From: Arthrobacter terrae
GTDB lineage: Bacteria; Actinomycetota; Actinomycetes; Actinomycetales; Micrococcaceae
Direction: 5' to 3'
NCBI RefSeq assembly: GCF_015708085.1
Contig: NZ_JADNYM010000002.1
Location: 124,001-188,000, forward strand
Length of the DNA stretch: 64,000 nt
The notes below the pieces were generated by a model. It did no database searches and was not told the origin of the DNA. It was given only the letters and a program-made list of their open reading frames with translations. Positions 1 to 64,000 of the stretch are shown here, piece after piece. Made by a program: the position numbers and the translations under genes. Each line of letters starts with the position of its first letter. The first letter of the stretch is position 1.

Positions 1-911
1 ATGCCCGTCCCCGCAAAAGGCGCCGAATACGGCTCCTCTCCCGCACCGACAAGATCGTGCTCAGTGTCATGGTCGGGATACCCACCCTGATCCAGCTGGT
101 ACTGATCTGGATCCCAACGGTGCTCTCGATCGGGCTGTCCTTCGTCCGCTGGAACGGCTTGGACCTCTCAGACATCAAAGCTGCCGGTGTATCCAATTAC
201 AGCTACGTCTTCAAGGACTATCCGCCGTTCTGGCCGGCGGTGCAGCACAATGTGCTCTGGCTGGTTTTCCTGGCCGTTATAGCGACCCCGTTGGGGCTGC
301 TGCTGGCGGTACTGCTGGACCAGAACATCCGCGGTTCAAAGATCTATCAGAGCATCTTCTTCATTCCCGTGATGCTTTCGCTGGCCTTGATCGGGATTAT
401 CTGGCAGCTGTTTTACCAGAAGGACAACGGCTTACTGAACTTCCTGCTCGGTACCGCCGGCACCCCGCAGGCCGTGGACTGGTTCGGCGACTCGGATGTG
501 AACATCTGGGCCGCCCTGATCGCAGCGACCTGGCGACATGCCGGATACGTGATGATTCTGTATTTGGCCGGCCTCAAGGGCGTGGACGCCTCGCTGAAGG
601 AAGCGGCATCCCTGGATGGCGCGAACGCGTACCAGACTTTCTTCCGAATCGTCTTCCCCGCCATGCGTCCTATCAACATAGTCATCGTGGTGATCACGAT
701 CATCGAATCCCTGCGTGCGTTCGATATTGTCTACGTGATCAACCGCGGCACCAACGGACTGGAGCTGATCAGTGCGCTCGTCATCCAGAATCTGGTCGGT
801 GAAGGGCAAGTGATAGGCGTCGGTTCCGCACTGGCAGTAATTTTGCTGGTCATTTCCCTCGTCCCGATCGTCTTCTACTTGTCCCGCGCCTTCGGGAAGG
901 AAAAAGTCTAA
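1..911 (+). CDS. Sugar ABC transporter permease, MalF type (5' end outside window)
   Basis: Integral-membrane subunit of a carbohydrate ABC importer. The reading frame is open from the first bases of the window, with a basic stretch before the first membrane segment, so the true start lies upstream; the GTG at 57 is probably internal. About six hydrophobic segments are visible. The EAA loop that docks the ATPase is clear (KEAASLDGAN, then a FP-MRP motif) about 100 residues from the C-terminus. The stop codon overlaps the ATG of the next permease by one base. An upstream solute-binding protein gene is expected outside the window. The neighbouring alpha-galactosidase suggests an alpha-galactoside such as melibiose or raffinose as substrate, which is inference. 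Confidence 0.9.
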   Translation, partial: ARPRKRRRIRLLSRTDKIVLSVMVGIPTLIQLVLIWIPTVLSIGLSFVRWNGLDLSDIKAAGVSNYSYVFKDYPPFWPAVQHNVLWLVFLAVIATPLGLLLAVLLDQNIRGSKIYQSIFFIPVMLSLALIGIIWQLFYQKDNGLLNFLLGTAGTPQAVDWFGDSDVNIWAALIAATWRHAGYVMILYLAGLKGVDASLKEAASLDGANAYQTFFRIVFPAMRPINIVIVVITIIESLRAFDIVYVINRGTNGLELISALVIQNLVGEGQVIGVGSALAVILLVISLVPIVFYLSRAFGKEKV

Positions 912-1825
912 TGAGCTCAGCAGTCGCATCCCGAACCCGCCCATCCGCCCAGGACGTACAGAAGCCTCGGAGACATAAAAAGCGCCACTACGGTACCCAC
1001 ATCTTCCTCATCGTGATGGCCGTCATGTGGTTGATTCCGCTGCTTTGGTCACTCTTCACCGCCTTGCGCCCCAAGGCGGACACGGACAAATACGGTTACT
1101 TCAGCCTCGGCGGGGCATTTAACTTTGACAACTTTGTCCAAGCCTGGACGCAGGGCGGATTCCCAAAGTACTTTATGAACTCGCTGATTATTACCGTTCC
1201 GACGATCATTCTGGTTCTGCTGTTCTCCTCGATGATGGCTTTCGCGGTCAGCCGGGTGACCTGGAAGTTCAACATCACACTGCTGATCATGTTCACCGCC
1301 GGAAACCTTCTGCCGCCGCAGGTCCTTGCGGCACCACTGTTCAGCATGTTCAAGCACTTCAACCTGCCCTACGCCATCAGCGACTCGGGCAACCTGCTCA
1401 ACACCTACTTCAGCGTCATCCTCGTCAACACCGCCTTCCAGACCGGCTTTTGCACCTTCGTGCTCTCCAACTACATGAAGGCTCTCTCCGCGGACCTGAC
1501 CGAGGCCGCACTGGTGGACGGTGCGGGCATCTGGCGCCAGTACTGGAACATTATTCTGCCGCTCTGCAGGCCGGCCATCGCCGCGCTGGCAACGCTGGAA
1601 CTGATTTTTATCTACAATGACTTCTTCTGGCCACTGCTCTTCATTCAAAGCGGCGACCGGCTTCCGGTCACTACCGCCATTAACAACCTGCAGGGCACCT
1701 TTCTCTCCGACTACAACCTGCTGGCCGCCGGAGCAACGATCACCGTGATCCCCACGTTGATCGTGTACCTGCTGCTGCAGCGCCACTTCGTGGCCGGCTT
1801 GACCCTCGGCTCAAGCAAGGGATAG
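911..1825 (+). CDS. Sugar ABC transporter permease, MalG type
   Basis: Second permease of the importer, 304 residues, the normal length for the family. A basic cytoplasmic N-terminus precedes about six membrane segments; the EAA motif (TEAALVDGAG, then ILPLCRP) lies around residues 195-220. Its ATG overlaps the preceding stop, so the two subunits are translationally coupled. No ATPase gene is present locally; actinobacterial sugar importers of this class commonly share a distant MsiK-type ATPase. Confidence 0.92.
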   Translation: MSSAVASRTRPSAQDVQKPRRHKKRHYGTHIFLIVMAVMWLIPLLWSLFTALRPKADTDKYGYFSLGGAFNFDNFVQAWTQGGFPKYFMNSLIITVPTIILVLLFSSMMAFAVSRVTWKFNITLLIMFTAGNLLPPQVLAAPLFSMFKHFNLPYAISDSGNLLNTYFSVILVNTAFQTGFCTFVLSNYMKALSADLTEAALVDGAGIWRQYWNIILPLCRPAIAALATLELIFIYNDFFWPLLFIQSGDRLPVTTAINNLQGTFLSDYNLLAAGATITVIPTLIVYLLLQRHFVAGLTLGSSKG

Positions 1826-1915
1826 TCCGGGCAATGCGAGCGCAGCAACCGGAGCCGCCGTCGTCATCCGCCTTTTGACCACCAGCCTTGAATCAACAAC
1901 AGTGAGGAAGCTAAG

Positions 1916-2704
1916 ATGCTCGCCGACGCCCGACGCTCCGCGATAACCGCCACTGTTGCCCGCGAGGGCGTGGTGCGGGTGGCGGATCTGGCCGGCATGT
2001 TCAGCGTCTCCCTAATGACGGTGCGCCGGGACATAGATGTACTGGACGAAGCGGGCCTACTGGAAAAAATCCACGGCGGTGCGAAGATCCCCGGGGGCGC
2101 CAGTACGCACGAACCCGGGTTTGAGCTCAAATCGACGCAGGCTTTGGACGAAAAGGAAGCGATCGCGGCGGAGGCTGCCTCAATCGCGCAAGAGGGCATG
2201 GCGATCGGCCTCAGCGCGGGGACCACCACCTTTGCCCTGGCCAAGCTGCTCTGCCAGATGAGCGGACTGACCATAGTGACAAATTCGGTGCGTGTGGCAG
2301 ATGTATTCCACGCAGCCCAGGCCAAGCTTTCCGTCATTCTCACCGGCGGCGAAAGGACTCCCTCCGATGCCCTGGTGGGTCCGATTGCCACGTCTTCGGT
2401 GCGGCAGCTGCACCTGGACCTGTTGTTCCTGGGGGTGCACGGCGTTGATGCACAAGCCGGTTTTACCACCCCGAATCTGCTCGAAGCGGAGATGGACAGG
2501 GCCCTGATTACCGCTTCCCGCAAGGTGGTGGTGCTGGCGGATCACAGCAAATGGGGCATGCAGGGCATCAGCACAATCGCCGCGCTGGAGGACGTCGACG
2601 AGGTGATCAGCGATGCCGGGCTGGGCTCGGAGGCCCAGCGGGTGCTGCGGCAGCGGGTGGGTCGGCTGCGGCTGGTCCCCGTCCCGCAACGACAAACTGC
2701 CTAA
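1916..2704 (+). CDS. DeoR/GlpR-family transcriptional regulator
   Basis: 262-residue DeoR-family protein. The N-terminal winged helix (about residues 1-57) carries the recognition-helix pattern SLMTVRRDID; the C-terminal sugar-phosphate-binding domain shows the phosphate-binding signature GLSAGTTT near residue 100. The ATG at 1916 follows an AGGAAG ribosome-binding site. It sits between the permeases and the alpha-galactosidase in the same direction, so it is the likely local regulator, with a phosphorylated sugar as probable effector (family knowledge). Confidence 0.9.
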   Translation: MLADARRSAITATVAREGVVRVADLAGMFSVSLMTVRRDIDVLDEAGLLEKIHGGAKIPGGASTHEPGFELKSTQALDEKEAIAAEAASIAQEGMAIGLSAGTTTFALAKLLCQMSGLTIVTNSVRVADVFHAAQAKLSVILTGGERTPSDALVGPIATSSVRQLHLDLLFLGVHGVDAQAGFTTPNLLEAEMDRALITASRKVVVLADHSKWGMQGISTIAALEDVDEVISDAGLGSEAQRVLRQRVGRLRLVPVPQRQTA

Positions 2705-2737
2705 TAGACTCATCCGCTAAAGACGCAGAGGTACCCG

Positions 2738-5005
2738 ATGGAACCGAACCCAATGAACCCGATCCACCTGCGCGCTGCCGGGGTGAGCCTGCTGATTGAC
2801 CTGAGTTCCGGCGAGCCGTCAGTGCTGCATTGGGGCGCAGACCTGGGCAGTACGCTGCCGGATCTGTCCCTGGCCGGAGTAACGTCCGGACCGGTTCCGC
2901 ACTCGGCCCTGGATGTTCCGGTTGTCCTGGGCCTCCTGCCGCAGGCATCCTCGGGTTGGCGGGGGCGGCCCGGGCTGCGCGGACACCGGCTGGCGGTTAG
3001 CAATGGCGACGGCCGTGTTGGCGACGTTGGCGACGGCGGCGGAGGAACCGACCGTGGTGGCGACAACGAAACCCGTGACGGAGCCCGCCGCGGCTTCTCC
3101 GCCCGGTTACGGCTGACCGGGAGCCACGCTACCGAACGCTCGGCCAGCATCACCACCGCCGATGCACAACTTGGCCTGACTGTGGTCACCGAAGTGACAC
3201 TGCACGACGGCGGGCTGCTGGAGCTCCGCCATCGTCTCACCAACGACGGCAGCACTGACTATGCGCTGGAGGAACTCGCGGCCGTCCTGCCGGTTGGCCC
3301 GGAAGCCACCGAGATACTCGACCTGACCGGGCGCTGGTGCCGCGAGCGCCACCCGCAGCGCCATGGTGTTCAGCAGGGAACCTGGCTGCGCAGCGCCCGG
3401 CACGGCCGCACCGGCCATGATTCCTCGCTATTGATGGCTGCCGGCTCCCTGGGGTTCGGCAACCGGCAGGGAAAGGTCTGGGCCACGCACTTTGCCTGGA
3501 GCGGGGACCATGAATCCTATCTGGATGCGGTGGCCGATGGCCGCAGGGTTCTGGGTGCCAGCGAGGTATTAGGGTCCGGCGGGATTGTGCTGGCACCGGG
3601 CAGAAGCTACGTCACTCCGGCACTGTTTGCCGCCTACTCCAGCAGCGGACTGGACGGGATTTCCGCGGCGTTTTATTCGTGGTTTCGGGGCAGGGCGAAG
3701 CACCCCTCCACGCCGAGACCGGTGGTCCTCAACACCTGGGAAGCGGTCTATTTCAACCATGACCTGACGGTACTCACCGCGCTTGCCGACTCGGCCGCGG
3801 ATCTGGGAGTGGAGCGCTTCGTGCTCGACGACGGCTGGTTCCGCCACCGCCGCGACGATCACGCCGGTCTGGGCGACTGGTACGTTGACCCAACGGTGTG
3901 GCCCGAGGGCCTGCATCCGCTCATTGACGCCGTCACGGACCGGGGAATGGAATTCGGGCTGTGGGTGGAACCGGAAATGATCAACCCGGATTCGGACGCG
4001 GCGCGGGCACATCCGGACTGGATCTCCGGGCCCGGTTCCCGCCTCCCGCTTCAATGGCGCCATCAGCAGGTGCTGGACCTGGTGAACATAGAGGCCTGGC
4101 AATATATTTATGACCGGTTGGACGCCCTGTTGAGCGAATATCGCATTTCCTACCTCAAATGGGACCAGAACAGGGATCTGACCGAAATGGGGCACGCGGG
4201 CGGCCCGTCCGCGCATGAGCAGACTTTGGCCACCTACCGGCTCCTCGATGCCCTGCGTGCTGCTCACCCGGACGTGGAAATCGAAAGCTGCTCCTCCGGA
4301 GGCGCCCGGGTTGACCTGGGGATCCTGGAACGGACGGACCGGATCTGGGCCTCGGACTGTAACGATGCGCTGGAACGGCAGACCATCCAACGCTGGACGT
4401 CGATGGTCGTCCCCCCGGAACTCGTCGGTGCGCACGTCGGACCGCCCACCTCACATACCACCGGACGCACGCATGCGCTGTCGTTTCGTGCCATCACTGC
4501 ATTGTTCGGGCACTTCGGGCTGGAATGGGATATCCGCTCCCTGTCCGTTTCCGAACACGATGAACTACGCAGTGCCATCGAACTGTACAAAAAGCACCGC
4601 ACACTGCTCCACACCGGCCAAATGGTCCGTGCCGACCTGCACGATCCATCACTGCTGCTGCACGGTGTAGTCGCCGGGGACGGGTCCGAGGCGCTGTTCG
4701 CGCTTGTGGCGGTGTCGACGTCGTTCTCGGAGCAGCCGGGCCGCGTCGCCATTCCCGGGCTGGCGCCCGAGCGCAGCTACTGCGTCAAGGTGATCTACCC
4801 GTCCGCGCAGGATCCTGCCCCCGCCTCTGTCCATGAAGAAGCCGGCCTCACCGGTCGCGATGCCGGTCCCTATGTGCAGACGTCCGCGCCGGCGTGGCTG
4901 GCCGGCGGAGTCGTGGCCTCCGGTCAGTTCCTGTCAGAGTCTGGCCTCCCGATGCCCATTCTGAACCCGGAACACGCCATCCTGCTGCACATCAGCGCCG
5001 CCTAA
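2738..5005 (+). CDS. Alpha-galactosidase, GH36 family
   Basis: 755-residue GH36 enzyme that hydrolyses terminal alpha-1,6-galactosides. The N-terminal beta-supersandwich is followed by a TIM barrel with the diagnostic nucleophile motif YLKWDQNRD (Asp about residue 476) and the acid/base motif WASDCNDA followed by R and IQ (Asp about 540). The CSSGGARVD motif lies between them. No signal peptide is seen, so action is cytoplasmic on imported sugar. It lies 33 bp after the DeoR gene. A Gly/Asp-rich low-complexity insert of about 25 residues near residues 90-120 interrupts the N-terminal domain. Confidence 0.95.
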   Translation: MEPNPMNPIHLRAAGVSLLIDLSSGEPSVLHWGADLGSTLPDLSLAGVTSGPVPHSALDVPVVLGLLPQASSGWRGRPGLRGHRLAVSNGDGRVGDVGDGGGGTDRGGDNETRDGARRGFSARLRLTGSHATERSASITTADAQLGLTVVTEVTLHDGGLLELRHRLTNDGSTDYALEELAAVLPVGPEATEILDLTGRWCRERHPQRHGVQQGTWLRSARHGRTGHDSSLLMAAGSLGFGNRQGKVWATHFAWSGDHESYLDAVADGRRVLGASEVLGSGGIVLAPGRSYVTPALFAAYSSSGLDGISAAFYSWFRGRAKHPSTPRPVVLNTWEAVYFNHDLTVLTALADSAADLGVERFVLDDGWFRHRRDDHAGLGDWYVDPTVWPEGLHPLIDAVTDRGMEFGLWVEPEMINPDSDAARAHPDWISGPGSRLPLQWRHQQVLDLVNIEAWQYIYDRLDALLSEYRISYLKWDQNRDLTEMGHAGGPSAHEQTLATYRLLDALRAAHPDVEIESCSSGGARVDLGILERTDRIWASDCNDALERQTIQRWTSMVVPPELVGAHVGPPTSHTTGRTHALSFRAITALFGHFGLEWDIRSLSVSEHDELRSAIELYKKHRTLLHTGQMVRADLHDPSLLLHGVVAGDGSEALFALVAVSTSFSEQPGRVAIPGLAPERSYCVKVIYPSAQDPAPASVHEEAGLTGRDAGPYVQTSAPAWLAGGVVASGQFLSESGLPMPILNPEHAILLHISAA

Positions 5006-5085
5006 TGCGCATCTGCAGTGCCCGCGTTGGCGCTGTTTCGGCGGTTTAGTCCCATCGTGCGCACTCCGGATGGGATAGTGGGGAA

Positions 5086-5550
5086 ATGACTTCTGCTGCG
5101 CTCTCCGCCAACCGGGGCACCGTCCTGGTGCTGAACGGGCCCAACCTGAATCTGCTGGGAACGCGCGAACCAGGCGTCTATGGCAACACAACCCTGGCCG
5201 ACGTGCAGGAACTGGCCACTCAGACGGCTCATTCGTTGGGCTTTGGCACCCATTTCATCCAGTCCAACCACGAAGGTGATCTGGTGGACGCCATCCACGG
5301 GGCACAGAACTCCGCGGTGGGCATCGTGATCAACGCCGGAGCGTACACGCATACCTCCGTGGCGATCAGGGACGCGCTGGCCGCTGTCGGTCTGCCGACG
5401 GTGGAAGTACACATCTCGAATGTGCACCAGCGCGAAGAGTTCCGGCACTATTCCTACCTATCCGCGGTAGCGGATGCGGTCATAGTGGGCGCAGGGGTGC
5501 ATGGATACGAGCTGGCCATCCGTTACCTGGGACGAACGCTCCCGCAATAG
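5086..5550 (+). CDS. aroQ: 3-dehydroquinate dehydratase, type II
   Basis: 154-residue type II dehydroquinase, third step of the shikimate pathway. The N-terminal [13 protein letters not shown] motif carries the catalytic arginine, with the catalytic tyrosine soon after it (VYG). [19 protein letters not shown] and [17 protein letters not shown] follow in the family order. The ATG follows a GGGGAAA stretch. It stands alone and converges with the downstream protease gene. Confidence 0.96.
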
Positions 5551-5576
5551 CGCTGCTAAGGAGAAGGCTACGCTCC

Positions 5577-5603
5577 GGTGCCGGTTACGCTTTCTCCGGC
5601 GCC
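5577..5603 (+). terminator. Possible hairpin between aroQ and the MarP-like gene
   Basis: GGTGCCGG at 5577-5584 can pair with CCGGCGCC at 5596-5603 (eight pairs, one G-U) around an 11-base loop, between two convergent genes. No clear U-tract follows, so its role as a terminator is tentative. Confidence 0.3.
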
Positions 5604-5635
5604 GTTCCCTGCGGTGCCGCATTTCATTAAACCGC

Positions 5636-6820
5636 TCATTTTGTAGTGCACTGCCCCGATGGAACCTGCTGATTCAACTCTGGCGCGGCTTGGGCTACCG
5701 GAGCCAATTCCGTCAGTGTAAAGGCGTAGCCGATCTGTGTCGTGTCCGTCGATCTGGCGAAGACGGCGCCGACTACCTGACCCGCTTCGTCCAGCAACGG
5801 CCCGCCCGAGTTCCCCGGCTGCACGTCGGCGGAAAGCTGGTAGACCTCTTCGCTGGAAGGGTTCTGGCCATAGATATCCGGCACCAGGACGGTGGAGACC
5901 CGCTGCACCGTTGCTGGTTTCGATTGGAATGGGCCACCATGCGGATAGCCCGCAAATGCGGCCGGCTGGCCCGCGTGCAGCTGCTGGCCGAGCTGGAGCG
6001 CCCGGGCCTGGAGCCCGTCGACGGCGAGTACGGCCAGGTCCTGCTGCGGGTCAAAAGAAACGACCCGGCCCGGGAGCGACCCGCCGGAGGGAAGCTCCAC
6101 CACCGGACGCGCCACACCGGCCACCACGTGGGCGTTGGTCACCACCCTGCCGGGAGCGACCACGAAGCCGGAGCCGGTCTGGTTCTGGCCGCATTGGAAT
6201 GCCGTTCCGGTGATCTTCAGCACGGATTGGGCCGCCGTGTTCAGCGCCGGCGTGTCCGTACTGGTGTTGGGCGGATCCATGGGAGTCACCGGACCGAGCT
6301 GATCGAACAGCCTCGGGATGCCCTCGTTCAGGACGATTGAGCGAAGTTGCGCCACAGAGGATCTCACCGGCGTCGGCGTGAGGGAATCGATGGTGCCGAT
6401 CACCCTGGATTGGCCCAGCTGGGTCGAGACGAACGGTATTCCGAGGTTGGATACGCTAAAGGCAAGGACGGAAATCATCAGCGCTCCGACGGCGAGATTC
6501 AAGACTCCGCCCAGCAGCCGGTCCATTGAGCGCACTGGACGGAACTTCACCCGCCGGCCGATCAGCATGCCGATCCTGAGTCCGAGGGTGTGGCCGAGCC
6601 CCACGAGCACCAGCACGGCCAGGATCACCAGCGCCGTCCGCCAGCCACTGTCTGCTGCCAGCGAGCTGACAAAGGGCACGGCGAAGAACGCCGCCACAGC
6701 GCCGGCAACGAAACCGAGAATGCCGGCCAGGCTTACCAGCAGGCCTACCCGCAGGCCATAGACGGCCTGCGCGACGAGCCAAATCAGCAACGCCAGGTCC
6801 AGCCAAGTGAATCCGAACAT
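5636..6820 (-). CDS. MarP-like membrane serine protease (CvpA + trypsin-like domain)
   Basis: 394 residues. The first ~160 residues are a CvpA-type domain with about four membrane helices; the rest is an extracytoplasmic trypsin-like domain with all three catalytic residues visible: His in VVTNAHVVAG, Asp in QQDLAVLAVDG and Ser in QPGNSGGPLL. Two cysteines, one at the start of the protease domain (QCGQNQTG) and one at the extreme C-terminus (SGQCTTK), match the regulatory disulfide known in mycobacterial MarP. By homology it handles periplasmic acid or oxidative stress, probably through cell-wall hydrolase processing. Confidence 0.9.
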   Translation of the reverse strand: MFGFTWLDLALLIWLVAQAVYGLRVGLLVSLAGILGFVAGAVAAFFAVPFVSSLAADSGWRTALVILAVLVLVGLGHTLGLRIGMLIGRRVKFRPVRSMDRLLGGVLNLAVGALMISVLAFSVSNLGIPFVSTQLGQSRVIGTIDSLTPTPVRSSVAQLRSIVLNEGIPRLFDQLGPVTPMDPPNTSTDTPALNTAAQSVLKITGTAFQCGQNQTGSGFVVAPGRVVTNAHVVAGVARPVVELPSGGSLPGRVVSFDPQQDLAVLAVDGLQARALQLGQQLHAGQPAAFAGYPHGGPFQSKPATVQRVSTVLVPDIYGQNPSSEEVYQLSADVQPGNSGGPLLDEAGQVVGAVFARSTDTTQIGYAFTLTELAPVAQAAPELNQQVPSGQCTTK

Positions 6821-7061
6821 GCCCGTCCTCGCTCCGGACCACGACCGGCCCGGACTGTCGAGTTTACCGGCTTAGTCTGACAACTCGTTCTCGGTTGGCG
6901 CCGAAGCGCGCAGGGAGGGTGCAGGGAGAGTGCCGCGAGGGTGCCGAAGCGCGCAGGGCGGGGGCCACGGCGGCCCGGACAGCGGCGCAGGCACCGGAAG
7001 GGCGCTGGTCAGCTGCGGAGGCAACGGACGGCACTACTGGCAGGCCGCTTAGGATGGAACC

Positions 7062-7106
7062 ATGAAGAAGTTTGCAACTGCGACGATCTACGGGCTGCCC
7101 CTGTGA
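7062..7106 (+). CDS. Putative 14-residue leader peptide upstream of the first FemX-type gene
   Basis: ATG at 7062 encodes MKKFATATIYGLPL and its TGA overlaps the GTG start of the FemX-type gene (GTGA at 7103-7106). A purine-rich GGATGGA stretch precedes the ATG. The arrangement fits a translationally coupled leader, or the residue of an older N-terminus. No homology is claimed, and a chance ORF cannot be excluded. Confidence 0.4.
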   Translation: MKKFATATIYGLPL

Positions 7107-8146
7107 GGCTCCGTGACGCTACGACTGAGGAGTTCGCCGGCTGGGACGCCCTGGTCCTGACTAATCCGGACCGTGGGGAATTGCTGCAGAGCACGTTCTT
7201 CGCGGAACAGAAGCGGGCCAACGGGTGGGTGCCGCGCTATATGGTCTACGACGGCGGCCCGGACCGTATCTACGCGCTTTATCTGGTGAAGAAAGTACCG
7301 CTGATCGGCGAGTTGTGGTATTCCCCCAAGGGACCCGGTGTCAGTACCGCGGACGCACTGGCCGCCGTCGTCAGCGCCAATGAAGCATACGCGCAGGAAC
7401 ATCCCGGCATTTTTCTCTTCAAGCTCGAACCCGAGTTGTCCGCCGGAGCCGCCCTGCCGCCGTCGTTATTACCTGTCCACGCGGTTCAGCCGAACATGCA
7501 CACCGTGATCATCGACCTGGCACCGGAGGAAGAGACGGTCTTTGCATCGTTCCGCCAGCGCGGGCGGCGCTCAGTCCGCAAGGCGGAGAAGAACGCGGTG
7601 ACGGTGCGCGAAGTGCCTGTCGAGCCCGCGACGACAGCCCTTATGTATGCGCTGTACAAGGAGACGTCGGAGCGGGCCGGTTTTTACCTGCGGGCGGCAG
7701 ATTACTATCAGAATTTCTGGCGGGAGGCCGCGGCGCGCGGCTACGGTTCCCTGCATTTTGCCTACCTTGACGATGAGGTGATCGCAGGGATCTTCGTGAC
7801 GCACTTCGGCACCAAAGCCCTCTACAAGGACGGCGCCAGCTCGCGCAGCCATGACAACACCGGCGCCGCGCATCTGCTGCAGTGGGAGACCATGAAGGCG
7901 CTCAAGGACCGCGGCGTTCTCAGCTACGACCTGCACACAACGCCACCGGCCGATCAGCTCGACGACAAGGATCATCCCAGTTACGGGCTGGGACAATTCA
8001 AGACCAGCTTCTCAAACGAGATCACCTCCTACGTTGGCACCTTGGACCAGGTCATCAAAAAACGGGCCTACGGCCTTTGGACAAAGCTCGGCGAGCGGGC
8101 GGCGCAGTCACTGTCGCACCGGCTGTTGAAGCGTATTTACTACTGA
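7103..8146 (+). CDS. FemX/FemAB-type aminoacyltransferase (peptidoglycan bridge), copy 1
   Basis: 347-residue GNAT-fold ligase of the FemABX family, which transfers amino acids from aminoacyl-tRNA to lipid-linked peptidoglycan precursors. Typical features include SFRQRGRRSVRKAEKN (basic patch), YALYKETSERAGFYLR and the C-terminal HPSYGLGQFKTSFS motif. The GTG at 7103 was chosen because similarity to the second copy begins there; the upstream extension is arginine-rich noise. It is followed 44 bp later by a paralogue, consistent with a bridge made in two steps, as expected for interpeptide-bridged Arthrobacter walls (inference). Confidence 0.88.
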   Translation: MRLRDATTEEFAGWDALVLTNPDRGELLQSTFFAEQKRANGWVPRYMVYDGGPDRIYALYLVKKVPLIGELWYSPKGPGVSTADALAAVVSANEAYAQEHPGIFLFKLEPELSAGAALPPSLLPVHAVQPNMHTVIIDLAPEEETVFASFRQRGRRSVRKAEKNAVTVREVPVEPATTALMYALYKETSERAGFYLRAADYYQNFWREAAARGYGSLHFAYLDDEVIAGIFVTHFGTKALYKDGASSRSHDNTGAAHLLQWETMKALKDRGVLSYDLHTTPPADQLDDKDHPSYGLGQFKTSFSNEITSYVGTLDQVIKKRAYGLWTKLGERAAQSLSHRLLKRIYY

Positions 8147-8176
8147 GCCCCTTACTACCGGGCCCCTTACTACCGG
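8147..8176 (+). repeat. 15-bp tandem duplication between the two FemX-type genes
   Basis: Two perfect copies of GCCCCTTACTACCGG (8147-8161 and 8162-8176) directly after the first FemX-type stop codon. They occupy most of the 44-bp spacer. Confidence 0.9.
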
Positions 8177-8190
8177 CAGGACAAACGACA

Positions 8191-9264
8191 GTGAAAGAGT
8201 TCACGGCACGGTTTGCCACGTCCGCCGAAATTGACGGCTGGGACGGGCACGTCACCGCAAACCCGCAGGGCGGCAATGTGCTGCAGTCAAAATCCTTCGC
8301 CGCCATTAAGGATTACACCGGCTGGAAGCCCCGCTTCGTGATCCTGGAAACACCGGACTACTCCAGCTATAACCTGGTACTGGAAAAGACGTTTCCCGTG
8401 CTCGGCCGCTTCTGGTACATGATCAAGGGCCCGGATGCCGCTGCTGCCGAGGATCTGACGGGGATGTTGCGGGCCCTCAAAACCTTCATGGCCGCCAGCA
8501 ATCTGCATGTCTTTGCGATCAAAATCGAACCTGATATCCGTGCGAGCGCTGCACAGCACGCGCTCTTCACCGGGCTTGGTCTGGTTAAGGCACCCATCGT
8601 GCAGACCAACACCAATACCGCCATTTTGGACATCAGCGACGAACCGCAGGAATTGCTGCGGAAGCTGGGCAGCCGCGGCCGGCATGCCGTCCGGAAGGCC
8701 ATCCGCTCCAATGTTGAGGTGGTCAAGGCTCCGGCAAACGACGAAACCTACCGCATTATGTACGACCTGATGGGCCAGGTCGGCCAGGGCAAGGCCAACG
8801 TGGTGCTCCGTCCTTTCGAGTACTACGCAAAATTCTGGCAGCTTTTTTCCGATGCCGGGCAGGGCCGGATGTATTTTGTGTACGAAGGCGGCAAGCCGTC
8901 GGTGGGTGCCTTTGTACTCAATTACGGGCGCAAGGGTACCTATAAGGATGGTGGCTCCATCCCGGCCCGCTCCCAATACGGCGATTCGCATCTGGTGCAG
9001 TGGACCGCCATCAATGAGCTCAAGGGCCTGGGCGTGGCCGAGTACGATTTCTGCGGAACGCCGCCGAGCGCCCAGCTCAAGGATGAGTCACATCCGGCCT
9101 ATGGCAGGGGCCTGTTCAAGACCAGCTTCACTAAGAACGTCATCGATTGGTGCGGCCCTTACGATCTCCCGTTGAGCCCGTGGCGCTATAAAGTCTGGAC
9201 AAAGCTGGTGGAACGGGCGATGCGAAAGCTGTATTGGCGCCGTACCAGACAGCCCTACTACTGA
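8191..9264 (+). CDS. FemX/FemAB-type aminoacyltransferase (peptidoglycan bridge), copy 2
   Basis: 357-residue paralogue of the preceding gene, colinear with it: a GW/GG-rich N-terminus, LGSRGRHAVRKAIRSN basic segment, LRPFEYYAKFW, YKDGGS and HPAYGRGLFKTSF. Both copies end in two tyrosines. The GTG at 8191 aligns with the start of copy 1. It probably adds a different residue of the interpeptide bridge; the specificity cannot be read from sequence. Confidence 0.88.
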   Translation: MKEFTARFATSAEIDGWDGHVTANPQGGNVLQSKSFAAIKDYTGWKPRFVILETPDYSSYNLVLEKTFPVLGRFWYMIKGPDAAAAEDLTGMLRALKTFMAASNLHVFAIKIEPDIRASAAQHALFTGLGLVKAPIVQTNTNTAILDISDEPQELLRKLGSRGRHAVRKAIRSNVEVVKAPANDETYRIMYDLMGQVGQGKANVVLRPFEYYAKFWQLFSDAGQGRMYFVYEGGKPSVGAFVLNYGRKGTYKDGGSIPARSQYGDSHLVQWTAINELKGLGVAEYDFCGTPPSAQLKDESHPAYGRGLFKTSFTKNVIDWCGPYDLPLSPWRYKVWTKLVERAMRKLYWRRTRQPYY

Positions 9265-9398
9265 GGCGCGTTGCCGTAAAATCCCTAAACCAGAGGCGCC
9301 AGTCATGACCTCGAATGCCAAGTTGGTCACAAAACTGTCAAACTTCTGAAACAATCGAAAGAGCGCTTTAGACGAAACACTTGAACTCAGGAGAATTT

Positions 9399-10076
9399 AT
9401 GGACATCGAGGTACTGCGCCGGGCCCCACTTTTTGCCACGCTCGACGACGAAGCGTTCCGGCTGCTGACCGATGAGCTGACCGAGGTGGACCTTTCCCGA
9501 GGTGCCTCGGTCTTCCGCGAAGGCGACCAGGGCGATCAGCTGTACTTCATTGTCTCCGGCAAGGTGAAGCTGGGCCGCACCTCCCCCGATGGCCGTGAGT
9601 CCCTCGTAGCCATCCTCGGCCCCGGTGAGCTGTTCGGCGAGATGGCGCTTTTTGACCCGGCGCCGCGCAGCACTACCGCCACCGCGGTGTCTGAGACGCG
9701 ACTTGCTGGCTTGAAGAACGATAGCCTCAGAGCGCTGCTGCGTAACCGTCCGGAGGTGTCCATGCAGCTACTGCAGGCCCTCGCCCGCAGGCTCCGCCGC
9801 ACCAATGACAATCTTTCGGATCTGGTCTTTTCGGACGTTCCCGGCCGCGTGGCAAAGGCACTGCTGGATTTGGCGGACCGTTTCGGCCGTCCCGCTACGG
9901 ATGGCGTCCTGGTGGCCCATGAGCTGACGCAGGAAGAGCTGGCCCAGCTGGTCGGGGCGTCCCGCGAAACCGTCAATAAGGCCTTGGCAGAGTTCGTTCA
10001 GCGCGGCTGGCTGCGCCTGGAGGCCCGCGCCGTCGTCATTCTCGATATCAACCGGCTGCGCCAGCGCTCCCGCTAA
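9399..10076 (+). CDS. glxR: Crp/Fnr-family regulator, GlxR type
   Basis: 225 residues: a cyclic-nucleotide-binding domain (about 1-120; GDQLYFIVSGKVKL, GPGELFGEMALFDPAPRSTTATA) and a Crp-type winged helix (TQEELAQLVGASRETVNKAL, about 175-200). This matches GlxR/Crp global regulators of actinobacteria, which bind TGTGA-N6-TCACA sites. The ATG at 9399 was chosen because an AGGAG lies 7 bases upstream, rather than the TTG six codons earlier. I see no full TGTGA/TCACA site in its own 134-bp upstream region. Confidence 0.92.
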   Translation: MDIEVLRRAPLFATLDDEAFRLLTDELTEVDLSRGASVFREGDQGDQLYFIVSGKVKLGRTSPDGRESLVAILGPGELFGEMALFDPAPRSTTATAVSETRLAGLKNDSLRALLRNRPEVSMQLLQALARRLRRTNDNLSDLVFSDVPGRVAKALLDLADRFGRPATDGVLVAHELTQEELAQLVGASRETVNKALAEFVQRGWLRLEARAVVILDINRLRQRSR

Positions 10077-10339
10077 GTACGCACCAAGGTCTGCACCTGC
10101 ATAGAGCCCGCATAGCCCCGCATCGCCGACGGCGTGGAGGACCCGCCAAGAAGTACCGCGATTTATGATGCGCGTTTAACGACGGCAGCGGCCGGCCGAA
10201 AGGTCGCGGGACTCCGCGCTGATGGGCCGGGGATTCTGCGGGGTTGAACTCGCCGCGCAATGTCGACCAACGCCGGGATTGCGCCGAAGTACTTTCTTAG
10301 CCCTAGCCGCTGTCCGTCCGCTCGGGTACATTCGTGGCT

Positions 10340-11056
10340 ATGGGCAACAACGAGCTTTCAGTGCATATCAATGCCGATGCCGAGCAGGTCTGGCGGATGC
10401 TCCGCGAGCCGGCGCGGACCGCCCAATGGCACGGCTGGGAGTCGGACAGCCTGGCGGATGAGATTAGCCAGATTTACTACACCGGAGTCACTGAGGGCCC
10501 GGATCATCTGAGCCTGCACATGGCTATGGGTGATGTCTTCACCCTCAAGCCAGTCCCGGATGGCACGGTCCTGACCATGACCCGAGGCAAGGCGACGGGT
10601 GAGTGGGCGCCCTATGATGGCGATATCACGGCGGGCTGGGCCATGTTTATTCAGCAGCTGCGCTTCGCATTGGAAAGGCATCCGCACGGCACCCGGAGAA
10701 CCATTTTCGCTGACGGCATGACCTCTTCTGCACGCTCGCTCTGGGAAGCACTTGGCATCGACACCGGTTGGCTGCCGGAGGCCGGCGGCGATTATTCGCT
10801 GCAGCTGAGCACAGGCGCCTCACTGGAAGGGAAGGTGTGGTACCGCTCCGACACGCAGCTCGGACTAACAGTGCAAAGTTACGCCGAACATGCTGATGGT
10901 CTGCTGATCCTCGCGGAGCAGGCGCCGCTGAAGGGGATCCGGCCTGCGAAGGGGGCGCAGGTAATTGCATCGACCTACGACCTGGGCGCTGCCGCGTTTG
11001 AGTCCATCGCTGAACAATGGGACGGCTTCATGGAGCAGCATTTCCCCGAGGGGTAA
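10340..11056 (+). CDS. SRPBCC-domain protein of unknown function
   Basis: About 238 residues. The N-terminal half (ELSVHINADAEQVWRMLREPARTAQWHGW) has the START/SRPBCC signature of small ligand-binding helix-grip proteins (AHSA1-like). The C-terminal ~100 residues (WEALGIDTGWLPEAGGDYSL onward) look like a second, similar domain. A GTG two codons upstream at 10334 is an alternative start. No ligand can be proposed. The 257 bp upstream hold no other gene I can support. Confidence 0.75.
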   Translation: MGNNELSVHINADAEQVWRMLREPARTAQWHGWESDSLADEISQIYYTGVTEGPDHLSLHMAMGDVFTLKPVPDGTVLTMTRGKATGEWAPYDGDITAGWAMFIQQLRFALERHPHGTRRTIFADGMTSSARSLWEALGIDTGWLPEAGGDYSLQLSTGASLEGKVWYRSDTQLGLTVQSYAEHADGLLILAEQAPLKGIRPAKGAQVIASTYDLGAAAFESIAEQWDGFMEQHFPEG

Positions 11057-11091
11057 GGGCAGCGGGAACTTCGGTCAAGTTCTTGTTGCCC
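11057..11091 (+). terminator. Stem-loop terminator after the SRPBCC gene
   Basis: A 15-bp stem (11057-11071 with 11077-11091) around a 5-base loop starts directly after the stop codon. Three of the pairs are G-U and form only in plus-strand RNA, so the structure serves the upstream gene. No strong U-tract follows. Confidence 0.6.
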
Positions 11092-11212
11092 AGCACTCCA
11101 GGCGCCCAGCACCCAGCACCCCGGCGGCCTTGCCCGACCGGTAATTCGGTTCCCGATTCCCCCATGCAAACCCCGATCCCCCACGCAAACCCACGTAACC
11201 CGGTAGCCCTCT

Positions 11213-12862
11213 TCACGCGATCGGCTCCGTAGGCAGGTCCTGCGCCACCTTCCGCACTTTCGGATCGTTTTCGTCGGCTCCATAATCCGAGTTTCTGGTC
11301 AGATCTCTGCCCGCTGGAGCCTTCAGCACACGCAGGATCAGGGTCAGCAGCACCGCCACAACAATGTTCAGGGCGAAGGCCACGATCGCGATATAGACCT
11401 GGACATTGGTGCCGGGTATCGCTGCGATGGAGCCGCCGAAGTGTGCTTTCGTCACTGGATTGAGCACCGAGTAAGCGGCCACCGTGCCGTAGATGATGCC
11501 CGCTGCCCAGCCGGCAAACAGCGCCCACCGGTGGAACCAGCGTGTGTAAAGTCCGGCAACAATGGCGGGAAAAGTCTGCAGAATCCAGATGCCACCCAAT
11601 AGCTGCATATTGATGGCGGCCGACTGGTCCATCGCAATGACAAAGACCAGCGCCCCGAACTTCACCGCCAGCGAGACCAGTTTGGAGACCTTGGCCTCCT
11701 GCCGCGGGCTGGCATTGGGCCGGAAGATATCCCGGTAAATATTGCGTGTGAACAGATTGGCCGCCGCAATGGACATAATCGCAGCGGGCACCAGTGCCCC
11801 GATCGCAATCGCTCCGAGTGCAATACCGGCAAACCAGGACGGGAAGTTATCCAGGAACAGCTGCGGAACCACCAGCTGCGGGTTGATGGTCCCGTTCAGT
11901 TCCTTCGGCTTGGTTCCAGCGGCAATGGCAACGTAGCCGAGCAATGCCAGAAAACCGAGCATCAGCGAATACAACGGCAGCAGCGCCGCGTTCTTACGGA
12001 TGGTGTTGCGGCTCTTGGAAGCCAGCACGCCAGTGACCGAGTGCGGATACATGAACAGCGCCAGCGCGGAACCCAGTGCCAACGTCCAGTAGGCGGAGAA
12101 ACTGGCGGCTCCGGGGATCACGGACCCGGCCGGTTTGCCGGTTGCCGCATTGACCGCACCGAGTTTTACCTCCGCGGCCCCGAAGATGTGGTCCCACCCA
12201 CCGAATTTTCCGGGCAGATAAATAATGGCAACCAGAACGGCCAGATAGATCAGCACATCTTTCACGACGGCGATCATGGCCGGCGCACGCAGCCCTGAGG
12301 TGTAGGTGTAGGCAGCCAGCACTACGAAGGCGATGATCAAGGGCAGATCGTTCAGGAGCCAATTCTCCCCGCTGCCCACGCCCAGGACCGTCAGCACCGA
12401 TTTGATGCCCACCAGCTGCAGCGCGATGTAGGGCATGGTGGCGACAATTCCCGTGACCGCAACGGCTAACGTGAGCGTCCTGCTGCCGTACCGGCCGCCG
12501 ACAAAATCAGCGGTGGTAACGAAGCCGTGCCGGTGCGACACAGACCAGAGCCTGCTCATCAGCAGAAACACGATTGGATACAGTACGACGGTGTACGGCA
12601 CCGCGAAAAAGCCGCTGACTGCGCCGGTTGCCCACATGGCAGCGGGTACGGCGACAAAGGTGTACGCGGTATAGAGATCGCCGCCGAGCAGGAACCAAGT
12701 GATCCAGGAACCGAATTTCCTGCCGCCGAGTCCCCATTCGTCGAGGGTGTGCAGCCCTTCTTTTCCACCACCACGCCATCGGGCGGCATAGAAGCCCAAC
12801 ACGCCTACCAGTACGAAAAGTACGACGACGACGGTCAGCGCCACGCCGTCGACGGGCTTCAC
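11213..12862 (-). CDS. Sodium:solute symporter, monocarboxylate (MctP/ActP-like)
   Basis: 549-residue SSS-family transporter with about 13 hydrophobic segments. The N-terminus (LGFYAARWRGGG, then DEWGLGGRKFGSWITWFLLGGDLYTAYTF) is typical of monocarboxylate symporters that take up acetate, pyruvate, lactate or propionate. The gene overlaps the upstream DUF3311 gene by 4 bp (ATGA), a pairing recurrent for this subfamily, where the small protein is probably an accessory subunit. Confidence 0.88.
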   Translation of the reverse strand: MKPVDGVALTVVVVLFVLVGVLGFYAARWRGGGKEGLHTLDEWGLGGRKFGSWITWFLLGGDLYTAYTFVAVPAAMWATGAVSGFFAVPYTVVLYPIVFLLMSRLWSVSHRHGFVTTADFVGGRYGSRTLTLAVAVTGIVATMPYIALQLVGIKSVLTVLGVGSGENWLLNDLPLIIAFVVLAAYTYTSGLRAPAMIAVVKDVLIYLAVLVAIIYLPGKFGGWDHIFGAAEVKLGAVNAATGKPAGSVIPGAASFSAYWTLALGSALALFMYPHSVTGVLASKSRNTIRKNAALLPLYSLMLGFLALLGYVAIAAGTKPKELNGTINPQLVVPQLFLDNFPSWFAGIALGAIAIGALVPAAIMSIAAANLFTRNIYRDIFRPNASPRQEAKVSKLVSLAVKFGALVFVIAMDQSAAINMQLLGGIWILQTFPAIVAGLYTRWFHRWALFAGWAAGIIYGTVAAYSVLNPVTKAHFGGSIAAIPGTNVQVYIAIVAFALNIVVAVLLTLILRVLKAPAGRDLTRNSDYGADENDPKVRKVAQDLPTEPIA

Positions 12863-13233
12863 CGCGCCTCACCGCCCTCAGCAGCACCGCTGTCAGAACC
12901 GCTGTCAGAACCGTCGTCAGCAGCGTTGTCCCTGGGGCCGCCGTCGTCGGACGTTCCGGGATCCGGATGCCGCAGGATCTGCCGCCTTCGTCTGTCCTCC
13001 CTGCTCATCAGGGCGTAGCACACCCCTATCAGTGCCGCGTCGATGGGAACCCAGAGCATTTGGTACCAGTAGAAGAAAGGCAGGCCGCCCAGCCGTGGCG
13101 TACTCCTGGCATACATCGGCACCAGCAGCGGGAAAACAACCGCAATGGCCAGCAGCAGCCCGCTGATGACGTAGGGGCCGGGTTTCGCGGGTCCGCGCGT
13201 TGGGATATCCGGCGGGAGCTGCGTACTGGCCAT
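12859..13233 (-). CDS. DUF3311 small membrane protein, symporter partner
   Basis: 124 residues, two membrane helices (ISGLLLAIAVVFPLLVPMYA and FFYWYQMLWVPIDAALIGVC) and a hydrophilic, Ser/Asp-rich C-terminal tail. DUF3311 proteins occur next to SSS symporters, and here the genes overlap by 4 bp. The ATG at 13233 is preferred to an in-frame start 24 codons upstream because AGGACCTGACC precedes it and the DUF3311 part begins soon after. Confidence 0.82.
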   Translation of the reverse strand: MASTQLPPDIPTRGPAKPGPYVISGLLLAIAVVFPLLVPMYARSTPRLGGLPFFYWYQMLWVPIDAALIGVCYALMSREDRRRRQILRHPDPGTSDDGGPRDNAADDGSDSGSDSGAAEGGEAR

Positions 13234-13353
13234 GGTCAGGTCCTTCCGTTTTTGATAGTTCCCAGCGTACTTATCCTCGGGCCATCCACCACCCCTCGGG
13301 ACCAAAAAATTTCACCGTCGAAAGAGGGTCCGCGATGCTGGCAAAATAGGGAG

Positions 13354-14637
13354 GTGCCTTCCTCCCCCCAGCAGTCCCAGTTCTCCTTTACCGTCAACAA
13401 GCGCCTGGCTGATACCGCCAGTCCCACCGCGGCACAGCTCGACGTCAATGGGGGCGCCTTCGAGGGCCGCACCGGCACCATGGTGACCCCGCACGGGACG
13501 ATTCAGACGCCGGCCTTTATTGCCGTTGGCACCAAAGCGACGGTGAAGGCAGTGCTGCCCGAGTCCATGAAGGAACTTGGCGCGCAGGCGCTGCTGGCCA
13601 ACGCCTACCATCTGTATCTGCAGCCCGGCCCGGAACTGGTGGATGAGGCCGGCGGACTGGGGAAATTCATGAACTGGGCCGGTCCCACGTTCACCGACAG
13701 CGGTGGATTCCAGGTGATGTCGCTGGGGTCGGGCTTCAAGAAGGTCATCAATATGGACGGCGCCTCCCCGGGCGAAGGCGGCGGCGCCGATGACAGGGTT
13801 GCAGCCGGCAAGGAGCGGCTGGCACACATTGACGACGACGGTGTCTGGTTCAAGTCGCATCTGAACGGTGACCGGCACCGCTTCACTCCCGAGGTGAGCA
13901 TGGCGGTCCAGCATCAGCTGGGCGCGGACATCATGTTCGCCTTTGACGAGCTCACCACGTTGATGAACTCCCGCGGCTACCAGGAAATGTCGCTGGAGCG
14001 GACGCGGCGTTGGGCCGAAAGATGCGTTGACGAGCATTTCCGGCTGACGGCGGAGCGGACCGGAAAACCGTACCAGGCGTTGTTCGGCGTCATTCAGGGC
14101 GCCCAGTATGAAGATCTGCGCCGCAAGGCCTCCCGGGACCTGGGCGGGATGAATTTTGACGGCTTCGGGATCGGCGGGGCACTGGAGAAGGAGAATCTGG
14201 GCACTATTGTCCGGTGGTGCAGCGAGGAACTGCCGGAGGATAAGCCGCGGCATCTGCTCGGCATCTCGGAGCCGGACGACATTTTCACCGCTATTGAAAA
14301 CGGGGCTGACACCTTCGACTGTGTGTCTCCCACGCGGGTGGCGCGGACCTCCGCGTTCTACACGCCCTTGGGCCGGTTCAACCTCTCCAACGCACGTTTC
14401 AAGCGGGACTTCGGCCCGCTCGTGGAGGGCTGTGACTGCTACGCCTGCACCAACTACAGCCGGGCCTATATCCACCATCTTTTTAGGGCCAAGGAAATGG
14501 TGTCCGCAACCCTGGTGTCCATTCACAATGAGCGCTTTGTGGTCAAAATGGTCGACGACGCCCGGCTCGCCATCGAGGACGGCAGCTTCTTTGAGTTCAA
14601 GACCCGGACCTTGGCCGGCTACTACGCCGCCCGCTGA
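13354..14637 (+). CDS. tgt: tRNA-guanine transglycosylase
   Basis: About 427 residues. Exchanges guanine-34 for preQ1 (or queuine) in GUN-anticodon tRNAs. The catalytic region is clear: FTDSGGFQVMSLG, MFAFDE, FGVIQGAQYEDLR, and the zinc site CDCYACTNYSRAYIHH with a later His in SIHNERF. The protein is longer than the E. coli enzyme (375) because of a long N-terminus and an insert after the SGGFQ motif (about residues 128-175). The start is uncertain: GTG at 13354 directly abuts an AGGGAGG. The YhhQ-type transporter nearby supports queuosine-precursor salvage. Confidence 0.93.
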   Translation: MPSSPQQSQFSFTVNKRLADTASPTAAQLDVNGGAFEGRTGTMVTPHGTIQTPAFIAVGTKATVKAVLPESMKELGAQALLANAYHLYLQPGPELVDEAGGLGKFMNWAGPTFTDSGGFQVMSLGSGFKKVINMDGASPGEGGGADDRVAAGKERLAHIDDDGVWFKSHLNGDRHRFTPEVSMAVQHQLGADIMFAFDELTTLMNSRGYQEMSLERTRRWAERCVDEHFRLTAERTGKPYQALFGVIQGAQYEDLRRKASRDLGGMNFDGFGIGGALEKENLGTIVRWCSEELPEDKPRHLLGISEPDDIFTAIENGADTFDCVSPTRVARTSAFYTPLGRFNLSNARFKRDFGPLVEGCDCYACTNYSRAYIHHLFRAKEMVSATLVSIHNERFVVKMVDDARLAIEDGSFFEFKTRTLAGYYAAR

Positions 14638-14687
14638 CACCGCCTCTTGGCTTGGCCGGAGCCGGGAGTCCGGTGCAAGATGGAGCA

Positions 14688-15530
14688 ATGTCCTCACACA
14701 GCTCTGAATCCACAACCATTCCCCGGCCGTCCGTTGCCCTGACCATTGCCGGATCAGAAGCTACCGGCGGCGCCGGAGCGCAGGCGGATCTAAAAACCTT
14801 TCAACAGCTCGGGGTTTTCGGCATCGCAGCCCTGACCTGCATCGTGTCCTTCAACCCGAAAGACAACTGGAATCACCGCTTCATACCAGTCGATGCGCAG
14901 GTGATCGCGGACCAGCTGGAAGCTACCTTCGCCGCCTACGACCCGGATGTTCTGGATACCGTGAAGATCGGCATGCTCGGCACCCCCACCACCATCGATA
15001 CCGTGGCGCAGGCTTTGCGGGGGCGCGTCTGGAAGAACCTTGTGCTGGATCCGGTCTTGATCTGTAAGGGCCAGGAGCCCGGTGCCGCTCTGGATACCGA
15101 CACTGCCTTGAAGAACCGGATTCTTCCATTGGCCACATTTGTCACGCCGAACCACTTCGAATCGCTGTCCCTGTCCGGCATGGACGCCATTAACGACGTC
15201 GAGGACCTCAAGGAAGCCGCGCGCAGGATTCATGCCGCCAGTGGAGCCGCCGTGCTGGCCAAGGGCGGCGTCCGCCTGTCCGGGCCCAACGCCGTCGACG
15301 TCTACTACGACGGCGGCACACTCGAGGTGCTTAGCTCACCGAAGGTCGGCGAGGTCGCCGTCAGCGGAGCGGGCTGCTCGCTGGCGGCCGCCATTGCCGC
15401 CGAACTTGCCAAGGGAGCTACGCCGTTGGCCGCTGCCCGGACCGCCAAGGCGTTCGTCACAGCGGGCATCAAAGCCCGGGTCGCCTCCAATGCCCCCTTT
15501 GACGCCCTCTGGCAGGGCGGTGCCCGCTAA
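14688..15530 (+). CDS. pdxK: Pyridoxal/pyridoxine (hydroxymethylpyrimidine-type) kinase
   Basis: 280-residue ribokinase-fold kinase. The N-terminal LTIAGSEATGGAGAQADLKTF is the ThiD/PdxK signature. The C-terminal anion hole reads SGAGCSLAAAIAAEL, with the Cys found in Bacillus-type PdxK enzymes rather than the GAGD of canonical HMP kinases, so vitamin B6 salvage is favoured over thiamine synthesis. It follows tgt by 50 bp and its stop overlaps the end of the convergent transporter gene. Confidence 0.82.
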   Translation: MSSHSSESTTIPRPSVALTIAGSEATGGAGAQADLKTFQQLGVFGIAALTCIVSFNPKDNWNHRFIPVDAQVIADQLEATFAAYDPDVLDTVKIGMLGTPTTIDTVAQALRGRVWKNLVLDPVLICKGQEPGAALDTDTALKNRILPLATFVTPNHFESLSLSGMDAINDVEDLKEAARRIHAASGAAVLAKGGVRLSGPNAVDVYYDGGTLEVLSSPKVGEVAVSGAGCSLAAAIAAELAKGATPLAAARTAKAFVTAGIKARVASNAPFDALWQGGAR

Positions 15531-16330
15531 ACGAGGGATGCCCCCGGGGTTCCCGCCGGGGTTCCGGGCAGCTGCCCGGTGCCCAAACCGTAGGTCGGTT
15601 CGCGCTTCTTGATCCACTTGATGACGACGGCGGTCAACGGCACGAAGAGGTACTCCACCAGGGTTTTGTAGACAAATCCGACGATGACGTAATTGGCGAA
15701 CATGCCAAAGCCGGTAATCCCGATGATCGGCGCCGCAATGGAGCAGAAAATCAACGTGTCCACGAATTCGCCCACACCGCTGGAGCCCATCAGGCGGACC
15801 CACAGCCGGCGCTCGCCCTGCCGGGCCTTCAGCCGCACCATGATGAGTGAATTGATGGTCTGACCCGCCAGGAATCCCAGCAGACTGGCCAGGACAATCT
15901 GCGGCACCGGCCCCAGCGCGCCCTCTATGGCAGCCTGTTTGGCCTGGCCGAAGTCGTCGGTGAAGCCGGGCAGAATGATAATGATCCAGTAAGTCAATGA
16001 GGCGAAGATGGAAAGTGCGAATGTGGTGAGGATGGCCCGGCGTGCCACCTTGAAACCGTAGACCTCGCTGATCACGTCCCCGAGGATGTACGCGAAGGGG
16101 AAAAGGAAGAAACCGCCATCGGTGGTGATCGGCCCGATCTGCACCCCTTTGGAGCCGCCGATGTTGGACAGGATGACGATAACCGCCATGAAAGCCAGCA
16201 TGATGCCGAAGTAAGGGCTGCCGATCGAGGCAAAGCTGGGCGGTGTCTTGCGCGCACCGAGTGCTTGGTTGCTGCGGGAGGCGTTTATCTGCAGGGTTTT
16301 TTTATCCGGCGATGGCATAGCAGAACTCAT
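15527..16330 (-). CDS. yhhQ: Queuosine precursor transporter, YhhQ/VUT family
   Basis: 267 residues with about six membrane helices; the family core FPFAYILGDVISEVYGFKVARRAI is intact and GEFVDTLIFCSIA is recognisable. YhhQ proteins import preQ0/preQ1. Together with tgt in this 3-kb block this suggests salvage rather than de novo synthesis; no queCDEF gene is visible in the window. The ATG at 16330 gives the conserved length; more upstream starts add only an unrelated arginine-rich stretch. Confidence 0.88.
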   Translation of the reverse strand: MSSAMPSPDKKTLQINASRSNQALGARKTPPSFASIGSPYFGIMLAFMAVIVILSNIGGSKGVQIGPITTDGGFFLFPFAYILGDVISEVYGFKVARRAILTTFALSIFASLTYWIIIILPGFTDDFGQAKQAAIEGALGPVPQIVLASLLGFLAGQTINSLIMVRLKARQGERRLWVRLMGSSGVGEFVDTLIFCSIAAPIIGITGFGMFANYVIVGFVYKTLVEYLFVPLTAVVIKWIKKREPTYGLGTGQLPGTPAGTPGASLV

Positions 16331-16427
16331 ATCTGAAAGAAGTGGTTTGCGCCCCTGCGGTTCCCTGACCGCACAACGGCGCTGTATTAGCACTGGATCC
16401 GTCTGCACCCGGATGGGAGTCAATTCT

Positions 16428-16448
16428 GCCATGCCGTGGAGGCATGGC
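16428..16448. promoter_or_regulatory. Perfect 8-bp dyad between divergent yhhQ and frnE-like genes
   Basis: GCCATGCC (16428-16435) and GGCATGGC (16441-16448) flank the 5-base spacer GTGGA. It lies about 100 bp upstream of yhhQ and 80 bp upstream of the frnE-like gene. It could be an operator or an RNA hairpin; no known preQ1 riboswitch class was recognised around it. Confidence 0.45.
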
Positions 16449-16527
16449 CTACTACCAGAGCTATCGTGCGGAATGTGCCGGCCACGGTGCGGGAATGCCA
16501 CCGACCGGTCACGGTGTTGGACACAGT

Positions 16528-17253
16528 ATGAAGATTGAAATCTGGTCCGACATCGCGTGCCCCTGGTGCTACATTGGCAAGCGCCGATTCGAAACCGCGC
16601 TGGCCGCATTCGAGCACAAGGCCGAGGTCCAGGTGTACTGGCGCAGCTACCAGCTGGACCCGTCCCTCCCCGAGCATTACGACGGCACCGAACTGGCCTA
16701 CTTGAGTGAACGCAAGGGGATGGACCCGGAGAACGTACGGCAGATGTTCGCCCATGTTAAGGAGCAGGCGGCCGGCGAAGGCCTGAGTTATGACTTTGAC
16801 AAGGCGGTGGTCGCGAACAGCTTCCAGGCGCACCAGCTGCTGCATCTGGCCGCGGCACATGGCAAGGCCGACGACGTTAAAGAGGCGCTGCTGTCAGCGC
16901 ACTTTGAGCGGGGCGAGGACATCGGCAGCAGGGAATTCCTGGTCCGGACCGGCACCGACGCAGGAATTCCTGCGGCCGAGGTTGCCGAGGCTCTGGCGAG
17001 CGGCAAGTATGCCGACGATGTCCGCGCCGACATTATTCAGGCCCGCAGCCTCGGCGTTACCGGGGTTCCCTTTTTTGTTATCGACCGCAAATACGGTATC
17101 TCCGGCGCCCAGCCGGCGGAGCTCTTCAGTGAGGCGCTGGAAGAGGCGTGGGCGCAGGCGCACCCATTGGTGATGGTCAACCAACCCGGCGGAGCGGGCT
17201 CCGGGACAAACGAAAGCGGCGAAGTATGCGGGCCGGACGGCTGCGCCGGCTGA
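16528..17253 (+). CDS. DsbA-family oxidoreductase, FrnE type
   Basis: 241-residue thioredoxin-fold protein without signal peptide. The active site DIACPWCYIG (CPWC) is near the N-terminus, the helical insert follows, and VTGVPFFVIDRKYGISGAQP carries the cis-proline region. A C-terminal CGPDGCAG tail adds two further cysteines, as in FrnE, a cytoplasmic disulfide isomerase linked to oxidative stress in Deinococcus. The ATG at 16528 begins the domain directly. Confidence 0.88.
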   Translation: MKIEIWSDIACPWCYIGKRRFETALAAFEHKAEVQVYWRSYQLDPSLPEHYDGTELAYLSERKGMDPENVRQMFAHVKEQAAGEGLSYDFDKAVVANSFQAHQLLHLAAAHGKADDVKEALLSAHFERGEDIGSREFLVRTGTDAGIPAAEVAEALASGKYADDVRADIIQARSLGVTGVPFFVIDRKYGISGAQPAELFSEALEEAWAQAHPLVMVNQPGGAGSGTNESGEVCGPDGCAG

Positions 17254-17305
17254 CTCCTACTGGTTGACTCCTACTGGTTGACTCCTACTGGCTGACTCCT
17301 ACTGG
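17250..17305 (+). repeat. Four 14-bp tandem repeats spanning the frnE-like stop codon
   Basis: Four copies of YTGACTCCTACTGG at 17250, 17264, 17278 and 17292. Only the first base of each unit varies (C or T). The first unit contains the stop codon of the oxidoreductase gene. Confidence 0.95.
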
Positions 17306-17332
17306 CACTGACTTCCAGCAGGCTGGCTCCGG

Positions 17333-19249
17333 TCAGCGTTGCAGGACAGCCACCCCATAAGGGCCAAGGTCAGCCGACTCGATGGCGTCCCCGCCCAACG
17401 TCCGCAATGCCGCCGAAGCCAGCCCAACCGCCGTCGGCCCGGAGTGCTGGCTGAGCAGAACCACAAACTCCCTGCCGTCCTCGTGAATCAGGGAGTCCGC
17501 GAAGATCAGCGGATCATCGAGCTGCACCGGGCCGCGGATACCGGCAAGTGATGCCAGCGCCTCGTAAAGCCGGTAGGTATCTTCCGGATTGATCCGGCCC
17601 TGCGCCGCCGCAAGATATTCCAGCGGATAGGTGCACAAGACGGTCCGTCCCGCGCCGTGTTGCTTGACGATCAGGGCCGGATTGCCGCGTCCGTCAACAG
17701 CCACCACGGTTCCGTCGGTAGCCTGGACCGGCAGGAAAGCCCGGGAATGCTCGTTGCCCGCAGCCTTGAAGCGCAGCACGTCGCCCTTGGCCAGTGTGCC
17801 GAAATCCTCGGTAAAGGTCAGCTCAACCACGTCATCGTCAATCGGGTTGTTCAGCCCATAGACCAACTGACGCTCGACCCCGAAGATCTCCTCGGTGTAG
17901 ATCCACCACGGCCCGCGCTGCGCCTGCGTTTCGCCAACGCAGTAGGAGGCATAAACGGTGGCGCCCGCTGAAGCCAGCCGCGGAAGCTGAACCCAGGATG
18001 GCCCCGTCAGTGCCTTAATGGACGGCAGCAGATACAGACCATAACCCTCCGGCAGGCCGCCGTCCTCGGCTTCCCGCACCACGCCCACGGGCAGATGTGC
18101 CTCATGCGCCGCCACGTATGACTGCTCGGCGGTCGTGACCACCAGTTCCCGTTCTGCCTCTTCAGTGAAGGGGTAGTCTGCAGCCAGATAGGAGGTCAGG
18201 ACCAGTGCCGCGGACACCTGTGCACGCCGGAGCCGGGGCAGGTCGATGGCTTTAAGGGTATCGGCGAATGCCTTGAGCTCCAGGAGCGCCGGTTTGGGCG
18301 CACCGTCCGCATCGGTTATGCCGAAGTGCAGCTCAAACGGATGGTGGTTGTAGGGCCGCTGGTCCAGGATCGCGTCATAGTCCGTGTTATTCCAGGCGAT
18401 CCAACCCGTCGCACCCGCCAGCAGCGTATTGTGCAGCAGTTGACGGTAATAGTGTCCGGCATTTTCGGCGGAGACAAAGTCACTGGACAGACCGAATTCC
18501 TCCATCACCACCGGCTGCCCGGTAACTGCGGACATTTCGGCGATGAAGGCCGCTTTCAGATGCTGGCGCAGCACGTCCGATTCCATTCGGTATACGTGCG
18601 GCCCGACAAAATCGGTGAACGGCGCCAGATCACGGATGGAAAAGCCGTTGTCATGACCGGTGGTTTCAATCCCCCAGGCCCCGTCTCCAATCGACACCGG
18701 CTGCCGGCCACCGCCGGCCCGCACCGCGTTGACCATGAGCTCCGACCAGGCCGCCACCTCTGCCCGGGTTGCCTCGCCACCGTAAATCGGAACCTCATTA
18801 GTGATCAGCCAGCCGGCAACCGCGGGATGGCCGGCAAATCGCTCCACCAGGGACTTGATGTACCAGGCCTGCCGGTTCACAAACCAGACATCCGTATAGA
18901 GGTTCCTCCCCGCCCGCCAACGTGGATCCCAGTTCTCACCGGACATGTGCCCCACGATGAAGGTGGGGACCGTGGTCATTCCGGCGCTGTGGTGCGCGTC
19001 CAGGAAATCCGCGAAATGTGCACAGGCCTCCTCGTTCAGCGTGTGCGGTTCCGGCTGGAAATCCGGCCAGTAGTAGAAGGAGCGCGTCAGGTTCAGCCCA
19101 TGGCGGGCCAGGACGTCCAGTTCCTCCCGGATTACGGCGCCGTCGTAATTGCGCCACATCAGCGGGCCGCCGGTCCGCGACCAAAAATTGGCACCGAGCC
19201 AATTAGCCGGACTGCCGTTGGTTGCCAGCATACCAAAATTGCGCTCCAT
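17333..19249 (-). CDS. GH5-like glycoside hydrolase (cellulase/mannanase clan A)
   Basis: 638 residues. A TIM barrel occupies about residues 1-330 with both clan-A catalytic glutamates: acid/base in WLITNEVP (Glu152) and nucleophile in VVMEEFG (about Glu251). A Trp-rich tract (GWIAWNNTDYD) closes the barrel, and a C-terminal beta-rich/glutaminase-like region extends to the end. No signal peptide, so it probably acts on imported oligosaccharides. It is the last gene of the ABC-transporter operon, 4 bp after the permease. Exact subfamily and substrate are unknown. Confidence 0.8.
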   Translation of the reverse strand: MERNFGMLATNGSPANWLGANFWSRTGGPLMWRNYDGAVIREELDVLARHGLNLTRSFYYWPDFQPEPHTLNEEACAHFADFLDAHHSAGMTTVPTFIVGHMSGENWDPRWRAGRNLYTDVWFVNRQAWYIKSLVERFAGHPAVAGWLITNEVPIYGGEATRAEVAAWSELMVNAVRAGGGRQPVSIGDGAWGIETTGHDNGFSIRDLAPFTDFVGPHVYRMESDVLRQHLKAAFIAEMSAVTGQPVVMEEFGLSSDFVSAENAGHYYRQLLHNTLLAGATGWIAWNNTDYDAILDQRPYNHHPFELHFGITDADGAPKPALLELKAFADTLKAIDLPRLRRAQVSAALVLTSYLAADYPFTEEAERELVVTTAEQSYVAAHEAHLPVGVVREAEDGGLPEGYGLYLLPSIKALTGPSWVQLPRLASAGATVYASYCVGETQAQRGPWWIYTEEIFGVERQLVYGLNNPIDDDVVELTFTEDFGTLAKGDVLRFKAAGNEHSRAFLPVQATDGTVVAVDGRGNPALIVKQHGAGRTVLCTYPLEYLAAAQGRINPEDTYRLYEALASLAGIRGPVQLDDPLIFADSLIHEDGREFVVLLSQHSGPTAVGLASAALRTLGGDAIESADLGPYGVAVLQR

Positions 19250-19253
19250 GCTG

Positions 19254-20093
19254 CTACTTCACCGCCCCGGCGGTCAGTCCGGCCACAAAGTTCCGCTGCA
19301 GCAGCAGGAAGCCGACGACGACGGGCACGCTGACCACCAGCGACGCCGCCATAATCTGGTTCCAGTACACGTTCGTTTGGGTCGAATAGAGCTGCAGCCC
19401 AACGGCCAGCGTTCGGTTGGACTCCGTCGTCATCACGGACGCGAACAGGACCTCGCCCCAGGACGTCATGAAACTATAGATGGCCACGGCAATCAGGCCC
19501 GGTCTGGCAGCCGGCAGGATCACGCGGAACAGCGCTCCCATCGGCCCGGAACCGTCCACCTTTGCGGCCTCGTCAAGCTCGCGCGGAATCCCGTCCAGAT
19601 ACCCGGACAACATCCAGATGGAGAAGGGCAGCGAAAACGTCAGGTAGGTAATAACCAAACCAAGCCGGGTGCCTACCAGCTGAATTCCCACCGCGGAATT
19701 GATGTTCACGAAAATCAAAAACAACGGCAGCAGGAATAGTACGCCGGGGAACATCTGGGTGGACAGGACGGTCGTGGAGAAGATGGACCGGCCGCGGAAC
19801 CTGTAGCGCGAGATCGCGTAAGCAGCGAAAACCGCTATCACCAGGCTGAGGATTGTCGCCGCCCCGGCCACAATCACGCTGTTGACGAAGTAGCTCGCCA
19901 GCGGGACCGTCTTCCACATGTCGATAAAAGGTGTAATGGTCAGCTCCGACGGCCACCAGGTGAACGCGCCCTGCACATCACGCAGTGGTTTCAGCGCGGA
20001 AATGACCATCACGTAAACGGGCACCACCGTGAAAACCGTCAGGACCGCGATCACCACCATCCGAAAGACTTTTGCTGGAGTTGTTTCACGCAC
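19254..20093 (-). CDS. Carbohydrate ABC transporter permease, MalG type
   Basis: 279 residues, six membrane segments. The EAA loop RELDEAAKVDGSGPMGALFRVILPAARPG lies near residues 175-205. It overlaps the preceding permease gene by 8 bp. It is part of the importer encoded by the minus-strand operon under the ROK repressor. Confidence 0.92.
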   Translation of the reverse strand: MRETTPAKVFRMVVIAVLTVFTVVPVYVMVISALKPLRDVQGAFTWWPSELTITPFIDMWKTVPLASYFVNSVIVAGAATILSLVIAVFAAYAISRYRFRGRSIFSTTVLSTQMFPGVLFLLPLFLIFVNINSAVGIQLVGTRLGLVITYLTFSLPFSIWMLSGYLDGIPRELDEAAKVDGSGPMGALFRVILPAARPGLIAVAIYSFMTSWGEVLFASVMTTESNRTLAVGLQLYSTQTNVYWNQIMAASLVVSVPVVVGFLLLQRNFVAGLTAGAVK

Positions 20094-21060
20094 GCTTGGA
20101 CCTCCGGTTCAAAACGAGTAGGTAGATTCCGGTGACCAGCAGCAGGAAGAGCAGCAGCAGCACCGACATGGCCGCGCCGGAGCCGAAGTTCCAGGTCAGG
20201 AAGGAGGCGTTATAGATGTGGAAGGAGATCAGGTCACCGGCGGGAGGCTGCGCATTGCCAAACAGCACAAACGGAGTGTTGAAGTCATTGAACGTCCACA
20301 GGAACATCACCAGCACCAGCACCATGTTCACTGGCCGCACCATCGGCAGCGTAATCGAAAGCCACTGCCGGAACGGCTTGGCTCCATCCACGGCCGACGC
20401 CTCATACACGTCCGTGGGAATGGACTGCAACCCGGCCATCAGCATGAGAAAAGCGAACGGCCAGAGCCGCCAGATGGCCACAATAACGACGGCGGCAAAA
20501 GCGTTGTCGCCAATCAGCCAGAACGGTTTGTCCCCGGAGATCCCAAGGTTGTCATACAGGAAGTGGTTGAGCGCGCCGGTGTCCTTTTGCAGCATGAACT
20601 TCCAGGCAATGATTCCGGCGTACATGGGCAGCGCATACGGCACCAGGAAAAGGGTGCGGAAGAAGCCTTGTCCCCAGAACTTCTTCTGCAGAGCGACGGC
20701 TGCGGCCATGCCAAGGCCCCAGGAGATTCCGACAACTAAAATGGTGAAGCCACAGGTAATCAAAAATGACTGCAGCAGCGACGCCCCCACGGCGCCGTTG
20801 AAGTCCAAGGCCACCTGATAGTTCTTAACCCCGATAACCGGAGCGCGGCCCCAATTGGAGATAAAGGCCTTGGTGAGTTTTAGGAAACTCATCCAAATTC
20901 CGGTGAACATGGGAATTACGTGAATGACGAGCTCAAAAATAATGGCCGGAGCCAGCAGCGCGTAGGGAAGCCACCAACCGGAGCGCCGGGGCCGGCGCGG
21001 GTTGCGGTCCGCGGGTTTGGTGGTTTTATCCGAAGTTGGAGTGGCAGTCGCAGCGGACAT
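20086..21060 (-). CDS. Carbohydrate ABC transporter permease, MalF type
   Basis: 324 residues from the ATG at 21060, which lies just after a GGGGAGTCC stretch; an in-frame upstream extension is discarded. A basic proline-rich cytoplasmic N-terminus precedes the first membrane helix (LPYALLAPAIIFELVIHVIP). The EAA loop (YEASAVDGAKPFRQWLSITLPMVRP) is near residues 225-250. Partner of the adjacent MalG-type permease. Confidence 0.92.
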   Translation of the reverse strand: MSAATATPTSDKTTKPADRNPRRPRRSGWWLPYALLAPAIIFELVIHVIPMFTGIWMSFLKLTKAFISNWGRAPVIGVKNYQVALDFNGAVGASLLQSFLITCGFTILVVGISWGLGMAAAVALQKKFWGQGFFRTLFLVPYALPMYAGIIAWKFMLQKDTGALNHFLYDNLGISGDKPFWLIGDNAFAAVVIVAIWRLWPFAFLMLMAGLQSIPTDVYEASAVDGAKPFRQWLSITLPMVRPVNMVLVLVMFLWTFNDFNTPFVLFGNAQPPAGDLISFHIYNASFLTWNFGSGAAMSVLLLLFLLLVTGIYLLVLNRRSKRA

Positions 21061-21107
21061 CCGGAGGACTCCCCTTTCTGTGCTGGTGCGGACGGGCGAA
21101 GGGACGC

Positions 21108-21149
21108 GCCGGGCGGCCGTGCAAAACTGAACCTGCGGGACCGCCCGGC
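21108..21149 (-). terminator. Intra-operon hairpin between binding-protein and permease genes
   Basis: GCCGGGCGG (21108-21116) pairs perfectly with CCGCCCGGC (21141-21149). It lies in the 108-bp gap after the solute-binding gene without a U-tract. In ABC importer operons such hairpins commonly stabilise the binding-protein mRNA and reduce permease expression; that role is inferred here. Confidence 0.55.
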
Positions 21150-21168
21150 CCATCCTGCGGAAGGCAGA

Positions 21169-22482
21169 CTATCCGGCTGCCGCGACCTGCTGCTGTGCAG
21201 TCTCCATCGCCTTGCGGATGTCATCCGTGCTGACCGTTCCGCCCGAAGCGATGGTGGCGTACATCTGGTTCATCGCCTTGCCCACGGTGCTTTCAAACTG
21301 GTCCTCTGCGGGCACCAGCGGAAGCGGCTTTGACTTGTTGGCGTAAATGTCGGAGAAGATCTTCGCTTCCTCCGGGTTATCAGTGAAGTTCGCAGTGGCA
21401 CCATTGAGCACCGGCAGCGCCGCGAAAGGCTTGTCCAGCGCTGTCTGCGTCTCGGGGCTGGTCATGAACTTCACGAACTTCAGCGCCGCGTCCTTGTTCT
21501 TGGTGTTTTTGAAGATGGAAAGATTAATGCCGGCCACGTGGCTGGCAACGTCCTTGCCGCCCTTCGGTGCGGGGAAGGCCACAACCCCGTACTGATCGCT
21601 CTTCATGCCGTTGGCAACAATGCTGCTGTCGGCGTTGTTCTGGTTGATGATCATTGCCACCTTGCCGGTCGCGAAGTCGTTCACGGCTTTGGTGCCGTTG
21701 TCATACTGCGCGTTCGCTACATCCACCACCTTGTCCGTCTGCATCAGATCAAGCTGACGCTTGATGCCGTCCACTACACCGTCGGAGGTGAAGGTGGGCT
21801 TGCCATCGGAGTCAAAGAGGTCTGCACCGTTCTGGGCGGCGTTGATGAAGGCGAAGTGGGCGTTTTCGGTGTAGCTCCCGGCCGCCAGGGCGAAGCCGTG
21901 CTGGTCTCCGGTCGTCAGTTTCTTGGCATCTGCGACCATGTCCTCCCACGTCGTCGGCGGTGTGAGGCCCGCGTCGGCGAACATGGCCTTGTTGTAGTAC
22001 AGGCCATACGCCAGGCCGTACAGCGGAACAGAGGTGGGGTCCTGGCCCGGCATGCCGCCGGTGTCCAGCGCGGTTTTGACGAACTTATCCTTGCCTCCAA
22101 TGGCATCCATGGCGCTGCTGTCGAACGGCATGAAGGCCTCGGTGGACTGCAGTGATGCTGCCCAGGTATTACCGATGTTTACGACGTCGGGAGCCTGCCC
22201 GGAGGTAACGGCGGTCTGGATACGTGTCTGCAGATCGTTCCAGCCAATCACCTCGAGATTCACTTTGACCCCGGTCTGGTCCTGGAACTTCTGCAGCTCA
22301 GGGGTCAGGACGGCCTTGTCATTGTCCAAGCTGGTGCCCTGGTTACTGGCCCAGTACGTGATGCTGCCGCCACCACCGGAGCTCTCCGAAGAACCGGAGG
22401 CATTGTTGCTTCCGCCGCACGCTGACGTTGTCAGCGCCAGTGCGGCGATGGCCGCCGTTGCGGCAAGGGTACGAATTTTCAC
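21169..22482 (-). CDS. Extracellular sugar-binding lipoprotein
   Basis: 437 residues. A lipoprotein signal peptide ends in the lipobox LTTSAC (Cys22), followed by a Gly/Ser linker and a family-1 solute-binding fold (ITYWAS, then VKVNLEVIGWNDLQTRIQTA, GQAPDVVNIGNTWA). First gene of the minus-strand importer operon. Its promoter (TTGACG, 17 bp, TAGTTT at 22574-22546) is overlapped by the ROK-type operator described separately. Confidence 0.93.
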   Translation of the reverse strand: MKIRTLAATAAIAALALTTSACGGSNNASGSSESSGGGGSITYWASNQGTSLDNDKAVLTPELQKFQDQTGVKVNLEVIGWNDLQTRIQTAVTSGQAPDVVNIGNTWAASLQSTEAFMPFDSSAMDAIGGKDKFVKTALDTGGMPGQDPTSVPLYGLAYGLYYNKAMFADAGLTPPTTWEDMVADAKKLTTGDQHGFALAAGSYTENAHFAFINAAQNGADLFDSDGKPTFTSDGVVDGIKRQLDLMQTDKVVDVANAQYDNGTKAVNDFATGKVAMIINQNNADSSIVANGMKSDQYGVVAFPAPKGGKDVASHVAGINLSIFKNTKNKDAALKFVKFMTSPETQTALDKPFAALPVLNGATANFTDNPEEAKIFSDIYANKSKPLPLVPAEDQFESTVGKAMNQMYATIASGGTVSTDDIRKAMETAQQQVAAAG

Positions 22483-22545
22483 TGAATGACTTCCTTGTCT
22501 GTATCCAAAGTGCGCCTGTAAAGCCAGGGATTCGGCCTAGGCACC

Positions 22546-22581
22546 AAACTAGATGACCTTTTGTCGATCGTCAATCAAAAG
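22546..22581 (-). promoter_or_regulatory. Promoter and 24-bp dyad operator of the importer operon
   Basis: On the minus strand, CTTTTG at 22581-22576 and AAAAG at 22562-22558 flank the -35 TTGACG (22574-22569); the -10 TAGTTT is at 22551-22546 with 17-bp spacing. The 24-bp element matches the one upstream of the divergent operon at 20 of 24 positions. Two direct GGTAAAT repeats 11 bp apart lie next to it (22584-22601). Confidence 0.7.
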
Positions 22582-22649
22582 TTGGTAAATAGTCGGTAAA
22601 TTCTTTTTGGTGCCGGAATACAGCAGTAAAAACCGGTGGGCCTGCGGAG

Positions 22650-23867
22650 CTACTGGCCGGCCAGCAGCGCGTCCACGCTGGCGGGGGCAAGGACATGGTC
22701 AATCACCATTCGGCTGGCACCCAGGACGCCTGCCCGGTCTGCCGCCATCGACTGCACAATCCGCAGCCGGGCGGTGGCCAGCGGCAGCGAGCGCTGGTAG
22801 ACAATCTCACGCACGCCGGCCATGAAGTAGTCTCCGGCCGTCAGCAGCCCCCCGCCAATGACGATGATGGATGGGTTGAGCAGGTTTACACAGCCCGCCA
22901 ACACGTCGCCGACATCCCGTCCGGCCTGCCGCATGGCAGCGATGGCGGGCAGGTTGCCTCTATGTGCGAGCTCCAGGACATCCTCGCCGGTGACGGCCGG
23001 AATTCCGTCCGCGGCCAGGGCCGCAGCGACAGCCGGCCCCGAGGCCAGCGCTTCCAAGCAGCCGTAGTTCCCGCAGCGGCACAACACATCGCTGCCGCGC
23101 GGCACGCGAACGTGCCCGATATCCCCGGCTGTACCGTCGGATCCGCGCTGCAACAGTCCGCCGCTGATCAGCCCCGCGCCGATGCCGGTCGCAACCTTGA
23201 CGAACAACAAATCCTGCGCGTGCGGCCAGTAGATGGCCCGTTCCCCGAGGGCCATGATATTGACGTCGTTGTCCACCAGAACCTCGGTCGCAAGCGAGCG
23301 CTGTACGTATCCCGGGACATCGAAACCGTCCCAGCCGGGCATGATCGGCGGATTCGCCGGCCGGCCGGTGGAATGCTCCACCGGCCCTGGCAATCCGATG
23401 CCAACCCCCGCCAGCTCCCGTTCATGCCGCCCGGCCTGCGCCAGCAGTTTTTGGCAGTCCTGCACCACAAGATCGAGCACCGCCCGAGGGCCGGCTGAAA
23501 TGTCAATGGCTGCGCGGGCTTCACACAGCACGCGTCCGCTGAGGTCCGTCAGCGCCACGAGCATATGGGTTGCGCCAATGTCCGCGGCGAGAACGACGCG
23601 CGCTGTTGGCTGAAATGCCAGGCGTGACGGCGGTCGACCGCCGGAGGAGACCGCCTCGCCTGCCGGGCCGATTAACCCGGAAACGGTCAGGGCGTCTATT
23701 CTGCTGGCCACAGTGGACCGTGCCAATCCGGTGATCTCCGCCATTTCCGCCCGGGTTCGCGCGTGTCCGTCGCGGAGCAGCTGAAAGAGCTCACCGGCGC
23801 GTGAAAGGCTTGCTCCGGAGGCCGCTGGTACAGCTGGCCCGGCACCGGTCAGACGTGGCATTAACAT
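22650..23867 (-). CDS. ROK-family transcriptional repressor (XylR/NagC type)
   Basis: 405 residues. N-terminal winged helix (about 25-75; RAEMAEITGLARSTVASRIDAL) fused to a ROK sugar-kinase fold: DIGATHMLVALTDLSG, GIGLPGPV, DNDVNIMALGE, and the zinc signature CRCGNYGCLEALAS. It lies between the two operons, transcribed away from the isomerase/dehydrogenase operon, and is the natural candidate to bind the 24-bp dyad found in both promoters, with release by an imported or oxidised sugar (inference). Confidence 0.92.
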   Translation of the reverse strand: MLMPRLTGAGPAVPAASGASLSRAGELFQLLRDGHARTRAEMAEITGLARSTVASRIDALTVSGLIGPAGEAVSSGGRPPSRLAFQPTARVVLAADIGATHMLVALTDLSGRVLCEARAAIDISAGPRAVLDLVVQDCQKLLAQAGRHERELAGVGIGLPGPVEHSTGRPANPPIMPGWDGFDVPGYVQRSLATEVLVDNDVNIMALGERAIYWPHAQDLLFVKVATGIGAGLISGGLLQRGSDGTAGDIGHVRVPRGSDVLCRCGNYGCLEALASGPAVAAALAADGIPAVTGEDVLELAHRGNLPAIAAMRQAGRDVGDVLAGCVNLLNPSIIVIGGGLLTAGDYFMAGVREIVYQRSLPLATARLRIVQSMAADRAGVLGASRMVIDHVLAPASVDALLAGQ

Positions 23868-23946
23868 GCCTTTATTGATAGCACGCCCGGACGGCAGACC
23901 GCACTTAGAGCGGGCATAATTCCGTTTTGTGTCGAAACCCTTGGTA

Positions 23947-23982
23947 CTTTTGCTTGACGCTCGGTAAAAGCTGGCCTACGTT
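23947..23982 (+). promoter_or_regulatory. Promoter and 24-bp dyad operator of the isomerase/dehydrogenase operon
   Basis: -35 TTGACG (23954-23959), 17-bp spacer, -10 TACGTT (23977-23982). The -35 box lies inside a 24-bp element (23947-23970) that starts CTTTTG and ends TCGGTAAAAG, matching the importer-operon element in 20 of 24 positions. Repressor binding here would block RNA polymerase. Confidence 0.7.
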
Positions 23983-24046
23983 GTTGGATGACTGCCGTTG
24001 TTGCATAGCTGCACAACCACCGCCCCCACTACCGTCAGGAGAACCC

Positions 24047-24781
24047 GTGACTTACTCCCTTCAGCTCTACACCGTCCGAGGCCCCTTGGAGGCGGATCTT
24101 CCGGGGACCATCAAGCGGGTGGCCGAGATCGGATACACTGCCGTCGAGCCCTATAATTTCGTGGCGACCGCCGATGAGTTGGCAGCGGCCCTGACGGCTA
24201 ACAACCTCACTGCGCCTTCCGGCCATGCTCCCTTGTTGCGCGCAGACCAGGATCAGATCTTTGCCGCCGCGCAGAAACTGGGCATCTCAACGGTCATCGA
24301 TCCGCACGTGGACAGCAGCCGCTGGAACACCGAAGAAGACATTGTGGCCACCGCCAAGGCGCTGAACGCCGCGGCTGCGAAGGGCGCCGGCTACGGCATC
24401 CGGGTGGGTTACCACAATCACGAGTTCGAGCTGGAATCGCGTATCAGCGGCCGCTCCGGCCTGGAAGTCCTGGCCGCGCATCTTGATCCTTCGGTGGTGC
24501 TGGAAGTGGATACCTACTGGGCCGCCGTTGGTGGCGAGGATCCGGTGAAGCTGCTCGGACGGCTCGGCGAAAGGGTCAAGCTGATCCATATCAAGGACGG
24601 CCCGCTGACGAAGGAAAACAAGGACCAGGTGGCCGTCGGACAGGGCAGCGCGCCGATCTGGGATGTCATTGCAGCCGTGCCCGGTCTGGAGATCGGCGTC
24701 GTCGAACTTGATGACTTCAACGGCGATATCTTCGACGCCGTGACCGAAAGCTTAAACTACCTCAAGGCAGGACGGAACTAA
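24047..24781 (+). CDS. Xylose-isomerase-like TIM-barrel protein (sugar phosphate isomerase/epimerase family), copy 1
   Basis: 244 residues from GTG 24047, which follows TCAGGAGA. AP-endonuclease-2-type TIM barrel with the metal-binding acids and histidines in order: GYHNHEFE, LEVDTYW, IHIKDGP and VVELDD near the C-terminus. It is the first gene of the operon and its stop is directly followed by the next ATG. In this family members act as isomerases, epimerases or, in C-/O-glycoside cleavage systems, as lyases on 3-keto sugars. The role is inferred from neighbours. Confidence 0.85.
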   Translation: MTYSLQLYTVRGPLEADLPGTIKRVAEIGYTAVEPYNFVATADELAAALTANNLTAPSGHAPLLRADQDQIFAAAQKLGISTVIDPHVDSSRWNTEEDIVATAKALNAAAAKGAGYGIRVGYHNHEFELESRISGRSGLEVLAAHLDPSVVLEVDTYWAAVGGEDPVKLLGRLGERVKLIHIKDGPLTKENKDQVAVGQGSAPIWDVIAAVPGLEIGVVELDDFNGDIFDAVTESLNYLKAGRN

Positions 24782-25939
24782 ATGAGCCAGCAACCGAACC
24801 AGACCAGCGGCCGTCAAGCGGGTGAACGGACCGGTCCCGTCGGGGTCGCCGTAATCGGTGCAGGAGTTATCAGCAAGGAATACCTGACCAATCTGACCAG
24901 CTTCCCGGACATTAAGGTCCACATAGTTGCCGACATATTCGAGCAGGTCGCCGCGGAACGGGCCGCGGAATTCGGCATCGGCGCCTCCGGTGGAGTGCAG
25001 GCGGCGCTGGATCACCCGGATGTTGAGATCGTCGTCAACCTCACGATTCCCGCCGCGCACGTCGAGGTCGCGACGGCGGCACTGAATGCCGGCAAACATG
25101 TCTGGAGCGAAAAGCCATTCTCGCTGGACCGGGACAGCGGTCTCGGGCTGCTCAAGGCCGCTGATGCCGCGGGCCTGCGCCTCGGCTGCGCGCCGGACAC
25201 GTTTCTGGGCGCCGGAATGCAAACCGCTCTTCGCATCATTGCCCGAGGGGACATTGGCGTGCCGTTGACGGCGCTGACGCTCATGCAGTCCCCCGGGCCG
25301 GAGTCCTGGCATCCCAACCCGGCATTCCTGTTCCAGGAAGGTGCTGGGCCGCTGTTTGACATCGGCCCGTATTACCTAACAGCACTGGTGCAGACCTTTG
25401 GCGCCATTACCAAGGTCGCCGCCTTTGGGTCCAAATCCCGCGAAACCCGGATCATCGGCTCGGGGCCCAAGGTCGGGGAAGAATTCGCTGTCACGGTCCC
25501 CAGCCACGTCAGCGCCATTGCAGAGTTCGCGGGCGGAGAATCCTCGCAGAGCATCTTCAGCTTCGATTCCCCGCTCAAGCGGGCAGGTTTCGTCGAAGTC
25601 ACCGGGACCGAGGCGACAATCGCCATCCCGGATCCCAACATGTTCGACGGCGATATCATTCTGACCCGCCGCGGTCAGGACGAGCCGGAGACTATCCCGG
25701 CCGTGGGCGCCACCAGCACCCGCGGCTCCGGCGTACTCGAAATGGCGCGCGCCCTCCGGGCAGGGCGTCCGCACCGAGCTCAGGGAGCCGTTGCATATCA
25801 CGTGCTCGATGCCATGGTCTCCATTGCCGAGTCCATTGACACCGGTCAATTCGTTTCTTTGCAGAGCAGCGCGGATGCCGCCGAGCCGCTGCCGGAGGAC
25901 TGGGACCCCACCGCCGCCACGCTTGAAGAAGCGCCGTGA
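24782..25939 (+). CDS. Gfo/Idh/MocA-family oxidoreductase, copy 1
   Basis: 385 residues. N-terminal Rossmann domain (VGVAVIGAGVISKEYLTNL) and the EKPFSLD motif, whose lysine is catalytic in the family, near residue 107; C-terminal alpha/beta domain with a DIGPYYLTAL segment. Such enzymes oxidise a sugar hydroxyl, often C3 of a glycoside, using NAD(P). Start ATG one base after the preceding stop; 4-bp overlap with the next dehydrogenase. Confidence 0.9.
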   Translation: MSQQPNQTSGRQAGERTGPVGVAVIGAGVISKEYLTNLTSFPDIKVHIVADIFEQVAAERAAEFGIGASGGVQAALDHPDVEIVVNLTIPAAHVEVATAALNAGKHVWSEKPFSLDRDSGLGLLKAADAAGLRLGCAPDTFLGAGMQTALRIIARGDIGVPLTALTLMQSPGPESWHPNPAFLFQEGAGPLFDIGPYYLTALVQTFGAITKVAAFGSKSRETRIIGSGPKVGEEFAVTVPSHVSAIAEFAGGESSQSIFSFDSPLKRAGFVEVTGTEATIAIPDPNMFDGDIILTRRGQDEPETIPAVGATSTRGSGVLEMARALRAGRPHRAQGAVAYHVLDAMVSIAESIDTGQFVSLQSSADAAEPLPEDWDPTAATLEEAP

Positions 25940-27108
25940 GCATCGCCCAGCCGGATCGGGCCGCGCCCGGTTCAGGCCACCCGCTGGGCGTGGCTGTAAT
26001 CGGCTATGCCTTTATGGGCAAGGCGCATTCGAACGCCTGGCGCAATGCGGGCGCTTTCTTCGACGTGCCAGCCTTTACGCAAAAGGTCTTGGTCGGCCGG
26101 GATGCGGCTGCGGTTGCTGCGGCAGCGGCCCGGTACGGCTGGGCCGAATCGGCCACCGACTGGCGCGAAGTTATTGCCCGGGATGACATCGACATTGTGG
26201 ACATCTGCGCGCCGGGGGCCCTGCATGCCGAGATTGCCGTCGCAGCGCTGGCAGCCGGAAAGCACGTGCTGGTGGAGAAACCACTGGCTAATTCGCTCGG
26301 CGAGGCCAACGCCATGGTTGCCGCGGCGCAGCAGGCCCGTGACCGCGGTGTCCGGTCAATGGTCGGGTTCACCTACCGCCGCGTTCCCGCGCTGGCGCTG
26401 GCCCGCAGCCTGATTGGCGGCGGAAAACTCGGTGTGATCCGCCACGTCCGCGCGGCCTACCTGCAGGACTGGCTCACCGATGACGGTTCCCCCATGACCT
26501 GGCGGCTGCGTAGGGAATCTGCCGGTTCAGGGGCGCTCGGCGACATCGCCAGCCATGCCATCGACCAGGTGCAGTTCCTGCTCGGTGACTCGGTGACCGA
26601 GGTCTCCGGCCGGCTGCACACCTTTGTCACCGAACGTCCCGGTCCACACGGCCCGGAAGCGGTAACGGTCGACGACGCCGCCTGGGCCACGCTGTCCCTC
26701 GCCGGCGGCGCGGTGGCCAGCGTTGAGGTCTCCCGGATGGCACTGGGCCGCAAAAATGCCCTGCAGATCGAGGTCTTCGGCAGCAAAGGCAGCCTCCGGT
26801 TTGATCTGGAGAACCCCAACGAGCTGTACTTCTTCGACGGTATGGATCCCATTAAGGAACAAGGGTTCCGCCGCATCCTCGTCACGGAACCAGAGCACCC
26901 TTACGTAGCTGCCTGGTGGCCACAGGGACACGTGCTCGGCTGGGAAAACAGCTTCACGCACGAGATCAGGGACTTCCTGCTGGCCGTCGGCTCCGGCACC
27001 GACCCGTCGCCGTCGTTCGAAGACGGGCTGGCCGTCCAGCGCGTACTGGCCGCCATCGAGGAATCGGCAGCAGCCAAAAGCTCCCTCATCCAACTAGCCC
27101 AACGCTGA
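25936..27108 (+). CDS. Gfo/Idh/MocA-family oxidoreductase, copy 2
   Basis: 390 residues from GTG 25936 overlapping the previous stop (GTGA). Rossmann motif VAVIGYAFMGKAHSNAWRN, catalytic-lysine motif VEKPLANS (about residue 115), and a GDIASHAIDQVQFLLGD segment typical of inositol/glycoside dehydrogenases. It differs clearly from copy 1, so the two probably act on different substrates or at different steps. Confidence 0.9.
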   Translation: MSIAQPDRAAPGSGHPLGVAVIGYAFMGKAHSNAWRNAGAFFDVPAFTQKVLVGRDAAAVAAAAARYGWAESATDWREVIARDDIDIVDICAPGALHAEIAVAALAAGKHVLVEKPLANSLGEANAMVAAAQQARDRGVRSMVGFTYRRVPALALARSLIGGGKLGVIRHVRAAYLQDWLTDDGSPMTWRLRRESAGSGALGDIASHAIDQVQFLLGDSVTEVSGRLHTFVTERPGPHGPEAVTVDDAAWATLSLAGGAVASVEVSRMALGRKNALQIEVFGSKGSLRFDLENPNELYFFDGMDPIKEQGFRRILVTEPEHPYVAAWWPQGHVLGWENSFTHEIRDFLLAVGSGTDPSPSFEDGLAVQRVLAAIEESAAAKSSLIQLAQR

Positions 27109-27150
27109 CCAGCACCCGATTCCGCAGCAGCCAACTCCAAGGAGCCAGCC

Positions 27151-28152
27151 ATGACCCGCCCCTATACACTCTTTACCGGCCAATGGGCCGATCTGCCCTT
27201 CGAGGAGGTTGCCAGGCTCGCGTCCGGCTGGGGCTATGACGGCCTGGAAATCGCTGTATCAGGGGACCATCTGGACGCCTCGCAATGGGACGACGACGAC
27301 TACGTTGCCGGCAAACTGGCTGTACTGGAGAAATACAACCTCAAGGTCTGGGCCATCTCCAACCACCTCAAGGGTCAGGCGGTCTGCGATAACCCAATCG
27401 ACTTCCGGCATCAGGGGATCGTCGGCACCAGGGTGTGGGGCGACGGCGACCCGGAGGGAGTCCGGCAGCGCGCCGCCGAGGACATGAAGGACACCGCACG
27501 GTTAGCCGGAAAACTCGGTGTTAAGACAGTCGTAGGCTTCACCGGTTCTTCCATCTGGCAGTACGTTGCCATGTTCCCGCCGGTTCCCGAATCCGTGATC
27601 GACGCCGGCTATCAGGACTTTGCCGACCGATGGAACCCGATCCTGGACGTCTTTGATGAATGCGGCGTCCGCTTTGCCCACGAGGTCCACCCCTCCGAAA
27701 TCGCCTACGACTACTGGACCACAGTCCGCACTTTGGAGGCCATCGGCCACCGGGAAGCCTTCGGCATTAACTGGGACCCCAGCCACTTCATGTGGCAGGG
27801 CACCGATCCGGTTTCCTTCATCTGGGACTTCAAGGACCGGATTTACCACGTCGACTGCAAGGACACGAAAATGCGCCTGACCGGGCGGAACACCGTCCTG
27901 GGCTCGCACCTGCCCTGGGGGGATCCGCGCCGGGGCTGGGACTTCGTCTCCGCCGGCCGAGGAGACGTGCCGTGGGAATCGAGTTTCCGGGCACTGACCG
28001 CCATCGGCTACGACGGACCCATCTCCATTGAATGGGAAGACGCGGCAATGGACCGCCTTGAGGGTGCCCCCGAGGCTCTGGCGGCTCTGAAAAAGTTCAG
28101 CTTTTCTCCCTCCGGGCAGTCCTTCGACTCCGCTTTCAGCAATCAGGATTAA
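27151..28152 (+). CDS. Xylose-isomerase-like TIM-barrel protein, copy 2 (candidate 3-keto-glycoside lyase)
   Basis: 333 residues, starting ATG after AAGGAG. Metal ligands are recognisable: AHEVHPSEI, INWDPSHF, YHVDCKD and SIEWED. It is longer than copy 1 and has an aromatic-rich loop (GSSIWQYVAMFPP). Proteins of this shape include the catalytic subunit of bacterial C-glycoside deglycosidases, which cleave 3-oxo-glycosides by metal-assisted elimination; I see no small partner subunit (DUF6379) next to it. Function is therefore a hypothesis. Confidence 0.85.
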   Translation: MTRPYTLFTGQWADLPFEEVARLASGWGYDGLEIAVSGDHLDASQWDDDDYVAGKLAVLEKYNLKVWAISNHLKGQAVCDNPIDFRHQGIVGTRVWGDGDPEGVRQRAAEDMKDTARLAGKLGVKTVVGFTGSSIWQYVAMFPPVPESVIDAGYQDFADRWNPILDVFDECGVRFAHEVHPSEIAYDYWTTVRTLEAIGHREAFGINWDPSHFMWQGTDPVSFIWDFKDRIYHVDCKDTKMRLTGRNTVLGSHLPWGDPRRGWDFVSAGRGDVPWESSFRALTAIGYDGPISIEWEDAAMDRLEGAPEALAALKKFSFSPSGQSFDSAFSNQD

Positions 28153-28205
28153 GCACGCCAAACCTAAGAACACCTCGGCTAAGCAGATCGGGACTAAATA
28201 CGGGC

Positions 28206-28280
28206 GGGCTGTATAGGGAGGGGCCGTGTAGGGAGGGGCCGTATAGGGAGGGGCCGTGTAGGGAGGGGCCGTGTAGGCGC
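28206..28280 (+). repeat. Five 15-bp tandem repeats in the isomerase-TetR intergenic region
   Basis: Five units of GGGCCGTRTAGGGAG, starting at 28206, 28221, 28236, 28251 and 28266, with G/A variation at the eighth base and a degenerate last unit. They fill much of the 206-bp gap; no coding function is seen. Confidence 0.95.
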
Positions 28281-28325
28281 GGGATAACTGCCGTGCGGCA
28301 GCCGTCGCACCTGCCTCAGCCGCGC

Positions 28326-28352
28326 ACTTTTACTGACAGTTCGCGGTAAAGT
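28326..28352. promoter_or_regulatory. Imperfect dyad upstream of the TetR gene
   Basis: ACTTTTACTG (28326-28335) and CGGTAAAGT (28344-28352) form an imperfect inverted repeat ending 6 bp before the TetR start codon, where a TetR protein could autoregulate. No clear ribosome-binding site precedes the ATG, so translation may be leaderless. Confidence 0.4.
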
Positions 28353-28358
28353 GTCTAT

Positions 28359-29033
28359 ATGCCCCGGATAGCCGCCCCTACGAACGTAGAACAGCGCGCG
28401 CAGACCCAGCGCAAAATTTTAGCCGCCTTCGGTACCCTTCTTTTTACTCATGGTCTGCCCGGCCTGACCATGACGGACGTCGCCCGGCAGGCAGGTGTGG
28501 GTCGAACCGCCGTCTATAACTACTTTGCCGATCTGGAGCAGCTTCTCGTTGCTTATGCTTTGGATGAAACCGGCCGGTTCGTCAGTGATCTGAAAACCGA
28601 GCTGGCCCGGCTGGACAGCCCCGTAGACCGGCTGGCGCTGTACATCCGGGTCCAGATGGAGGATCTGGCACGCCGCCACCTCCCGCCCGGCCCGGCCATG
28701 CGATCCGTTCTGTCGCCTGGATCCTTTGCCAAACTTGGTGTCCACGTCGGCGAGCTCAACGCCGTGCTGGCGGACATTCTGCGCGACGGCATGGAGCAGG
28801 GCTACATTCCACTCGACGATGTGACGAGCCTGGCACCCCTGATCCACGGCTCTCTTGCCGCCAGCGCCTCCCGCGGGAACGAGCAGGACGCGGTGGAAAA
28901 CGCGGCCCACATAGCCGGCGCTGTCCGATTTATCCAAGCCGGCGTCGGCGTTGTCTTCGGCGCCGACGGACACCCGGTCAGAAGCTTCCCGGCTGCCCGC
29001 TGGCCTACGGCGGGCTGGTCGCGCCCGGAGTAG
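28359..29033 (+). CDS. TetR-family transcriptional regulator
   Basis: 224 residues. The HTH lies at about residues 20-65 (KILAAFGTLLFTHGLPGLTMTDVARQAGVGRTAVYNYFADLEQLL, standard TetR spacing). The ligand domain is variable and gives no substrate clue. Its 3' end overlaps the convergent LytR_C gene by 29 bp. No obvious efflux or catabolic target is adjacent. Confidence 0.88.
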   Translation: MPRIAAPTNVEQRAQTQRKILAAFGTLLFTHGLPGLTMTDVARQAGVGRTAVYNYFADLEQLLVAYALDETGRFVSDLKTELARLDSPVDRLALYIRVQMEDLARRHLPPGPAMRSVLSPGSFAKLGVHVGELNAVLADILRDGMEQGYIPLDDVTSLAPLIHGSLAASASRGNEQDAVENAAHIAGAVRFIQAGVGVVFGADGHPVRSFPAARWPTAGWSRPE

Positions 29034-29883
29034 CGCTCGGACTCATTTGAGGGCAGGAAAGCAGGCCGGGCGTCTGGTCGACCTTCTCGGCGGCCACCAG
29101 CTCGCTGAACCCGCTGGCCAGGTAAACATCCACGCTGGCGTCCGTGCGGTCGTCCTGAACGTAGTCCGTCCCGGCGAGGTTGCGCTGCAGATTGAATGCT
29201 GCTGACTGGCCCGCCGCACCGGAAACTATCACTGCCGGGCCGGAATAGTTGGTCGATTTATTGGCGATCGCTCCGATCTGGAAGCCGCGGTCCTTCAGCT
29301 CAGCGGCCACCGAAGTGGCGAGTCCTTCCCGCAGCGTGCTGTTATACACATTCACCAGGACGTCCTTATTGGCAGGATAGTCGAACGTCGCCGCCGGACA
29401 GGCAAGGGCCGCCGTCGTCCGGCTCTGCCCGAAGGGTAGGACAATGTCTCCGCGGGCCAGCAGCATGGCTAAAACCACGCCGGCGATGACCAGCGCTGCG
29501 AGCGCCGTCAAAATCACGCCGTGCACCAGCCGATGGCGGAACTGTATCGGGTTTTCCAGCTCCTGAGTGGGAGCAAAAACCTGCTGCAGGTCCGGGCCAC
29601 TGACCACGTGGTGACCGTGGAAGACCGTGACATCCTTCGAACGCCGCCGCTGGCGCTGGTGCGCCCGCAGCACCCGCTTTTCCGACTGACGCTGCGCAGC
29701 CCGCGCCTTACGGGCTTCCCTGGCGCCGGTACCCGACCGCATCGGGCCCGACGGCAACAAATCAGGGCCCACCGATTCGGACCGCGCGGAACCAGCCGGC
29801 GCGGAACCAGCCGGCGTCGAACGGCCCGTGGGCGGCAGCTGCGGTCTGGGCGGCACTCCCTGCTCAGCCGGGTCTTTAGTCAT
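29005..29883 (-). CDS. LytR C-terminal-domain membrane protein
   Basis: 292 residues. A long basic, Pro/Ser-rich cytoplasmic region (with a duplicated AGSAP unit) precedes one membrane helix (LTALAALVIAGVVLAMLLA, about 160-180). The extracytoplasmic LytR_C domain follows (VLVNVYNSTLREGLATSVAAELKDRGFQIG). Such proteins are found at the cell wall of actinobacteria. The ATG at 29883 overlaps the end of the upstream gene by 8 bp (ATGACTAA), so the pair is one transcript. Confidence 0.82.
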   Translation of the reverse strand: MTKDPAEQGVPPRPQLPPTGRSTPAGSAPAGSARSESVGPDLLPSGPMRSGTGAREARKARAAQRQSEKRVLRAHQRQRRRSKDVTVFHGHHVVSGPDLQQVFAPTQELENPIQFRHRLVHGVILTALAALVIAGVVLAMLLARGDIVLPFGQSRTTAALACPAATFDYPANKDVLVNVYNSTLREGLATSVAAELKDRGFQIGAIANKSTNYSGPAVIVSGAAGQSAAFNLQRNLAGTDYVQDDRTDASVDVYLASGFSELVAAEKVDQTPGLLSCPQMSPSATPGATSPP

Positions 29884-30175
29884 CAACGACCAGAACGCGC
29901 GCGTGCAGAATCGTCCGCTGATGCAGCGCAGTGCGCACGGCCCGGTGCAGGCCATCTTCCAGGTACAACGTGTTCCGCCACTGCACCACATGCGGGAAAA
30001 GATCCCCAAAGAACGTTGAGTCCTCCGCCAGCAGCGCTTCCAGATCCAGCGTAGTTTTCGTGGTGACCAGCTCATCCAGCCGGACCTGCCGAGGGGCTAC
30101 CGCGGCCCAGTCCTTGGGTGAGACGTAGCCGTGTTCCGGGTAGGGGCGTCCGTCGCCAACTGCTTTGAAGATCAC
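29876..30175 (-). CDS. Conserved actinobacterial protein, VapB-antitoxin-annotated family
   Basis: 99 residues from GTG 30175. Sequence features such as DWAAVAPRQVRLDELVTTK and the TLYLEDGLHRAVRTAL region match a small conserved actinobacterial protein usually annotated as VapB-like antitoxin. No PIN-domain toxin is adjacent, and its constant partner is the LytR_C gene, so an antitoxin role is doubtful. Confidence 0.7.
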   Translation of the reverse strand: MIFKAVGDGRPYPEHGYVSPKDWAAVAPRQVRLDELVTTKTTLDLEALLAEDSTFFGDLFPHVVQWRNTLYLEDGLHRAVRTALHQRTILHARVLVVDD

Positions 30176-30329
30176 TCGTCCAGCCTAGGGAAAAGCACTG
30201 ACGGTGGGAACTCGCCATGCCTATGTGTCGCTGGCCGATGCCAAATGGTTACGGCTCGAAGCGCCATGCGCGGACCCACCCGAACGCGCCCGGTGGGCAA
30301 TCCGGGCCCGCTCCTGCGACGATGGAACC

Positions 30330-31172
30330 ATGGTTTCACTTTCCGTTCCACTGGCCCTCCTGCTCGACGTTGACGGGCCCATTGCCAGCCCCGTAACCCG
30401 GGATGTCCAGCCCCGCATCATCAGGGACCTGTTGCGGCTCGCGACCGGCGGCATCCCCGTCATCTTCAACACTGGCCGCTCCGATACGTTCATCAAGGAG
30501 CAGGTGATGGGCCCGATGATCGCCGCCGGAATGTCACCGGAGACGAGAATCCACGCCATCTGTGAAAAGGGTGCCGTTTGGTTCAGTTACACGGCCGACG
30601 GCGCCACGGCCCTTCACGTGGACAGCTCGCTGGCAGTGCCGAAGGCTTTTGCCGATGACATCCGCACGTTGGTTGCGCAGGATTACGCCAGCCACATGTT
30701 CTTCGACGAAACCAAACACGCCATGGTCTCGGTGGAGCAGCGTCTGGACGTCTCCACTGCGGATTACAAGGCAGGGCAGGAGCTCTTTGACGCACAAGCG
30801 CTCGAGCTGATGTTCCGGCACGGTCTGACGGCCCTACGTGTGGATCCGACCATCATTTCCACGGACATTGAATCCGTCCGGCTCGGCAAGGATCTGGGCG
30901 CCAGCCGCGCCGTTGAGCTCCTGGCAGCCGCGCACATCGTTCCCCAGGCGTGGCGGACGGTCGGCGATTCCCGCACCGACTATGCCATGGCCGACTGGCT
31001 GCACCACCATGACCACGAGGTCAAGCACGTCGATGTTCGTCCCGCAGACGGCGTTCCGGACAAGCCGTACCAAATCCTCACCGCCGCTGACCTGGGACTG
31101 GATCCGGACGTGATTCACGACGACGCCGGGGCGGCTTTCCTGGCCAAGTGGCTGGACATGATGGCCGGCTAG
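30330..31172 (+). CDS. HAD-superfamily hydrolase
   Basis: 280 residues from ATG 30330 (GATGGA upstream). HAD motif I is LLLDVDGPIA, motif II the threonine in IFNTGRSD, and motif IV GDSRTDYAMADWL near residue 215. The cap region resembles type-II sugar-phosphatases. Substrate unknown. Starts further upstream only add a low-quality extension. Confidence 0.82.
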   Translation: MVSLSVPLALLLDVDGPIASPVTRDVQPRIIRDLLRLATGGIPVIFNTGRSDTFIKEQVMGPMIAAGMSPETRIHAICEKGAVWFSYTADGATALHVDSSLAVPKAFADDIRTLVAQDYASHMFFDETKHAMVSVEQRLDVSTADYKAGQELFDAQALELMFRHGLTALRVDPTIISTDIESVRLGKDLGASRAVELLAAAHIVPQAWRTVGDSRTDYAMADWLHHHDHEVKHVDVRPADGVPDKPYQILTAADLGLDPDVIHDDAGAAFLAKWLDMMAG

Positions 31173-31238
31173 GCGCAGGTTATCCACAGGCAAAGCGACG
31201 GCTCGGCCGGCCGCGGGCCATAGTGGCAGGATTCCCCT

Positions 31239-32102
31239 ATGAGCCCGGTAAGCCGACGCCGGAAGCCGGCGAAGAAAAGCATCTCAGCCAAGCCTCCCGG
31301 CGAAATGACCACGGTGGTGCGGCGCTACGCGCCAGTGTTTAACTCTTTCCCTACCAGCTCGGTCAGCTTCGAGCCCTCGGAACCATGGATAGTGGCTTCC
31401 GCCCTGCATGACGAGTTGGCGCGGCACGATCGCGGGGCAGGAATCGATCCGCTGCGGTTGGAGAAATTTCTCACAGCGGTCCGACGACTCCAGCTACCCG
31501 GCAGCGGCACCATGCTGCTGACGCTTTCCCGCCTGCAAGACAACCGAGACACCAGGCTGGAGCTGCTCAAGGCCGGCCGGCAGCTCCCGAGCGATCATCG
31601 GGACGAAGCCGCCCTCAGCGGTCGCCAAATCGACCATTCGCTGTTCGACCCCGAGGTCGTTTTCGCAATCGAGCTCTGTGTGGCAGTGAACAACGGGAGC
31701 AGCTTCCTGCTCACGCTCCGCGCTGCGGATTCCACCTTCGGCATTCTTCTGCACACCCTGCCGGATGCCATTCCAAGAGCACCATACAGCGACGGCATCG
31801 TAGTCACTGGCGGCGGTGTGACGACCGACCCGCTCAATGCCCTCATACAGCTACAGACCCGCGCGGACGACCAACCGACACTGTGGGAAGTTATTGAAGT
31901 CTCAGTCGCCGACGCGGCCGCCGAGCTGGCCGAAGCCATGTTCTGCACGGATTCATATCCGCAAGTGTGCAGCGATCCGCACTACTGGCAGTCGCGCCAG
32001 CTCATAATGATGCTGCTCGACAACATTTCCGAGGCCGCCGAGTACGAGCAGTGGCAGTATGGCGAAGACGAAGATGCGACCGAGGACAGCGATCTTTACT
32101 GA
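31239..32102 (+). CDS. Hypothetical protein, unrecognised
   Basis: 287 residues; ATG at 31239 after GGCAGGA. A basic N-terminus (SRRRKPAKKSISAKPP) leads into a mixed alpha/beta protein that ends in an acidic tail (YGEDEDATEDSDLY). No signal peptide or membrane helix. I do not recognise the family. A perfect DnaA-box-like TTATCCACA (31181-31189) lies upstream, as a single copy. Confidence 0.65.
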   Translation: MSPVSRRRKPAKKSISAKPPGEMTTVVRRYAPVFNSFPTSSVSFEPSEPWIVASALHDELARHDRGAGIDPLRLEKFLTAVRRLQLPGSGTMLLTLSRLQDNRDTRLELLKAGRQLPSDHRDEAALSGRQIDHSLFDPEVVFAIELCVAVNNGSSFLLTLRAADSTFGILLHTLPDAIPRAPYSDGIVVTGGGVTTDPLNALIQLQTRADDQPTLWEVIEVSVADAAAELAEAMFCTDSYPQVCSDPHYWQSRQLIMMLLDNISEAAEYEQWQYGEDEDATEDSDLY

Positions 32103-32289
32103 CCGTTGCGCCCAGCAGCTCAGCGACGTCTCAACCGTTGCTTGGCGGTGTTCGATCCAGGGCCGACGGGCGCATGCCCTGTGGCCTTGGCCGGCGCGCA
32201 ATGCCGCCGGACCGGCTGGGAGACCGTGTACCAGGCCGCACTCGAGGCAACCCTTCGGGCCTGGCAGGTGTAGTGCCGGATAATGAGCC

Positions 32290-33201
32290 ATGGCCAACTT
32301 CCTGAAAACCTGGCAAACCGAGCTCAAAAGGACCCTCACCGGATCTGCGGATGCCGTCCCGGAATGGGTCCCGCTACTCGCCGACGGGCACGACGCGGGC
32401 TACTTCCTGCCGGGCTCCGCTACTTGGGCAGTGCACGGCTCCATGTCCACGATCGTGGCAGGAATCCGCGCACTGCTGATGCAGGCCCTGCACCCCGGAG
32501 CCTTGGCAGGGGTATATGACCACTCACATTTCAGAGAAGACCCGCTTGGCCGCCTCGCCTCGACGATTCGATGGATCTTTACCGTGACATACGGCTCCAC
32601 GTATGCCGCTCAGGCCGCTTCCGGATGGGTACTTCGGATCCATGAACAGGTCAACGGCCTCTACGTTGACGGCCACGGCGTGGAACGTAACTACTCGGCC
32701 GACGACCCCGAACTCCTGCGGTGGGTTCACATCGCGTTCACCGATGCCTTCCTCAGCACGCACAAAATCTGGGGCGCCCGGATTCCAGGTGGCCCCGACG
32801 AGTACGTCCGCGAATGGATACAGGCCGGAACACTGATGGGCGTCCGGGTTTTGCCGGCCAGCGAGCGGGAGATGCGCGGCATGCTGGACAAATGGTACGA
32901 CGACGGCGACCTCAAGTTTGATGCGCGTGTGAAAGAAGTGGTTGATTTCCTCCGCCGCCCTCCCCTGCACCCGAGCCTAATGGTCGGTTACCGGGTACTT
33001 TTCGCCGCTGCCGTGGCAACCCTGGAACCCAAATACCGCGAGCTGCTCGGCCTGAAAAAAGCCCATTTAGGACCGATCCCTCTCCCCGCCGTTACCGGCA
33101 CCCGGATCGTCCTGTGGGTAATCCACCTGGCCTTGGGCAAGGTGGGGCCCAGCGAAATGGCTGCCCGAAGCCGGCTCAAGCGCCTGGGCCTGCTGCCCTA
33201 G
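32290..33201 (+). CDS. MpaB/DUF2236-family oxygenase-like protein
   Basis: 303-residue DUF2236 protein. Conserved features include LPGSATWAVHGS, LLMQALHPGALAGVYDHSHFREDPLGRL, the long helix around TYGSTYAAQAASGWVLRIHEQVNG and WVHIAFTDAFL. The family includes the Penicillium MpaB oxygenase and latex-clearing-type proteins that bind haem through a conserved histidine. Substrate in this host unknown. It stands alone between a 187-bp gap that holds nothing I can assign and the tRNA. Confidence 0.85.
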   Translation: MANFLKTWQTELKRTLTGSADAVPEWVPLLADGHDAGYFLPGSATWAVHGSMSTIVAGIRALLMQALHPGALAGVYDHSHFREDPLGRLASTIRWIFTVTYGSTYAAQAASGWVLRIHEQVNGLYVDGHGVERNYSADDPELLRWVHIAFTDAFLSTHKIWGARIPGGPDEYVREWIQAGTLMGVRVLPASEREMRGMLDKWYDDGDLKFDARVKEVVDFLRRPPLHPSLMVGYRVLFAAAVATLEPKYRELLGLKKAHLGPIPLPAVTGTRIVLWVIHLALGKVGPSEMAARSRLKRLGLLP

Positions 33202-33250
33202 GACGCCTGCAGAAAGTCGGATATTCCCGCTTCTGCACCGGAGAACACGA

Positions 33251-33290
33251 AAGCCCCGCCGATCTGCGCTAAAGCAGGACAGCGGGGCTT
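33251..33290 (-). terminator. Intrinsic terminator of the tRNA-Ser gene
   Basis: On the minus strand downstream of the tRNA, AAGCCCCGC (33290-33282) pairs with GCGGGGCTT (33259-33251), followed by TTCGTGTT. A 9-bp GC-rich stem with a short U-rich tail fits a Rho-independent terminator. Confidence 0.7.
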
Positions 33291-33295
33291 CACAC

Positions 33296-33383
33296 TGGCG
33301 GAGGATGGGGGATTTGAACCCCCGAGGGCGTTAACCCAACACGCGTTCCAGGCGTGCGCCATAGGCCGCTAGGCGAATCCTCC
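33296..33383 (-). tRNA. tRNA-Ser (anticodon GGA)
   Basis: Read on the minus strand, GGAGGAT pairs with ATCCTCC as the acceptor stem, followed by the G discriminator and an encoded CCA. The anticodon loop CTGGAAC gives GGA, the T-arm is GGGGGTTCAAATCCCCC, and a long variable arm is present, as required for a serine tRNA. Confidence 0.95.
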
Positions 33384-33398
33384 AGTGTTGCTCGCAAT

Positions 33399-33422
33399 GA
33401 GCAGGTTCCAGAGTACCTGCTC
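33399..33422. promoter_or_regulatory. Perfect 8-bp inverted repeat between tRNA-Ser and the HNH gene
   Basis: GAGCAGGT (33399-33406) and ACCTGCTC (33415-33422) flank an 8-base loop, followed on the plus strand by GTTT. It may be a hairpin or an operator in the divergent promoter region. Confidence 0.4.
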
Positions 33423-33477
33423 GTTTCACATTGCACCTAATCCTCATAATGTCTGACCCTGCTGATTGACTTAGTTC

Positions 33478-35034
33478 ATGGAAGAGGAGCAGATCCGCAG
33501 CAGTGAGGAAACCCGCATGCCGGGCCCTGACGTTGCCTCTGATTCCGCCGCTGTCCCTGACGCGGCCATCCGGGATGCCGCTGTGTCGGAGGCTGCGGTT
33601 GCGGCGTTGACGGTGGATTCGTTGTTCCCGCGCCTGGTCAACGCGCACCCCATGGCGTACCTCGCGAGGGAACTGACCGGCACTGTTGTTGATGACCTTG
33701 ATACCCCCGGGGCCGTCGCAGCCCTCGCGGACGCGGCACGGTTAGAGTCCTACGCCGCGGCACTGAAAGCCCGCCTCACGGTACGGATCGGGCAAACCGT
33801 GCTGGATGAAATGCCCGACCGGGCCCGCAACACCGTCAGCGGGCAATCCCTGGCCTACGCCACCGCGGTCAGCGAAATCGGGTGCGTCCTGCACCTGGCC
33901 GAACGGACCGCCGGATTCCTCCTCAACGACTCCACCACCTTGCTCGAGAACTTCCCCGCCACGTTAGCGGCCCTGACCGGCGGGGACCTGGACTACCAAC
34001 GCGTCCGCACCATCCTGACCCAGGCAGAAGGAATCCCCCTCCAGACACTCCCGCAATACGAAACAGCCGTCCTCCAACGCGCGAAAGAGCAAAACAACCC
34101 CCAATTAGCGGCCCGGGCCAGGCGGCTGCGCGAAACCCTGCACCCCGAAGCGTTCATCACCCGCAAAACCAAAGCCGCCGCCGACAGGTCACTGACCTTC
34201 CGGCCCGCCCAGGACGGCATGGCCTACCTCGAAGCGTTCCTCCCGGCCGAAACAGCCCTCGCCGCGTACAACACCATCACCGAAGCAGCCCAAAAAGCCC
34301 AAGGACCCAACGAACCCAGAATCCTCACCCAACTCCGCGCGGACCTCGCCGCCACCTACCTCCTCGGCCTCACCTGCCCCCACACCAACAAAACCGCTCT
34401 GGCAGAGGAACGCGCGAGCAACGACGGTATGAACGGTGACGGCACCAGCGGGGATGACACGGGCAGGAATGGTTTAGACGGGGACGGGCACAGCAGGCCG
34501 GGACGCAACGCCAACGGCCACCGCAACGGCGATGGCAGGGCATCAAAGACCGAGGCCCCGAAAGTTAAAGCGCAGATCATGATCATGATCCCGCTGTTCT
34601 CCCTGCTGGGCATCACCGACGAAGCAGCCGAACTCACCGGCTACGGGCCGATGCCCATCGAAACGGCCCTGGACCTCGCCAAAGACCAACCCGCCTGGTA
34701 CCGGATGCTCACCGACCCCGTCACCAACATCCCCGCCAAACAAGACCGGAACCTGTACAAAATCCCGCGGAAAACCCGTAAATGGTTACAGATCAGGGAC
34801 GGGACCTGCCGATTCCCCGGCTGCACCCGGCAAGCCCGCTTCACAGACACCGACCACACCATCCCCTGGCCCAAAGGACCCTCACAAATCGAGAACCTCG
34901 CCTGTCTCTGCAAACGCCACCACAAACTCAAACACAAAATGGGCTGGAAAGTCAGCCAAACCGGAAACGGCATCCTCACCTGGAAAGCACCCTCCCACCA
35001 GACCTACACCACCCACCCCAAAGACACCCGCTAA
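33478..35034 (+). CDS. DUF222 / HNH endonuclease-like protein (13E12-type family)
   Basis: 518 residues. The DUF222 domain fills about the first 300 residues. A Gly/Asp/Asn-rich linker (about 305-350) precedes a short region and a C-terminal HNH domain with CRFPGCTRQARFTDTDHTIPW, NLACLCKRHHKLKH. Members are multi-copy in actinobacterial genomes and have no proven role. The coding strand is strikingly C/A-rich and G-poor towards the 3' end, unlike its neighbours. It sits between two stable-RNA genes. Confidence 0.9.
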   Translation: MEEEQIRSSEETRMPGPDVASDSAAVPDAAIRDAAVSEAAVAALTVDSLFPRLVNAHPMAYLARELTGTVVDDLDTPGAVAALADAARLESYAAALKARLTVRIGQTVLDEMPDRARNTVSGQSLAYATAVSEIGCVLHLAERTAGFLLNDSTTLLENFPATLAALTGGDLDYQRVRTILTQAEGIPLQTLPQYETAVLQRAKEQNNPQLAARARRLRETLHPEAFITRKTKAAADRSLTFRPAQDGMAYLEAFLPAETALAAYNTITEAAQKAQGPNEPRILTQLRADLAATYLLGLTCPHTNKTALAEERASNDGMNGDGTSGDDTGRNGLDGDGHSRPGRNANGHRNGDGRASKTEAPKVKAQIMIMIPLFSLLGITDEAAELTGYGPMPIETALDLAKDQPAWYRMLTDPVTNIPAKQDRNLYKIPRKTRKWLQIRDGTCRFPGCTRQARFTDTDHTIPWPKGPSQIENLACLCKRHHKLKHKMGWKVSQTGNGILTWKAPSHQTYTTHPKDTR

Positions 35035-35093
35035 CCACCCACGCCCGCACCGGGGTTAAATCCCGGGGTCAAATTTCGGGTAAGCTGATTCCC

Positions 35094-35182
35094 GGCCCCT
35101 CATGTGGCGTCACCCTGTTGAACTCCCCCAGGACCGGAAGGTAGCAAGGGTAAACGGGCTCTGGCGGGTGCATGAGGGGTCT
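35094..35182 (+). ncRNA. ffs: Signal recognition particle RNA, small bacterial type
   Basis: GGCCCCTCATG at the 5' end pairs with CATGAGGGGTC at the 3' end. The conserved apical region GGACCGGAAGGTAGCAAGGG with the GGAA tetraloop and the internal loop recognised by Ffh is intact. Placement directly upstream of dnaX is common in actinobacteria. Confidence 0.95.
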
Positions 35183-35254
35183 TTACTTTAAATGGTTCCA
35201 CAGGTCTCCCACGTTGCCTGCGGAATGTCAGTTGCACCAGATAGGGTTTCACCT

Positions 35255-37945
35255 GTGACCGCTCCCACCGCTTTGTACCGCCGCTATCGTCCCGATTCGT
35301 TCGCGGACGTTATCGGGCAGGAGCATGTAACCGAGCCGCTAATGGCAGCGCTACAGAAGAACCGCGTGAATCACGCCTACCTCTTCTCCGGACCGCGTGG
35401 CTGCGGCAAGACGACGTCGGCCCGGATTCTGGCCCGCTGCCTCAACTGCGCGCAGGGACCTGCGGCCATTCCCTGCGGCACATGCGACAGCTGCATCGAA
35501 CTGGCGAGGGGCGGCTCCGGTTCCCTTGACGTTATCGAGATTGATGCGGCTAGTCATGGGGGCGTGGATGACGCGCGGGATCTGCGCGAGCGTGCCACTT
35601 TTGCGCCGGTCCGGGACCGCTACAAGATTTTCATCATTGATGAGGCCCATATGGTCACCTCCGCGGGCTTTAACGCTCTGCTAAAAATCGTTGAAGAGCC
35701 GCCGGAACACATCAAATTCATCTTTGCGACCACGGAGCCGGACAAGGTGATCGGCACCATTCGTTCGCGTACTCACCATTACCCTTTCCGGCTGGTCCCC
35801 CCGGAGCCGCTGATGGAGTATCTCGGCCTGCTCTGCCGGCAGGAAAACGTTCCCGTGGCGCCGGGTGTCTTGTCCCTGGTGATCCGGGCCGGTGGCGGCT
35901 CTGTCCGAGATTCACTCTCGGTGCTGGATCAGCTGATGGCGGGCGCCGGGCCGGCGGGTCTGGACTATGAGCTGGCCGTTTCGCTACTCGGCTATACGCA
36001 CGCCTCGCTCCTGGATGACGTCGTCGACGCTCTGGCGGCATCTGATGCGGGTACGGTCTTCAGGGCAGTGGACCGCGTGATTCAGACCGGTCATGACCCG
36101 CGGCGGTTCGTCGAGGACCTGCTGGAACGATTTCGCGACCTCATTATTGTCCGGGCCATGCCGGAAAGTGCCCATGCCGTGCTACGCGGCATGCCGGAGG
36201 ACCAGATTGCCCGGATGCAGACGCAATCCACGCAATTAGGTGCAGCGGAGTTGTCCCGCGCGGCGGACGTTACCAACACGGCGCTGACGGAGATGACAGG
36301 CGCGACGTCACCGCGGCTGCATCTGGAATTGCTTAGTGCCCGCCTGCTGCTGCCCGGTGCGGACCAATCCGAGCGGGGAATGGGGGCACGCCTGGACAGG
36401 ATCGAACGTCGGCTCAGCTATGGCGGCGCGGATGCATTACCGCCTGCTGAAAGTGCGACGGCGGATGGCAAGCCTGCCATCTCGGCTGCAGCCCGCAGGC
36501 CGGTAGTTTCCGCGGATACGCCCTCCGACAGCGCGGCAGCCCAGCGGAGGGACCCTTCTCAGGCCACGCCGGAGCCCTCGCCGCAGGATAAGCATTCTGT
36601 CCCTGCCTCATCGAGCCCAACACGATCGACCCCAGCGCAATCCGGTCCAGCGCACTCGAATCCAGCACCGTCGAATCCAGCACCGTCGAATCCAGCACCG
36701 TCGAATTCAGCACCGTCGAGTTCAGAATCCCTTGCTGACTCGCCCCGGCCGGCTCAGCAGGCACCAGCGGCTCAGCGGGCACCGACGGCTACCGGCGCAA
36801 CGGGAGTAGAGGTACTCCGTCGGGCGTGGCCCGAGATCCTGGACAACCTGACCAAGGTCAAGCGAAGCAGCTGGGCGTTGGTCGCGCCTAACGCGACCCC
36901 CCAAAGTTTTGACGGTGAGGTCCTACAGTTATCCTTCAGCACAGCCGGCCTGGCCGGAGCCTTCAGCCGCGGTGATCATGCGGATAACCTTCGCGCTGCC
37001 ATTCATAAGACCTTGGGGATGAATTGCCGGATCAATGCGGTCGCAGCAGATTCATCTTCTGCGGGTTCGAGCGCTGAACCAGACCCAAAAGCACCTACTA
37101 GCCTGGAAGTTCCGGCAGGCCTGCCTCCGGCTGCCGGGAAGATTGGGAGCGCCGCGGAAGCCGCAGGGGCTGCGGGAACTGCGGGTAACGCCGGGACTGA
37201 GGATGCTGCGGGTGCCGCAGCAAGACGTTCCGACGCTTCGAGCCGTCGGCCGGAGGAGGCACCTGGAGATGCCGCCAAGTCGAACTCAGTCATCTCGTCG
37301 TGGGGGTATGAGCAGGAAGAGCCTCCTCAGCACGACGAAGAGCCGGCACCCGAATGGGGCGCCCCTGAAGCAGCCCGTCCTGAGGCTTCATCACGGGCAG
37401 CGGCGTCGAGCCGACCAGCTGCGGCCAGCCAGCCAACTGCTGCCGGTAAGCGGCCCCCCCAGCCGAAGGACCCCGGCTGGGGGGCAATAGCCGACGCCCC
37501 AGACTGGGCGACGCCCGCAACGGTGTCGGCGTCGGTGCCCGCACCGGTCTCGGCATCCACACCGGTCTCGGCATCCACACCAGCACAAGTGTCGGCATCC
37601 ACACCCGCAGATAGATCCGCGAGAAGGGCTCCGGCCGGATCTGCCAATGTTTGGGTGGCAGATCCGTCCGTTTCCGCCGTACTGCCGGTCTCCAGCGTCC
37701 CGGCGGGCACAGACGCTGTAGCTGTCAAACCCAAAATGAGCCTCTATGAACGCCTCAAGAACAGCCCGGAGGCGCAGGCGGGACGGGTCGTCGCACCACA
37801 GCGCAAAGTAGACTTGCCCTACGTTGAGGATATTCCTAGCGCAGATGATGAGACCATCGAGACTTCGCAGCTGGTGGGGCGCGCTGCCGTCGAACGGATC
37901 CTTGGCGGCAGACTCATCGAAGAGCGCAGTCTGGGTGGTTCCTGA
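35255..37945 (+). CDS. dnaX: DNA polymerase III subunits gamma/tau
   Basis: About 896 residues from GTG 35255, where family similarity begins (TALYRRYRPDSF); earlier starts at 35192 or 35225 are possible. Clamp-loader ATPase with Walker A GPRGCGKTTSA, a zinc module (CLNC, CGTCDSC), Walker B IIDEAHM and sensor FATTEPDKV. The tau-like C-terminal half is long and of low complexity. It holds SNPAP repeats (15-bp DNA repeats near 36658-36720) and a VSASTPA repeat block (about 37525-37610). Confidence 0.95.
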   Translation: MTAPTALYRRYRPDSFADVIGQEHVTEPLMAALQKNRVNHAYLFSGPRGCGKTTSARILARCLNCAQGPAAIPCGTCDSCIELARGGSGSLDVIEIDAASHGGVDDARDLRERATFAPVRDRYKIFIIDEAHMVTSAGFNALLKIVEEPPEHIKFIFATTEPDKVIGTIRSRTHHYPFRLVPPEPLMEYLGLLCRQENVPVAPGVLSLVIRAGGGSVRDSLSVLDQLMAGAGPAGLDYELAVSLLGYTHASLLDDVVDALAASDAGTVFRAVDRVIQTGHDPRRFVEDLLERFRDLIIVRAMPESAHAVLRGMPEDQIARMQTQSTQLGAAELSRAADVTNTALTEMTGATSPRLHLELLSARLLLPGADQSERGMGARLDRIERRLSYGGADALPPAESATADGKPAISAAARRPVVSADTPSDSAAAQRRDPSQATPEPSPQDKHSVPASSSPTRSTPAQSGPAHSNPAPSNPAPSNPAPSNSAPSSSESLADSPRPAQQAPAAQRAPTATGATGVEVLRRAWPEILDNLTKVKRSSWALVAPNATPQSFDGEVLQLSFSTAGLAGAFSRGDHADNLRAAIHKTLGMNCRINAVAADSSSAGSSAEPDPKAPTSLEVPAGLPPAAGKIGSAAEAAGAAGTAGNAGTEDAAGAAARRSDASSRRPEEAPGDAAKSNSVISSWGYEQEEPPQHDEEPAPEWGAPEAARPEASSRAAASSRPAAASQPTAAGKRPPQPKDPGWGAIADAPDWATPATVSASVPAPVSASTPVSASTPAQVSASTPADRSARRAPAGSANVWVADPSVSAVLPVSSVPAGTDAVAVKPKMSLYERLKNSPEAQAGRVVAPQRKVDLPYVEDIPSADDETIETSQLVGRAAVERILGGRLIEERSLGGS

Positions 37946-38007
37946 CGGTTACTCCTTCCGCAGCCGTCGGCAGAGAGTTGAGACAACTCCATGACAGCGG
38001 CAGCAAT

Positions 38008-38035
38008 AGCAACCAGCAACCAGCAACCAGCAACA
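38008..38035 (+). repeat. Four 7-bp tandem repeats upstream of recR
   Basis: AGCAACC repeated from 38008, with the last unit AGCAACA. They fill part of the 106-bp dnaX-recR spacer. Confidence 0.85.
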
Positions 38036-38051
38036 ACAGAACGAGGTATGG

Positions 38052-38651
38052 GTGTACGAAGGAGCAGTTCAGGAGCTCATCGATGAGTTGGGGCGTCTGC
38101 CCGGGATCGGCCCGAAGTCCGCGCAACGGCTCGCGTTTCACATTCTCGAAGCGGACCAGGACGATATCAAGCGCCTGGTAACGGCTCTGGTGACGGTGAA
38201 GGAGCGGGTGAAGTTCTGTTCCATCTGCGGAAATGTGACTGAACAGGACACATGCAATATCTGCCGCGACTCCCGGCGCGACCCGACAGTGGTCTGTGTA
38301 GTTGAAGAGTCCAAGGATGTGGTGGCGGTGGAACGGACCCGTTCGTTTAGAGGCCGGTACCATGTCCTGGGTGGAGCTATCAATCCGATCGCGGGCGTGG
38401 GGCCGGAGCAACTGCGGATCCGTGAGCTGCTCACTCGGCTCAACGACAGCCAGATCGAGGAAGTTATCCTTGCCACGGACCCAAATCTGGAGGGTGAGGC
38501 GACGGCAACGTACCTGGCCAGGATGCTCAAGACAATCGGCATTCGCGTGACACGATTGGCCTCGGGTCTGCCGGTCGGCGGGGACCTGGAATATGCAGAC
38601 GAGATCACCCTCGGCCGCGCTTTCGAGGGCCGGCGCAGCGCCATCGGATGA
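38052..38651 (+). CDS. recR: Recombination mediator RecR
   Basis: 199 residues, the usual length. N-terminal HhH ([24 protein letters not shown]), four-cysteine zinc finger ([16 protein letters not shown]), Toprim domain ([30 protein letters not shown]), and C-terminal [26 protein letters not shown] start at 38052. Works with RecFO at gaps. Confidence 0.97.
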
Positions 38652-38858
38652 GAGTTTCCCAGCGACTTACTACTGCCATAACTTCAGCTGCGAGGGCGAT
38701 GGGCGATAAACTGGGGCCAGCCGCATACCGTGCGGATCTATGGAAACCCGCGCTGGTAGATGCCCGCCTGTTTCCAGCGAGTCGCGGTGTCGCGGAAACT
38801 CAGCGTGTAGAAGAGTCCTTCAGAAGATTGTCAGTGGTTAGCCGATGAATAGGCAGAT

Positions 38859-40145
38859 ATGAGCCTCATAGTTCAGAAGTACGGCGGATCTTCTGTGGCC
38901 GACGCCGCGGGCATCAAGCGTGTGGCACGCCGGGTAGTTAAAACCCAGCGTGCCGGCAATGAGGTCGTCGTGGTCGTTTCAGCGATGGGTGACACCACCG
39001 ATGAGCTGTTGGATTTGGCCTCCGAAGTGGCCGGGCGTCCTCCCGCACGCGAGCTGGACATGCTGATGACGGCAGGGGAACGGATTTCGATGGCGCTGCT
39101 GGCCATGGCCATCCACGATCAAGGCGGTGTGGCCCAGTCCTTTACCGGCAGCCAGGCCGGCATGATCACGGATGGGATTCACGGCAAGGCACGGATTATC
39201 GACGTGGACCCGCATCGCGTTCGGACCGCTTTGGACAAGGGAAACGTAGCCATTGTGGCGGGTTTCCAAGGTATGAGCCGGCAGACGCACGAAATCACCA
39301 CCATGGGACGCGGGGGTTCGGACACCACGGCCGTCGCGCTGGCAGCGGCGCTGGACGCGGACGTCTGTGAAATTTATACAGATGTGGACGGCGTTTACAC
39401 CGCGGATCCACGCGTCGTCAGCAGCGCCCGAAAGATCGATCGAATCTCCAGTGAGGAAATGCTGGAAATGGCGGCCTCCGGAGCGAAAATTCTACATCTG
39501 CGTTGTGTCGAATATGCGCGGCGGTTTGGACTCCCGATCCACGTGCGATCCTCATTCAGCGACCATGAGGGAACTTGGGTCCTGCCCAGCCCCGACGACA
39601 AAATCAAGATCTCAGAGGGAGTTGCTTTGGAGCAGCCAATTATCTCCGGCGTCGCACACGACCGGTCCGAGGGCAAAGTCACCGTCGTTGGGGTGCCCGA
39701 TATCCCCGGCAAGGCCGCAGAAATCTTCGGCATTATTGCCGGCGCACATTCCAACATCGACATGATTGTGCAGAATATCTCGACCCGTGGTACCGGCCGG
39801 ACGGATATTTCCTTCACTCTGCCCATGGTGGAAGGTGCCGAGGCGCTCGATGCGTTGCGTGCCGCACAGGATTCCGTCGGCTTTGATTCACTGATCTACG
39901 ACGATGAGATTGGCAAGCTCTCGTTGATCGGCGCGGGCATGCGGTCCAATCCCGGTGTCTCCTACAGGTTCTTCAAAGCCCTCTCTGATGCAGGCGTGAA
40001 TATCGATCTGATTTCGACCTCGGAGATCCGCATCTCCGTGGTGACCCGCGCGGACCTGCTGGACACGGCCGTGCGCGCCGTCCATCAGGCATTTGATCTC
40101 GACGGTCAGGACGAAGTGACGGTCTATGGTGGCACGGGCCGCTGA
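38859..40145 (+). CDS. lysC: Aspartate kinase
   Basis: 428 residues. The kinase domain starts [21 protein letters not shown]. Two regulatory ACT domains follow from about residue 265 ([35 protein letters not shown] and [42 protein letters not shown]), as in feedback-inhibited actinobacterial enzymes. First step of Lys/Met/Thr synthesis. No asd gene follows. The 207 bp upstream hold no gene I accept. Confidence 0.96.
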
Positions 40146-40162
40146 ACGTACCCGCTGACGGA

Positions 40163-40378
40163 TTATTCCGGCGGGATTTTACGCACTGCGTAGTGGTGAC
40201 CCTCGGAGTCTGTTTCAACTTCGAAGTGGGCCAGGTCCTCTTCGGAGGCCTTCTCAAAATCATCGTGCCGATGAACTACCGGCGTATCAGAGTCCGCTCG
40301 ATCCGCAGGCCCGAAGACTCGCGTCAAATGGTCGGTGAACCGCATGAATCTGGCTGTCATGGGTTGCTTGTCTGCCAT
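40163..40378 (-). CDS. Small acidic protein, paralogue A of a mini-protein pair
   Basis: 71 residues; the ATG at 40378 follows AGAAGGGG. N-terminus TARFMRFTDHLTRVFGPADRA strongly resembles ERFMRTTGKLRVIFGPASSS in the neighbour, and both end in a short strand-rich segment. Soluble, function unknown. It ends head to tail with the aspartate kinase gene. Confidence 0.75.
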   Translation of the reverse strand: MADKQPMTARFMRFTDHLTRVFGPADRADSDTPVVHRHDDFEKASEEDLAHFEVETDSEGHHYAVRKIPPE

Positions 40379-40502
40379 TGCCAACACCCCTTCTCTCATC
40401 CGTTCAGGTGATGCCCCACTGTGCCCAGCTTACGCCGGTTGGCGCTAAATGGCCCGGAATCGGGATCAGGACCGGAGGGGGCGGATCAGGTGGCCCGCTT
40501 GC

Positions 40503-40727
40503 TCAGCGCAATGACTGATCGTGCGCATCCTTGGGCACCAGATAGGTGCTGCCGTCGGGGCGTCGAACCGTCGTCCACTGCTGGGCCTGGAGCTGCTGGC
40601 GCTCCAGCAGCTGCTTATTCTCCTCAGTCATTTCATGGGTCAGCGAACTGCTGGAAGCGGGGCCAAAAATGACCCGGAGCTTACCGGTGGTCCGCATGAA
40701 TCTTTCTACGAAGCTTTTCTCCTGCAT
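40503..40727 (-). CDS. Small protein, paralogue B of a mini-protein pair
   Basis: 74 residues. GAGGGG precedes the ATG. The N-terminal half shares the RFM-T..L-V-FGPA pattern with paralogue A; the C-terminus (TTVRRPDGSTYLVPKD) could form a hairpin. It diverges from the MarR gene, and an 18-bp palindrome lies about 50 bp upstream of its start. Confidence 0.75.
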   Translation of the reverse strand: MQEKSFVERFMRTTGKLRVIFGPASSSSLTHEMTEENKQLLERQQLQAQQWTTVRRPDGSTYLVPKDAHDQSLR

Positions 40728-40777
40728 CTAGTCCCCTCGTTCGTGCAGTGGATGTCCAGAAGCTAATAGTATCGTGA

Positions 40778-40795
40778 TAGTTAGTGCACTAACTA
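40778..40795. promoter_or_regulatory. 18-bp perfect palindrome, candidate MarR/OhrR operator
   Basis: TAGTTAGTG followed by its exact inverse CACTAACTA, ending 17 bp upstream of the MarR start. Position and symmetry fit an autoregulatory OhrR-type box that may also control the divergent mini-protein gene. Confidence 0.75.
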
Positions 40796-40812
40796 GTGGT
40801 TACAGGAGAGAG

Positions 40813-41301
40813 ATGATGGACGAGACCGGTGACGAGCTTCGATTGGAGAGGCAGCTTTGTTTCGCTCTCAGTGTTGCGTCGCGGAGCGTGGTCAGCAGCT
40901 ATAAACCCGTGCTGGCGCCGTTGGGCCTCACCCACCCGCAGTATCTGGTGATGCTTGCGTTATGGGAGAAAAGCCCCCGGACGGTCAAGGACATCAGCGC
41001 GACCCTACTGCTGGAACCGGGTACATTGTCACCACTGTTGAAGCGGCTGGAATCGGCAGGTTTCGTCAGTCGCAGCCGGGCAGAAAACGACGAACGTGCT
41101 CTCGCCGTCCGGCTGACTCCCGCCGGCGCCGCCCTGCGCCAACGGGCCCTTTCCATACCGCGGACGATGGCCGCCAAGCTCGGGCTGAACCAGGCCGATG
41201 TCCAAGCCCTGCACAGCTCTATGACTTCATTGATCCTGGCAACTGTGTCCGCGGCGGCTCCGGGTAAGCGGGGGCCGGCGGCTGAGACAATGGAGTTATG
41301 A
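40813..41301 (+). CDS. MarR-family regulator, OhrR-like (redox cysteine)
   Basis: About 162 residues; starts at tandem ATGs (40813 or 40816) after CAGGAGAG. N-terminal LRLERQLCFALSVASRSVVSSYKPVLAPLGLTHPQYLVMLALWE is the OhrR pattern with the reactive cysteine; winged helix SPRTVKDISATLLLEPGTLSPLLKRLE and wing DERALAVRLTPAGA follow. OhrR proteins sense organic hydroperoxides. No ohr gene is adjacent; its stop overlaps the next ATG (ATGA), so it controls that gene. Confidence 0.85.
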   Translation: MMDETGDELRLERQLCFALSVASRSVVSSYKPVLAPLGLTHPQYLVMLALWEKSPRTVKDISATLLLEPGTLSPLLKRLESAGFVSRSRAENDERALAVRLTPAGAALRQRALSIPRTMAAKLGLNQADVQALHSSMTSLILATVSAAAPGKRGPAAETMEL

Positions 41302-42218
41302 CGGTTCCCCAGCTTGCCCTGCGCGCGCTTCAGCCTGGGCAGTGGATGCAACGGCAGCAGGCCCACGAGCAGCGGGTCGCCCAATATGCGGACCCCTATC
41401 TTCAGCGCCGCTCGGCCGGCTTGAAGCATCCGGTGGAAGATTTTCTCTTCACCTACTACTCCCACAAACCCGGGCAGCTTCGCCGTTGGCATCCTGGGGC
41501 CGGGGTTGTCCTGACCGGTCAGCAGGCCCAGGACAGGCTGACGTGGAAGCACTATCGGATCGCCGACGTCGTCGAACGCCACGCGGCCGGGCTCCCGGGC
41601 GGTTGTCCGGGTGTGGTCTTTGACGCCGAGTCCTTTTGCAGCGGGCGTCGGGAGGCAATTGACTTCACCCGGATGATTCTGGGGCGCACTGCCGCCCGCC
41701 CGGCCCAGTTCGGCTGCTTTGGACTGCACGAGTGGGCCATGGTCTATCAGCAGGAAAGCAACCAGGTGCGACACGACTATCTGTCATTGCGGCTGGGTCC
41801 TGCGGGGACGGACGAGGTAGTGGAGAAGAGCAGGATCCGCTGCACGCATTTTGATGCGTACCGTTTTTACACTCCGCAGGCAGCTCCCCTCAATGAGCTG
41901 GAGCCGACGCGGGAGAACCAGCGGGATCTGGAACAACCTGGGTGCCTGCACGCCAATATGGATCTCTACAAGTGGGCTTACAAGCTTAGTCCGGCGCTGC
42001 CAAGCGAGCTCGTTATGGACTGCTTCGAATTATCGTGGCAGATCCGCGCCATGGACATGAAGGCCTCACCCTATGACCTTGCCGACTGGGGCTACCCGCC
42101 GATCCGCATTGAAACAGCGGCGGGAAAATCGGCGTATGTGGCCCAGCAGCGGTATTTCAGCACCCGTTCCGCGCAGCTGCGGACGAAGCTGCTGGACGCG
42201 CTCGCGCCGCTGGGTTAA
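41298..42218 (+). CDS. 3-methyladenine DNA glycosylase-annotated family protein
   Basis: 306 residues. The region LKHPVEDFLFTYYSHKPGQLRRWHPGAGV is the hallmark of an actinobacterial family generally annotated as 3-methyladenine DNA glycosylase. I see no helix-hairpin-helix or AAG fold motif, so the activity remains unproven. It is translationally coupled to the OhrR-like gene, so expression probably responds to oxidants or hydroperoxides. Confidence 0.7.
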   Translation: MTVPQLALRALQPGQWMQRQQAHEQRVAQYADPYLQRRSAGLKHPVEDFLFTYYSHKPGQLRRWHPGAGVVLTGQQAQDRLTWKHYRIADVVERHAAGLPGGCPGVVFDAESFCSGRREAIDFTRMILGRTAARPAQFGCFGLHEWAMVYQQESNQVRHDYLSLRLGPAGTDEVVEKSRIRCTHFDAYRFYTPQAAPLNELEPTRENQRDLEQPGCLHANMDLYKWAYKLSPALPSELVMDCFELSWQIRAMDMKASPYDLADWGYPPIRIETAAGKSAYVAQQRYFSTRSAQLRTKLLDALAPLG

Positions 42219-42267
42219 GCGCGCACCCCTGCTTTTAGGCCGCGGCCACAGGCGATCGGGAAACGCT

Positions 42268-42564
42268 TCACTCATCCCGGCCGCTGGCGTACCGCCGCCG
42301 CGCGCTGAGCAGTTCCACTTCAGGATGTGCCGCGACCAGGCGTTCAGCGGCGTCGAGGACCTCCACCAGATGGCCCCGGTCCGCGGTGACCATGGCAATG
42401 CCGATCTGTGCCCGGCGCAATAGGTCCTGGCTTCCCGTTTCGGCCGCAGAGAGCTCAAAACGGCGGCGCAGCTCGCTCACCAATGGTCGCAGCACGGAGC
42501 GTTTTTGCTTGAGCGAATACGTCTCGCCGAGCAGAATGTCGAACTCAATCCAGCCGATCCACAT
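42268..42564 (-). CDS. DUF503 small protein (YlxP-like)
   Basis: 98 residues: MWIGWIEFDILLGETYSLKQKRS, a conserved start of DUF503 proteins, followed by IGIAMVTADRGHLVEVLDAAERLV. Members adopt a ferredoxin-like fold and in Firmicutes sit near ribosome-binding-factor genes. The long upstream extension of the frame is rejected because it is antisense to purS/purQ. Confidence 0.8.
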   Translation of the reverse strand: MWIGWIEFDILLGETYSLKQKRSVLRPLVSELRRRFELSAAETGSQDLLRRAQIGIAMVTADRGHLVEVLDAAERLVAAHPEVELLSARRRYASGRDE

Positions 42565-42699
42565 GAGTGCATCCTGCCGCTGCAGGCGCTTTATGGCAAG
42601 GAAGATTGGGCGATCGTGCGACGGCGGCGCTTGGGTTCGCAGCGTCCATCCACGTCCCGGTAGAATGGACAGGCAAGCTCGCGGAGCGCTGTCTTTAGT

Positions 42700-42716
42700 G
42701 GCCGGGGAACCCGGCC
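42700..42716 (+). promoter_or_regulatory. Stem-loop in the purS leader
   Basis: GGCCGGG (42700-42706) pairs with CCCGGCC (42710-42716) around GAA, 60 bp before purS and after a possible -10 TAGAAT (42661). No U-tract follows directly. It could be part of a leader that tunes purSQL; no named riboswitch class was recognised. Confidence 0.4.
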
Positions 42717-42775
42717 GCCCCAGCGTGAGACGGCACCTTCCGCGGCCCCTCTTTTTAACCTCAGGAGTTCGACGG

Positions 42776-43027
42776 ATGCCCAGGATCGTTGTCGATGTCA
42801 TGCCCAAGCCCGAGATTCTCGACCCGCAGGGGAAGGCCATCGCCGCCGCGCTGCCGCGGCTCGGGTTTAGCGGTTTTGCTTCCGTCCGGCAGGGCAAGCG
42901 CTTTGAACTGACCGTCGACGGCGATGTGACGCCGGAAATTCTGCAGCAGGCCCGCGAGGCGGCGGAGAAGATGCTCTCCAATCCCGTGATCGAAGACGTG
43001 GTCAATGTCGAAGTTGTGGCGGACTGA
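42776..43027 (+). CDS. purS: Phosphoribosylformylglycinamidine synthase subunit PurS
   Basis: 83 residues, typical size. [21 protein letters not shown], then [22 protein letters not shown]. Bridges PurQ and PurL in the three-subunit FGAM synthase of purine synthesis. ATG after CAGGAG; purQ follows after 2 bp. Confidence 0.95.
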
Positions 43028-43029
43028 CC

Positions 43030-43833
43030 ATGACCGAAACTCCTCTCATTGGTTCTGCCTTGATTGACACGGCCGTGGCCCAGGCCGCCGAATCCCCTCT
43101 CGCGGGCGCCCGGATCGGCGTTGTCACTTTTCCAGGCTCGCTCGATGACCGCGACGCAGCCCGCGCGGTGCGCATTGCCGGCGGGACCGCCGTCGAACTC
43201 TGGCACGCCGAGAGCGGTCCGGAGGCATTGCGCGGCGTGGATGCCGTAATCATCCCCGGCGGGTTTTCCTACGGCGACTACTTGCGGGCCGGTGCTATTT
43301 CCCGTTTCGCCCCGCTCATGGAGCAAATTGTCCGGGCGGCCGGCTCGGATTCTGCGGCCAACCTGCTGCCGGTACTGGGTATCTGCAATGGCTTCCAGAT
43401 CCTCACCGAGTCGCACCTGCTGCCCGGTTCCATGCTCAAGAACGATCACCTGAAGTTCATTTGCCGCGACCAGAAACTGCGGGTGGAAAACAACAGCACA
43501 TGGTGGACGTCCGAGTATGCCGCCGGCCAGGAAATTACGGTCCCGCTGAAGAACCAGGACGGCCAGTACATTGCCGATGAGAAGACGCTGGATGCGCTCG
43601 AAGCGGAGGGTCGCGTGGTGTTCCGCTATGTCGGGGCGAATCCGAATGGGTCACGCCGTGACATTGCCGGTATCAGTAATGCTGCCGGCAACGTCGTCGG
43701 TCTGATGCCGCACCCGGAGCACGCCGTCGAAGCCGGCTACGGCCCGGAGTCCGCCAGCGGCCGCAGCACGGGCACGGATGGCCTGGGATTTTTCACCTCG
43801 GTTCTTAACCACCTTGTTGGAGGCACAAAATGA
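43030..43833 (+). CDS. purQ: FGAM synthase glutaminase subunit PurQ
   Basis: 267-residue class I glutamine amidotransferase: catalytic Cys in [10 protein letters not shown], His and Glu in MPHPEHAVE. An N-terminal stretch of about 28 residues precedes the usual start ([19 protein letters not shown]). Provides ammonia to PurL. Overlaps purL by 4 bp. Confidence 0.95.
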
Positions 43834-46151
43834 GCGGGGAACGCCAAACCGTGGAGACCCGGAAGTTCAATATCGACACAGTAGAACATGCTGCCCACAC
43901 ACCGCAGACGTCACTTCCGTGGGCGGAGCTGGGCCTGAAGGAAAACGAATACAACGAGGTCGTGAAGATCCTGGGCCGCCGTCCTACCGCCGCGGAACTG
44001 GCCATGTACTCGGTGATGTGGAGCGAGCATTGTTCCTATAAGTCCTCCAAAAACCATCTCCGCCAGTTTGGCGACAAGGTCACGGACGAGATGAAGGAAC
44101 ATCTGCTGGTGGGCATCGGTGAGAACGCCGGCGTGGTGGATATCGGTGACGGCTGGGCGGTGACGTTCAAGGTGGAATCCCACAACCACCCCTCCTTCGT
44201 GGAGCCCTATCAGGGCGCAGCGACCGGTGTCGGCGGCATTGTCCGTGACATTATATCGATGGGCGCACGCCCGGTTGCCGTGATGGATCCGTTGCGTTTC
44301 GGCGCCATTGACCACCCGGATACGGCGCGCCTGGTGCACGGTATCGTCTCGGGGATCGGTGGCTACGGGAACTGTCTGGGCCTGCCGAACATCGGTGGCG
44401 AAGTGGTCTTTGACGCCGTGTACCAGGGCAACCCGCTGGTGAATGCGCTGGCCGTGGGTGTGATGCGGCATGAGGACATCCGGCTGGCCAATGCTTCCGG
44501 GGTCGGCAACAAGGTAGTGCTCTTCGGCGCCCGCACCGGCGGCGACGGCATTGGCGGCGCGTCGGTGCTGGCCAGCGAATCCTTCGATTCGGCCAAACCG
44601 TCCAAGCGCCCCGCGGTGCAGGTGGGCGATCCGTTTGCGGAGAAGGTTCTTATTGAGTGCTGCCTGGAACTGTTCAAGGCCTCCGTGGTGGAGGGCATCC
44701 AGGATCTGGGCGCTGCCGGCATCTCCTGTGCCACCTCCGAGCTGGCGTCCAACGGCGACGGCGGCATGCACGTCGAACTGACCAAAGTGCTGCTCCGGGA
44801 CCCAAGCCTGACACCGGGTGAAATCCTGATGTCCGAGTCGCAGGAACGCATGATGGCCGTGGTCACGCCGGATAACGTCGCAGCCTTTGAGTCGATCATG
44901 GATAAATGGGCCGTGGAATATTCCTGGCTGGGCGAGGTCACGGACACCGGGCGGCTGATCATTGAGTGGGACGGCGAGAAGATCGTGGACGTGGACCCGC
45001 GTACGGTTGCCCACGAAGGACCCGTCTACGACCGGCCGTTCCATCGTCCGCAATGGCTGGACGGCGTGCAGGCGGATACGTTTACCTCCTCTCCTGCCGC
45101 AGCCGGCCGGCCCGCCGACGGCGCCGCCCTGGCTGCCGCCGTCCTCGAACTGATGGCGTCCCCGAATATGTGCTCCAAGGACTGGGTCACCGACCAGTAC
45201 GACCGTTATGTGCAGGGCAACACGGCGCTGGCGATGCCCGACGATGCGGGAGTGGTACGTGTTGACGAGTCAACCGGGCTGGGGGTGTCCATTTCCACTG
45301 ACGCCAACGGCCGCTACTCGTACCTGAACCCCTATGAGGGCGCGCGGCTGGCGCTGGCGGAGTCCTACCGCAACGTCGCTACCTCCGGCGCCCGTCCGCT
45401 CGCGGTCACCGATTGCCTGAACTTCGGCTCGCCGGAAGATCCCGAGGTGATGTGGCAGTTCGCCGAGTCCGTCCGCGGTCTCTCGGACGGGTGCCGCGAG
45501 CTGGGCGTCCCGGTCACCGGCGGCAATGTTTCGCTGTACAACCAGACCGGGGGCGTGGCGATCCATCCGACTCCCGTGGTCGGTGTTTTGGGCGTGTTCG
45601 ACGACGTTGCCCGCCGCACGCCGTCGGGCTGGGTTGAGGACGGGCAGGCAATCTACCTGCTGGGCACCACGGCCGACGAGCTGGATGGTTCCGAGTGGGC
45701 GAATCTGCGCGGTCATCTGGGCGGTCAGCCGCCTAAGGCGGATCTGTCGCTGGAGCGTCAGCTGGGCGGGATCCTGATCAACGGCTCCAGGGACGGCATG
45801 GTGGATTCTGCCCACGACCTCTCCGAAGGCGGCTTGGCGGCAGTACTGGTGGAGTCCTGCCTGCGCTTCAACGTCGGTGCACGCGTCAGCGTTGCGGCAG
45901 TCTGCGAGCGCGACGGTGTGGATGCTTTCACCCTGCTGTTCTCCGAATCGCAGGCGCGCGCCGTCGTCGCCGTTCCGAGGTCGGAGGAAATACGCTTCAC
46001 CGACATGTGCACCGCGCGCGCCTTCCCGGCGGTCCGGATTGGCATCGTGGATGCAGAATCCGGGTCCTTGCATGTGCAGGGGCAGTTTGAGCTGTCTTTG
46101 GCTGAACTGCGCGTTGCCCACGAAGGAACGCTGCCGCGCTACTTCGGCTAG
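43830..46151 (+). CDS. purL: FGAM synthase large subunit PurL
   Basis: 773 residues, the small-PurL form that needs PurS and Pur[20 protein letters not shown], the glycine-rich [13 protein letters not shown], and a second AIR-synthase-like half ([28 protein letters not shown]) are present. Starts 4 bp inside purQ. Confidence 0.96.
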
Positions 46152-46161
46152 AACCCCATCC

Positions 46162-46213
46162 ACTGTGCCGCAGCGCTCCGATGCACACGTAAAACGGAGC
46201 GCTGCGGCACAGT
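46162..46213. terminator. Bidirectional terminator between purL and the DUF1990 gene
   Basis: A perfect 19-bp inverted repeat (46162-46180 with 46195-46213; arms begin ACTGTGCCGCAGCG) with a 14-base loop between convergent genes; plus-strand RNA continues CGUUUU. Strong structure for both directions. Confidence 0.8.
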
Positions 46214-46242
46214 CGTTTTGAGAATCTTCGCGAAAAGGACAA

Positions 46243-46887
46243 CTACTCCCCCGTCGATGAGAGCGGTCCGCCCGCGGCGATTCGGCGTGCAGCGTGCAGA
46301 TAGCGCCGCGTGATCAGTCGTTGGGACAGCGTGGTGACCGGGGCCGCGAGACGGAAGATCAGGCCCGCCGGTTTGCTGAACGCGAGCACATCAAACCAGA
46401 CCGTGCCGTCCCCGCCAAGGCGGGCGGTAAAAGCCTCTTCGCCGCTGGCCGGATGTCCGGGCAGGGTTCCGTAACCAAACCCGGCCATGTCCCCGTGGTC
46501 CGGCCCTCGTTGCTCCTGGGTCCCGGCGTCGGCGTCAGTTTCCTGTGCCCAGACCACCTGGCACGGTACCGCCAGGCGCAGATCACCGATCCCAAATCCA
46601 CTGACCACCCGCACACCCGGCACGGCGCGTCCCGGGCCGCGAACTGCCAGCCCGGCGCCGCGCTGGATTTCCCAGCTGAGTATGCCTTCCGCAAGGCGCT
46701 CGTACGCAGGGCGCCCGCGCCCGACGATGATGCTCTTGTGCACCCAGCGGTAGCCCGCTGGCGGGACGGAATCCCGGGCGGCGGGTTCCGTACCTCTGCG
46801 GTGTTCCTGCCCGGACAGCCCGCGCGCAAATATTTGCGTCACCCCACGCTCCGGGTAGGTCAGCTCCCCCTGCCCCGGGCGCTTCAT
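46243..46887 (-). CDS. DUF1990-family protein
   Basis: 214 residues. GFGYGTLPGHPASGEEAFTARL and VWFDVLAFSKPA are characteristic DUF1990 segments. No signal peptide; function unknown, possibly a small-molecule-binding fold. Its start overlaps the MmcQ-family gene by 4 bp, so both are on one transcript. Confidence 0.82.
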   Translation of the reverse strand: MKRPGQGELTYPERGVTQIFARGLSGQEHRRGTEPAARDSVPPAGYRWVHKSIIVGRGRPAYERLAEGILSWEIQRGAGLAVRGPGRAVPGVRVVSGFGIGDLRLAVPCQVVWAQETDADAGTQEQRGPDHGDMAGFGYGTLPGHPASGEEAFTARLGGDGTVWFDVLAFSKPAGLIFRLAAPVTTLSQRLITRRYLHAARRIAAGGPLSSTGE

Positions 46888-47297
46888 TGGGTTGCGCCTG
46901 TGTCGATAATCCGCAGCAGGCGAAGGGCCTCGCGCTGCGCCCGGGCCAGGGTTGCCACTACCAGATCGTGGGAATCCTCAATCATGTCCTTGATCATCGC
47001 CTCCTCCAGCTCACCGTCACAGCAAACTCCGTTCCAATGGGTCTTGTTCAGATGGTAGGCGCCGGTAATTTCCGGATGCACGCAACGCAGCGAAAGAGCC
47101 AGTTCCGGTTCGCATTTGACGCTGATGGACAAAGGGTCGGCGTCAAGGCGGCTCAACGCAAACATTTTTGCCGTATGCCGGAAATTCCCGCTGACAGCTG
47201 GCCTGACCTTGAACACGGAGGTCTCCGGCCCAAAGGGAAACTCCTCGACGGCACCCGGGAGGTCCAAACACACGGCCCGGAGCTGTTTCCTGTCCAC
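46884..47297 (-). CDS. MmcQ/YjbR-family protein
   Basis: 137 residues: LRAVCLDLPGAVEEFPFGPETSVFKV, then MFALSRLDADPLSISVKCEPELALSLR and THWNGV. MmcQ/YjbR proteins have a CyaY-like fold and are often described as DNA-binding by annotation, without biochemical proof. Confidence 0.85.
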   Translation of the reverse strand: MDRKQLRAVCLDLPGAVEEFPFGPETSVFKVRPAVSGNFRHTAKMFALSRLDADPLSISVKCEPELALSLRCVHPEITGAYHLNKTHWNGVCCDGELEEAMIKDMIEDSHDLVVATLARAQREALRLLRIIDTGATQ

Positions 47298-47328
47298 AGC
47301 TGGAGTTTATACCGAGACACGTTCACGA

Positions 47329-48246
47329 TCACCCGGTTTTCAAATAGTCCTCCAGCAGAACCACCTTGAGTCCAGCAGCCTTCTGAGCTGCCAGAAATGC
47401 CTGAATGTCCGCGGCGAATTCCGGCCGGAAGTGCATTAGCACTATTTCGCCCGGCCGCAGCGCAGCCCCGTACTGATAGTCCATTTTCCCGGCATTGGCC
47501 TTCGCCTCCCAGTCAATGATTGCCTTCATGCCACAGTCCGCAGCAGCCTTACGGGTCACATTCGTATAGGGTCCGCCGGGCGGGCGAAAGAAGACCGGGC
47601 GACGGCCGTAGTGTTGCTGAACGAAGTCTGCCATCTGGCAGATCTCGGCCTTTTGGGCGGCGTAGGGAAGCTGGATCAGGTTCAAGGCGTGGCTGACCGA
47701 GTGGTCCTCCACAACGCTGCCGGCCGCCACGAAATCATTGAAGAATGCCGGGTTGCCGCTGATAAACGACTGGGCCAGAAACAGGGATGCCTTGATCCCG
47801 TTGTCCTGGAGGATTTTCAGGTCCTGCGGCAACTTGGTGGCGCCGTCGTCGATGGTCAGGAAGAGAACCTTCTGTTCGGTCGGCACCTTGGTCAGCACCG
47901 GAACCATGCCGTCAGTGACCGGCGGCAGAATATAGTCCGGCACGAGCGGCGGGTCCGCGGGTACTGGAGCGGCCGACGGCGCTACAACGGCCGGTTCGGA
48001 CGCCGTCGTCGACGCCACGGTACCGGCCGGAGACGTCGACGTCCCTGATTGCGCAGGCCCGGTCACGGGAGTATCGGACAGGGACGGCGACGTTCCTGTC
48101 CCGGCCGCCCGCGTAACCGGGACGGCCTGCCTTACTTCCCCGGAGATCCACAGGCCTGTCAGCACTAACGCGCAGATAACGACGGCGACAAGAGCGGTCC
48201 CTATCCGCCGGCCCGGGTGTCGGAACGATGTGAATTGATGGGGCAC
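47329..48246 (-). CDS. Polysaccharide deacetylase (CE4), membrane-anchored or secreted
   Basis: 305 residues. An N-terminal membrane helix (IGTALVAVVICALVLTGLWI) and a Ser/Thr/Pro linker (to about residue 100) lead to a CE4 domain: LTIDDGATK (motif 1, Ile instead of the usual Phe), DHSVSHAL (metal HxxxH), FFRPPGGPY and LMHF. Probably acts on peptidoglycan or an extracellular polysaccharide. Confidence 0.88.
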   Translation of the reverse strand: MPHQFTSFRHPGRRIGTALVAVVICALVLTGLWISGEVRQAVPVTRAAGTGTSPSLSDTPVTGPAQSGTSTSPAGTVASTTASEPAVVAPSAAPVPADPPLVPDYILPPVTDGMVPVLTKVPTEQKVLFLTIDDGATKLPQDLKILQDNGIKASLFLAQSFISGNPAFFNDFVAAGSVVEDHSVSHALNLIQLPYAAQKAEICQMADFVQQHYGRRPVFFRPPGGPYTNVTRKAAADCGMKAIIDWEAKANAGKMDYQYGAALRPGEIVLMHFRPEFAADIQAFLAAQKAAGLKVVLLEDYLKTG

Positions 48247-48334
48247 TACTGTCCTTGCTGACTTGGGATGACTACGAATTGCACCTTAGCAGACTGAGAA
48301 TGCCAGCTTGGTACGGTGCGATTCTTAAACCGAT

Positions 48335-48757
48335 TCAGCGGCCGATTCCGAGTTTCGGCGCCTCGATGGCCGGGCAACGGTCCATCACCACCCGAAGACC
48401 GGCTCCTAATGCGCGCTCCGCGGCCGCCGCATCAACAACGCCGAGCTGAAGCCACACCGCTTTGGCGCCGATGGCAATAGCCTCGTCCACGACTGCCCCA
48501 ACCCGCTGGGAATTCACGAAGCAGTCCACCACATCAATCGGTCCAGGGACGTCAGATAAGCGCTGGTAGCCGGTGGCCCCGTGCACATCATCGCCTTTCA
48601 ACGAGATCGGGACAATGTCCATGCCTAATGACTTCGCCAGCATCATGGACACGCCCAGAGCGGCACGGTTCGGGTTGTTGGACAGCCCGACAATGGCCCA
48701 TCTGGCTGGTGTGGACAGCAAATCGGCGATGACCTGCGGATCGTTTACGGGAAGCAT
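48335..48757 (-). CDS. CoA-binding-domain protein (YccU type)
   Basis: About 140 residues. CoA-binding Rossmann-like fold: WAIVGLSNNPNRAALGVSMMLAKSLGMDIVPISLKGDDVHG, then DVVDCFVNSQRVG and AVWLQLGV. The ATG at 48757 removes a proline-rich extension. Stands 4 bp after the gene above it. Function unknown. Confidence 0.85.
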   Translation of the reverse strand: MLPVNDPQVIADLLSTPARWAIVGLSNNPNRAALGVSMMLAKSLGMDIVPISLKGDDVHGATGYQRLSDVPGPIDVVDCFVNSQRVGAVVDEAIAIGAKAVWLQLGVVDAAAAERALGAGLRVVMDRCPAIEAPKLGIGR

Positions 48758-48761
48758 TCGG

Positions 48762-49178
48762 CTAACTACTGTTGCTGAGTTCTTCGGCGTATAGGGACCA
48801 GAATTCGTTTGGCCGGGCGGCGGCGGGATCAATTTTCTTCAGCCGTTGCTCAAAGTCGATGGCAACCTTGGCAAAGTCTGCATCGTCATCCTCCGGGCCT
48901 ACCGAGTCTCGGTCGATCGCTCCCCAGACGGTGGCGATATCCACCAGCTGAGCCAGGGAGGACGCCATCAGACTCTCGTCATCTTCGCAGACGCAATAGA
49001 CCGCACCGGTGCTGCGGTTGACCGCCACGAACTGGAAATCGCCATCGTTGAAAATGACGGCCCTGCCCGATTCGTCATTGTTGAACGGGGGCTCCAGCCA
49101 GTTACCGTCCAGCGGAATGTCCTCCAGACCGATCGGCACCAGCGGCGCCAGGCCCTCGGCAATCTGATCATCGTTCAT
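48762..49178 (-). CDS. Conserved hypothetical protein, SUKH-like
   Basis: About 138 residues. The core GDFQFVAVNRSTGAVYCVCEDDESLMASSLAQLVDI resembles SUKH-superfamily proteins (Smi1/Knr4, immunity proteins). ATG 49178 chosen over a start 8 codons upstream. No polymorphic toxin gene is adjacent, so an immunity role cannot be argued from context. Confidence 0.6.
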   Translation of the reverse strand: MNDDQIAEGLAPLVPIGLEDIPLDGNWLEPPFNNDESGRAVIFNDGDFQFVAVNRSTGAVYCVCEDDESLMASSLAQLVDIATVWGAIDRDSVGPEDDDADFAKVAIDFEQRLKKIDPAAARPNEFWSLYAEELSNSS

Positions 49179-49201
49179 CGGTTCCTCCCGTATTCCTGAC
49201 A

Positions 49202-50020
49202 TTAGCCACCGGTTCTGGACACGTCAATGACCTGATAATCCTGCGCCGACCGGCGGTTCTGCAGGACGGGCAGGAATTCCCGGACCTCGTCGATACGCTT
49301 TCGGCTGACCTCAGCCGTCGCCACGCCCTCCGCCTCATCGTTGAGGAAATCCTGCGCAACCCCCATCGGGTCCAGGATGACCGAATGGCCGACGCAATGG
49401 TCGCTGGATGAACCCGCGGCCGCCACGGCACACGTGTTCTCGATCGCGCGGGCCTTAAGCAAAGTCTCCCAGTGCTCGATCTTATGCTCACCCTTGAACC
49501 AGGCTGCCGACACCGTAATCAGCTCGGCACCCTGCACCGCCAGGGCGCGCGCCAGCTCGGGGAAGCGAAGGTCGTAGCAGGTCATTATCCCCACCCGCAG
49601 GCCGCCGATCGACACCACCTTAATGCCGCCGTCGCCCGGTTTAATCCGCAGCGATTCCTGATACGAGAACGCGTCATATAGGTGCAGTTTGCGGTAAGTA
49701 GTCAGGATCCTGCCGTCATCGCCGATGGCAATCAGGGTATTGAAGGGACGCTTTTCACCGCTGGACTCATACCCACCGGCGATGACCGCAATACCGATCT
49801 CGCTGGCGATGCGCGATACGCCCTGCACAAAAGAACTCCAGCGAGCATCCACGGCGGCCGTGAAATCTCCTTCCACCTGACCGACGGAGAACATCGATTC
49901 CTCCGGAAAGACGATCAATGCGGATCCCTCGTCCCGCGCGGCCGACGCGAGCCGGCGCATGATGCCGAGGTTTCCGTCGACATCCCCACCTGGGTTGAAT
50001 TGACCTACGCTGACTTTCAT
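49202..50020 (-). CDS. Carbon-nitrogen hydrolase (nitrilase superfamily)
   Basis: 272 residues from the ATG at 50020 (MKVSVGQFNPGGD). The catalytic triad is visible: Glu in FPEES, Lys in YRKLHLYDAF, Cys in MTCYDLRFPE. Members hydrolyse amides; the sequence is closest in style to the Nit/omega-amidase group. Substrate unknown. Confidence 0.9.
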   Translation of the reverse strand: MKVSVGQFNPGGDVDGNLGIMRRLASAARDEGSALIVFPEESMFSVGQVEGDFTAAVDARWSSFVQGVSRIASEIGIAVIAGGYESSGEKRPFNTLIAIGDDGRILTTYRKLHLYDAFSYQESLRIKPGDGGIKVVSIGGLRVGIMTCYDLRFPELARALAVQGAELITVSAAWFKGEHKIEHWETLLKARAIENTCAVAAAGSSSDHCVGHSVILDPMGVAQDFLNDEAEGVATAEVSRKRIDEVREFLPVLQNRRSAQDYQVIDVSRTGG

Positions 50021-50142
50021 CGCCACTCCCGTGCTCGTTGCCGTCGGTTCCAGCGTAGTCGCTTCCGGCTCTTTGGCGCCCGGTGCGTTTGTAACACCCA
50101 TCCCGGCAATTAACTGCGTCGCCCGTCGGCTAAAATGCGGGT

Positions 50143-50500
50143 ATGCCACACCGACCGCTCGTTGTGATTCCCGACCCCGAGGACGCCGGTTGCGCGGACA
50201 TCACCGTTCAGGGAAGAGTCGCAAATCGGAGCTACCAATTCATTTTTGGACTCCGGGCCGGGCCGCACGCTGGTCCCTTATGATAAGTTCTCAGCCGCTT
50301 TTGCCCGCACTGGCAGGCATGCTTCGCACGCTGTTTTCGAAGCGATCGATGACGACGTTATTAGGGTTCCGGAGGTCAGCGTCGGGCCAATGCGACGCGA
50401 TCCGCTGGAAATCATCAGGGCGGGACGACACTCCTCGCGGGCACGTGCGCTGATCGGAATGGACATCCTCCGGTATTACCAATGTCATCTACCGGAGCGG
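50143..50500 (+). pseudogene. Broken retropepsin-like aspartic protease gene, fragment 1
   Basis: An ORF starting at ATG 50143 runs to a T5 run at 50243-50247, after which the readable sequence continues in the next frame (LDSGPGRTLVPYDKFSAAF ... LIGMDILRYY). One extra T explains the break. DSG is the retropepsin catalytic motif and the IGMDIL segment a typical downstream flap-end motif. The frame decays after about 50480. Confidence 0.55.
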
Positions 50501-50850
50501 GAATTACCGTGGTCGACGTGGGTTTTCTTATGCCAAACGTCTGCGGCTTCCAGGAGGTTCAGTCAACCTTCGGGACTGACGCGACCGGTAGCAGAGTTGA
50601 AACCCGGACATTCATTATGGTGGGCCCCGAGATAGGTGGTTACCGGTTTCCGGCACACCGGGTGGCTGCAGTCGATCTGTCCAACGCCAACGAATCGCTG
50701 GAAACGCGGATGGACATGATCCTTGGTTACACGACTTTGCGGCAGGCGAACTGGCTGATGGACTTTCCCGCGAAGCGCTGGGCCGTTACCCGGCCGCCTC
50801 GAACGCAGGAACTCGCTGGAGCCACTTGTGACGCCGATCCCGTCAAATGA
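50482..50850 (+). pseudogene. Retropepsin-like aspartic protease, C-terminal fragment 2
   Basis: Frame readable from 50482: the downstream part VGPEIGGYRFPAHRVAAVDLSNANESLETRM, MILGYTTLRQANWLMDFPAKRWAVTR matches a retropepsin-like C-terminal half, but no DT/SG motif lies upstream in frame. It may be the remnant of a second tandem copy. No signal peptide. Confidence 0.5.
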
Positions 50851-50885
50851 CGGCCAGGACGCGCATCATTTACCGGGATCGGAGT
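50831..50885. terminator. Inverted repeat between the protease remnant and purA
   Basis: 20-base arms (50831-50850 and 50866-50885) match at 17 positions around a 15-base loop, between convergent genes. The left arm includes the stop codon of fragment 2. Probable bidirectional terminator. Confidence 0.6.
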
Positions 50886-50895
50886 CATTACGACG

Positions 50896-52185
50896 TCAGG
50901 CGTTGATCAGATCGTGAATCACGATGGTCTGGTCCCGGTCGGGGCCGACACCAATGGCGGAAAACCGCGTACCTGACATGGATTCCAGGGCCCGGACATA
51001 GCGTTGTGCGTTTTCCGGGAGATCCGCCATGGTCCTGGCCCTGGTAATGTCCTCGGTCCAGCCGTCAAAATATTCAAAGACCGGCTTGGCGTGGTGGAAA
51101 TCCGTTTGGGTCATGGGCATCTCATCGAAACGAACGCCGTCGATGTCGTAGGCCACGCAGACCGGGATCCGGGCTATCCCGGTGAGCACGTCCAGTTTGG
51201 TGACGAAGTAGTCGGTGAAGCCGTTCACCCGGGAGGCATAGCGGGCCAGCACCGCGTCGTACCAGCCACAGCGCCGCGGGCGTCCGGTATTGACCCCGAA
51301 TTCCCCGCCCGTCTTCTGCAGATACTCGCCCATTTCGTCGAACAGCTCCGTGGGGAACGGTCCCGCACCTACTCGCGTGGTGTAAGCCTTGATAATGCCC
51401 ACCGCACGGTTGATCCGGGCGGGTCCGATGCCGGAGCCGACGGAGGCGCCGCCCGCCGTCGGGTTGGATGACGTCACAAAGGGGTAGGTGCCGTGGTCCA
51501 CGTCCAGGAAGGTGGCCTGGCCTCCCTCCATCAAGACAACCTTGCCGTCGTCGAGCGCCTTATTGAGAACGTATTCCGAATCGATGATCAGCGGCCGCAG
51601 CCGTTCGGCGAAGCCCAGGAAGTACTCCACCGTCTCGTCGACGCTGATCGCACGGCGGTTGTAGACCTTGACCAGCAGTTCGTTTTTCTGCTGCAGCGAC
51701 CCTTCCACCTTCTGCCGCAGGATCGACTCGTCGAGCACATCCTGCACGCGAATGCCGAGCCGGGCCACCTTGTCCATGTAGGCCGGACCGATGCCGCGTC
51801 CCGTCGTGCCAATGGCGCGCTTGCCCAGGAACCGTTCGGTGACCTTGTCCAGTACCTGATGGTAGGGGGCCACCAGGTGGGCATTGGCGGAGACGCGGAG
51901 CTTAGAGGTATCGGCGCCGCGCGCCTGCAGCCCCTCGATTTCGGCGAAGAGCGCCTCGAGGTTCACCACGCAGCCATTGCCGATGATCGGTACGGCATTG
52001 GGGCTCAGAATGCCGGCCGGAAGGAGCTTGAGCTCATACTTCTCACCGCCGACGACGACGGTGTGCCCGGCATTGTTTCCGCCGTTCGGCTTGACCACGT
52101 AGTCCACGCGGCCGCCCAACAGATCGGTTGCCTTGCCTTTGCCTTCGTCGCCCCACTGGGCACCGACGATTACGATTGCGGGCAT
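50896..52185 (-). CDS. purA: Adenylosuccinate synthetase
   Basis: 429 residues from ATG 52185 (GGGGGAGGATCCC upstream). GTP-binding [51 protein letters not shown] and [17 protein letters not shown] are all intact. Converts IMP and Asp to adenylosuccinate. Second purine-synthesis locus of the window, unlinked to purSQL. Confidence 0.97.
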
Positions 52186-52340
52186 GGGATCCTCCCCCAT
52201 TGGTTGGGCACTAGACCGCGGACCCACTGGGGCAACCGGCCATGCGCCACACATCAGAATGCCCCACTCGCACGGGTCCCGGCCGGCAAAAGATGCCGGT
52301 CGGGGACAGTGTCGTAAGTTGGGGGCTCTTACCCGCCAAG

Positions 52341-52380
52341 TTTAGCCGACTTCGGCCGCGCCGTTTAGCCGACTTCGGCC
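52341..52380. repeat. 17-bp direct repeat at the end of the 2-hydroxyacid dehydrogenase gene
   Basis: TTTAGCCGACTTCGGCC occurs at 52341-52357 and 52364-52380. The gene's stop lies in the first copy. The duplication is what sets the last residues of the protein. Confidence 0.85.
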
Positions 52381-53394
52381 CCCCTCTGGAGAAGCGCCAT
52401 CCGGACCGGGCATCGCGGGCCGGGGTACGTAGCCCAGCGCCTTATCCACCCGGTGCGCCAGGGGTGAACCGGCGAGCCAACGGTCCAGGTTGTCGGCGAA
52501 CTGATCGGCCAGATCATTGCGCCAGCCGGCGACGTCCCCGGACATATGCGCGGATAGGTGTACCTGCTCCAGTTCCCACAGCGGGCTTTCCGGCGGAAGA
52601 GGCTCGACGGCGACGACGTCCAGCGAGGCGGCGGCGATGCTGCCGGCCCGCAGCGCCGCGATGAGCGCTCCCTCGTCCACCAGCTGCCCACGCGCAACGT
52701 TGATCAGATGGGCCGTTGGTTTCATGGCGGCCAGCACCTCCGCGTTGATCACGCCGCGGGTCTGCTCGGTCAGCGGGGCAATCACCACTACATGGTCCGC
52801 CCAGCCAACGTGTCGCGCCAGTTCAGCGGTTGGCAGCACAGTGCCGAAATCCGGGTCTTCCCCGGCGCCCGTACGCCCTGCTCCGCGGACCTCAATTCCT
52901 ACTGCCCGGAACAGCCGCGCAATCTTCCGGCCGATGCCTCCTGTTCCGATAATCAGCGCCCGGGATCCGCCGGTGCGGGCTGTTTCCCGGTGTGTCCAAC
53001 GGTGTGCGTGCTGCAGATCATGACTGAGATGAATCTGCTTGTCATGCGCCAGTACGGAGGCGAGCGCGAATTCCGCAATAGGCGCATCGAAGGTTCCGTG
53101 CGCATTGGTCAGCTGAACTTCGGAGCGGACGAGGTCCGGAAAGAGAATCGCATCCACGCCCGCCGCTGCAACGTGGACCCATTTGAGCGAGTCCGCACCG
53201 GCCCAAGCGTCCCGCAGCGCCGAGGAGAAGAAATCCCAGAGCAGCACAATATCAGCACCCTGCATGGCGGTCTCCAGCGACTCGGCAGTGGCCAGCACAA
53301 TGTCCGTTTTGCATTGCAGGTCGGCCAGGTTGTGAGGCTCGGAGACCCCCGGAGCGGTGAGAATGACAAGACGCGGCTTCTGTAGATCGGGCAC
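52342..53394 (-). CDS. D-2-hydroxyacid dehydrogenase (NAD)
   Basis: 350 residues. NAD-binding GTGGIGRKIARLFRAVGIEV, catalytic Arg in NVARGQLVDEGALI, Glu in DVVAVEPLPPESP, His in VHLSAHMSGD. Reduces a 2-oxoacid to a D-2-hydroxyacid. It diverges from the aminotransferase operon and has a repeat-extended C-terminus. Confidence 0.88.
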   Translation of the reverse strand: MPDLQKPRLVILTAPGVSEPHNLADLQCKTDIVLATAESLETAMQGADIVLLWDFFSSALRDAWAGADSLKWVHVAAAGVDAILFPDLVRSEVQLTNAHGTFDAPIAEFALASVLAHDKQIHLSHDLQHAHRWTHRETARTGGSRALIIGTGGIGRKIARLFRAVGIEVRGAGRTGAGEDPDFGTVLPTAELARHVGWADHVVVIAPLTEQTRGVINAEVLAAMKPTAHLINVARGQLVDEGALIAALRAGSIAAASLDVVAVEPLPPESPLWELEQVHLSAHMSGDVAGWRNDLADQFADNLDRWLAGSPLAHRVDKALGYVPRPAMPGPDGASPEGGRSRLNGAAEVG

Positions 53395-53452
53395 CTTCCC
53401 ACGCTAAGGAGGCACCGCGGGCTTGTCAACGGATTTTGCGTATCATCGTCTT

Positions 53453-53464
53453 ATTGTTGACAAT
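53453..53464. promoter_or_regulatory. ATTGT-NN-ACAAT operator upstream of the aminotransferase
   Basis: ATTGT TG ACAAT (53453-53464) contains a -35-like TTGACA (53457-53462), with CACGAT 17 bp downstream as possible -10. The same core, with longer arms, lies upstream of the M24 gene. TTGT-N2-ACAA is a GntR-family operator style; no HTH-bearing GntR gene lies in the window. Confidence 0.6.
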
Positions 53465-53491
53465 CTGCGTTGTGCCTTTCACGATGGAACA

Positions 53492-54757
53492 ATGACTTCG
53501 CTTAGCCCCGCACTCAAACAAGCCACGCCGGTCATCGTTGACCACGCGCTGGGATCCTTCATCTATGGCGCCGACGGTCGGAGGTATTTGGACTTCACCA
53601 CCGGAATCGGCGTCACCAGCACCGGCCATTGCCATCCTCGTGTCGTAGCGGCGGCACGCGAGCAGACCGGCAAGATCATCCACGCCCAATTCACCACCGT
53701 GCTGCACCAGCCGCTGCTGCAGCTAACGGAAAAGCTCGGCAATTTCCTGCCCGCCGAACTGGACAGTGTCTTTTATGCCAACTCGGGCTCAGAAGCCGTG
53801 GAGGCAGCGATCCGATTGGCCAGAATGGCTACGGCACGGCCGAATATCATCGCCTTTCAAGGCGGCTTCCACGGCCGGACGGTGGCCGCGGCCTCGCTGA
53901 CCACGGCGGGGACCAAGTTCCGCTCGGGTTTTGCTCCGCTGATGTCCGGGGTACACATCGCCCCCTTCCCCTATGCCTTCCGTTATGGTTGGCCGGAGGA
54001 AGACGCCGTGGCCTTCGCTCTGCGCGAGTTGGACTACCTGCTTGCCTCCATTTCCAGTCCGCAGGATACCGCGGCCTTCATCATCGAACCCGCGCTGGGC
54101 GACGGTGGATACCTGAAAACGCCGGCGGCCTTCCTCGAGGGTCTGCGTGAGCGCGCCACGGTCCATGGCATCATGCTGATCCTCGACGAGGTGCAGACAG
54201 GTGTCGGCCGTACAGGAAAGTTCTGGGGTCATCAGCATTCCTCCATCACGCCGGATATCCTGATTACCGCCAAGGGAATTGCCAGCGGCTTTCCCATCTC
54301 GGCGATCGCAGCCCCGACGGCGGTCATGGCTATGGCATGGCCCGGCTCCCAGGGCGGCACCTATGGCGGCAACGCCGTCTCCGCGGCAGCCGGCGTCGCC
54401 ACCTTAGACGTCATTCGGGACGAAGATCTGGTGGCGAATGCACGGATCCGGGGCGATCAGCTGCTGAGCGGGCTGCAGCGGATCGGTGCCGGCCATCAGG
54501 GGATCGGGGATGTCCGCGGTATTGGCCTGATGCTGGCGCTGGAATTCGTCAACCGGGACGGGGACGCGGATCCGCAGGCCGCCACGGCAGTGCAGCAGGC
54601 CGCGATCGAACAGGATCTGCTGCTGCTCACCTGCGGAGCCCGCGGCAATGTTCTGCGCATCATCCCGGCCCTGAATGTCACCGAAGACGAGGTGGATCTG
54701 GGCCTGCGGTCCCTCGACGCGGCCCTCGAAGACGCCCTGTCCGCAGTGCGTGGATAG
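53492..54757 (+). CDS. Class III aminotransferase (GABA/diaminobutyrate type)
   Basis: 421 residues. PLP-binding fold: FTTGIGVTSTGHCHPRVVAA, ANSGSEAVEAAIRLAR, ILDEVQTGVGRTGKF, Schiff-base lysine in ITAKGIASGFP. Converts an omega-amino compound to its aldehyde. First gene of the operon; the aldehyde-oxidising gene follows downstream. ATG 53492 chosen because family similarity starts here. Confidence 0.9.
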   Translation: MTSLSPALKQATPVIVDHALGSFIYGADGRRYLDFTTGIGVTSTGHCHPRVVAAAREQTGKIIHAQFTTVLHQPLLQLTEKLGNFLPAELDSVFYANSGSEAVEAAIRLARMATARPNIIAFQGGFHGRTVAAASLTTAGTKFRSGFAPLMSGVHIAPFPYAFRYGWPEEDAVAFALRELDYLLASISSPQDTAAFIIEPALGDGGYLKTPAAFLEGLRERATVHGIMLILDEVQTGVGRTGKFWGHQHSSITPDILITAKGIASGFPISAIAAPTAVMAMAWPGSQGGTYGGNAVSAAAGVATLDVIRDEDLVANARIRGDQLLSGLQRIGAGHQGIGDVRGIGLMLALEFVNRDGDADPQAATAVQQAAIEQDLLLLTCGARGNVLRIIPALNVTEDEVDLGLRSLDAALEDALSAVRG

Positions 54758-54772
54758 CGGTACGCTCACCCC

Positions 54773-57700
54773 ATGAAAACCGTAGACAGCAACACCCCGG
54801 GCAATGCCCCGGGCGCCGGCCGAGCCGCGGATGGCCGGCCGGAACCGGATCTCGACGAACTCCGCGCGGCGGGAATTGACGTGGATTCCTCCTCCCGACG
54901 CCGGTCCGAGTACAGCTACGATGCGTCCAACTATCGTGTCCCTCCGCTCGCCGTCGTCTTTCCGCGCACCGCGGAAGATGTCGCCGTCGTCGCCCGTTTC
55001 GCCCACACCCGGTCTCTGCCGCTGACCTCCCGTGGCGGCGGAACATCGATGGCGGGCAACGCCATCGGCACCGGGCTGGTCCTGGACTTTTCCCGCCATA
55101 TGCACGGGATCCGCGGCCTGGACCGCCGGCAGAACAGCATCGTCGCTGAGGCCGGCGTGGTCATTACCGCCCTGCAGGATCACGTGGAACGGGCCACCGC
55201 GGGAGCCTTGACCTTTGCGCCGGATCCGTCCAGCAAGTCACGGGCCACCATTGGCGGAGCGGTGGGGAATGACGCCTGCGGCAACCATTCCGTCCGGTAC
55301 GGCAGAACGTCCGATCATGTCCTTGAACTCCAGCTGGTCACCGCCGAGGGGTACCGCTTGACGGCTGGTCCGCGCGGGGTAGCGGCAACTGACCCGCAGG
55401 ATGGCGCCGCCGTTGCCGCCGCCCTCGGGATAACAGCCGCTCTCAGCCGCCTGGCGGGGGAATATCTGGCACCCTTCCGGCTGGATCTGGGCACCATCCC
55501 CCGGCAGGTTTCCGGATACCACCTTGCCGAGCTGCTGCCGGAGAACCATTTCAATGTGGCGCGTGCGCTGGTCGGCAGCGAAGGTACCTGCGTGATCGTA
55601 ATCTCCGCCACCCTCCGTTTAGTCCCCAAGCCGGCCCGCGCCTTGTTACTTTGTCTCGGCTACCCGGATGTGGTGGAGGCGGCGCGCGATGTTCCGGACA
55701 TCCTGGGTTTCAATCCGGCCGCGATCGAAGGCATCGATGATGCCATTGTGAAGACGATGCAGTACCGCCGCGGCGCGGATTCTGTCCGCGGCCTGCCGGC
55801 CGGGAACGCGTTTCTATACGTGGATCTGGACGGCGAGGATGCCGACGACGTGGCCGCGCAGGCGGACGCCCTGCTGGCGGCGCTGCGCCGAAACGGACGT
55901 ATCCGGGACGCAAAGGTGGTGCCCGATCCCGGCGAGCGGGCCTCTCTGTGGCGCGTCCGCGAAGATGGCGCAGGCCTGGCCGCCCGACTATACAGCGGTG
56001 AAGGGAACAGCGGCGGAGGGAACAGCGGCGGAGAGTCCTGGCCCGGCTGGGAGGATTCGGCCGTCGCCGTGGACAGGCTGGCCGATTACCTCAGTGACTT
56101 CCGCGACTTGCTGCAGGCCTATGCATTGCAGGGCGTTCTGTATGGGCACTTCGGGGCGGGCTGTATGCATGTGCGGATCACCTTCGACCTGCGCTCGGAT
56201 GAAGGACGAGGCGTTTTCGACCGCTTCGTGCGTGCGGCGGCGGAGCTGGTGGTCCGGCATGGCGGATCGCTCTCCGGCGAACATGGTGACGGCCGCGCCC
56301 GTTCAGCGCTGCTGCCGGTGATGTATTCCCCCGTCATCATGGAGTCTTTTCGCGTGTTCAAGGCCATCTGGGATCCGGCAAATCTTCTCAACCCCGGCTC
56401 CGTGGTGGAACCGGCACCGATCACTGCGGATTTGGCCCTGGCTGGAATCCCGGAGCGCCAGTGGCGAACGTCCTTCGAGCTGGCGCCGGCCGCTACAGCC
56501 CCGGAGGGACTGGACCCGTTTGTCCACGCTGTGCAGGGATGCATCGGTGTGGGCCGCTGCCGCAGTTCCTCCGGCGGCGTTATGTGTCCAAGTTTCCGGG
56601 CCACCTCAGATGAGAAGGATTCCACCCGGGGCCGCGCCCGCGTGCTGCAGGACATGGTGCGCAGCTCCCCCACGGTGGCTCAGGGGTGGAAGTCCGAGGA
56701 CGTCCGGGAAGCGCTGGATCTGTGTCTTTCCTGTAAGGCATGCGCCACCGACTGCCCGGTAGGCGTGGATATGGCGACGTACAAATCCGAGTTTTTCGAC
56801 CACTTTTATACGGGCAGATTTCGACCGCGTTCGCACTATGCCCTAGGTTGGTTGCCCCGCTGGCTCAAACTCACCGGCCGTATTGCCCCGTTGGTCAATG
56901 CCGTGATGGCAGGTCCGGCCGGAAGGCTGCTGGCCCAGGCTGCCGGGCTCACCACACACCGGGCCTTTCCAAAGTTTGCCGGCGGCACAGACTGGCAGCG
57001 TGGAATCACCGGCCAGCACCGGACGGCGGACCCTGCCGTAAAAGGCAGCCGGACCCCGCCGGCCGACGTCGTCCTCTGTGTTGACTCCTTTACCCGCGGT
57101 TTCCGGCCGGAAGTCGCTGGCGCCGCGCAGCGTGTTCTGGCCTCTGCGGGCCGGACGGCTGAATGCACGGCCGACGCCTGCTGCGGTCTGACCTGGATAT
57201 CCACCGGACAGCTGGGTACGGCGCGGAAACTGCTCGCCAGGGCCGCTGCCACTCTCGATGATGGCAGCGACCGCCCGATCATCGTCCTGGAACCGAGCTG
57301 TGCCGCGGCGCTGAAGAAAGATCTGCCGGATCTGGTTCGGACAGATCAGGCGCGGCGGGTAGCACGCAGGGTACGGAGTTTCGCGGCCGCGGTGTCCGAG
57401 CTTGCCGCCGACGGTTGGCGGCCGGTCTGGCCCGGCGGCGCGGCCCCGCAGGCGGTTACGGTCCAGACGCACTGCCACGAATACTCCGTTTTTGGTGAGC
57501 GCAGCCAACAGGCGGCGCTGCGGGCAGTCGGAATCACCGACATCCGCGAGGCCACCGGCTGCTGCGGAGTGGCCGGGAACTTCGGCTTCGAAACGGAACA
57601 TTACGAAATCAGCATGAAAGTGGCAGAGCAGGCCCTTCTGCCTGCCCTCGCTGCGACTCCCCCGACCACGCCGGTGCTCACCGACGGCTTTAGCTGCCTC

Positions 57701-57799
57701 ATGCAGGTGGCAAAGCTGGAACCGAACCGGAATCCGTACCATCTGGCGCAGTTACTGGACCCGGAACCGACCGTCCAGTCGAGCCAGCAGATGAGATAG
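54773..57799 (+). CDS. FAD-binding and Fe-S-binding dehydrogenase, D-2-hydroxyacid/lactate type
   Basis: 1008 residues. FAD-binding PCMH domain (about 50-230; TSRGGGTSMAGNAIGTG, DPSSKSRATIGGAVGNDACGNHSV), FAD-oxidase C-domain (to about 560), a ferredoxin-like domain (CIGVGRC, CLSCKACATDCPVGVDMA, about 590-670), and two CCG-type cysteine domains (ACCGLTW; CHEYSVFG, ATGCCGVAGNFG). Fits D-lactate, D-2-hydroxyglutarate or glycolate oxidation. It stands between aminotransferase and semialdehyde dehydrogenase genes, 10-15 bp from each. Confidence 0.9.
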   Translation: MKTVDSNTPGNAPGAGRAADGRPEPDLDELRAAGIDVDSSSRRRSEYSYDASNYRVPPLAVVFPRTAEDVAVVARFAHTRSLPLTSRGGGTSMAGNAIGTGLVLDFSRHMHGIRGLDRRQNSIVAEAGVVITALQDHVERATAGALTFAPDPSSKSRATIGGAVGNDACGNHSVRYGRTSDHVLELQLVTAEGYRLTAGPRGVAATDPQDGAAVAAALGITAALSRLAGEYLAPFRLDLGTIPRQVSGYHLAELLPENHFNVARALVGSEGTCVIVISATLRLVPKPARALLLCLGYPDVVEAARDVPDILGFNPAAIEGIDDAIVKTMQYRRGADSVRGLPAGNAFLYVDLDGEDADDVAAQADALLAALRRNGRIRDAKVVPDPGERASLWRVREDGAGLAARLYSGEGNSGGGNSGGESWPGWEDSAVAVDRLADYLSDFRDLLQAYALQGVLYGHFGAGCMHVRITFDLRSDEGRGVFDRFVRAAAELVVRHGGSLSGEHGDGRARSALLPVMYSPVIMESFRVFKAIWDPANLLNPGSVVEPAPITADLALAGIPERQWRTSFELAPAATAPEGLDPFVHAVQGCIGVGRCRSSSGGVMCPSFRATSDEKDSTRGRARVLQDMVRSSPTVAQGWKSEDVREALDLCLSCKACATDCPVGVDMATYKSEFFDHFYTGRFRPRSHYALGWLPRWLKLTGRIAPLVNAVMAGPAGRLLAQAAGLTTHRAFPKFAGGTDWQRGITGQHRTADPAVKGSRTPPADVVLCVDSFTRGFRPEVAGAAQRVLASAGRTAECTADACCGLTWISTGQLGTARKLLARAAATLDDGSDRPIIVLEPSCAAALKKDLPDLVRTDQARRVARRVRSFAAAVSELAADGWRPVWPGGAAPQAVTVQTHCHEYSVFGERSQQAALRAVGITDIREATGCCGVAGNFGFETEHYEISMKVAEQALLPALAATPPTTPVLTDGFSCLMQVAKLEPNRNPYHLAQLLDPEPTVQSSQQMR

Positions 57800-57809
57800 G
57801 AAACCCGCT

Positions 57810-59309
57810 ATGACACAAACTGTAACTGCCGGCCAGGCCTACGAGGCGTCCGTGGGCGAGCTGATCGGCCGCATCAACACCGGTCTCCTTATCGACGGAC
57901 AGTGGCAATGCCCCGCATCGGGAAAAACCTTTGAGGTGCTCAACCCCGCAACCGGTGAGGTCATTGCGACGGTGGCCGACGGCGGCCCGGAGGATGCACG
58001 CCGCGCCATCGAGGCCGCCGGCCGGGCGCAGAAAGCCTGGGGCCGAACGGCACCGCGGGAGCGCAGCGGGATCCTTCGCCGGGCCTACGACCTGATTATG
58101 GCCAGGCAGCATGAGCTGGCGCGCGTCATGACCGCGGAAATGGGCAAGCCGCTGGCCGAGGCTGCCGGAGAAGTGGCCTACGCGGCCGAATTTTTCCGTT
58201 GGTTTTCCGAGGAAGCTGTCCGTATCGGCGGGGACCACACTATTACCGGTGACGGCAGGAACCGGATCCTGGTCAGCCAGGAGCCGGTGGGGCCGTGTGT
58301 CCTGGTGACTCCGTGGAATTTTCCGCTGGCCATGGGCACCCGCAAGATCGGCCCGGCCGTCGCGGCGGGCTGCACAATGGTTTTCAAACCCGCGGAACTG
58401 ACACCGCTGAGTTCGCTGGCGTTGGCGGGCATTCTCGAGGAGGCCGGGCTGCCCGACGGCGTGCTGAATATCGTGACCACCACCGATGCCGGATCCGTGG
58501 TGGAGCCGTGGATGGACAGTGGCATCGCGCGGAAGGTCAGCTTTACTGGTTCCACCGAAGTGGGCCGGGTTCTCCTGGCCCAGGCCGCGCGCAACATCAT
58601 GCGCTCATCGATGGAACTCGGCGGCAACGCGCCTTTCATCGTGTTTGCCGACGCCGACCTGGACAAGGCCGTACAGGGGGCGATGATCGCCAAGATGCGC
58701 AATATGGGCGAGGCCTGCACCGCGGCAAACCGATTCTTTGTGCACCATTCGGTCGCCGCTGAATTCGGCCGCCGGCTGGCGGCCGCGATGGCTGCCCTGC
58801 GGGTGGGCGACGGCGCCCGGTCCGGCACCGATGTTGGACCGCTGGTGGAGGAAAAGGCCCGCACCAAGGTCCAGTCCCTCGTCGACGACGCCGTACGGCG
58901 GGGCGCCACTGTCATGACCGGGGGTTCGGCGCCGGCGGGTCCTGGATTCTTCTATACGCCGACCGTGCTGGCCCAGGTCAGTCCCGACTCGGACCTGATG
59001 TCTACGGAAATCTTCGGACCGGTGGCCGCCATTGTCGAGTTCGACGACGACGAGGACGTCATTCGGCTGGCCAACAACACCCCATGGGGGCTGGTCGGCT
59101 ACCTCTTCACCCAGGACGTCGACCGGGCCATGCGTGTGAGCGAGGAGCTGGAGGTGGGCATGGTGGGGCTTAACACCGGGCTGGTTTCCAATCCCGCCGC
59201 ACCGTTTGGCGGGGTCAAGCAGTCCGGGCTGGGCCGGGAGGGCGGCAGAGCCGGCATCGAGGAGTTCCTGGAGACAAAATACCTGGCCATTCCACGTGCC
59301 CTTGCGTGA
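57810..59309 (+). CDS. Succinate-semialdehyde-type aldehyde dehydrogenase
   Basis: 499 residues. VLVTPWNFPLAMGTRKIGPAVAAGCTMVFKPAELTP, catalytic Glu in MELGGNAPFIVF, catalytic Cys in MGEACTAANRFF, and C-terminal AAPFGGVKQSGLGREGG. GabD-like, but the same family includes DoeC, which oxidises aspartate semialdehyde in ectoine breakdown. Position after the aminotransferase supports use of the aminotransferase product. Confidence 0.9.
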   Translation: MTQTVTAGQAYEASVGELIGRINTGLLIDGQWQCPASGKTFEVLNPATGEVIATVADGGPEDARRAIEAAGRAQKAWGRTAPRERSGILRRAYDLIMARQHELARVMTAEMGKPLAEAAGEVAYAAEFFRWFSEEAVRIGGDHTITGDGRNRILVSQEPVGPCVLVTPWNFPLAMGTRKIGPAVAAGCTMVFKPAELTPLSSLALAGILEEAGLPDGVLNIVTTTDAGSVVEPWMDSGIARKVSFTGSTEVGRVLLAQAARNIMRSSMELGGNAPFIVFADADLDKAVQGAMIAKMRNMGEACTAANRFFVHHSVAAEFGRRLAAAMAALRVGDGARSGTDVGPLVEEKARTKVQSLVDDAVRRGATVMTGGSAPAGPGFFYTPTVLAQVSPDSDLMSTEIFGPVAAIVEFDDDEDVIRLANNTPWGLVGYLFTQDVDRAMRVSEELEVGMVGLNTGLVSNPAAPFGGVKQSGLGREGGRAGIEEFLETKYLAIPRALA

Positions 59310-59325
59310 CGTAGACCACACCCGC

Positions 59326-59343
59326 TAGATTGTAGACAATCTA
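59326..59343. promoter_or_regulatory. TAGATTGT-NN-ACAATCTA operator upstream of the M24 gene
   Basis: 8-bp perfect arms (59326-59333, 59336-59343) around AG. Shares the ATTGT-NN-ACAAT core with the site before the aminotransferase. It lies 25 bp upstream of the start and likely overlaps the promoter. Confidence 0.7.
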
Positions 59344-59367
59344 CCGTCCAATTTTTTAGGTGATATC

Positions 59368-60549
59368 TTGCTATTCAGCACAGAAGAGTACTCCGCCCGG
59401 CTGGCGGGGGTCAGGAGCCGAATGGCCGATCAGGGCCTCGCCGCCCTCTTGGTCTCCGACCCGGCCAATATCTACTACCTCACGGGCTACAACGCCTGGT
59501 CCTTTTACACACCGCAGCTGGTCTTTGTCCCGGCGGACGGACCGATGATCCTCTTCGCCCGGGCCATGGATGCCGATGGCGCCTTCCGCACCAGCTGGCT
59601 TCCCCGGGAGAGCATCATCGGTTACCCGGAACAATACGTGCACCGCCCGCACGTGCACCCCTTTGACTGGGTATCCTTTGCCCTCCGCGAGCGGCACCTC
59701 ATCGCTCCGGCGGCCAAGGGCTGTGTCGGCCTGGAGATGGACTCACACTTCTTCTCGCCCAAGGCCTACCGCTCGCTGGTCAATGCCATCCCGGAATGGA
59801 CCATGGTGGACAGCTTTGAGCTGGTCAATTGGGTCCGTTCCATCAAGTCGCCGGCGGAGGTCCAGCTCATGCGTTCAGCCGCGCAGGTTTGTTTGTCCGC
59901 GATGCGCACCGCCGTGGAGTCCATCGAGATCGGTGTGCGCCAATGCGATGCCGCCGCCCAGATCAGCCGCGCCCAGATCTCCGGGACTGCCGGGATCGGC
60001 GGGGACTATCCGGCCATTGTCCCACTCCTGCCGACGGGTGACGAAGCGGACACTCCTCATCTGACCTGGAACCAGGAACGATTCCAAAAGGACCAGGCGG
60101 TGGTCATTGAACTGGCCGGCGCCCATCACCGTTACCACTCGCCGCTGGCGAGGACCCTGGTTCTCGGCAAGGCCCCGGAACGGCTGGTTCGGCTCTCCGA
60201 CGCCGTTGCCGATGGTCTTAATGCGGTATTGGCCGAGGTCCGGCCCGGAGTGCCCGTGCGCGAGCTGGCGCGGACCTGGAACTGGACGCTGGCCACGCAC
60301 GGCCTGGAGAAGCCCTCACGGATTGGCTACTCCATTGGTATCGGCTACCCGCCTGACTGGGGGGAGCGCACGATTTCACTGCGGTCGGAGGACGAAAGTG
60401 TCCTCGCCGAGAATATGACCTTCCACGTGATTGGCGGGATGTGGATGGACAACTATGGTTACGAGCTTTCCGAAGCCATTCGCGTCACAGCGACCGGCGT
60501 GGAAACCTTTACCAGTTTCCCGCGTGAACTCATCCAGAAAGGTGGCTAG
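59368..60549 (+). CDS. Creatinase-like M24 hydrolase, ectoine hydrolase-like
   Basis: 393 residues. Starts at TTG 59368 after AGGTGA. The N-terminal creatinase_N domain (IYYLTGYNAWSFYTPQ) and C-terminal pita-bread domain are intact. The usual M24 metal ligands are not conserved (ELAGAHHRYHSPLARTL in place of the Asp-rich motif), as in creatinase and DoeA. Segments GGDYPAIVPLLPTG, PHLTWN and GYPPDWGERTISL strongly recall ectoine hydrolase DoeA from memory of that family. Substrate is inferred. Confidence 0.85.
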   Translation: MLFSTEEYSARLAGVRSRMADQGLAALLVSDPANIYYLTGYNAWSFYTPQLVFVPADGPMILFARAMDADGAFRTSWLPRESIIGYPEQYVHRPHVHPFDWVSFALRERHLIAPAAKGCVGLEMDSHFFSPKAYRSLVNAIPEWTMVDSFELVNWVRSIKSPAEVQLMRSAAQVCLSAMRTAVESIEIGVRQCDAAAQISRAQISGTAGIGGDYPAIVPLLPTGDEADTPHLTWNQERFQKDQAVVIELAGAHHRYHSPLARTLVLGKAPERLVRLSDAVADGLNAVLAEVRPGVPVRELARTWNWTLATHGLEKPSRIGYSIGIGYPPDWGERTISLRSEDESVLAENMTFHVIGGMWMDNYGYELSEAIRVTATGVETFTSFPRELIQKGG

Positions 60550-60552
60550 ACG

Positions 60553-61803
60553 ATGACCCGGACAAACCCCACCCGGTCCGCTGCAGCGTTGCCCTTGGCC
60601 GGCCGCGCATCAAGCCTGATCGGTTCGGTGATCGATTCGAGCACGTCATTACTGGCCGCCCAAAAGCATGACATTGTCCGCTTTGCCATGGGCTCCCCTG
60701 CCGACGAGGCGGTGCCGCTGGAGGAGTTCCGCGATATCGCCGCCAGTGTGCTGGACCATAGCTCGATGACCTACGGGGCCACCGAGGGCGAGCCCCGGCT
60801 GATCGAGAATCTTCTCGGATACCTGCAGGACACTGCCGACCCCACTGCCGCGGACCGTGTCACGATCACGGCCGGCGGTATGCAGGGCCTGGATCTGGCC
60901 TGCAAGATCTTCATCGACCCAGGCGATCTGGTGATTGTGGAAAGCCCCACCTACACCAATGGAAGCGCCACGGCGCTCAGCTACGGGGCCGATCTGCTCG
61001 AAGCACCCATCGACGAACACGGTCTGGTTGTTGAGGCACTCCCGGATCTGGTGGCTATGGCAGGCCGGACGCCGAAAGCCATCTACACGATCCCCAATTT
61101 CCAGAATCCGTCCGGAACGACGCTCTCGCTCGCCCGCCGGCAACAGCTGTTGGAACTGGCGCATCTGTGGAACGCCGTCATTATTGATGATGACCCCTAC
61201 GGTCTCTTGCGTTTCGAGGGTACGGATCTGCCCTCCTTCCAGTCACTGAGCCCTGCCGATCCGCTGTTGTTTTCAGTCCGGACATTTTCCAAGATCCTGG
61301 CTCCGGGCCTGCGCGTGGGTTGGGTGGACACCGACCCGGCCATCCGCCAGCTGGTCATCAATGCGAAACAGGCCATGGACACCTGCACCAACGTTCCGGC
61401 GCAGCATATTGTTGCGGAGTTCATTCGCCGTGGCGGACTGGACAGCCATCTGGCCGGCCTGCGGACCGAATACCGAAGCAGGAAAAACGCGATGCAGCAA
61501 AGCCTGCGGCGGCACCTCGGCGACAGGGTCAGCAGCACCGATCCGGAAGGCGGCTTCTTCCTGTGGCTGACCCTACAGGGCGCGGACGCGCAGACCTCGA
61601 CCCGCCGGCTGTTCGAAACGGCCCTCGCGGAAGGTGTCGCCTTCATTCCCGGACCGGCGCTCTCCGCCGGCGGCAAGTTCGACGACGCCCTGAGACTCTG
61701 CTTCGCATCAACCACGATCGATCGCGCGGAGGAAGGCATCCAACGCCTGGCCCGGGCGATGGACCGGGAGCTCGTCGGCCGAAGGACCGGGACCGGCGCG
61801 TGA
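60553..61803 (+). CDS. PLP-dependent aminotransferase, MocR-like domain without HTH
   Basis: 416 residues, fold type I (class I/II) like 2-aminoadipate aminotransferase: MTYGATEGEPRLIENLLGYL, ITAGGMQGLDLACKIF, IPNFQNPSGTTLSLARRQQLLELA, DDDPYGLLRFEG, Schiff-base Lys in FSKILAPGLRVGW. This matches the C-terminal domain of MocR regulators, but the first ~70 residues contain no winged helix. Enzyme role favoured. Overlaps the M20 gene by 4 bp. Confidence 0.88.
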   Translation: MTRTNPTRSAAALPLAGRASSLIGSVIDSSTSLLAAQKHDIVRFAMGSPADEAVPLEEFRDIAASVLDHSSMTYGATEGEPRLIENLLGYLQDTADPTAADRVTITAGGMQGLDLACKIFIDPGDLVIVESPTYTNGSATALSYGADLLEAPIDEHGLVVEALPDLVAMAGRTPKAIYTIPNFQNPSGTTLSLARRQQLLELAHLWNAVIIDDDPYGLLRFEGTDLPSFQSLSPADPLLFSVRTFSKILAPGLRVGWVDTDPAIRQLVINAKQAMDTCTNVPAQHIVAEFIRRGGLDSHLAGLRTEYRSRKNAMQQSLRRHLGDRVSSTDPEGGFFLWLTLQGADAQTSTRRLFETALAEGVAFIPGPALSAGGKFDDALRLCFASTTIDRAEEGIQRLARAMDRELVGRRTGTGA

Positions 61804-63011
61804 GTAAAAGTCTTCAGGACCGGGTGCTGAACCTGATTTCCACACCGGAGCTTGTTGATCTCACGTCCCGGCTCGTGGCAGCAGGAGGCGAAAACCCGGG
61901 CGGGACTGAGGAAGGAACCGTCGCGGTACTTCAGGCGTCCTGCCGGGATGCGGGGCTGGAAACCAGCACGGCAGCCGTGGCCCCGGGGCGGCCGAATTTC
62001 ACGGCCGTGCTGCCGGGCGGAAATTCGCCGGGTTTTCTGTTCCTTGGCCATTCCGATGTGGTGCCCGCTGGTGCCGGCTGGGAGCATCCGCCGTTTGATC
62101 CGATCGTCCGCGCCGGCCGGCTGTACGGCCGCGGTTCCACGGATATGAAAGGCGGACTCGCCGCCGTCGTCATTGCCTTGAAAGCGCTCAAGGAAGCGCA
62201 CGTGCAGCTGCCCGGAGATGTGGCGCTGGCCTGCACGGTGGATGAGGAGGATCTGGGCCTGGGGATCCGGGCGTTCACGGCGTCCGCGTCGGCCGGAACC
62301 TATGACGCCTGCGTAGTTGCAGAACCAACCGATCTGACGGTGGTCATCGGCTGCCGCGGGGACAGTTACCTGGAGCTTACGGTCACCGGCCGGTCTGCCC
62401 ACTCCGGCAGGCCTGCCGACGGGCGGAACGCGATCGATGCCGCCGCCGGCATTCTGCTCCTGATCCGTGCGGACCAGGAGCAGCTCCAACGGACACAGGA
62501 CCCATTGCTGGGGGCCGGCAGCTGGAACACCGGTCTGATTCACGGCGGCACCGGCACGTCCATGGTCGCCGCTGAATGTGCCCTTTCCATCGACCGGCGG
62601 CTGATGCCGGATGAGGATGCAGGCATGATCCTGACCCAGCTGATGGAGCGGATCGAAGGCTCCGGCCTTACCGGGGACGGCATCAGCGTCCGCGGCGGAA
62701 TAGCCATGGAAATGCCCGGGTTCCGTACCCCCGTCGATCACCCCCTGGTCCGCGGCGCAGTAGCAGCGGTGCGCGAGGGCTGCGCCGGCGCGGAACCGGA
62801 CGAATCGAATCCTGATCCGGTGGTCGGTGGTTGGAGTGCCGCCTGCGATGGCGGCTTCATTGCCCGCGATCTGGGGGTGCCGACTATTGTGCTGGGCCCT
62901 GGCGGTCTCAATGATCAGGCCCACCAGATAAATGAGTCCGTGCGCATTGCCGACCTCGCCGTTGCTGCCCGCGCCTATGCGCTAATGATTCTCCGGCATG
63001 GATTTTCCTGA
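61800..63011 (+). CDS. M20-family deacylase (ArgE/DapE type)
   Basis: 403 residues from GTG 61800 (GTGA overlap). Metal ligands: LFLGHSDVVPAG (H, D), YGRGSTDMKGGLAAV (D), VDEEDLG (E,E), and AEPTDL (E); the lid domain has TGRSAHSGRPADGRNAI. The C-terminal His is in DQAHQINESV. It hydrolyses an N-acyl amino acid; by position it could deacetylate the ring-opened product of the M24 enzyme. Confidence 0.9.
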   Translation: MSKSLQDRVLNLISTPELVDLTSRLVAAGGENPGGTEEGTVAVLQASCRDAGLETSTAAVAPGRPNFTAVLPGGNSPGFLFLGHSDVVPAGAGWEHPPFDPIVRAGRLYGRGSTDMKGGLAAVVIALKALKEAHVQLPGDVALACTVDEEDLGLGIRAFTASASAGTYDACVVAEPTDLTVVIGCRGDSYLELTVTGRSAHSGRPADGRNAIDAAAGILLLIRADQEQLQRTQDPLLGAGSWNTGLIHGGTGTSMVAAECALSIDRRLMPDEDAGMILTQLMERIEGSGLTGDGISVRGGIAMEMPGFRTPVDHPLVRGAVAAVREGCAGAEPDESNPDPVVGGWSAACDGGFIARDLGVPTIVLGPGGLNDQAHQINESVRIADLAVAARAYALMILRHGFS

Positions 63012-63016
63012 AGAGA

Positions 63017-63061
63017 ACTTGCCGCAACGACAGCTTCCGCAAAGACAGCTTCCTCAAAGAC
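63017..63061 (+). repeat. Three degenerate 15-bp repeats upstream of the MHS transporter
   Basis: Units start at 63017, 63032 and 63047; the last two (AGCTTCCGCAAAGAC, AGCTTCCTCAAAGAC) differ by one base, the first is degenerate. Confidence 0.85.
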
Positions 63062-63096
63062 AAAGGCGTCACCTCGTTACCGAGAAGGAGAAACTG

Positions 63097-64000
63097 ATGA
63101 CTGACTCAACGTACGGCCGGATACCGGTGCTGGATCCCGATGGCGCGCGGGCAGACCTGACCGATGGAAAGGACATGCCGCCCGAGGAGCGAAAAGAATT
63201 ACGAAAGGCAATCGCCGGCTCCGCCTTGGGCAACGCCGTCGAATGGTTTGACTACGCGGTGTATGGATATTTGGCCGTGTACATGGTGCGGATATTCTTC
63301 GGCGAACAGGGCCAAAACGGGCTTGGCCTCTTCGCCGTCTTCGCCATTCTTGCCATTTCCTTCTTCGTCCGCCCGCTCGGCGGTATCATTCTGGGCCCGA
63401 TGGGAGACAAGATCGGCCGGCAGAAGGTGCTGGTCTTTACCATCACCATGATGACGCTGGCCACCGCGGCCATCGGAATCCTGCCGACCTTCGATCAGGT
63501 AGGCTATGTCTCCCCGGTTTTGCTGCTGCTGTGCCGGCTGGTGCAGGGATTTTCCACCGGTGGAGAGTACGGCGGTGCCGCGGTTTTCATGGCCGAACAC
63601 GCCCCGGACAAACGACGCGGCTTTTACGGTGCATTCCTTGAATTCGGCACGCTCGCCGGCACCGTCGCCGGAGCCACCCTGTGCACCGTGATGATCGTGG
63701 TGGTCGGTGACGCGGGCATGCTGGCCGGCTGGTGGCGGCTGCCGTTCCTGCTGACCCTTCCGCTCGGTTTGACAGCCCTGTGGATAAGAACGCGGCTGAA
63801 GGAACCGCGGGTCTTTACCGAGGCCGCTCAAAACGATGAAATCGCCAAGCGGCCCTTCCTGGATCTGTTCCGATACAACTGGCGCCAGATACTGATCCTG
63901 ACCGGGTTCGTAGTGCTGCTCAACGTGGCCTACTACCTGATTTTGGCGTATATGCCTTCGTACCTGAGCAAGAATCTGGGCCACGATACCGCGACCAGCA
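63097..64000 (+). CDS. MHS-family metabolite:H+ symporter (3' end outside window)
   Basis: First ~301 residues of an MFS transporter. GSALGNAVEWFDYAVYGYLA and GDKIGRQKVLVFTITMM, GFSTGGEYGGAAVFMAEHAP are MHS (ProP/ShiA-like) signatures. The ATG follows GAAGGAG. It is the probable uptake system for the operon's substrate; ProP-type MHS members transport betaines and ectoines. The gene runs off the window. Confidence 0.9.
   Translation, partial: MTDSTYGRIPVLDPDGARADLTDGKDMPPEERKELRKAIAGSALGNAVEWFDYAVYGYLAVYMVRIFFGEQGQNGLGLFAVFAILAISFFVRPLGGIILGPMGDKIGRQKVLVFTITMMTLATAAIGILPTFDQVGYVSPVLLLLCRLVQGFSTGGEYGGAAVFMAEHAPDKRRGFYGAFLEFGTLAGTVAGATLCTVMIVVVGDAGMLAGWWRLPFLLTLPLGLTALWIRTRLKEPRVFTEAAQNDEIAKRPFLDLFRYNWRQILILTGFVVLLNVAYYLILAYMPSYLSKNLGHDTATS

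Follow-up and report, generated by a model that had tools for sequence, protein, structure and literature searches.

A probably ROK-controlled gene island of Arthrobacter terrae that most likely serves non-hydrolytic glucoside cleavage

Described oxidise-and-eliminate pathways and the A. terrae island

A non-hydrolytic glucoside pathway is reportedly treated in a 2024 Nature paper and a 2024 Angewandte paper. The Agrobacterium glucoside operon encodes an OGE lyase, a HYD hydratase and a Gfo reductase, and the first oxidation is carried out by GlycDH (PMC10628242). In the levoglucosan pathway LgdA-B1-B2-C, two Gfo proteins and two TIM barrels perform oxidation, elimination, hydration and reduction (PMC7676230, PMC10066097). 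The DgpA-C/CGE systems also use Gfo oxidation followed by elimination by a metal TIM barrel.

We analysed a 64,000-nucleotide window of Arthrobacter terrae (GCF_015708085.1, contig NZ_JADNYM010000002.1, positions 124,001-188,000 of the forward strand). Positions 17333-28152 of this window encode a GH5 protein, two ABC permeases, a sugar-binding protein, a ROK regulator, two PF01261 TIM barrels and two Gfo/Idh/MocA proteins. Our data suggest that this island is a further case of the recently described pathway type, most likely non-hydrolytic cutting of glucosides. We put the probability at roughly 0.75 that its enzymes form a four-step pathway in which TIM1 is the lyase and TIM2 the hydratase, an estimate that covers either order of the two Gfo proteins and so overlaps with that for the swapped order discussed below. 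Gene content, homology, conserved active-site residues, predicted fold, co-occurrence and a shared operator make this the most likely reading, with catalysis predicted throughout. Literature searches returned no earlier description of this locus among the matches listed.

The likeness to the Agrobacterium operon lies in the lyase, the hydratase and the Gfo reductase: the OGE ligands and catalytic His are kept in TIM1, and HYD is related to TIM2. The difference is the first oxidation, which GlycDH, a flavoenzyme, performs there; both positions are filled by Gfo proteins in a Rhizobium locus that carries an 85% HYD. The levoglucosan pathway likewise pairs two Gfo proteins with two TIM barrels, and relatives of TIM2 occur in some such loci.

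Gene content and predicted operator

Domain matches confirmed that the sugar importer, GH5-like hydrolase, Gfo/Idh/MocA and TIM-barrel genes listed in the initial annotation are real and correctly placed. Third-position GC is coding-like for all island genes, and all have close relatives in other genomes. The reverse strand carries the GH5-like glycoside hydrolase (17333..19249, 638 aa; PF00150, 31.2 bits, cut-off 23.5), a MalG-like ABC sugar permease (19254..20093; PF00528), a UgpA/MalF-like permease (20086..21153; PF00528), the importer sugar-binding protein (21169..22482; PF01547), whose best solved relative is Lin1841 (5ysb, E 5.2e-30), and a ROK-family regulator with an N-terminal HTH (22650..23867; PF00480, PF09339). 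The island holds no importer ATPase gene. A TetR gene (28359-29033) was left out of the island; outside the genus, few loci have it alongside the cassette.

The nearest solved structures for the GH5 protein are the endo-beta-mannanase 7bob (E 1.7e-23, residues 18-178) and ScGH5_18 (E 1.2e-13). GH5 appears in 7 of the 103 rows of the locus comparison, which correspond to four genomes. One relative, G002, has no GH5, importer or ROK gene at the locus; another, G004, has only GH5 fragments and lacks the importer there. Because both retain the four enzymes (90-98% identity), we regard GH5 and importer as accessory and rejected a reading centred on GH5. GH5 would be redundant with a lyase route, which is a point against the four-step reading.

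Predicted operators lie upstream of the importer genes (22558..22580, reverse strand, TTTTGATTGACGATCGACAAAAG) and of the four-enzyme operon (23948..23970, forward strand, TTTTGCTTGACGCTCGGTAAAAG). A pattern built from these two window sites was counted in 49 hand-chosen loci, 48 of which supplied the region upstream of TIM1. A site with at most 5 mismatches was found there in 31 of the 32 loci with a ROK gene and in 2 of the 16 without one. Two contigs entered twice (L077/L116 and L087/L099), and with repeats removed the ROK class stands at 29 of 30. The lone miss in this class, L128, was scored ROK-positive on a short match, although the locus comparison shows only 27% at that place. When 600 stretches of 260 bases were drawn at random from these loci, 11 had such a site, and they may include operator regions themselves, only the island of the window having been excluded from the draw. 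Importer genes were without the operator in 7 of 24 cases, all downstream of Gfo1 on its strand. The operator tracks the ROK gene, and the shared predicted operator supports one regulon, as the initial annotation had claimed: a single operator, kept in relatives, stands upstream of both transcription units. Promoter and terminator scans gave signals no more frequent than in shuffles.

The four enzymes

TIM1 (24047..24781, forward strand, 244 aa) is a predicted 3-keto-O-glucoside lyase (beta-eliminase). It starts at GTG 24047, preceded by AGGAG; an alternative start at TTG 23927 was dropped since relatives align from the GTG. By sequence, its best solved relative is AtOGE (8bvk, E 2.7e-18), whose His132, catalytic His134, Asp163 and His189 align with the same residues in TIM1. 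The position expected for the weakly coordinating Glu233 lies outside the 8bvk alignment, and the metal-site and catalytic residues, including a Glu at this position on the C-terminal strand, are invariant in 25 sequences that are 29-100% identical to TIM1. TIM1 thus has the catalytic His and the His, Asp, His and Glu of an OGE-type metal site, the Glu being placed by the family alignment rather than by 8bvk. The predicted TIM1 model (pLDDT 97) matched 8tcd and 8tct best, and the top structures are the 3-keto-beta-glucopyranoside-1,2-lyases AL1 of Alistipes and BT1 of B. thetaiotaomicron (PDB 8tcd/8tcr/8tct), with TM 0.82-0.85 by query length and a YHNH-type motif that TIM1 shares with them. 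AtOGE ranked 7th, IolE 13th, SCO6571 21st and the C-glycoside enzyme DgpB-C 48th. AL1 and BT1 differ from TIM1 in being Bacteroidota proteins of 23-26% identity.

TIM2 (27151..28152, forward strand, 333 aa) is a predicted 2-hydroxy-3-keto-glucal hydratase. It is homologous to AtHYD (8ro4, E 4.3e-38), which has this activity, and matches SCO6571 of Streptomyces coelicolor (2zds, E 2.7e-164, 550 bits) over 331 of 333 residues; SCO6571 was deposited as a putative DNA-binding protein without assigned function. The initial annotation held that both barrels keep their metal ligands. This stands for TIM1. In TIM2 one metal-site column, occupied by His in two AtHYD-like proteins from Rhizobium, holds Asp, and a His precedes it by two residues. 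We counted this substitution against the hydratase-containing four-step reading.

Of 149 family genomes, 54 carry TIM1 (E up to 1e-30) and 86 carry TIM2 (E up to 1e-100). All 54 TIM1 genomes carry TIM2, versus 32 of the 95 others, which hold TIM2 without TIM1 (Fisher 3e-18, a test that ignores relatedness). When presence was shuffled within genome-size classes (100 genomes), a mean of 8.5 genomes had TIM1 without TIM2, and none of 20000 shuffles reached the observed 0. Fourteen genomes lack a same-strand TIM2 at a distance of up to 8 kb from TIM1, and all 14 have a copy elsewhere; in one of them, G143, the distant copy has stops.

Gfo1 (24782..25939, forward strand; PF01408, PF22725), which adjoins TIM1, is a predicted NAD-dependent glycoside 3-dehydrogenase, and Gfo2 (25936..27108, forward strand), a Gfo/Idh/MocA protein by its domains, is a predicted 3-keto-glucose reductase on the basis of its proximity to TIM2 and the tree. 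The tree places them in different Gfo/Idh/MocA clades. The catalytic site of Gfo1 reads D-I-G-P-Y, with Tyr in place of the His found in LgdA, LgdC and Gfo2. In the best 80 of 132 relatives, Gfo1 lies immediately downstream of TIM1 in 47 of 48 loci whose TIM1 is at least 44% identical; among more distant TIM1 relatives (<44%), a Gfo1-type gene follows in only 9 of 32, two of the nine being weak. Three records look mislabelled, namely L121 (labelled Vibrio cholerae), L096 (Acidobacteria) and L113 (Sporosarcina); they were retained in these counts, and L113 also in the operator count. The Gfo1 clade crosses phyla (support 100/100), accompanying the lyase not only in Actinobacteria but also in Chloroflexi, Deinococcus and Rhizobium. 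The slot beside TIM2/HYD is occupied by Gfo2, by LgdC-clade proteins (L078, L086, L125, L128) or by a Rhizobium/Deinococcus type on the LgdC side. A Gfo2-type gene lies within 300 bp on the same strand at 75 of 103 TIM2 places, and TIM2 is missing from the 300 bp around 36 of the 111 Gfo2 places. These 36 places, the 32 genomes with TIM2 but no TIM1, the scarcity of Gfo1-type genes beside distant TIM1 relatives, the Tyr of Gfo1 and the absent importer ATPase weigh against the four-step reading. Matches to the BT_2158/BT_2159 models reached 20-43 bits, far under the cut-offs.

The initial annotation regarded both steps as duplicated, which is incorrect: TIM1 and TIM2 show little similarity (23% over 56 residues, E 0.2-0.3), Gfo1 and Gfo2 are 27-28% identical, and each protein fits a different step; in a four-step pathway, the apparent duplication would become elimination plus hydration and oxidation plus reduction.

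Proposed pathway, rival readings and implications

We propose a ROK-controlled glucoside-utilisation locus in which the ABC importer, with GH5 in some close relatives, would supply beta-glucosides or beta-gluco-oligosaccharides; the latter are a tentative choice of substrate. Inside the cell, Gfo1 would oxidise C3 of the glucosyl unit with NAD+, and TIM1, as a metal lyase of the AL1/BT1/AtOGE kind, would eliminate the aglycone to give 2-hydroxy-3-keto-D-glucal. TIM2 would add water to form 3-keto-D-glucose, which Gfo2 would reduce with NADH to D-glucose. The cofactor would thereby be recycled in a redox-neutral route, and glucose would enter central metabolism. Free glucose as the product would explain the absence of a local kinase or isomerase.

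The core idea of the initial annotation, C3 oxidation by a Gfo/Idh enzyme followed by TIM-barrel elimination, is well supported by sequence, structure and genomic evidence. Its yardstick, DgpA/DgpC with a small subunit and an FAD oxidase, was the wrong one, as the gene set matches the four-enzyme pathways for levoglucosan and O-glucosides, in which no small subunit is required. Such a CGDB-type subunit is indeed absent from the ten island proteins, and a genome-wide search found none either, although this search is weak, having found none in control genomes. The FAD oxidase is absent from the island as claimed, and two GMC-type flavoproteins are encoded on other contigs. The proposed structure comparison with DgpA/DgpC-type enzymes, once run, gave the low DgpB-C rank above and placed DgpA1 among several close Gfo1 matches; with the missing subunit, that rank led us to reject the C-glycoside reading.

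The assignment of Gfo1 as 3-dehydrogenase and Gfo2 as reductase, in that order, is fairly probable. The two could be swapped, Gfo2 oxidising the glycoside and Gfo1 reducing 3-keto-glucose, because the nearest characterised relative of Gfo2 is the 3-dehydrogenase LgdA (40-41% identity, versus 33-36% for LgdC), with which it groups in the tree (100/98), and because in L185 lgdA is followed by one small gene and then a TIM2 relative. However, Gfo1 is the constant lyase partner in close relatives, and LgdC-type proteins take over the other slot elsewhere; we consider this sub-case of the same pathway unlikely, its odds overlapping with those of the four-step reading. The same likeness of Gfo2 to LgdA, the sharing of TIM2 with levoglucosan loci and an enzyme composition equal to that in Bacillus smithii would also suit a cassette that opens 1,6-anhydroglucose with LgdA/B1/B2/C-type enzymes. 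This is quite improbable, since the levoglucosan dehydrogenase (LGDH) model gives Gfo2 327 bits against a cut-off of 650, no protein of the A. terrae genome exceeds that cut-off, and TIM1 is only 25-29% identical to LgdB1. Moreover, LGDH is above the cut-off in 5 of 100 family genomes, all of which also hold TIM1, on another contig.

Inositol catabolism of the IolE/IolG type, or plain sugar isomerases, the case that the initial annotation named as refuting its idea, is very improbable. Model matches to IolE (41-42 bits, cut-off 290) and IolG (60 and 124 bits, cut-off 355) are far too weak, and the best TIM1 structures are 3-keto-glucoside lyases rather than IolE. In favour of this reading, the structure search with the Gfo1 model ranks scyllo-inositol dehydrogenase first; LGDH, GFOR and DgpA1 score close to it, and a profile search was alike. 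Equally remote is glycoside epimerisation via a 3-keto intermediate, as annotated for E. coli YcjQRS (D-guloside to D-glucoside), where the 4-epimerase YcjR is flanked by two dehydrogenases and adjoins an ABC importer. A BLAST comparison of YcjR finds nothing in TIM1 (E up to 10) and reaches E 0.2 with TIM2, YcjS is 26% identical to each Gfo, and the island proteins include no zinc-type (YcjQ-type) dehydrogenase. One epimerase would also leave two barrels with lyase- and hydratase-like relatives unexplained.

The comparison with levoglucosan loci cuts both ways for the four-step reading. In its favour, TIM2 relatives (80-82% identical) lie close to lgdA in L179, L182 and L185, the last a levoglucosan plasmid; the LgdA proteins of all three are above the curated cut-off. 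Against it, TIM2 is present in only 2 of 5 levoglucosan loci of family genomes, within the stretch retrieved. The two pathways would share only the steps from 2-hydroxy-3-keto-glucal onward, which suggests that TIM2 may be a candidate for the enzyme adding water in the levoglucosan pathway.

We give even chances to a broader reading, in which SCO6571/TIM2 proteins are general 2-hydroxy-3-keto-glucal hydratases of Actinobacteria, forming the exit common to several oxidise-and-eliminate modules, and Gfo1 represents a new glycoside 3-dehydrogenase clade with Tyr for the catalytic His. If so, the upstream modules would include the TIM1-Gfo1 beta-glucoside module, levoglucosan dehydrogenase-lyase and others such as the zinc dehydrogenase-TIM pair of plasmid pSI-1, and the TIM2 family would supply the missing hydration (the proposed LgdB3) in actinobacterial levoglucosan use. 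Taken together, functions are proposed for four families so far named "sugar phosphate isomerase" or "Gfo/Idh/MocA oxidoreductase", and non-hydrolytic glucoside use would be widened to another large bacterial group. Which protein performs the hydration in levoglucosan-using Actinobacteria without LgdB2 becomes a directly testable question.

Organization and regulation of the island

The island lies in a 4.43-Mb genome with Arthrobacter and Paenarthrobacter as its named relatives. Within 17333-28152, the ROK regulator gene (22650-23867) is flanked by two divergent transcription units. The minus-strand unit encodes a sugar-binding protein, two permeases and a GH5 protein (17333-19249), and the plus-strand unit encodes the TIM-barrel protein TIM1 (24047-24781), the oxidoreductases Gfo1 (24782-25939) and Gfo2 (25936-27108), and a second TIM barrel, TIM2 (27151-28152), with intergenic gaps of 0, -4 and 42 bases. 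TIM1 starts at a GTG codon (24047) with AGGAG upstream. ATPase, sugar kinase and classic isomerase genes were not seen among the island genes.

Both upstream regions share the operator TTTTGNTTGACGNTCGRYAAAAG (22558-22580 and 23948-23970). The pattern built from these two sites found no further site in the rest of the genome at up to 3 mismatches (one match for a reversed control). Across 49 loci that we picked, and at a threshold of 5 or fewer mismatches, a site lies upstream of TIM1 in 31 of 32 loci counted as ROK-positive versus 2 of 16 ROK-negative loci, one of these two (L025) having lost its ROK gene. Of 24 importer genes, 17 likewise have a site upstream, and the seven that do not are located downstream of Gfo1. 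None of 480 shuffled upstream regions fell under 6 mismatches. Random stretches drawn from the same loci reached the 5-mismatch threshold in 11 of 600 cases, and these hits may be operators themselves.

Elsewhere in the window, at 57-5005, another sugar locus contains two ABC permeases (27-28% identity to the island permeases), a GH36 alpha-galactosidase and, judged by eye, a regulator-like gene. On contig C27 of the same genome, a second TIM-Gfo-TIM-Gfo cluster (L023:8534-12499), only distantly akin to the island proteins, is flanked by two LacI-like genes and adjoins an ABC importer; the next gene resembles uronate isomerase (UxaC), neighbour genes again being identified by eye. Its substrate may be hexuronides.

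Predicted lyase and hydratase

TIM1 looks like a lyase on each test applied to its sequence and predicted structure. Its best sequence match is AtOGE (8bvk, E 2.7e-18), reported as an O-glycoside beta-eliminase of Agrobacterium (PMC10628242). AtOGE residues His132, catalytic His134, Asp163 and His189 pair with TIM1 residues, and this His/His/Asp/His set is invariant in 25 TIM1 relatives, as is a Glu at the expected place of AtOGE Glu233. The structures nearest to the TIM1 model (pLDDT 97) are the 3-keto-beta-glucopyranoside-1,2-lyases AL1 and BT1; AtOGE comes 7th, after 3obe, an uncharacterised protein, and is followed further down by IolE proteins, SCO6571 and the C-glycoside enzyme.

Among solved structures, Lin1841 (E 5.2e-30), which binds beta-1,2-gluco-oligosaccharides, is the closest relative of the sugar-binding protein, ahead of a putative maltose-binding protein and CbpB. 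The nearest lyases of TIM1 carry 3-keto-beta-glucopyranoside titles. Our best guess at the substrate, held with low confidence, is beta-glucosides. The GH5 protein is similar to enzymes that act on mannans and mannosides; in the locus comparison it turns up in 7 of 103 rows, representing four genomes.

TIM2 is distinct from TIM1: it is a relative of the Agrobacterium hydratase AtHYD (8ro4, E 4.3e-38), and it matches SCO6571 (2zds) very closely, at 550 bits. At E up to 1e-30, 54 of 149 family genomes, spread over 16 of 32 genera, have TIM1; at E up to 1e-100, 86 have TIM2 (22 of 32 genera). All 54 TIM1 genomes have TIM2, versus 32 of the 95 without TIM1. Shuffling within genome-size classes over the first 100 genomes, a statistic that ignores relatedness, gave a mean of 8.5 TIM1 genomes without TIM2 versus 0 observed, and 0 of 20000 shuffles reached zero. 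In 14 of the 54, TIM1 has no same-strand TIM2 within 8 kb; all 14 have a copy elsewhere, and one of them (G143) has a TIM2 copy interrupted by stops and a shortened TIM1 match.

Levoglucosan loci lend independent support to a hydratase role. Levoglucosan dehydrogenase exceeded the curated cut-off in 5 of 100 family genomes. In L179 and L182, two of the five corresponding loci, lgdA, lgdB1 and lgdC have a TIM2 relative of 80-82% identity close by, and so do those of an Arthrobacter agilis plasmid (L185; LgdA 747 bits). TIM2 was absent from the stretches fetched for the other three loci, but is nevertheless present in all five genomes. TIM1 differs from LgdB1 (25-29% identity); we therefore infer that both pathways meet only at 2-hydroxy-3-keto-glucal, the hydratase substrate. 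Kaur et al. describe two Paenarthrobacter levoglucosan users without LgdB2 and propose an uncharacterised group, LgdB3, as a possible stand-in (PMC10066097). TIM2 is a candidate for LgdB3. In the A. agilis operon, a small "putative quinol monooxygenase" gene (L185:7679-7954) lies between lgdA and the TIM2 relative.

Probable roles of the two oxidoreductases

In a midpoint-rooted tree of 47 proteins, one clade (100/100) unites Gfo1 with Gfo1-type proteins from other Actinobacteria and from Chloroflexi and with the Gfo found next to the lyase in Rhizobium and Deinococcus. Occupancy of the slot beside TIM2 varies: it holds Gfo2, LgdC-grouping proteins (L078, L086, L125 and L128; 98/94) or the type seen in Rhizobium and Deinococcus, which falls on the side of LgdC (98/93). 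Gfo1 has a Tyr four residues past the conserved Asp, both invariant in 18 relatives, as does glucose-fructose oxidoreductase; Gfo2, LgdA and LgdC have His there.

LgdC of B. smithii is a reported 3-keto-glucose reductase (PMC7676230). The same reduction, following OGE and HYD, was reported on partly preliminary evidence for the Gfo encoded in the Agrobacterium operon (PMC10628242). Because the Gfo1 clade stays lyase-adjacent and the TIM2 slot also takes LgdC-type proteins, Gfo1 is the probable oxidizing and Gfo2 the probable reducing enzyme. However, Gfo2 is nearer to LgdA, with which it groups (100/98), than to LgdC, which speaks for the opposite assignment.

Gene modules and the proposed four-step pathway

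We surveyed 80 loci from named records (80 of 132 relatives). TIM1 of at least 44% identity occurs in 48, with a Gfo1-type gene directly downstream in 47; in the 48th (L131), that gene follows a second TIM1-like gene. Of the 32 loci whose TIM1 relative falls below 44%, only 9 have a Gfo1-type gene downstream, and several Bacteroidota loci place a distant TIM1 near Gfo2-like and TIM2-like genes of about 30% identity. In many Arthrobacter loci, as well as in loci of Microbacteriaceae, Kineococcus and Streptomyces, the TIM1-Gfo1 pair alone was detected. At a distance of up to 300 bp, 75 of 103 TIM2 places have a Gfo2-type neighbour and 75 of 111 Gfo2 places a TIM2 neighbour. On plasmid pSI-1, Gfo2-TIM2 is accompanied by an importer, a zinc-binding dehydrogenase and a further TIM barrel, and TIM1-Gfo1 was not found in the stretch examined. 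Both pairs, TIM1-like (34-36%)/Gfo1-like (41-45%) and TIM2/HYD with another Gfo, are present on one Deinococcus and one Rhizobium plasmid.

L025 and L027 form a natural loss series in the genus, both keeping the four enzymes: one species has lost importer, GH5 and ROK from the locus, and the other has a fragmented GH5 and no importer. In other Micrococcaceae (L183, L082), a ThuA protein, a PD40 protein and another Gfo stand beside the same importer, at the place of GH5 in this genus; the L183 Gfo groups with YcjS on a long branch. Arthrobacter-like TIM1-Gfo1 loci also occur under the names Vibrio cholerae, Acidobacteria and Sporosarcina (L121, L096, L113), probably through contamination or mislabelling.

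Kuritani et al. report all four reactions for B. smithii (PMC7676230), and Kastner et al. give the same four-step scheme for C-glycosides (PMC13273386). Taken together, the island probably adds a new member, from the Actinobacteria, to the four-step pathways that cleave glucosides without hydrolysis; its modular build is clear and its chemistry predicted.
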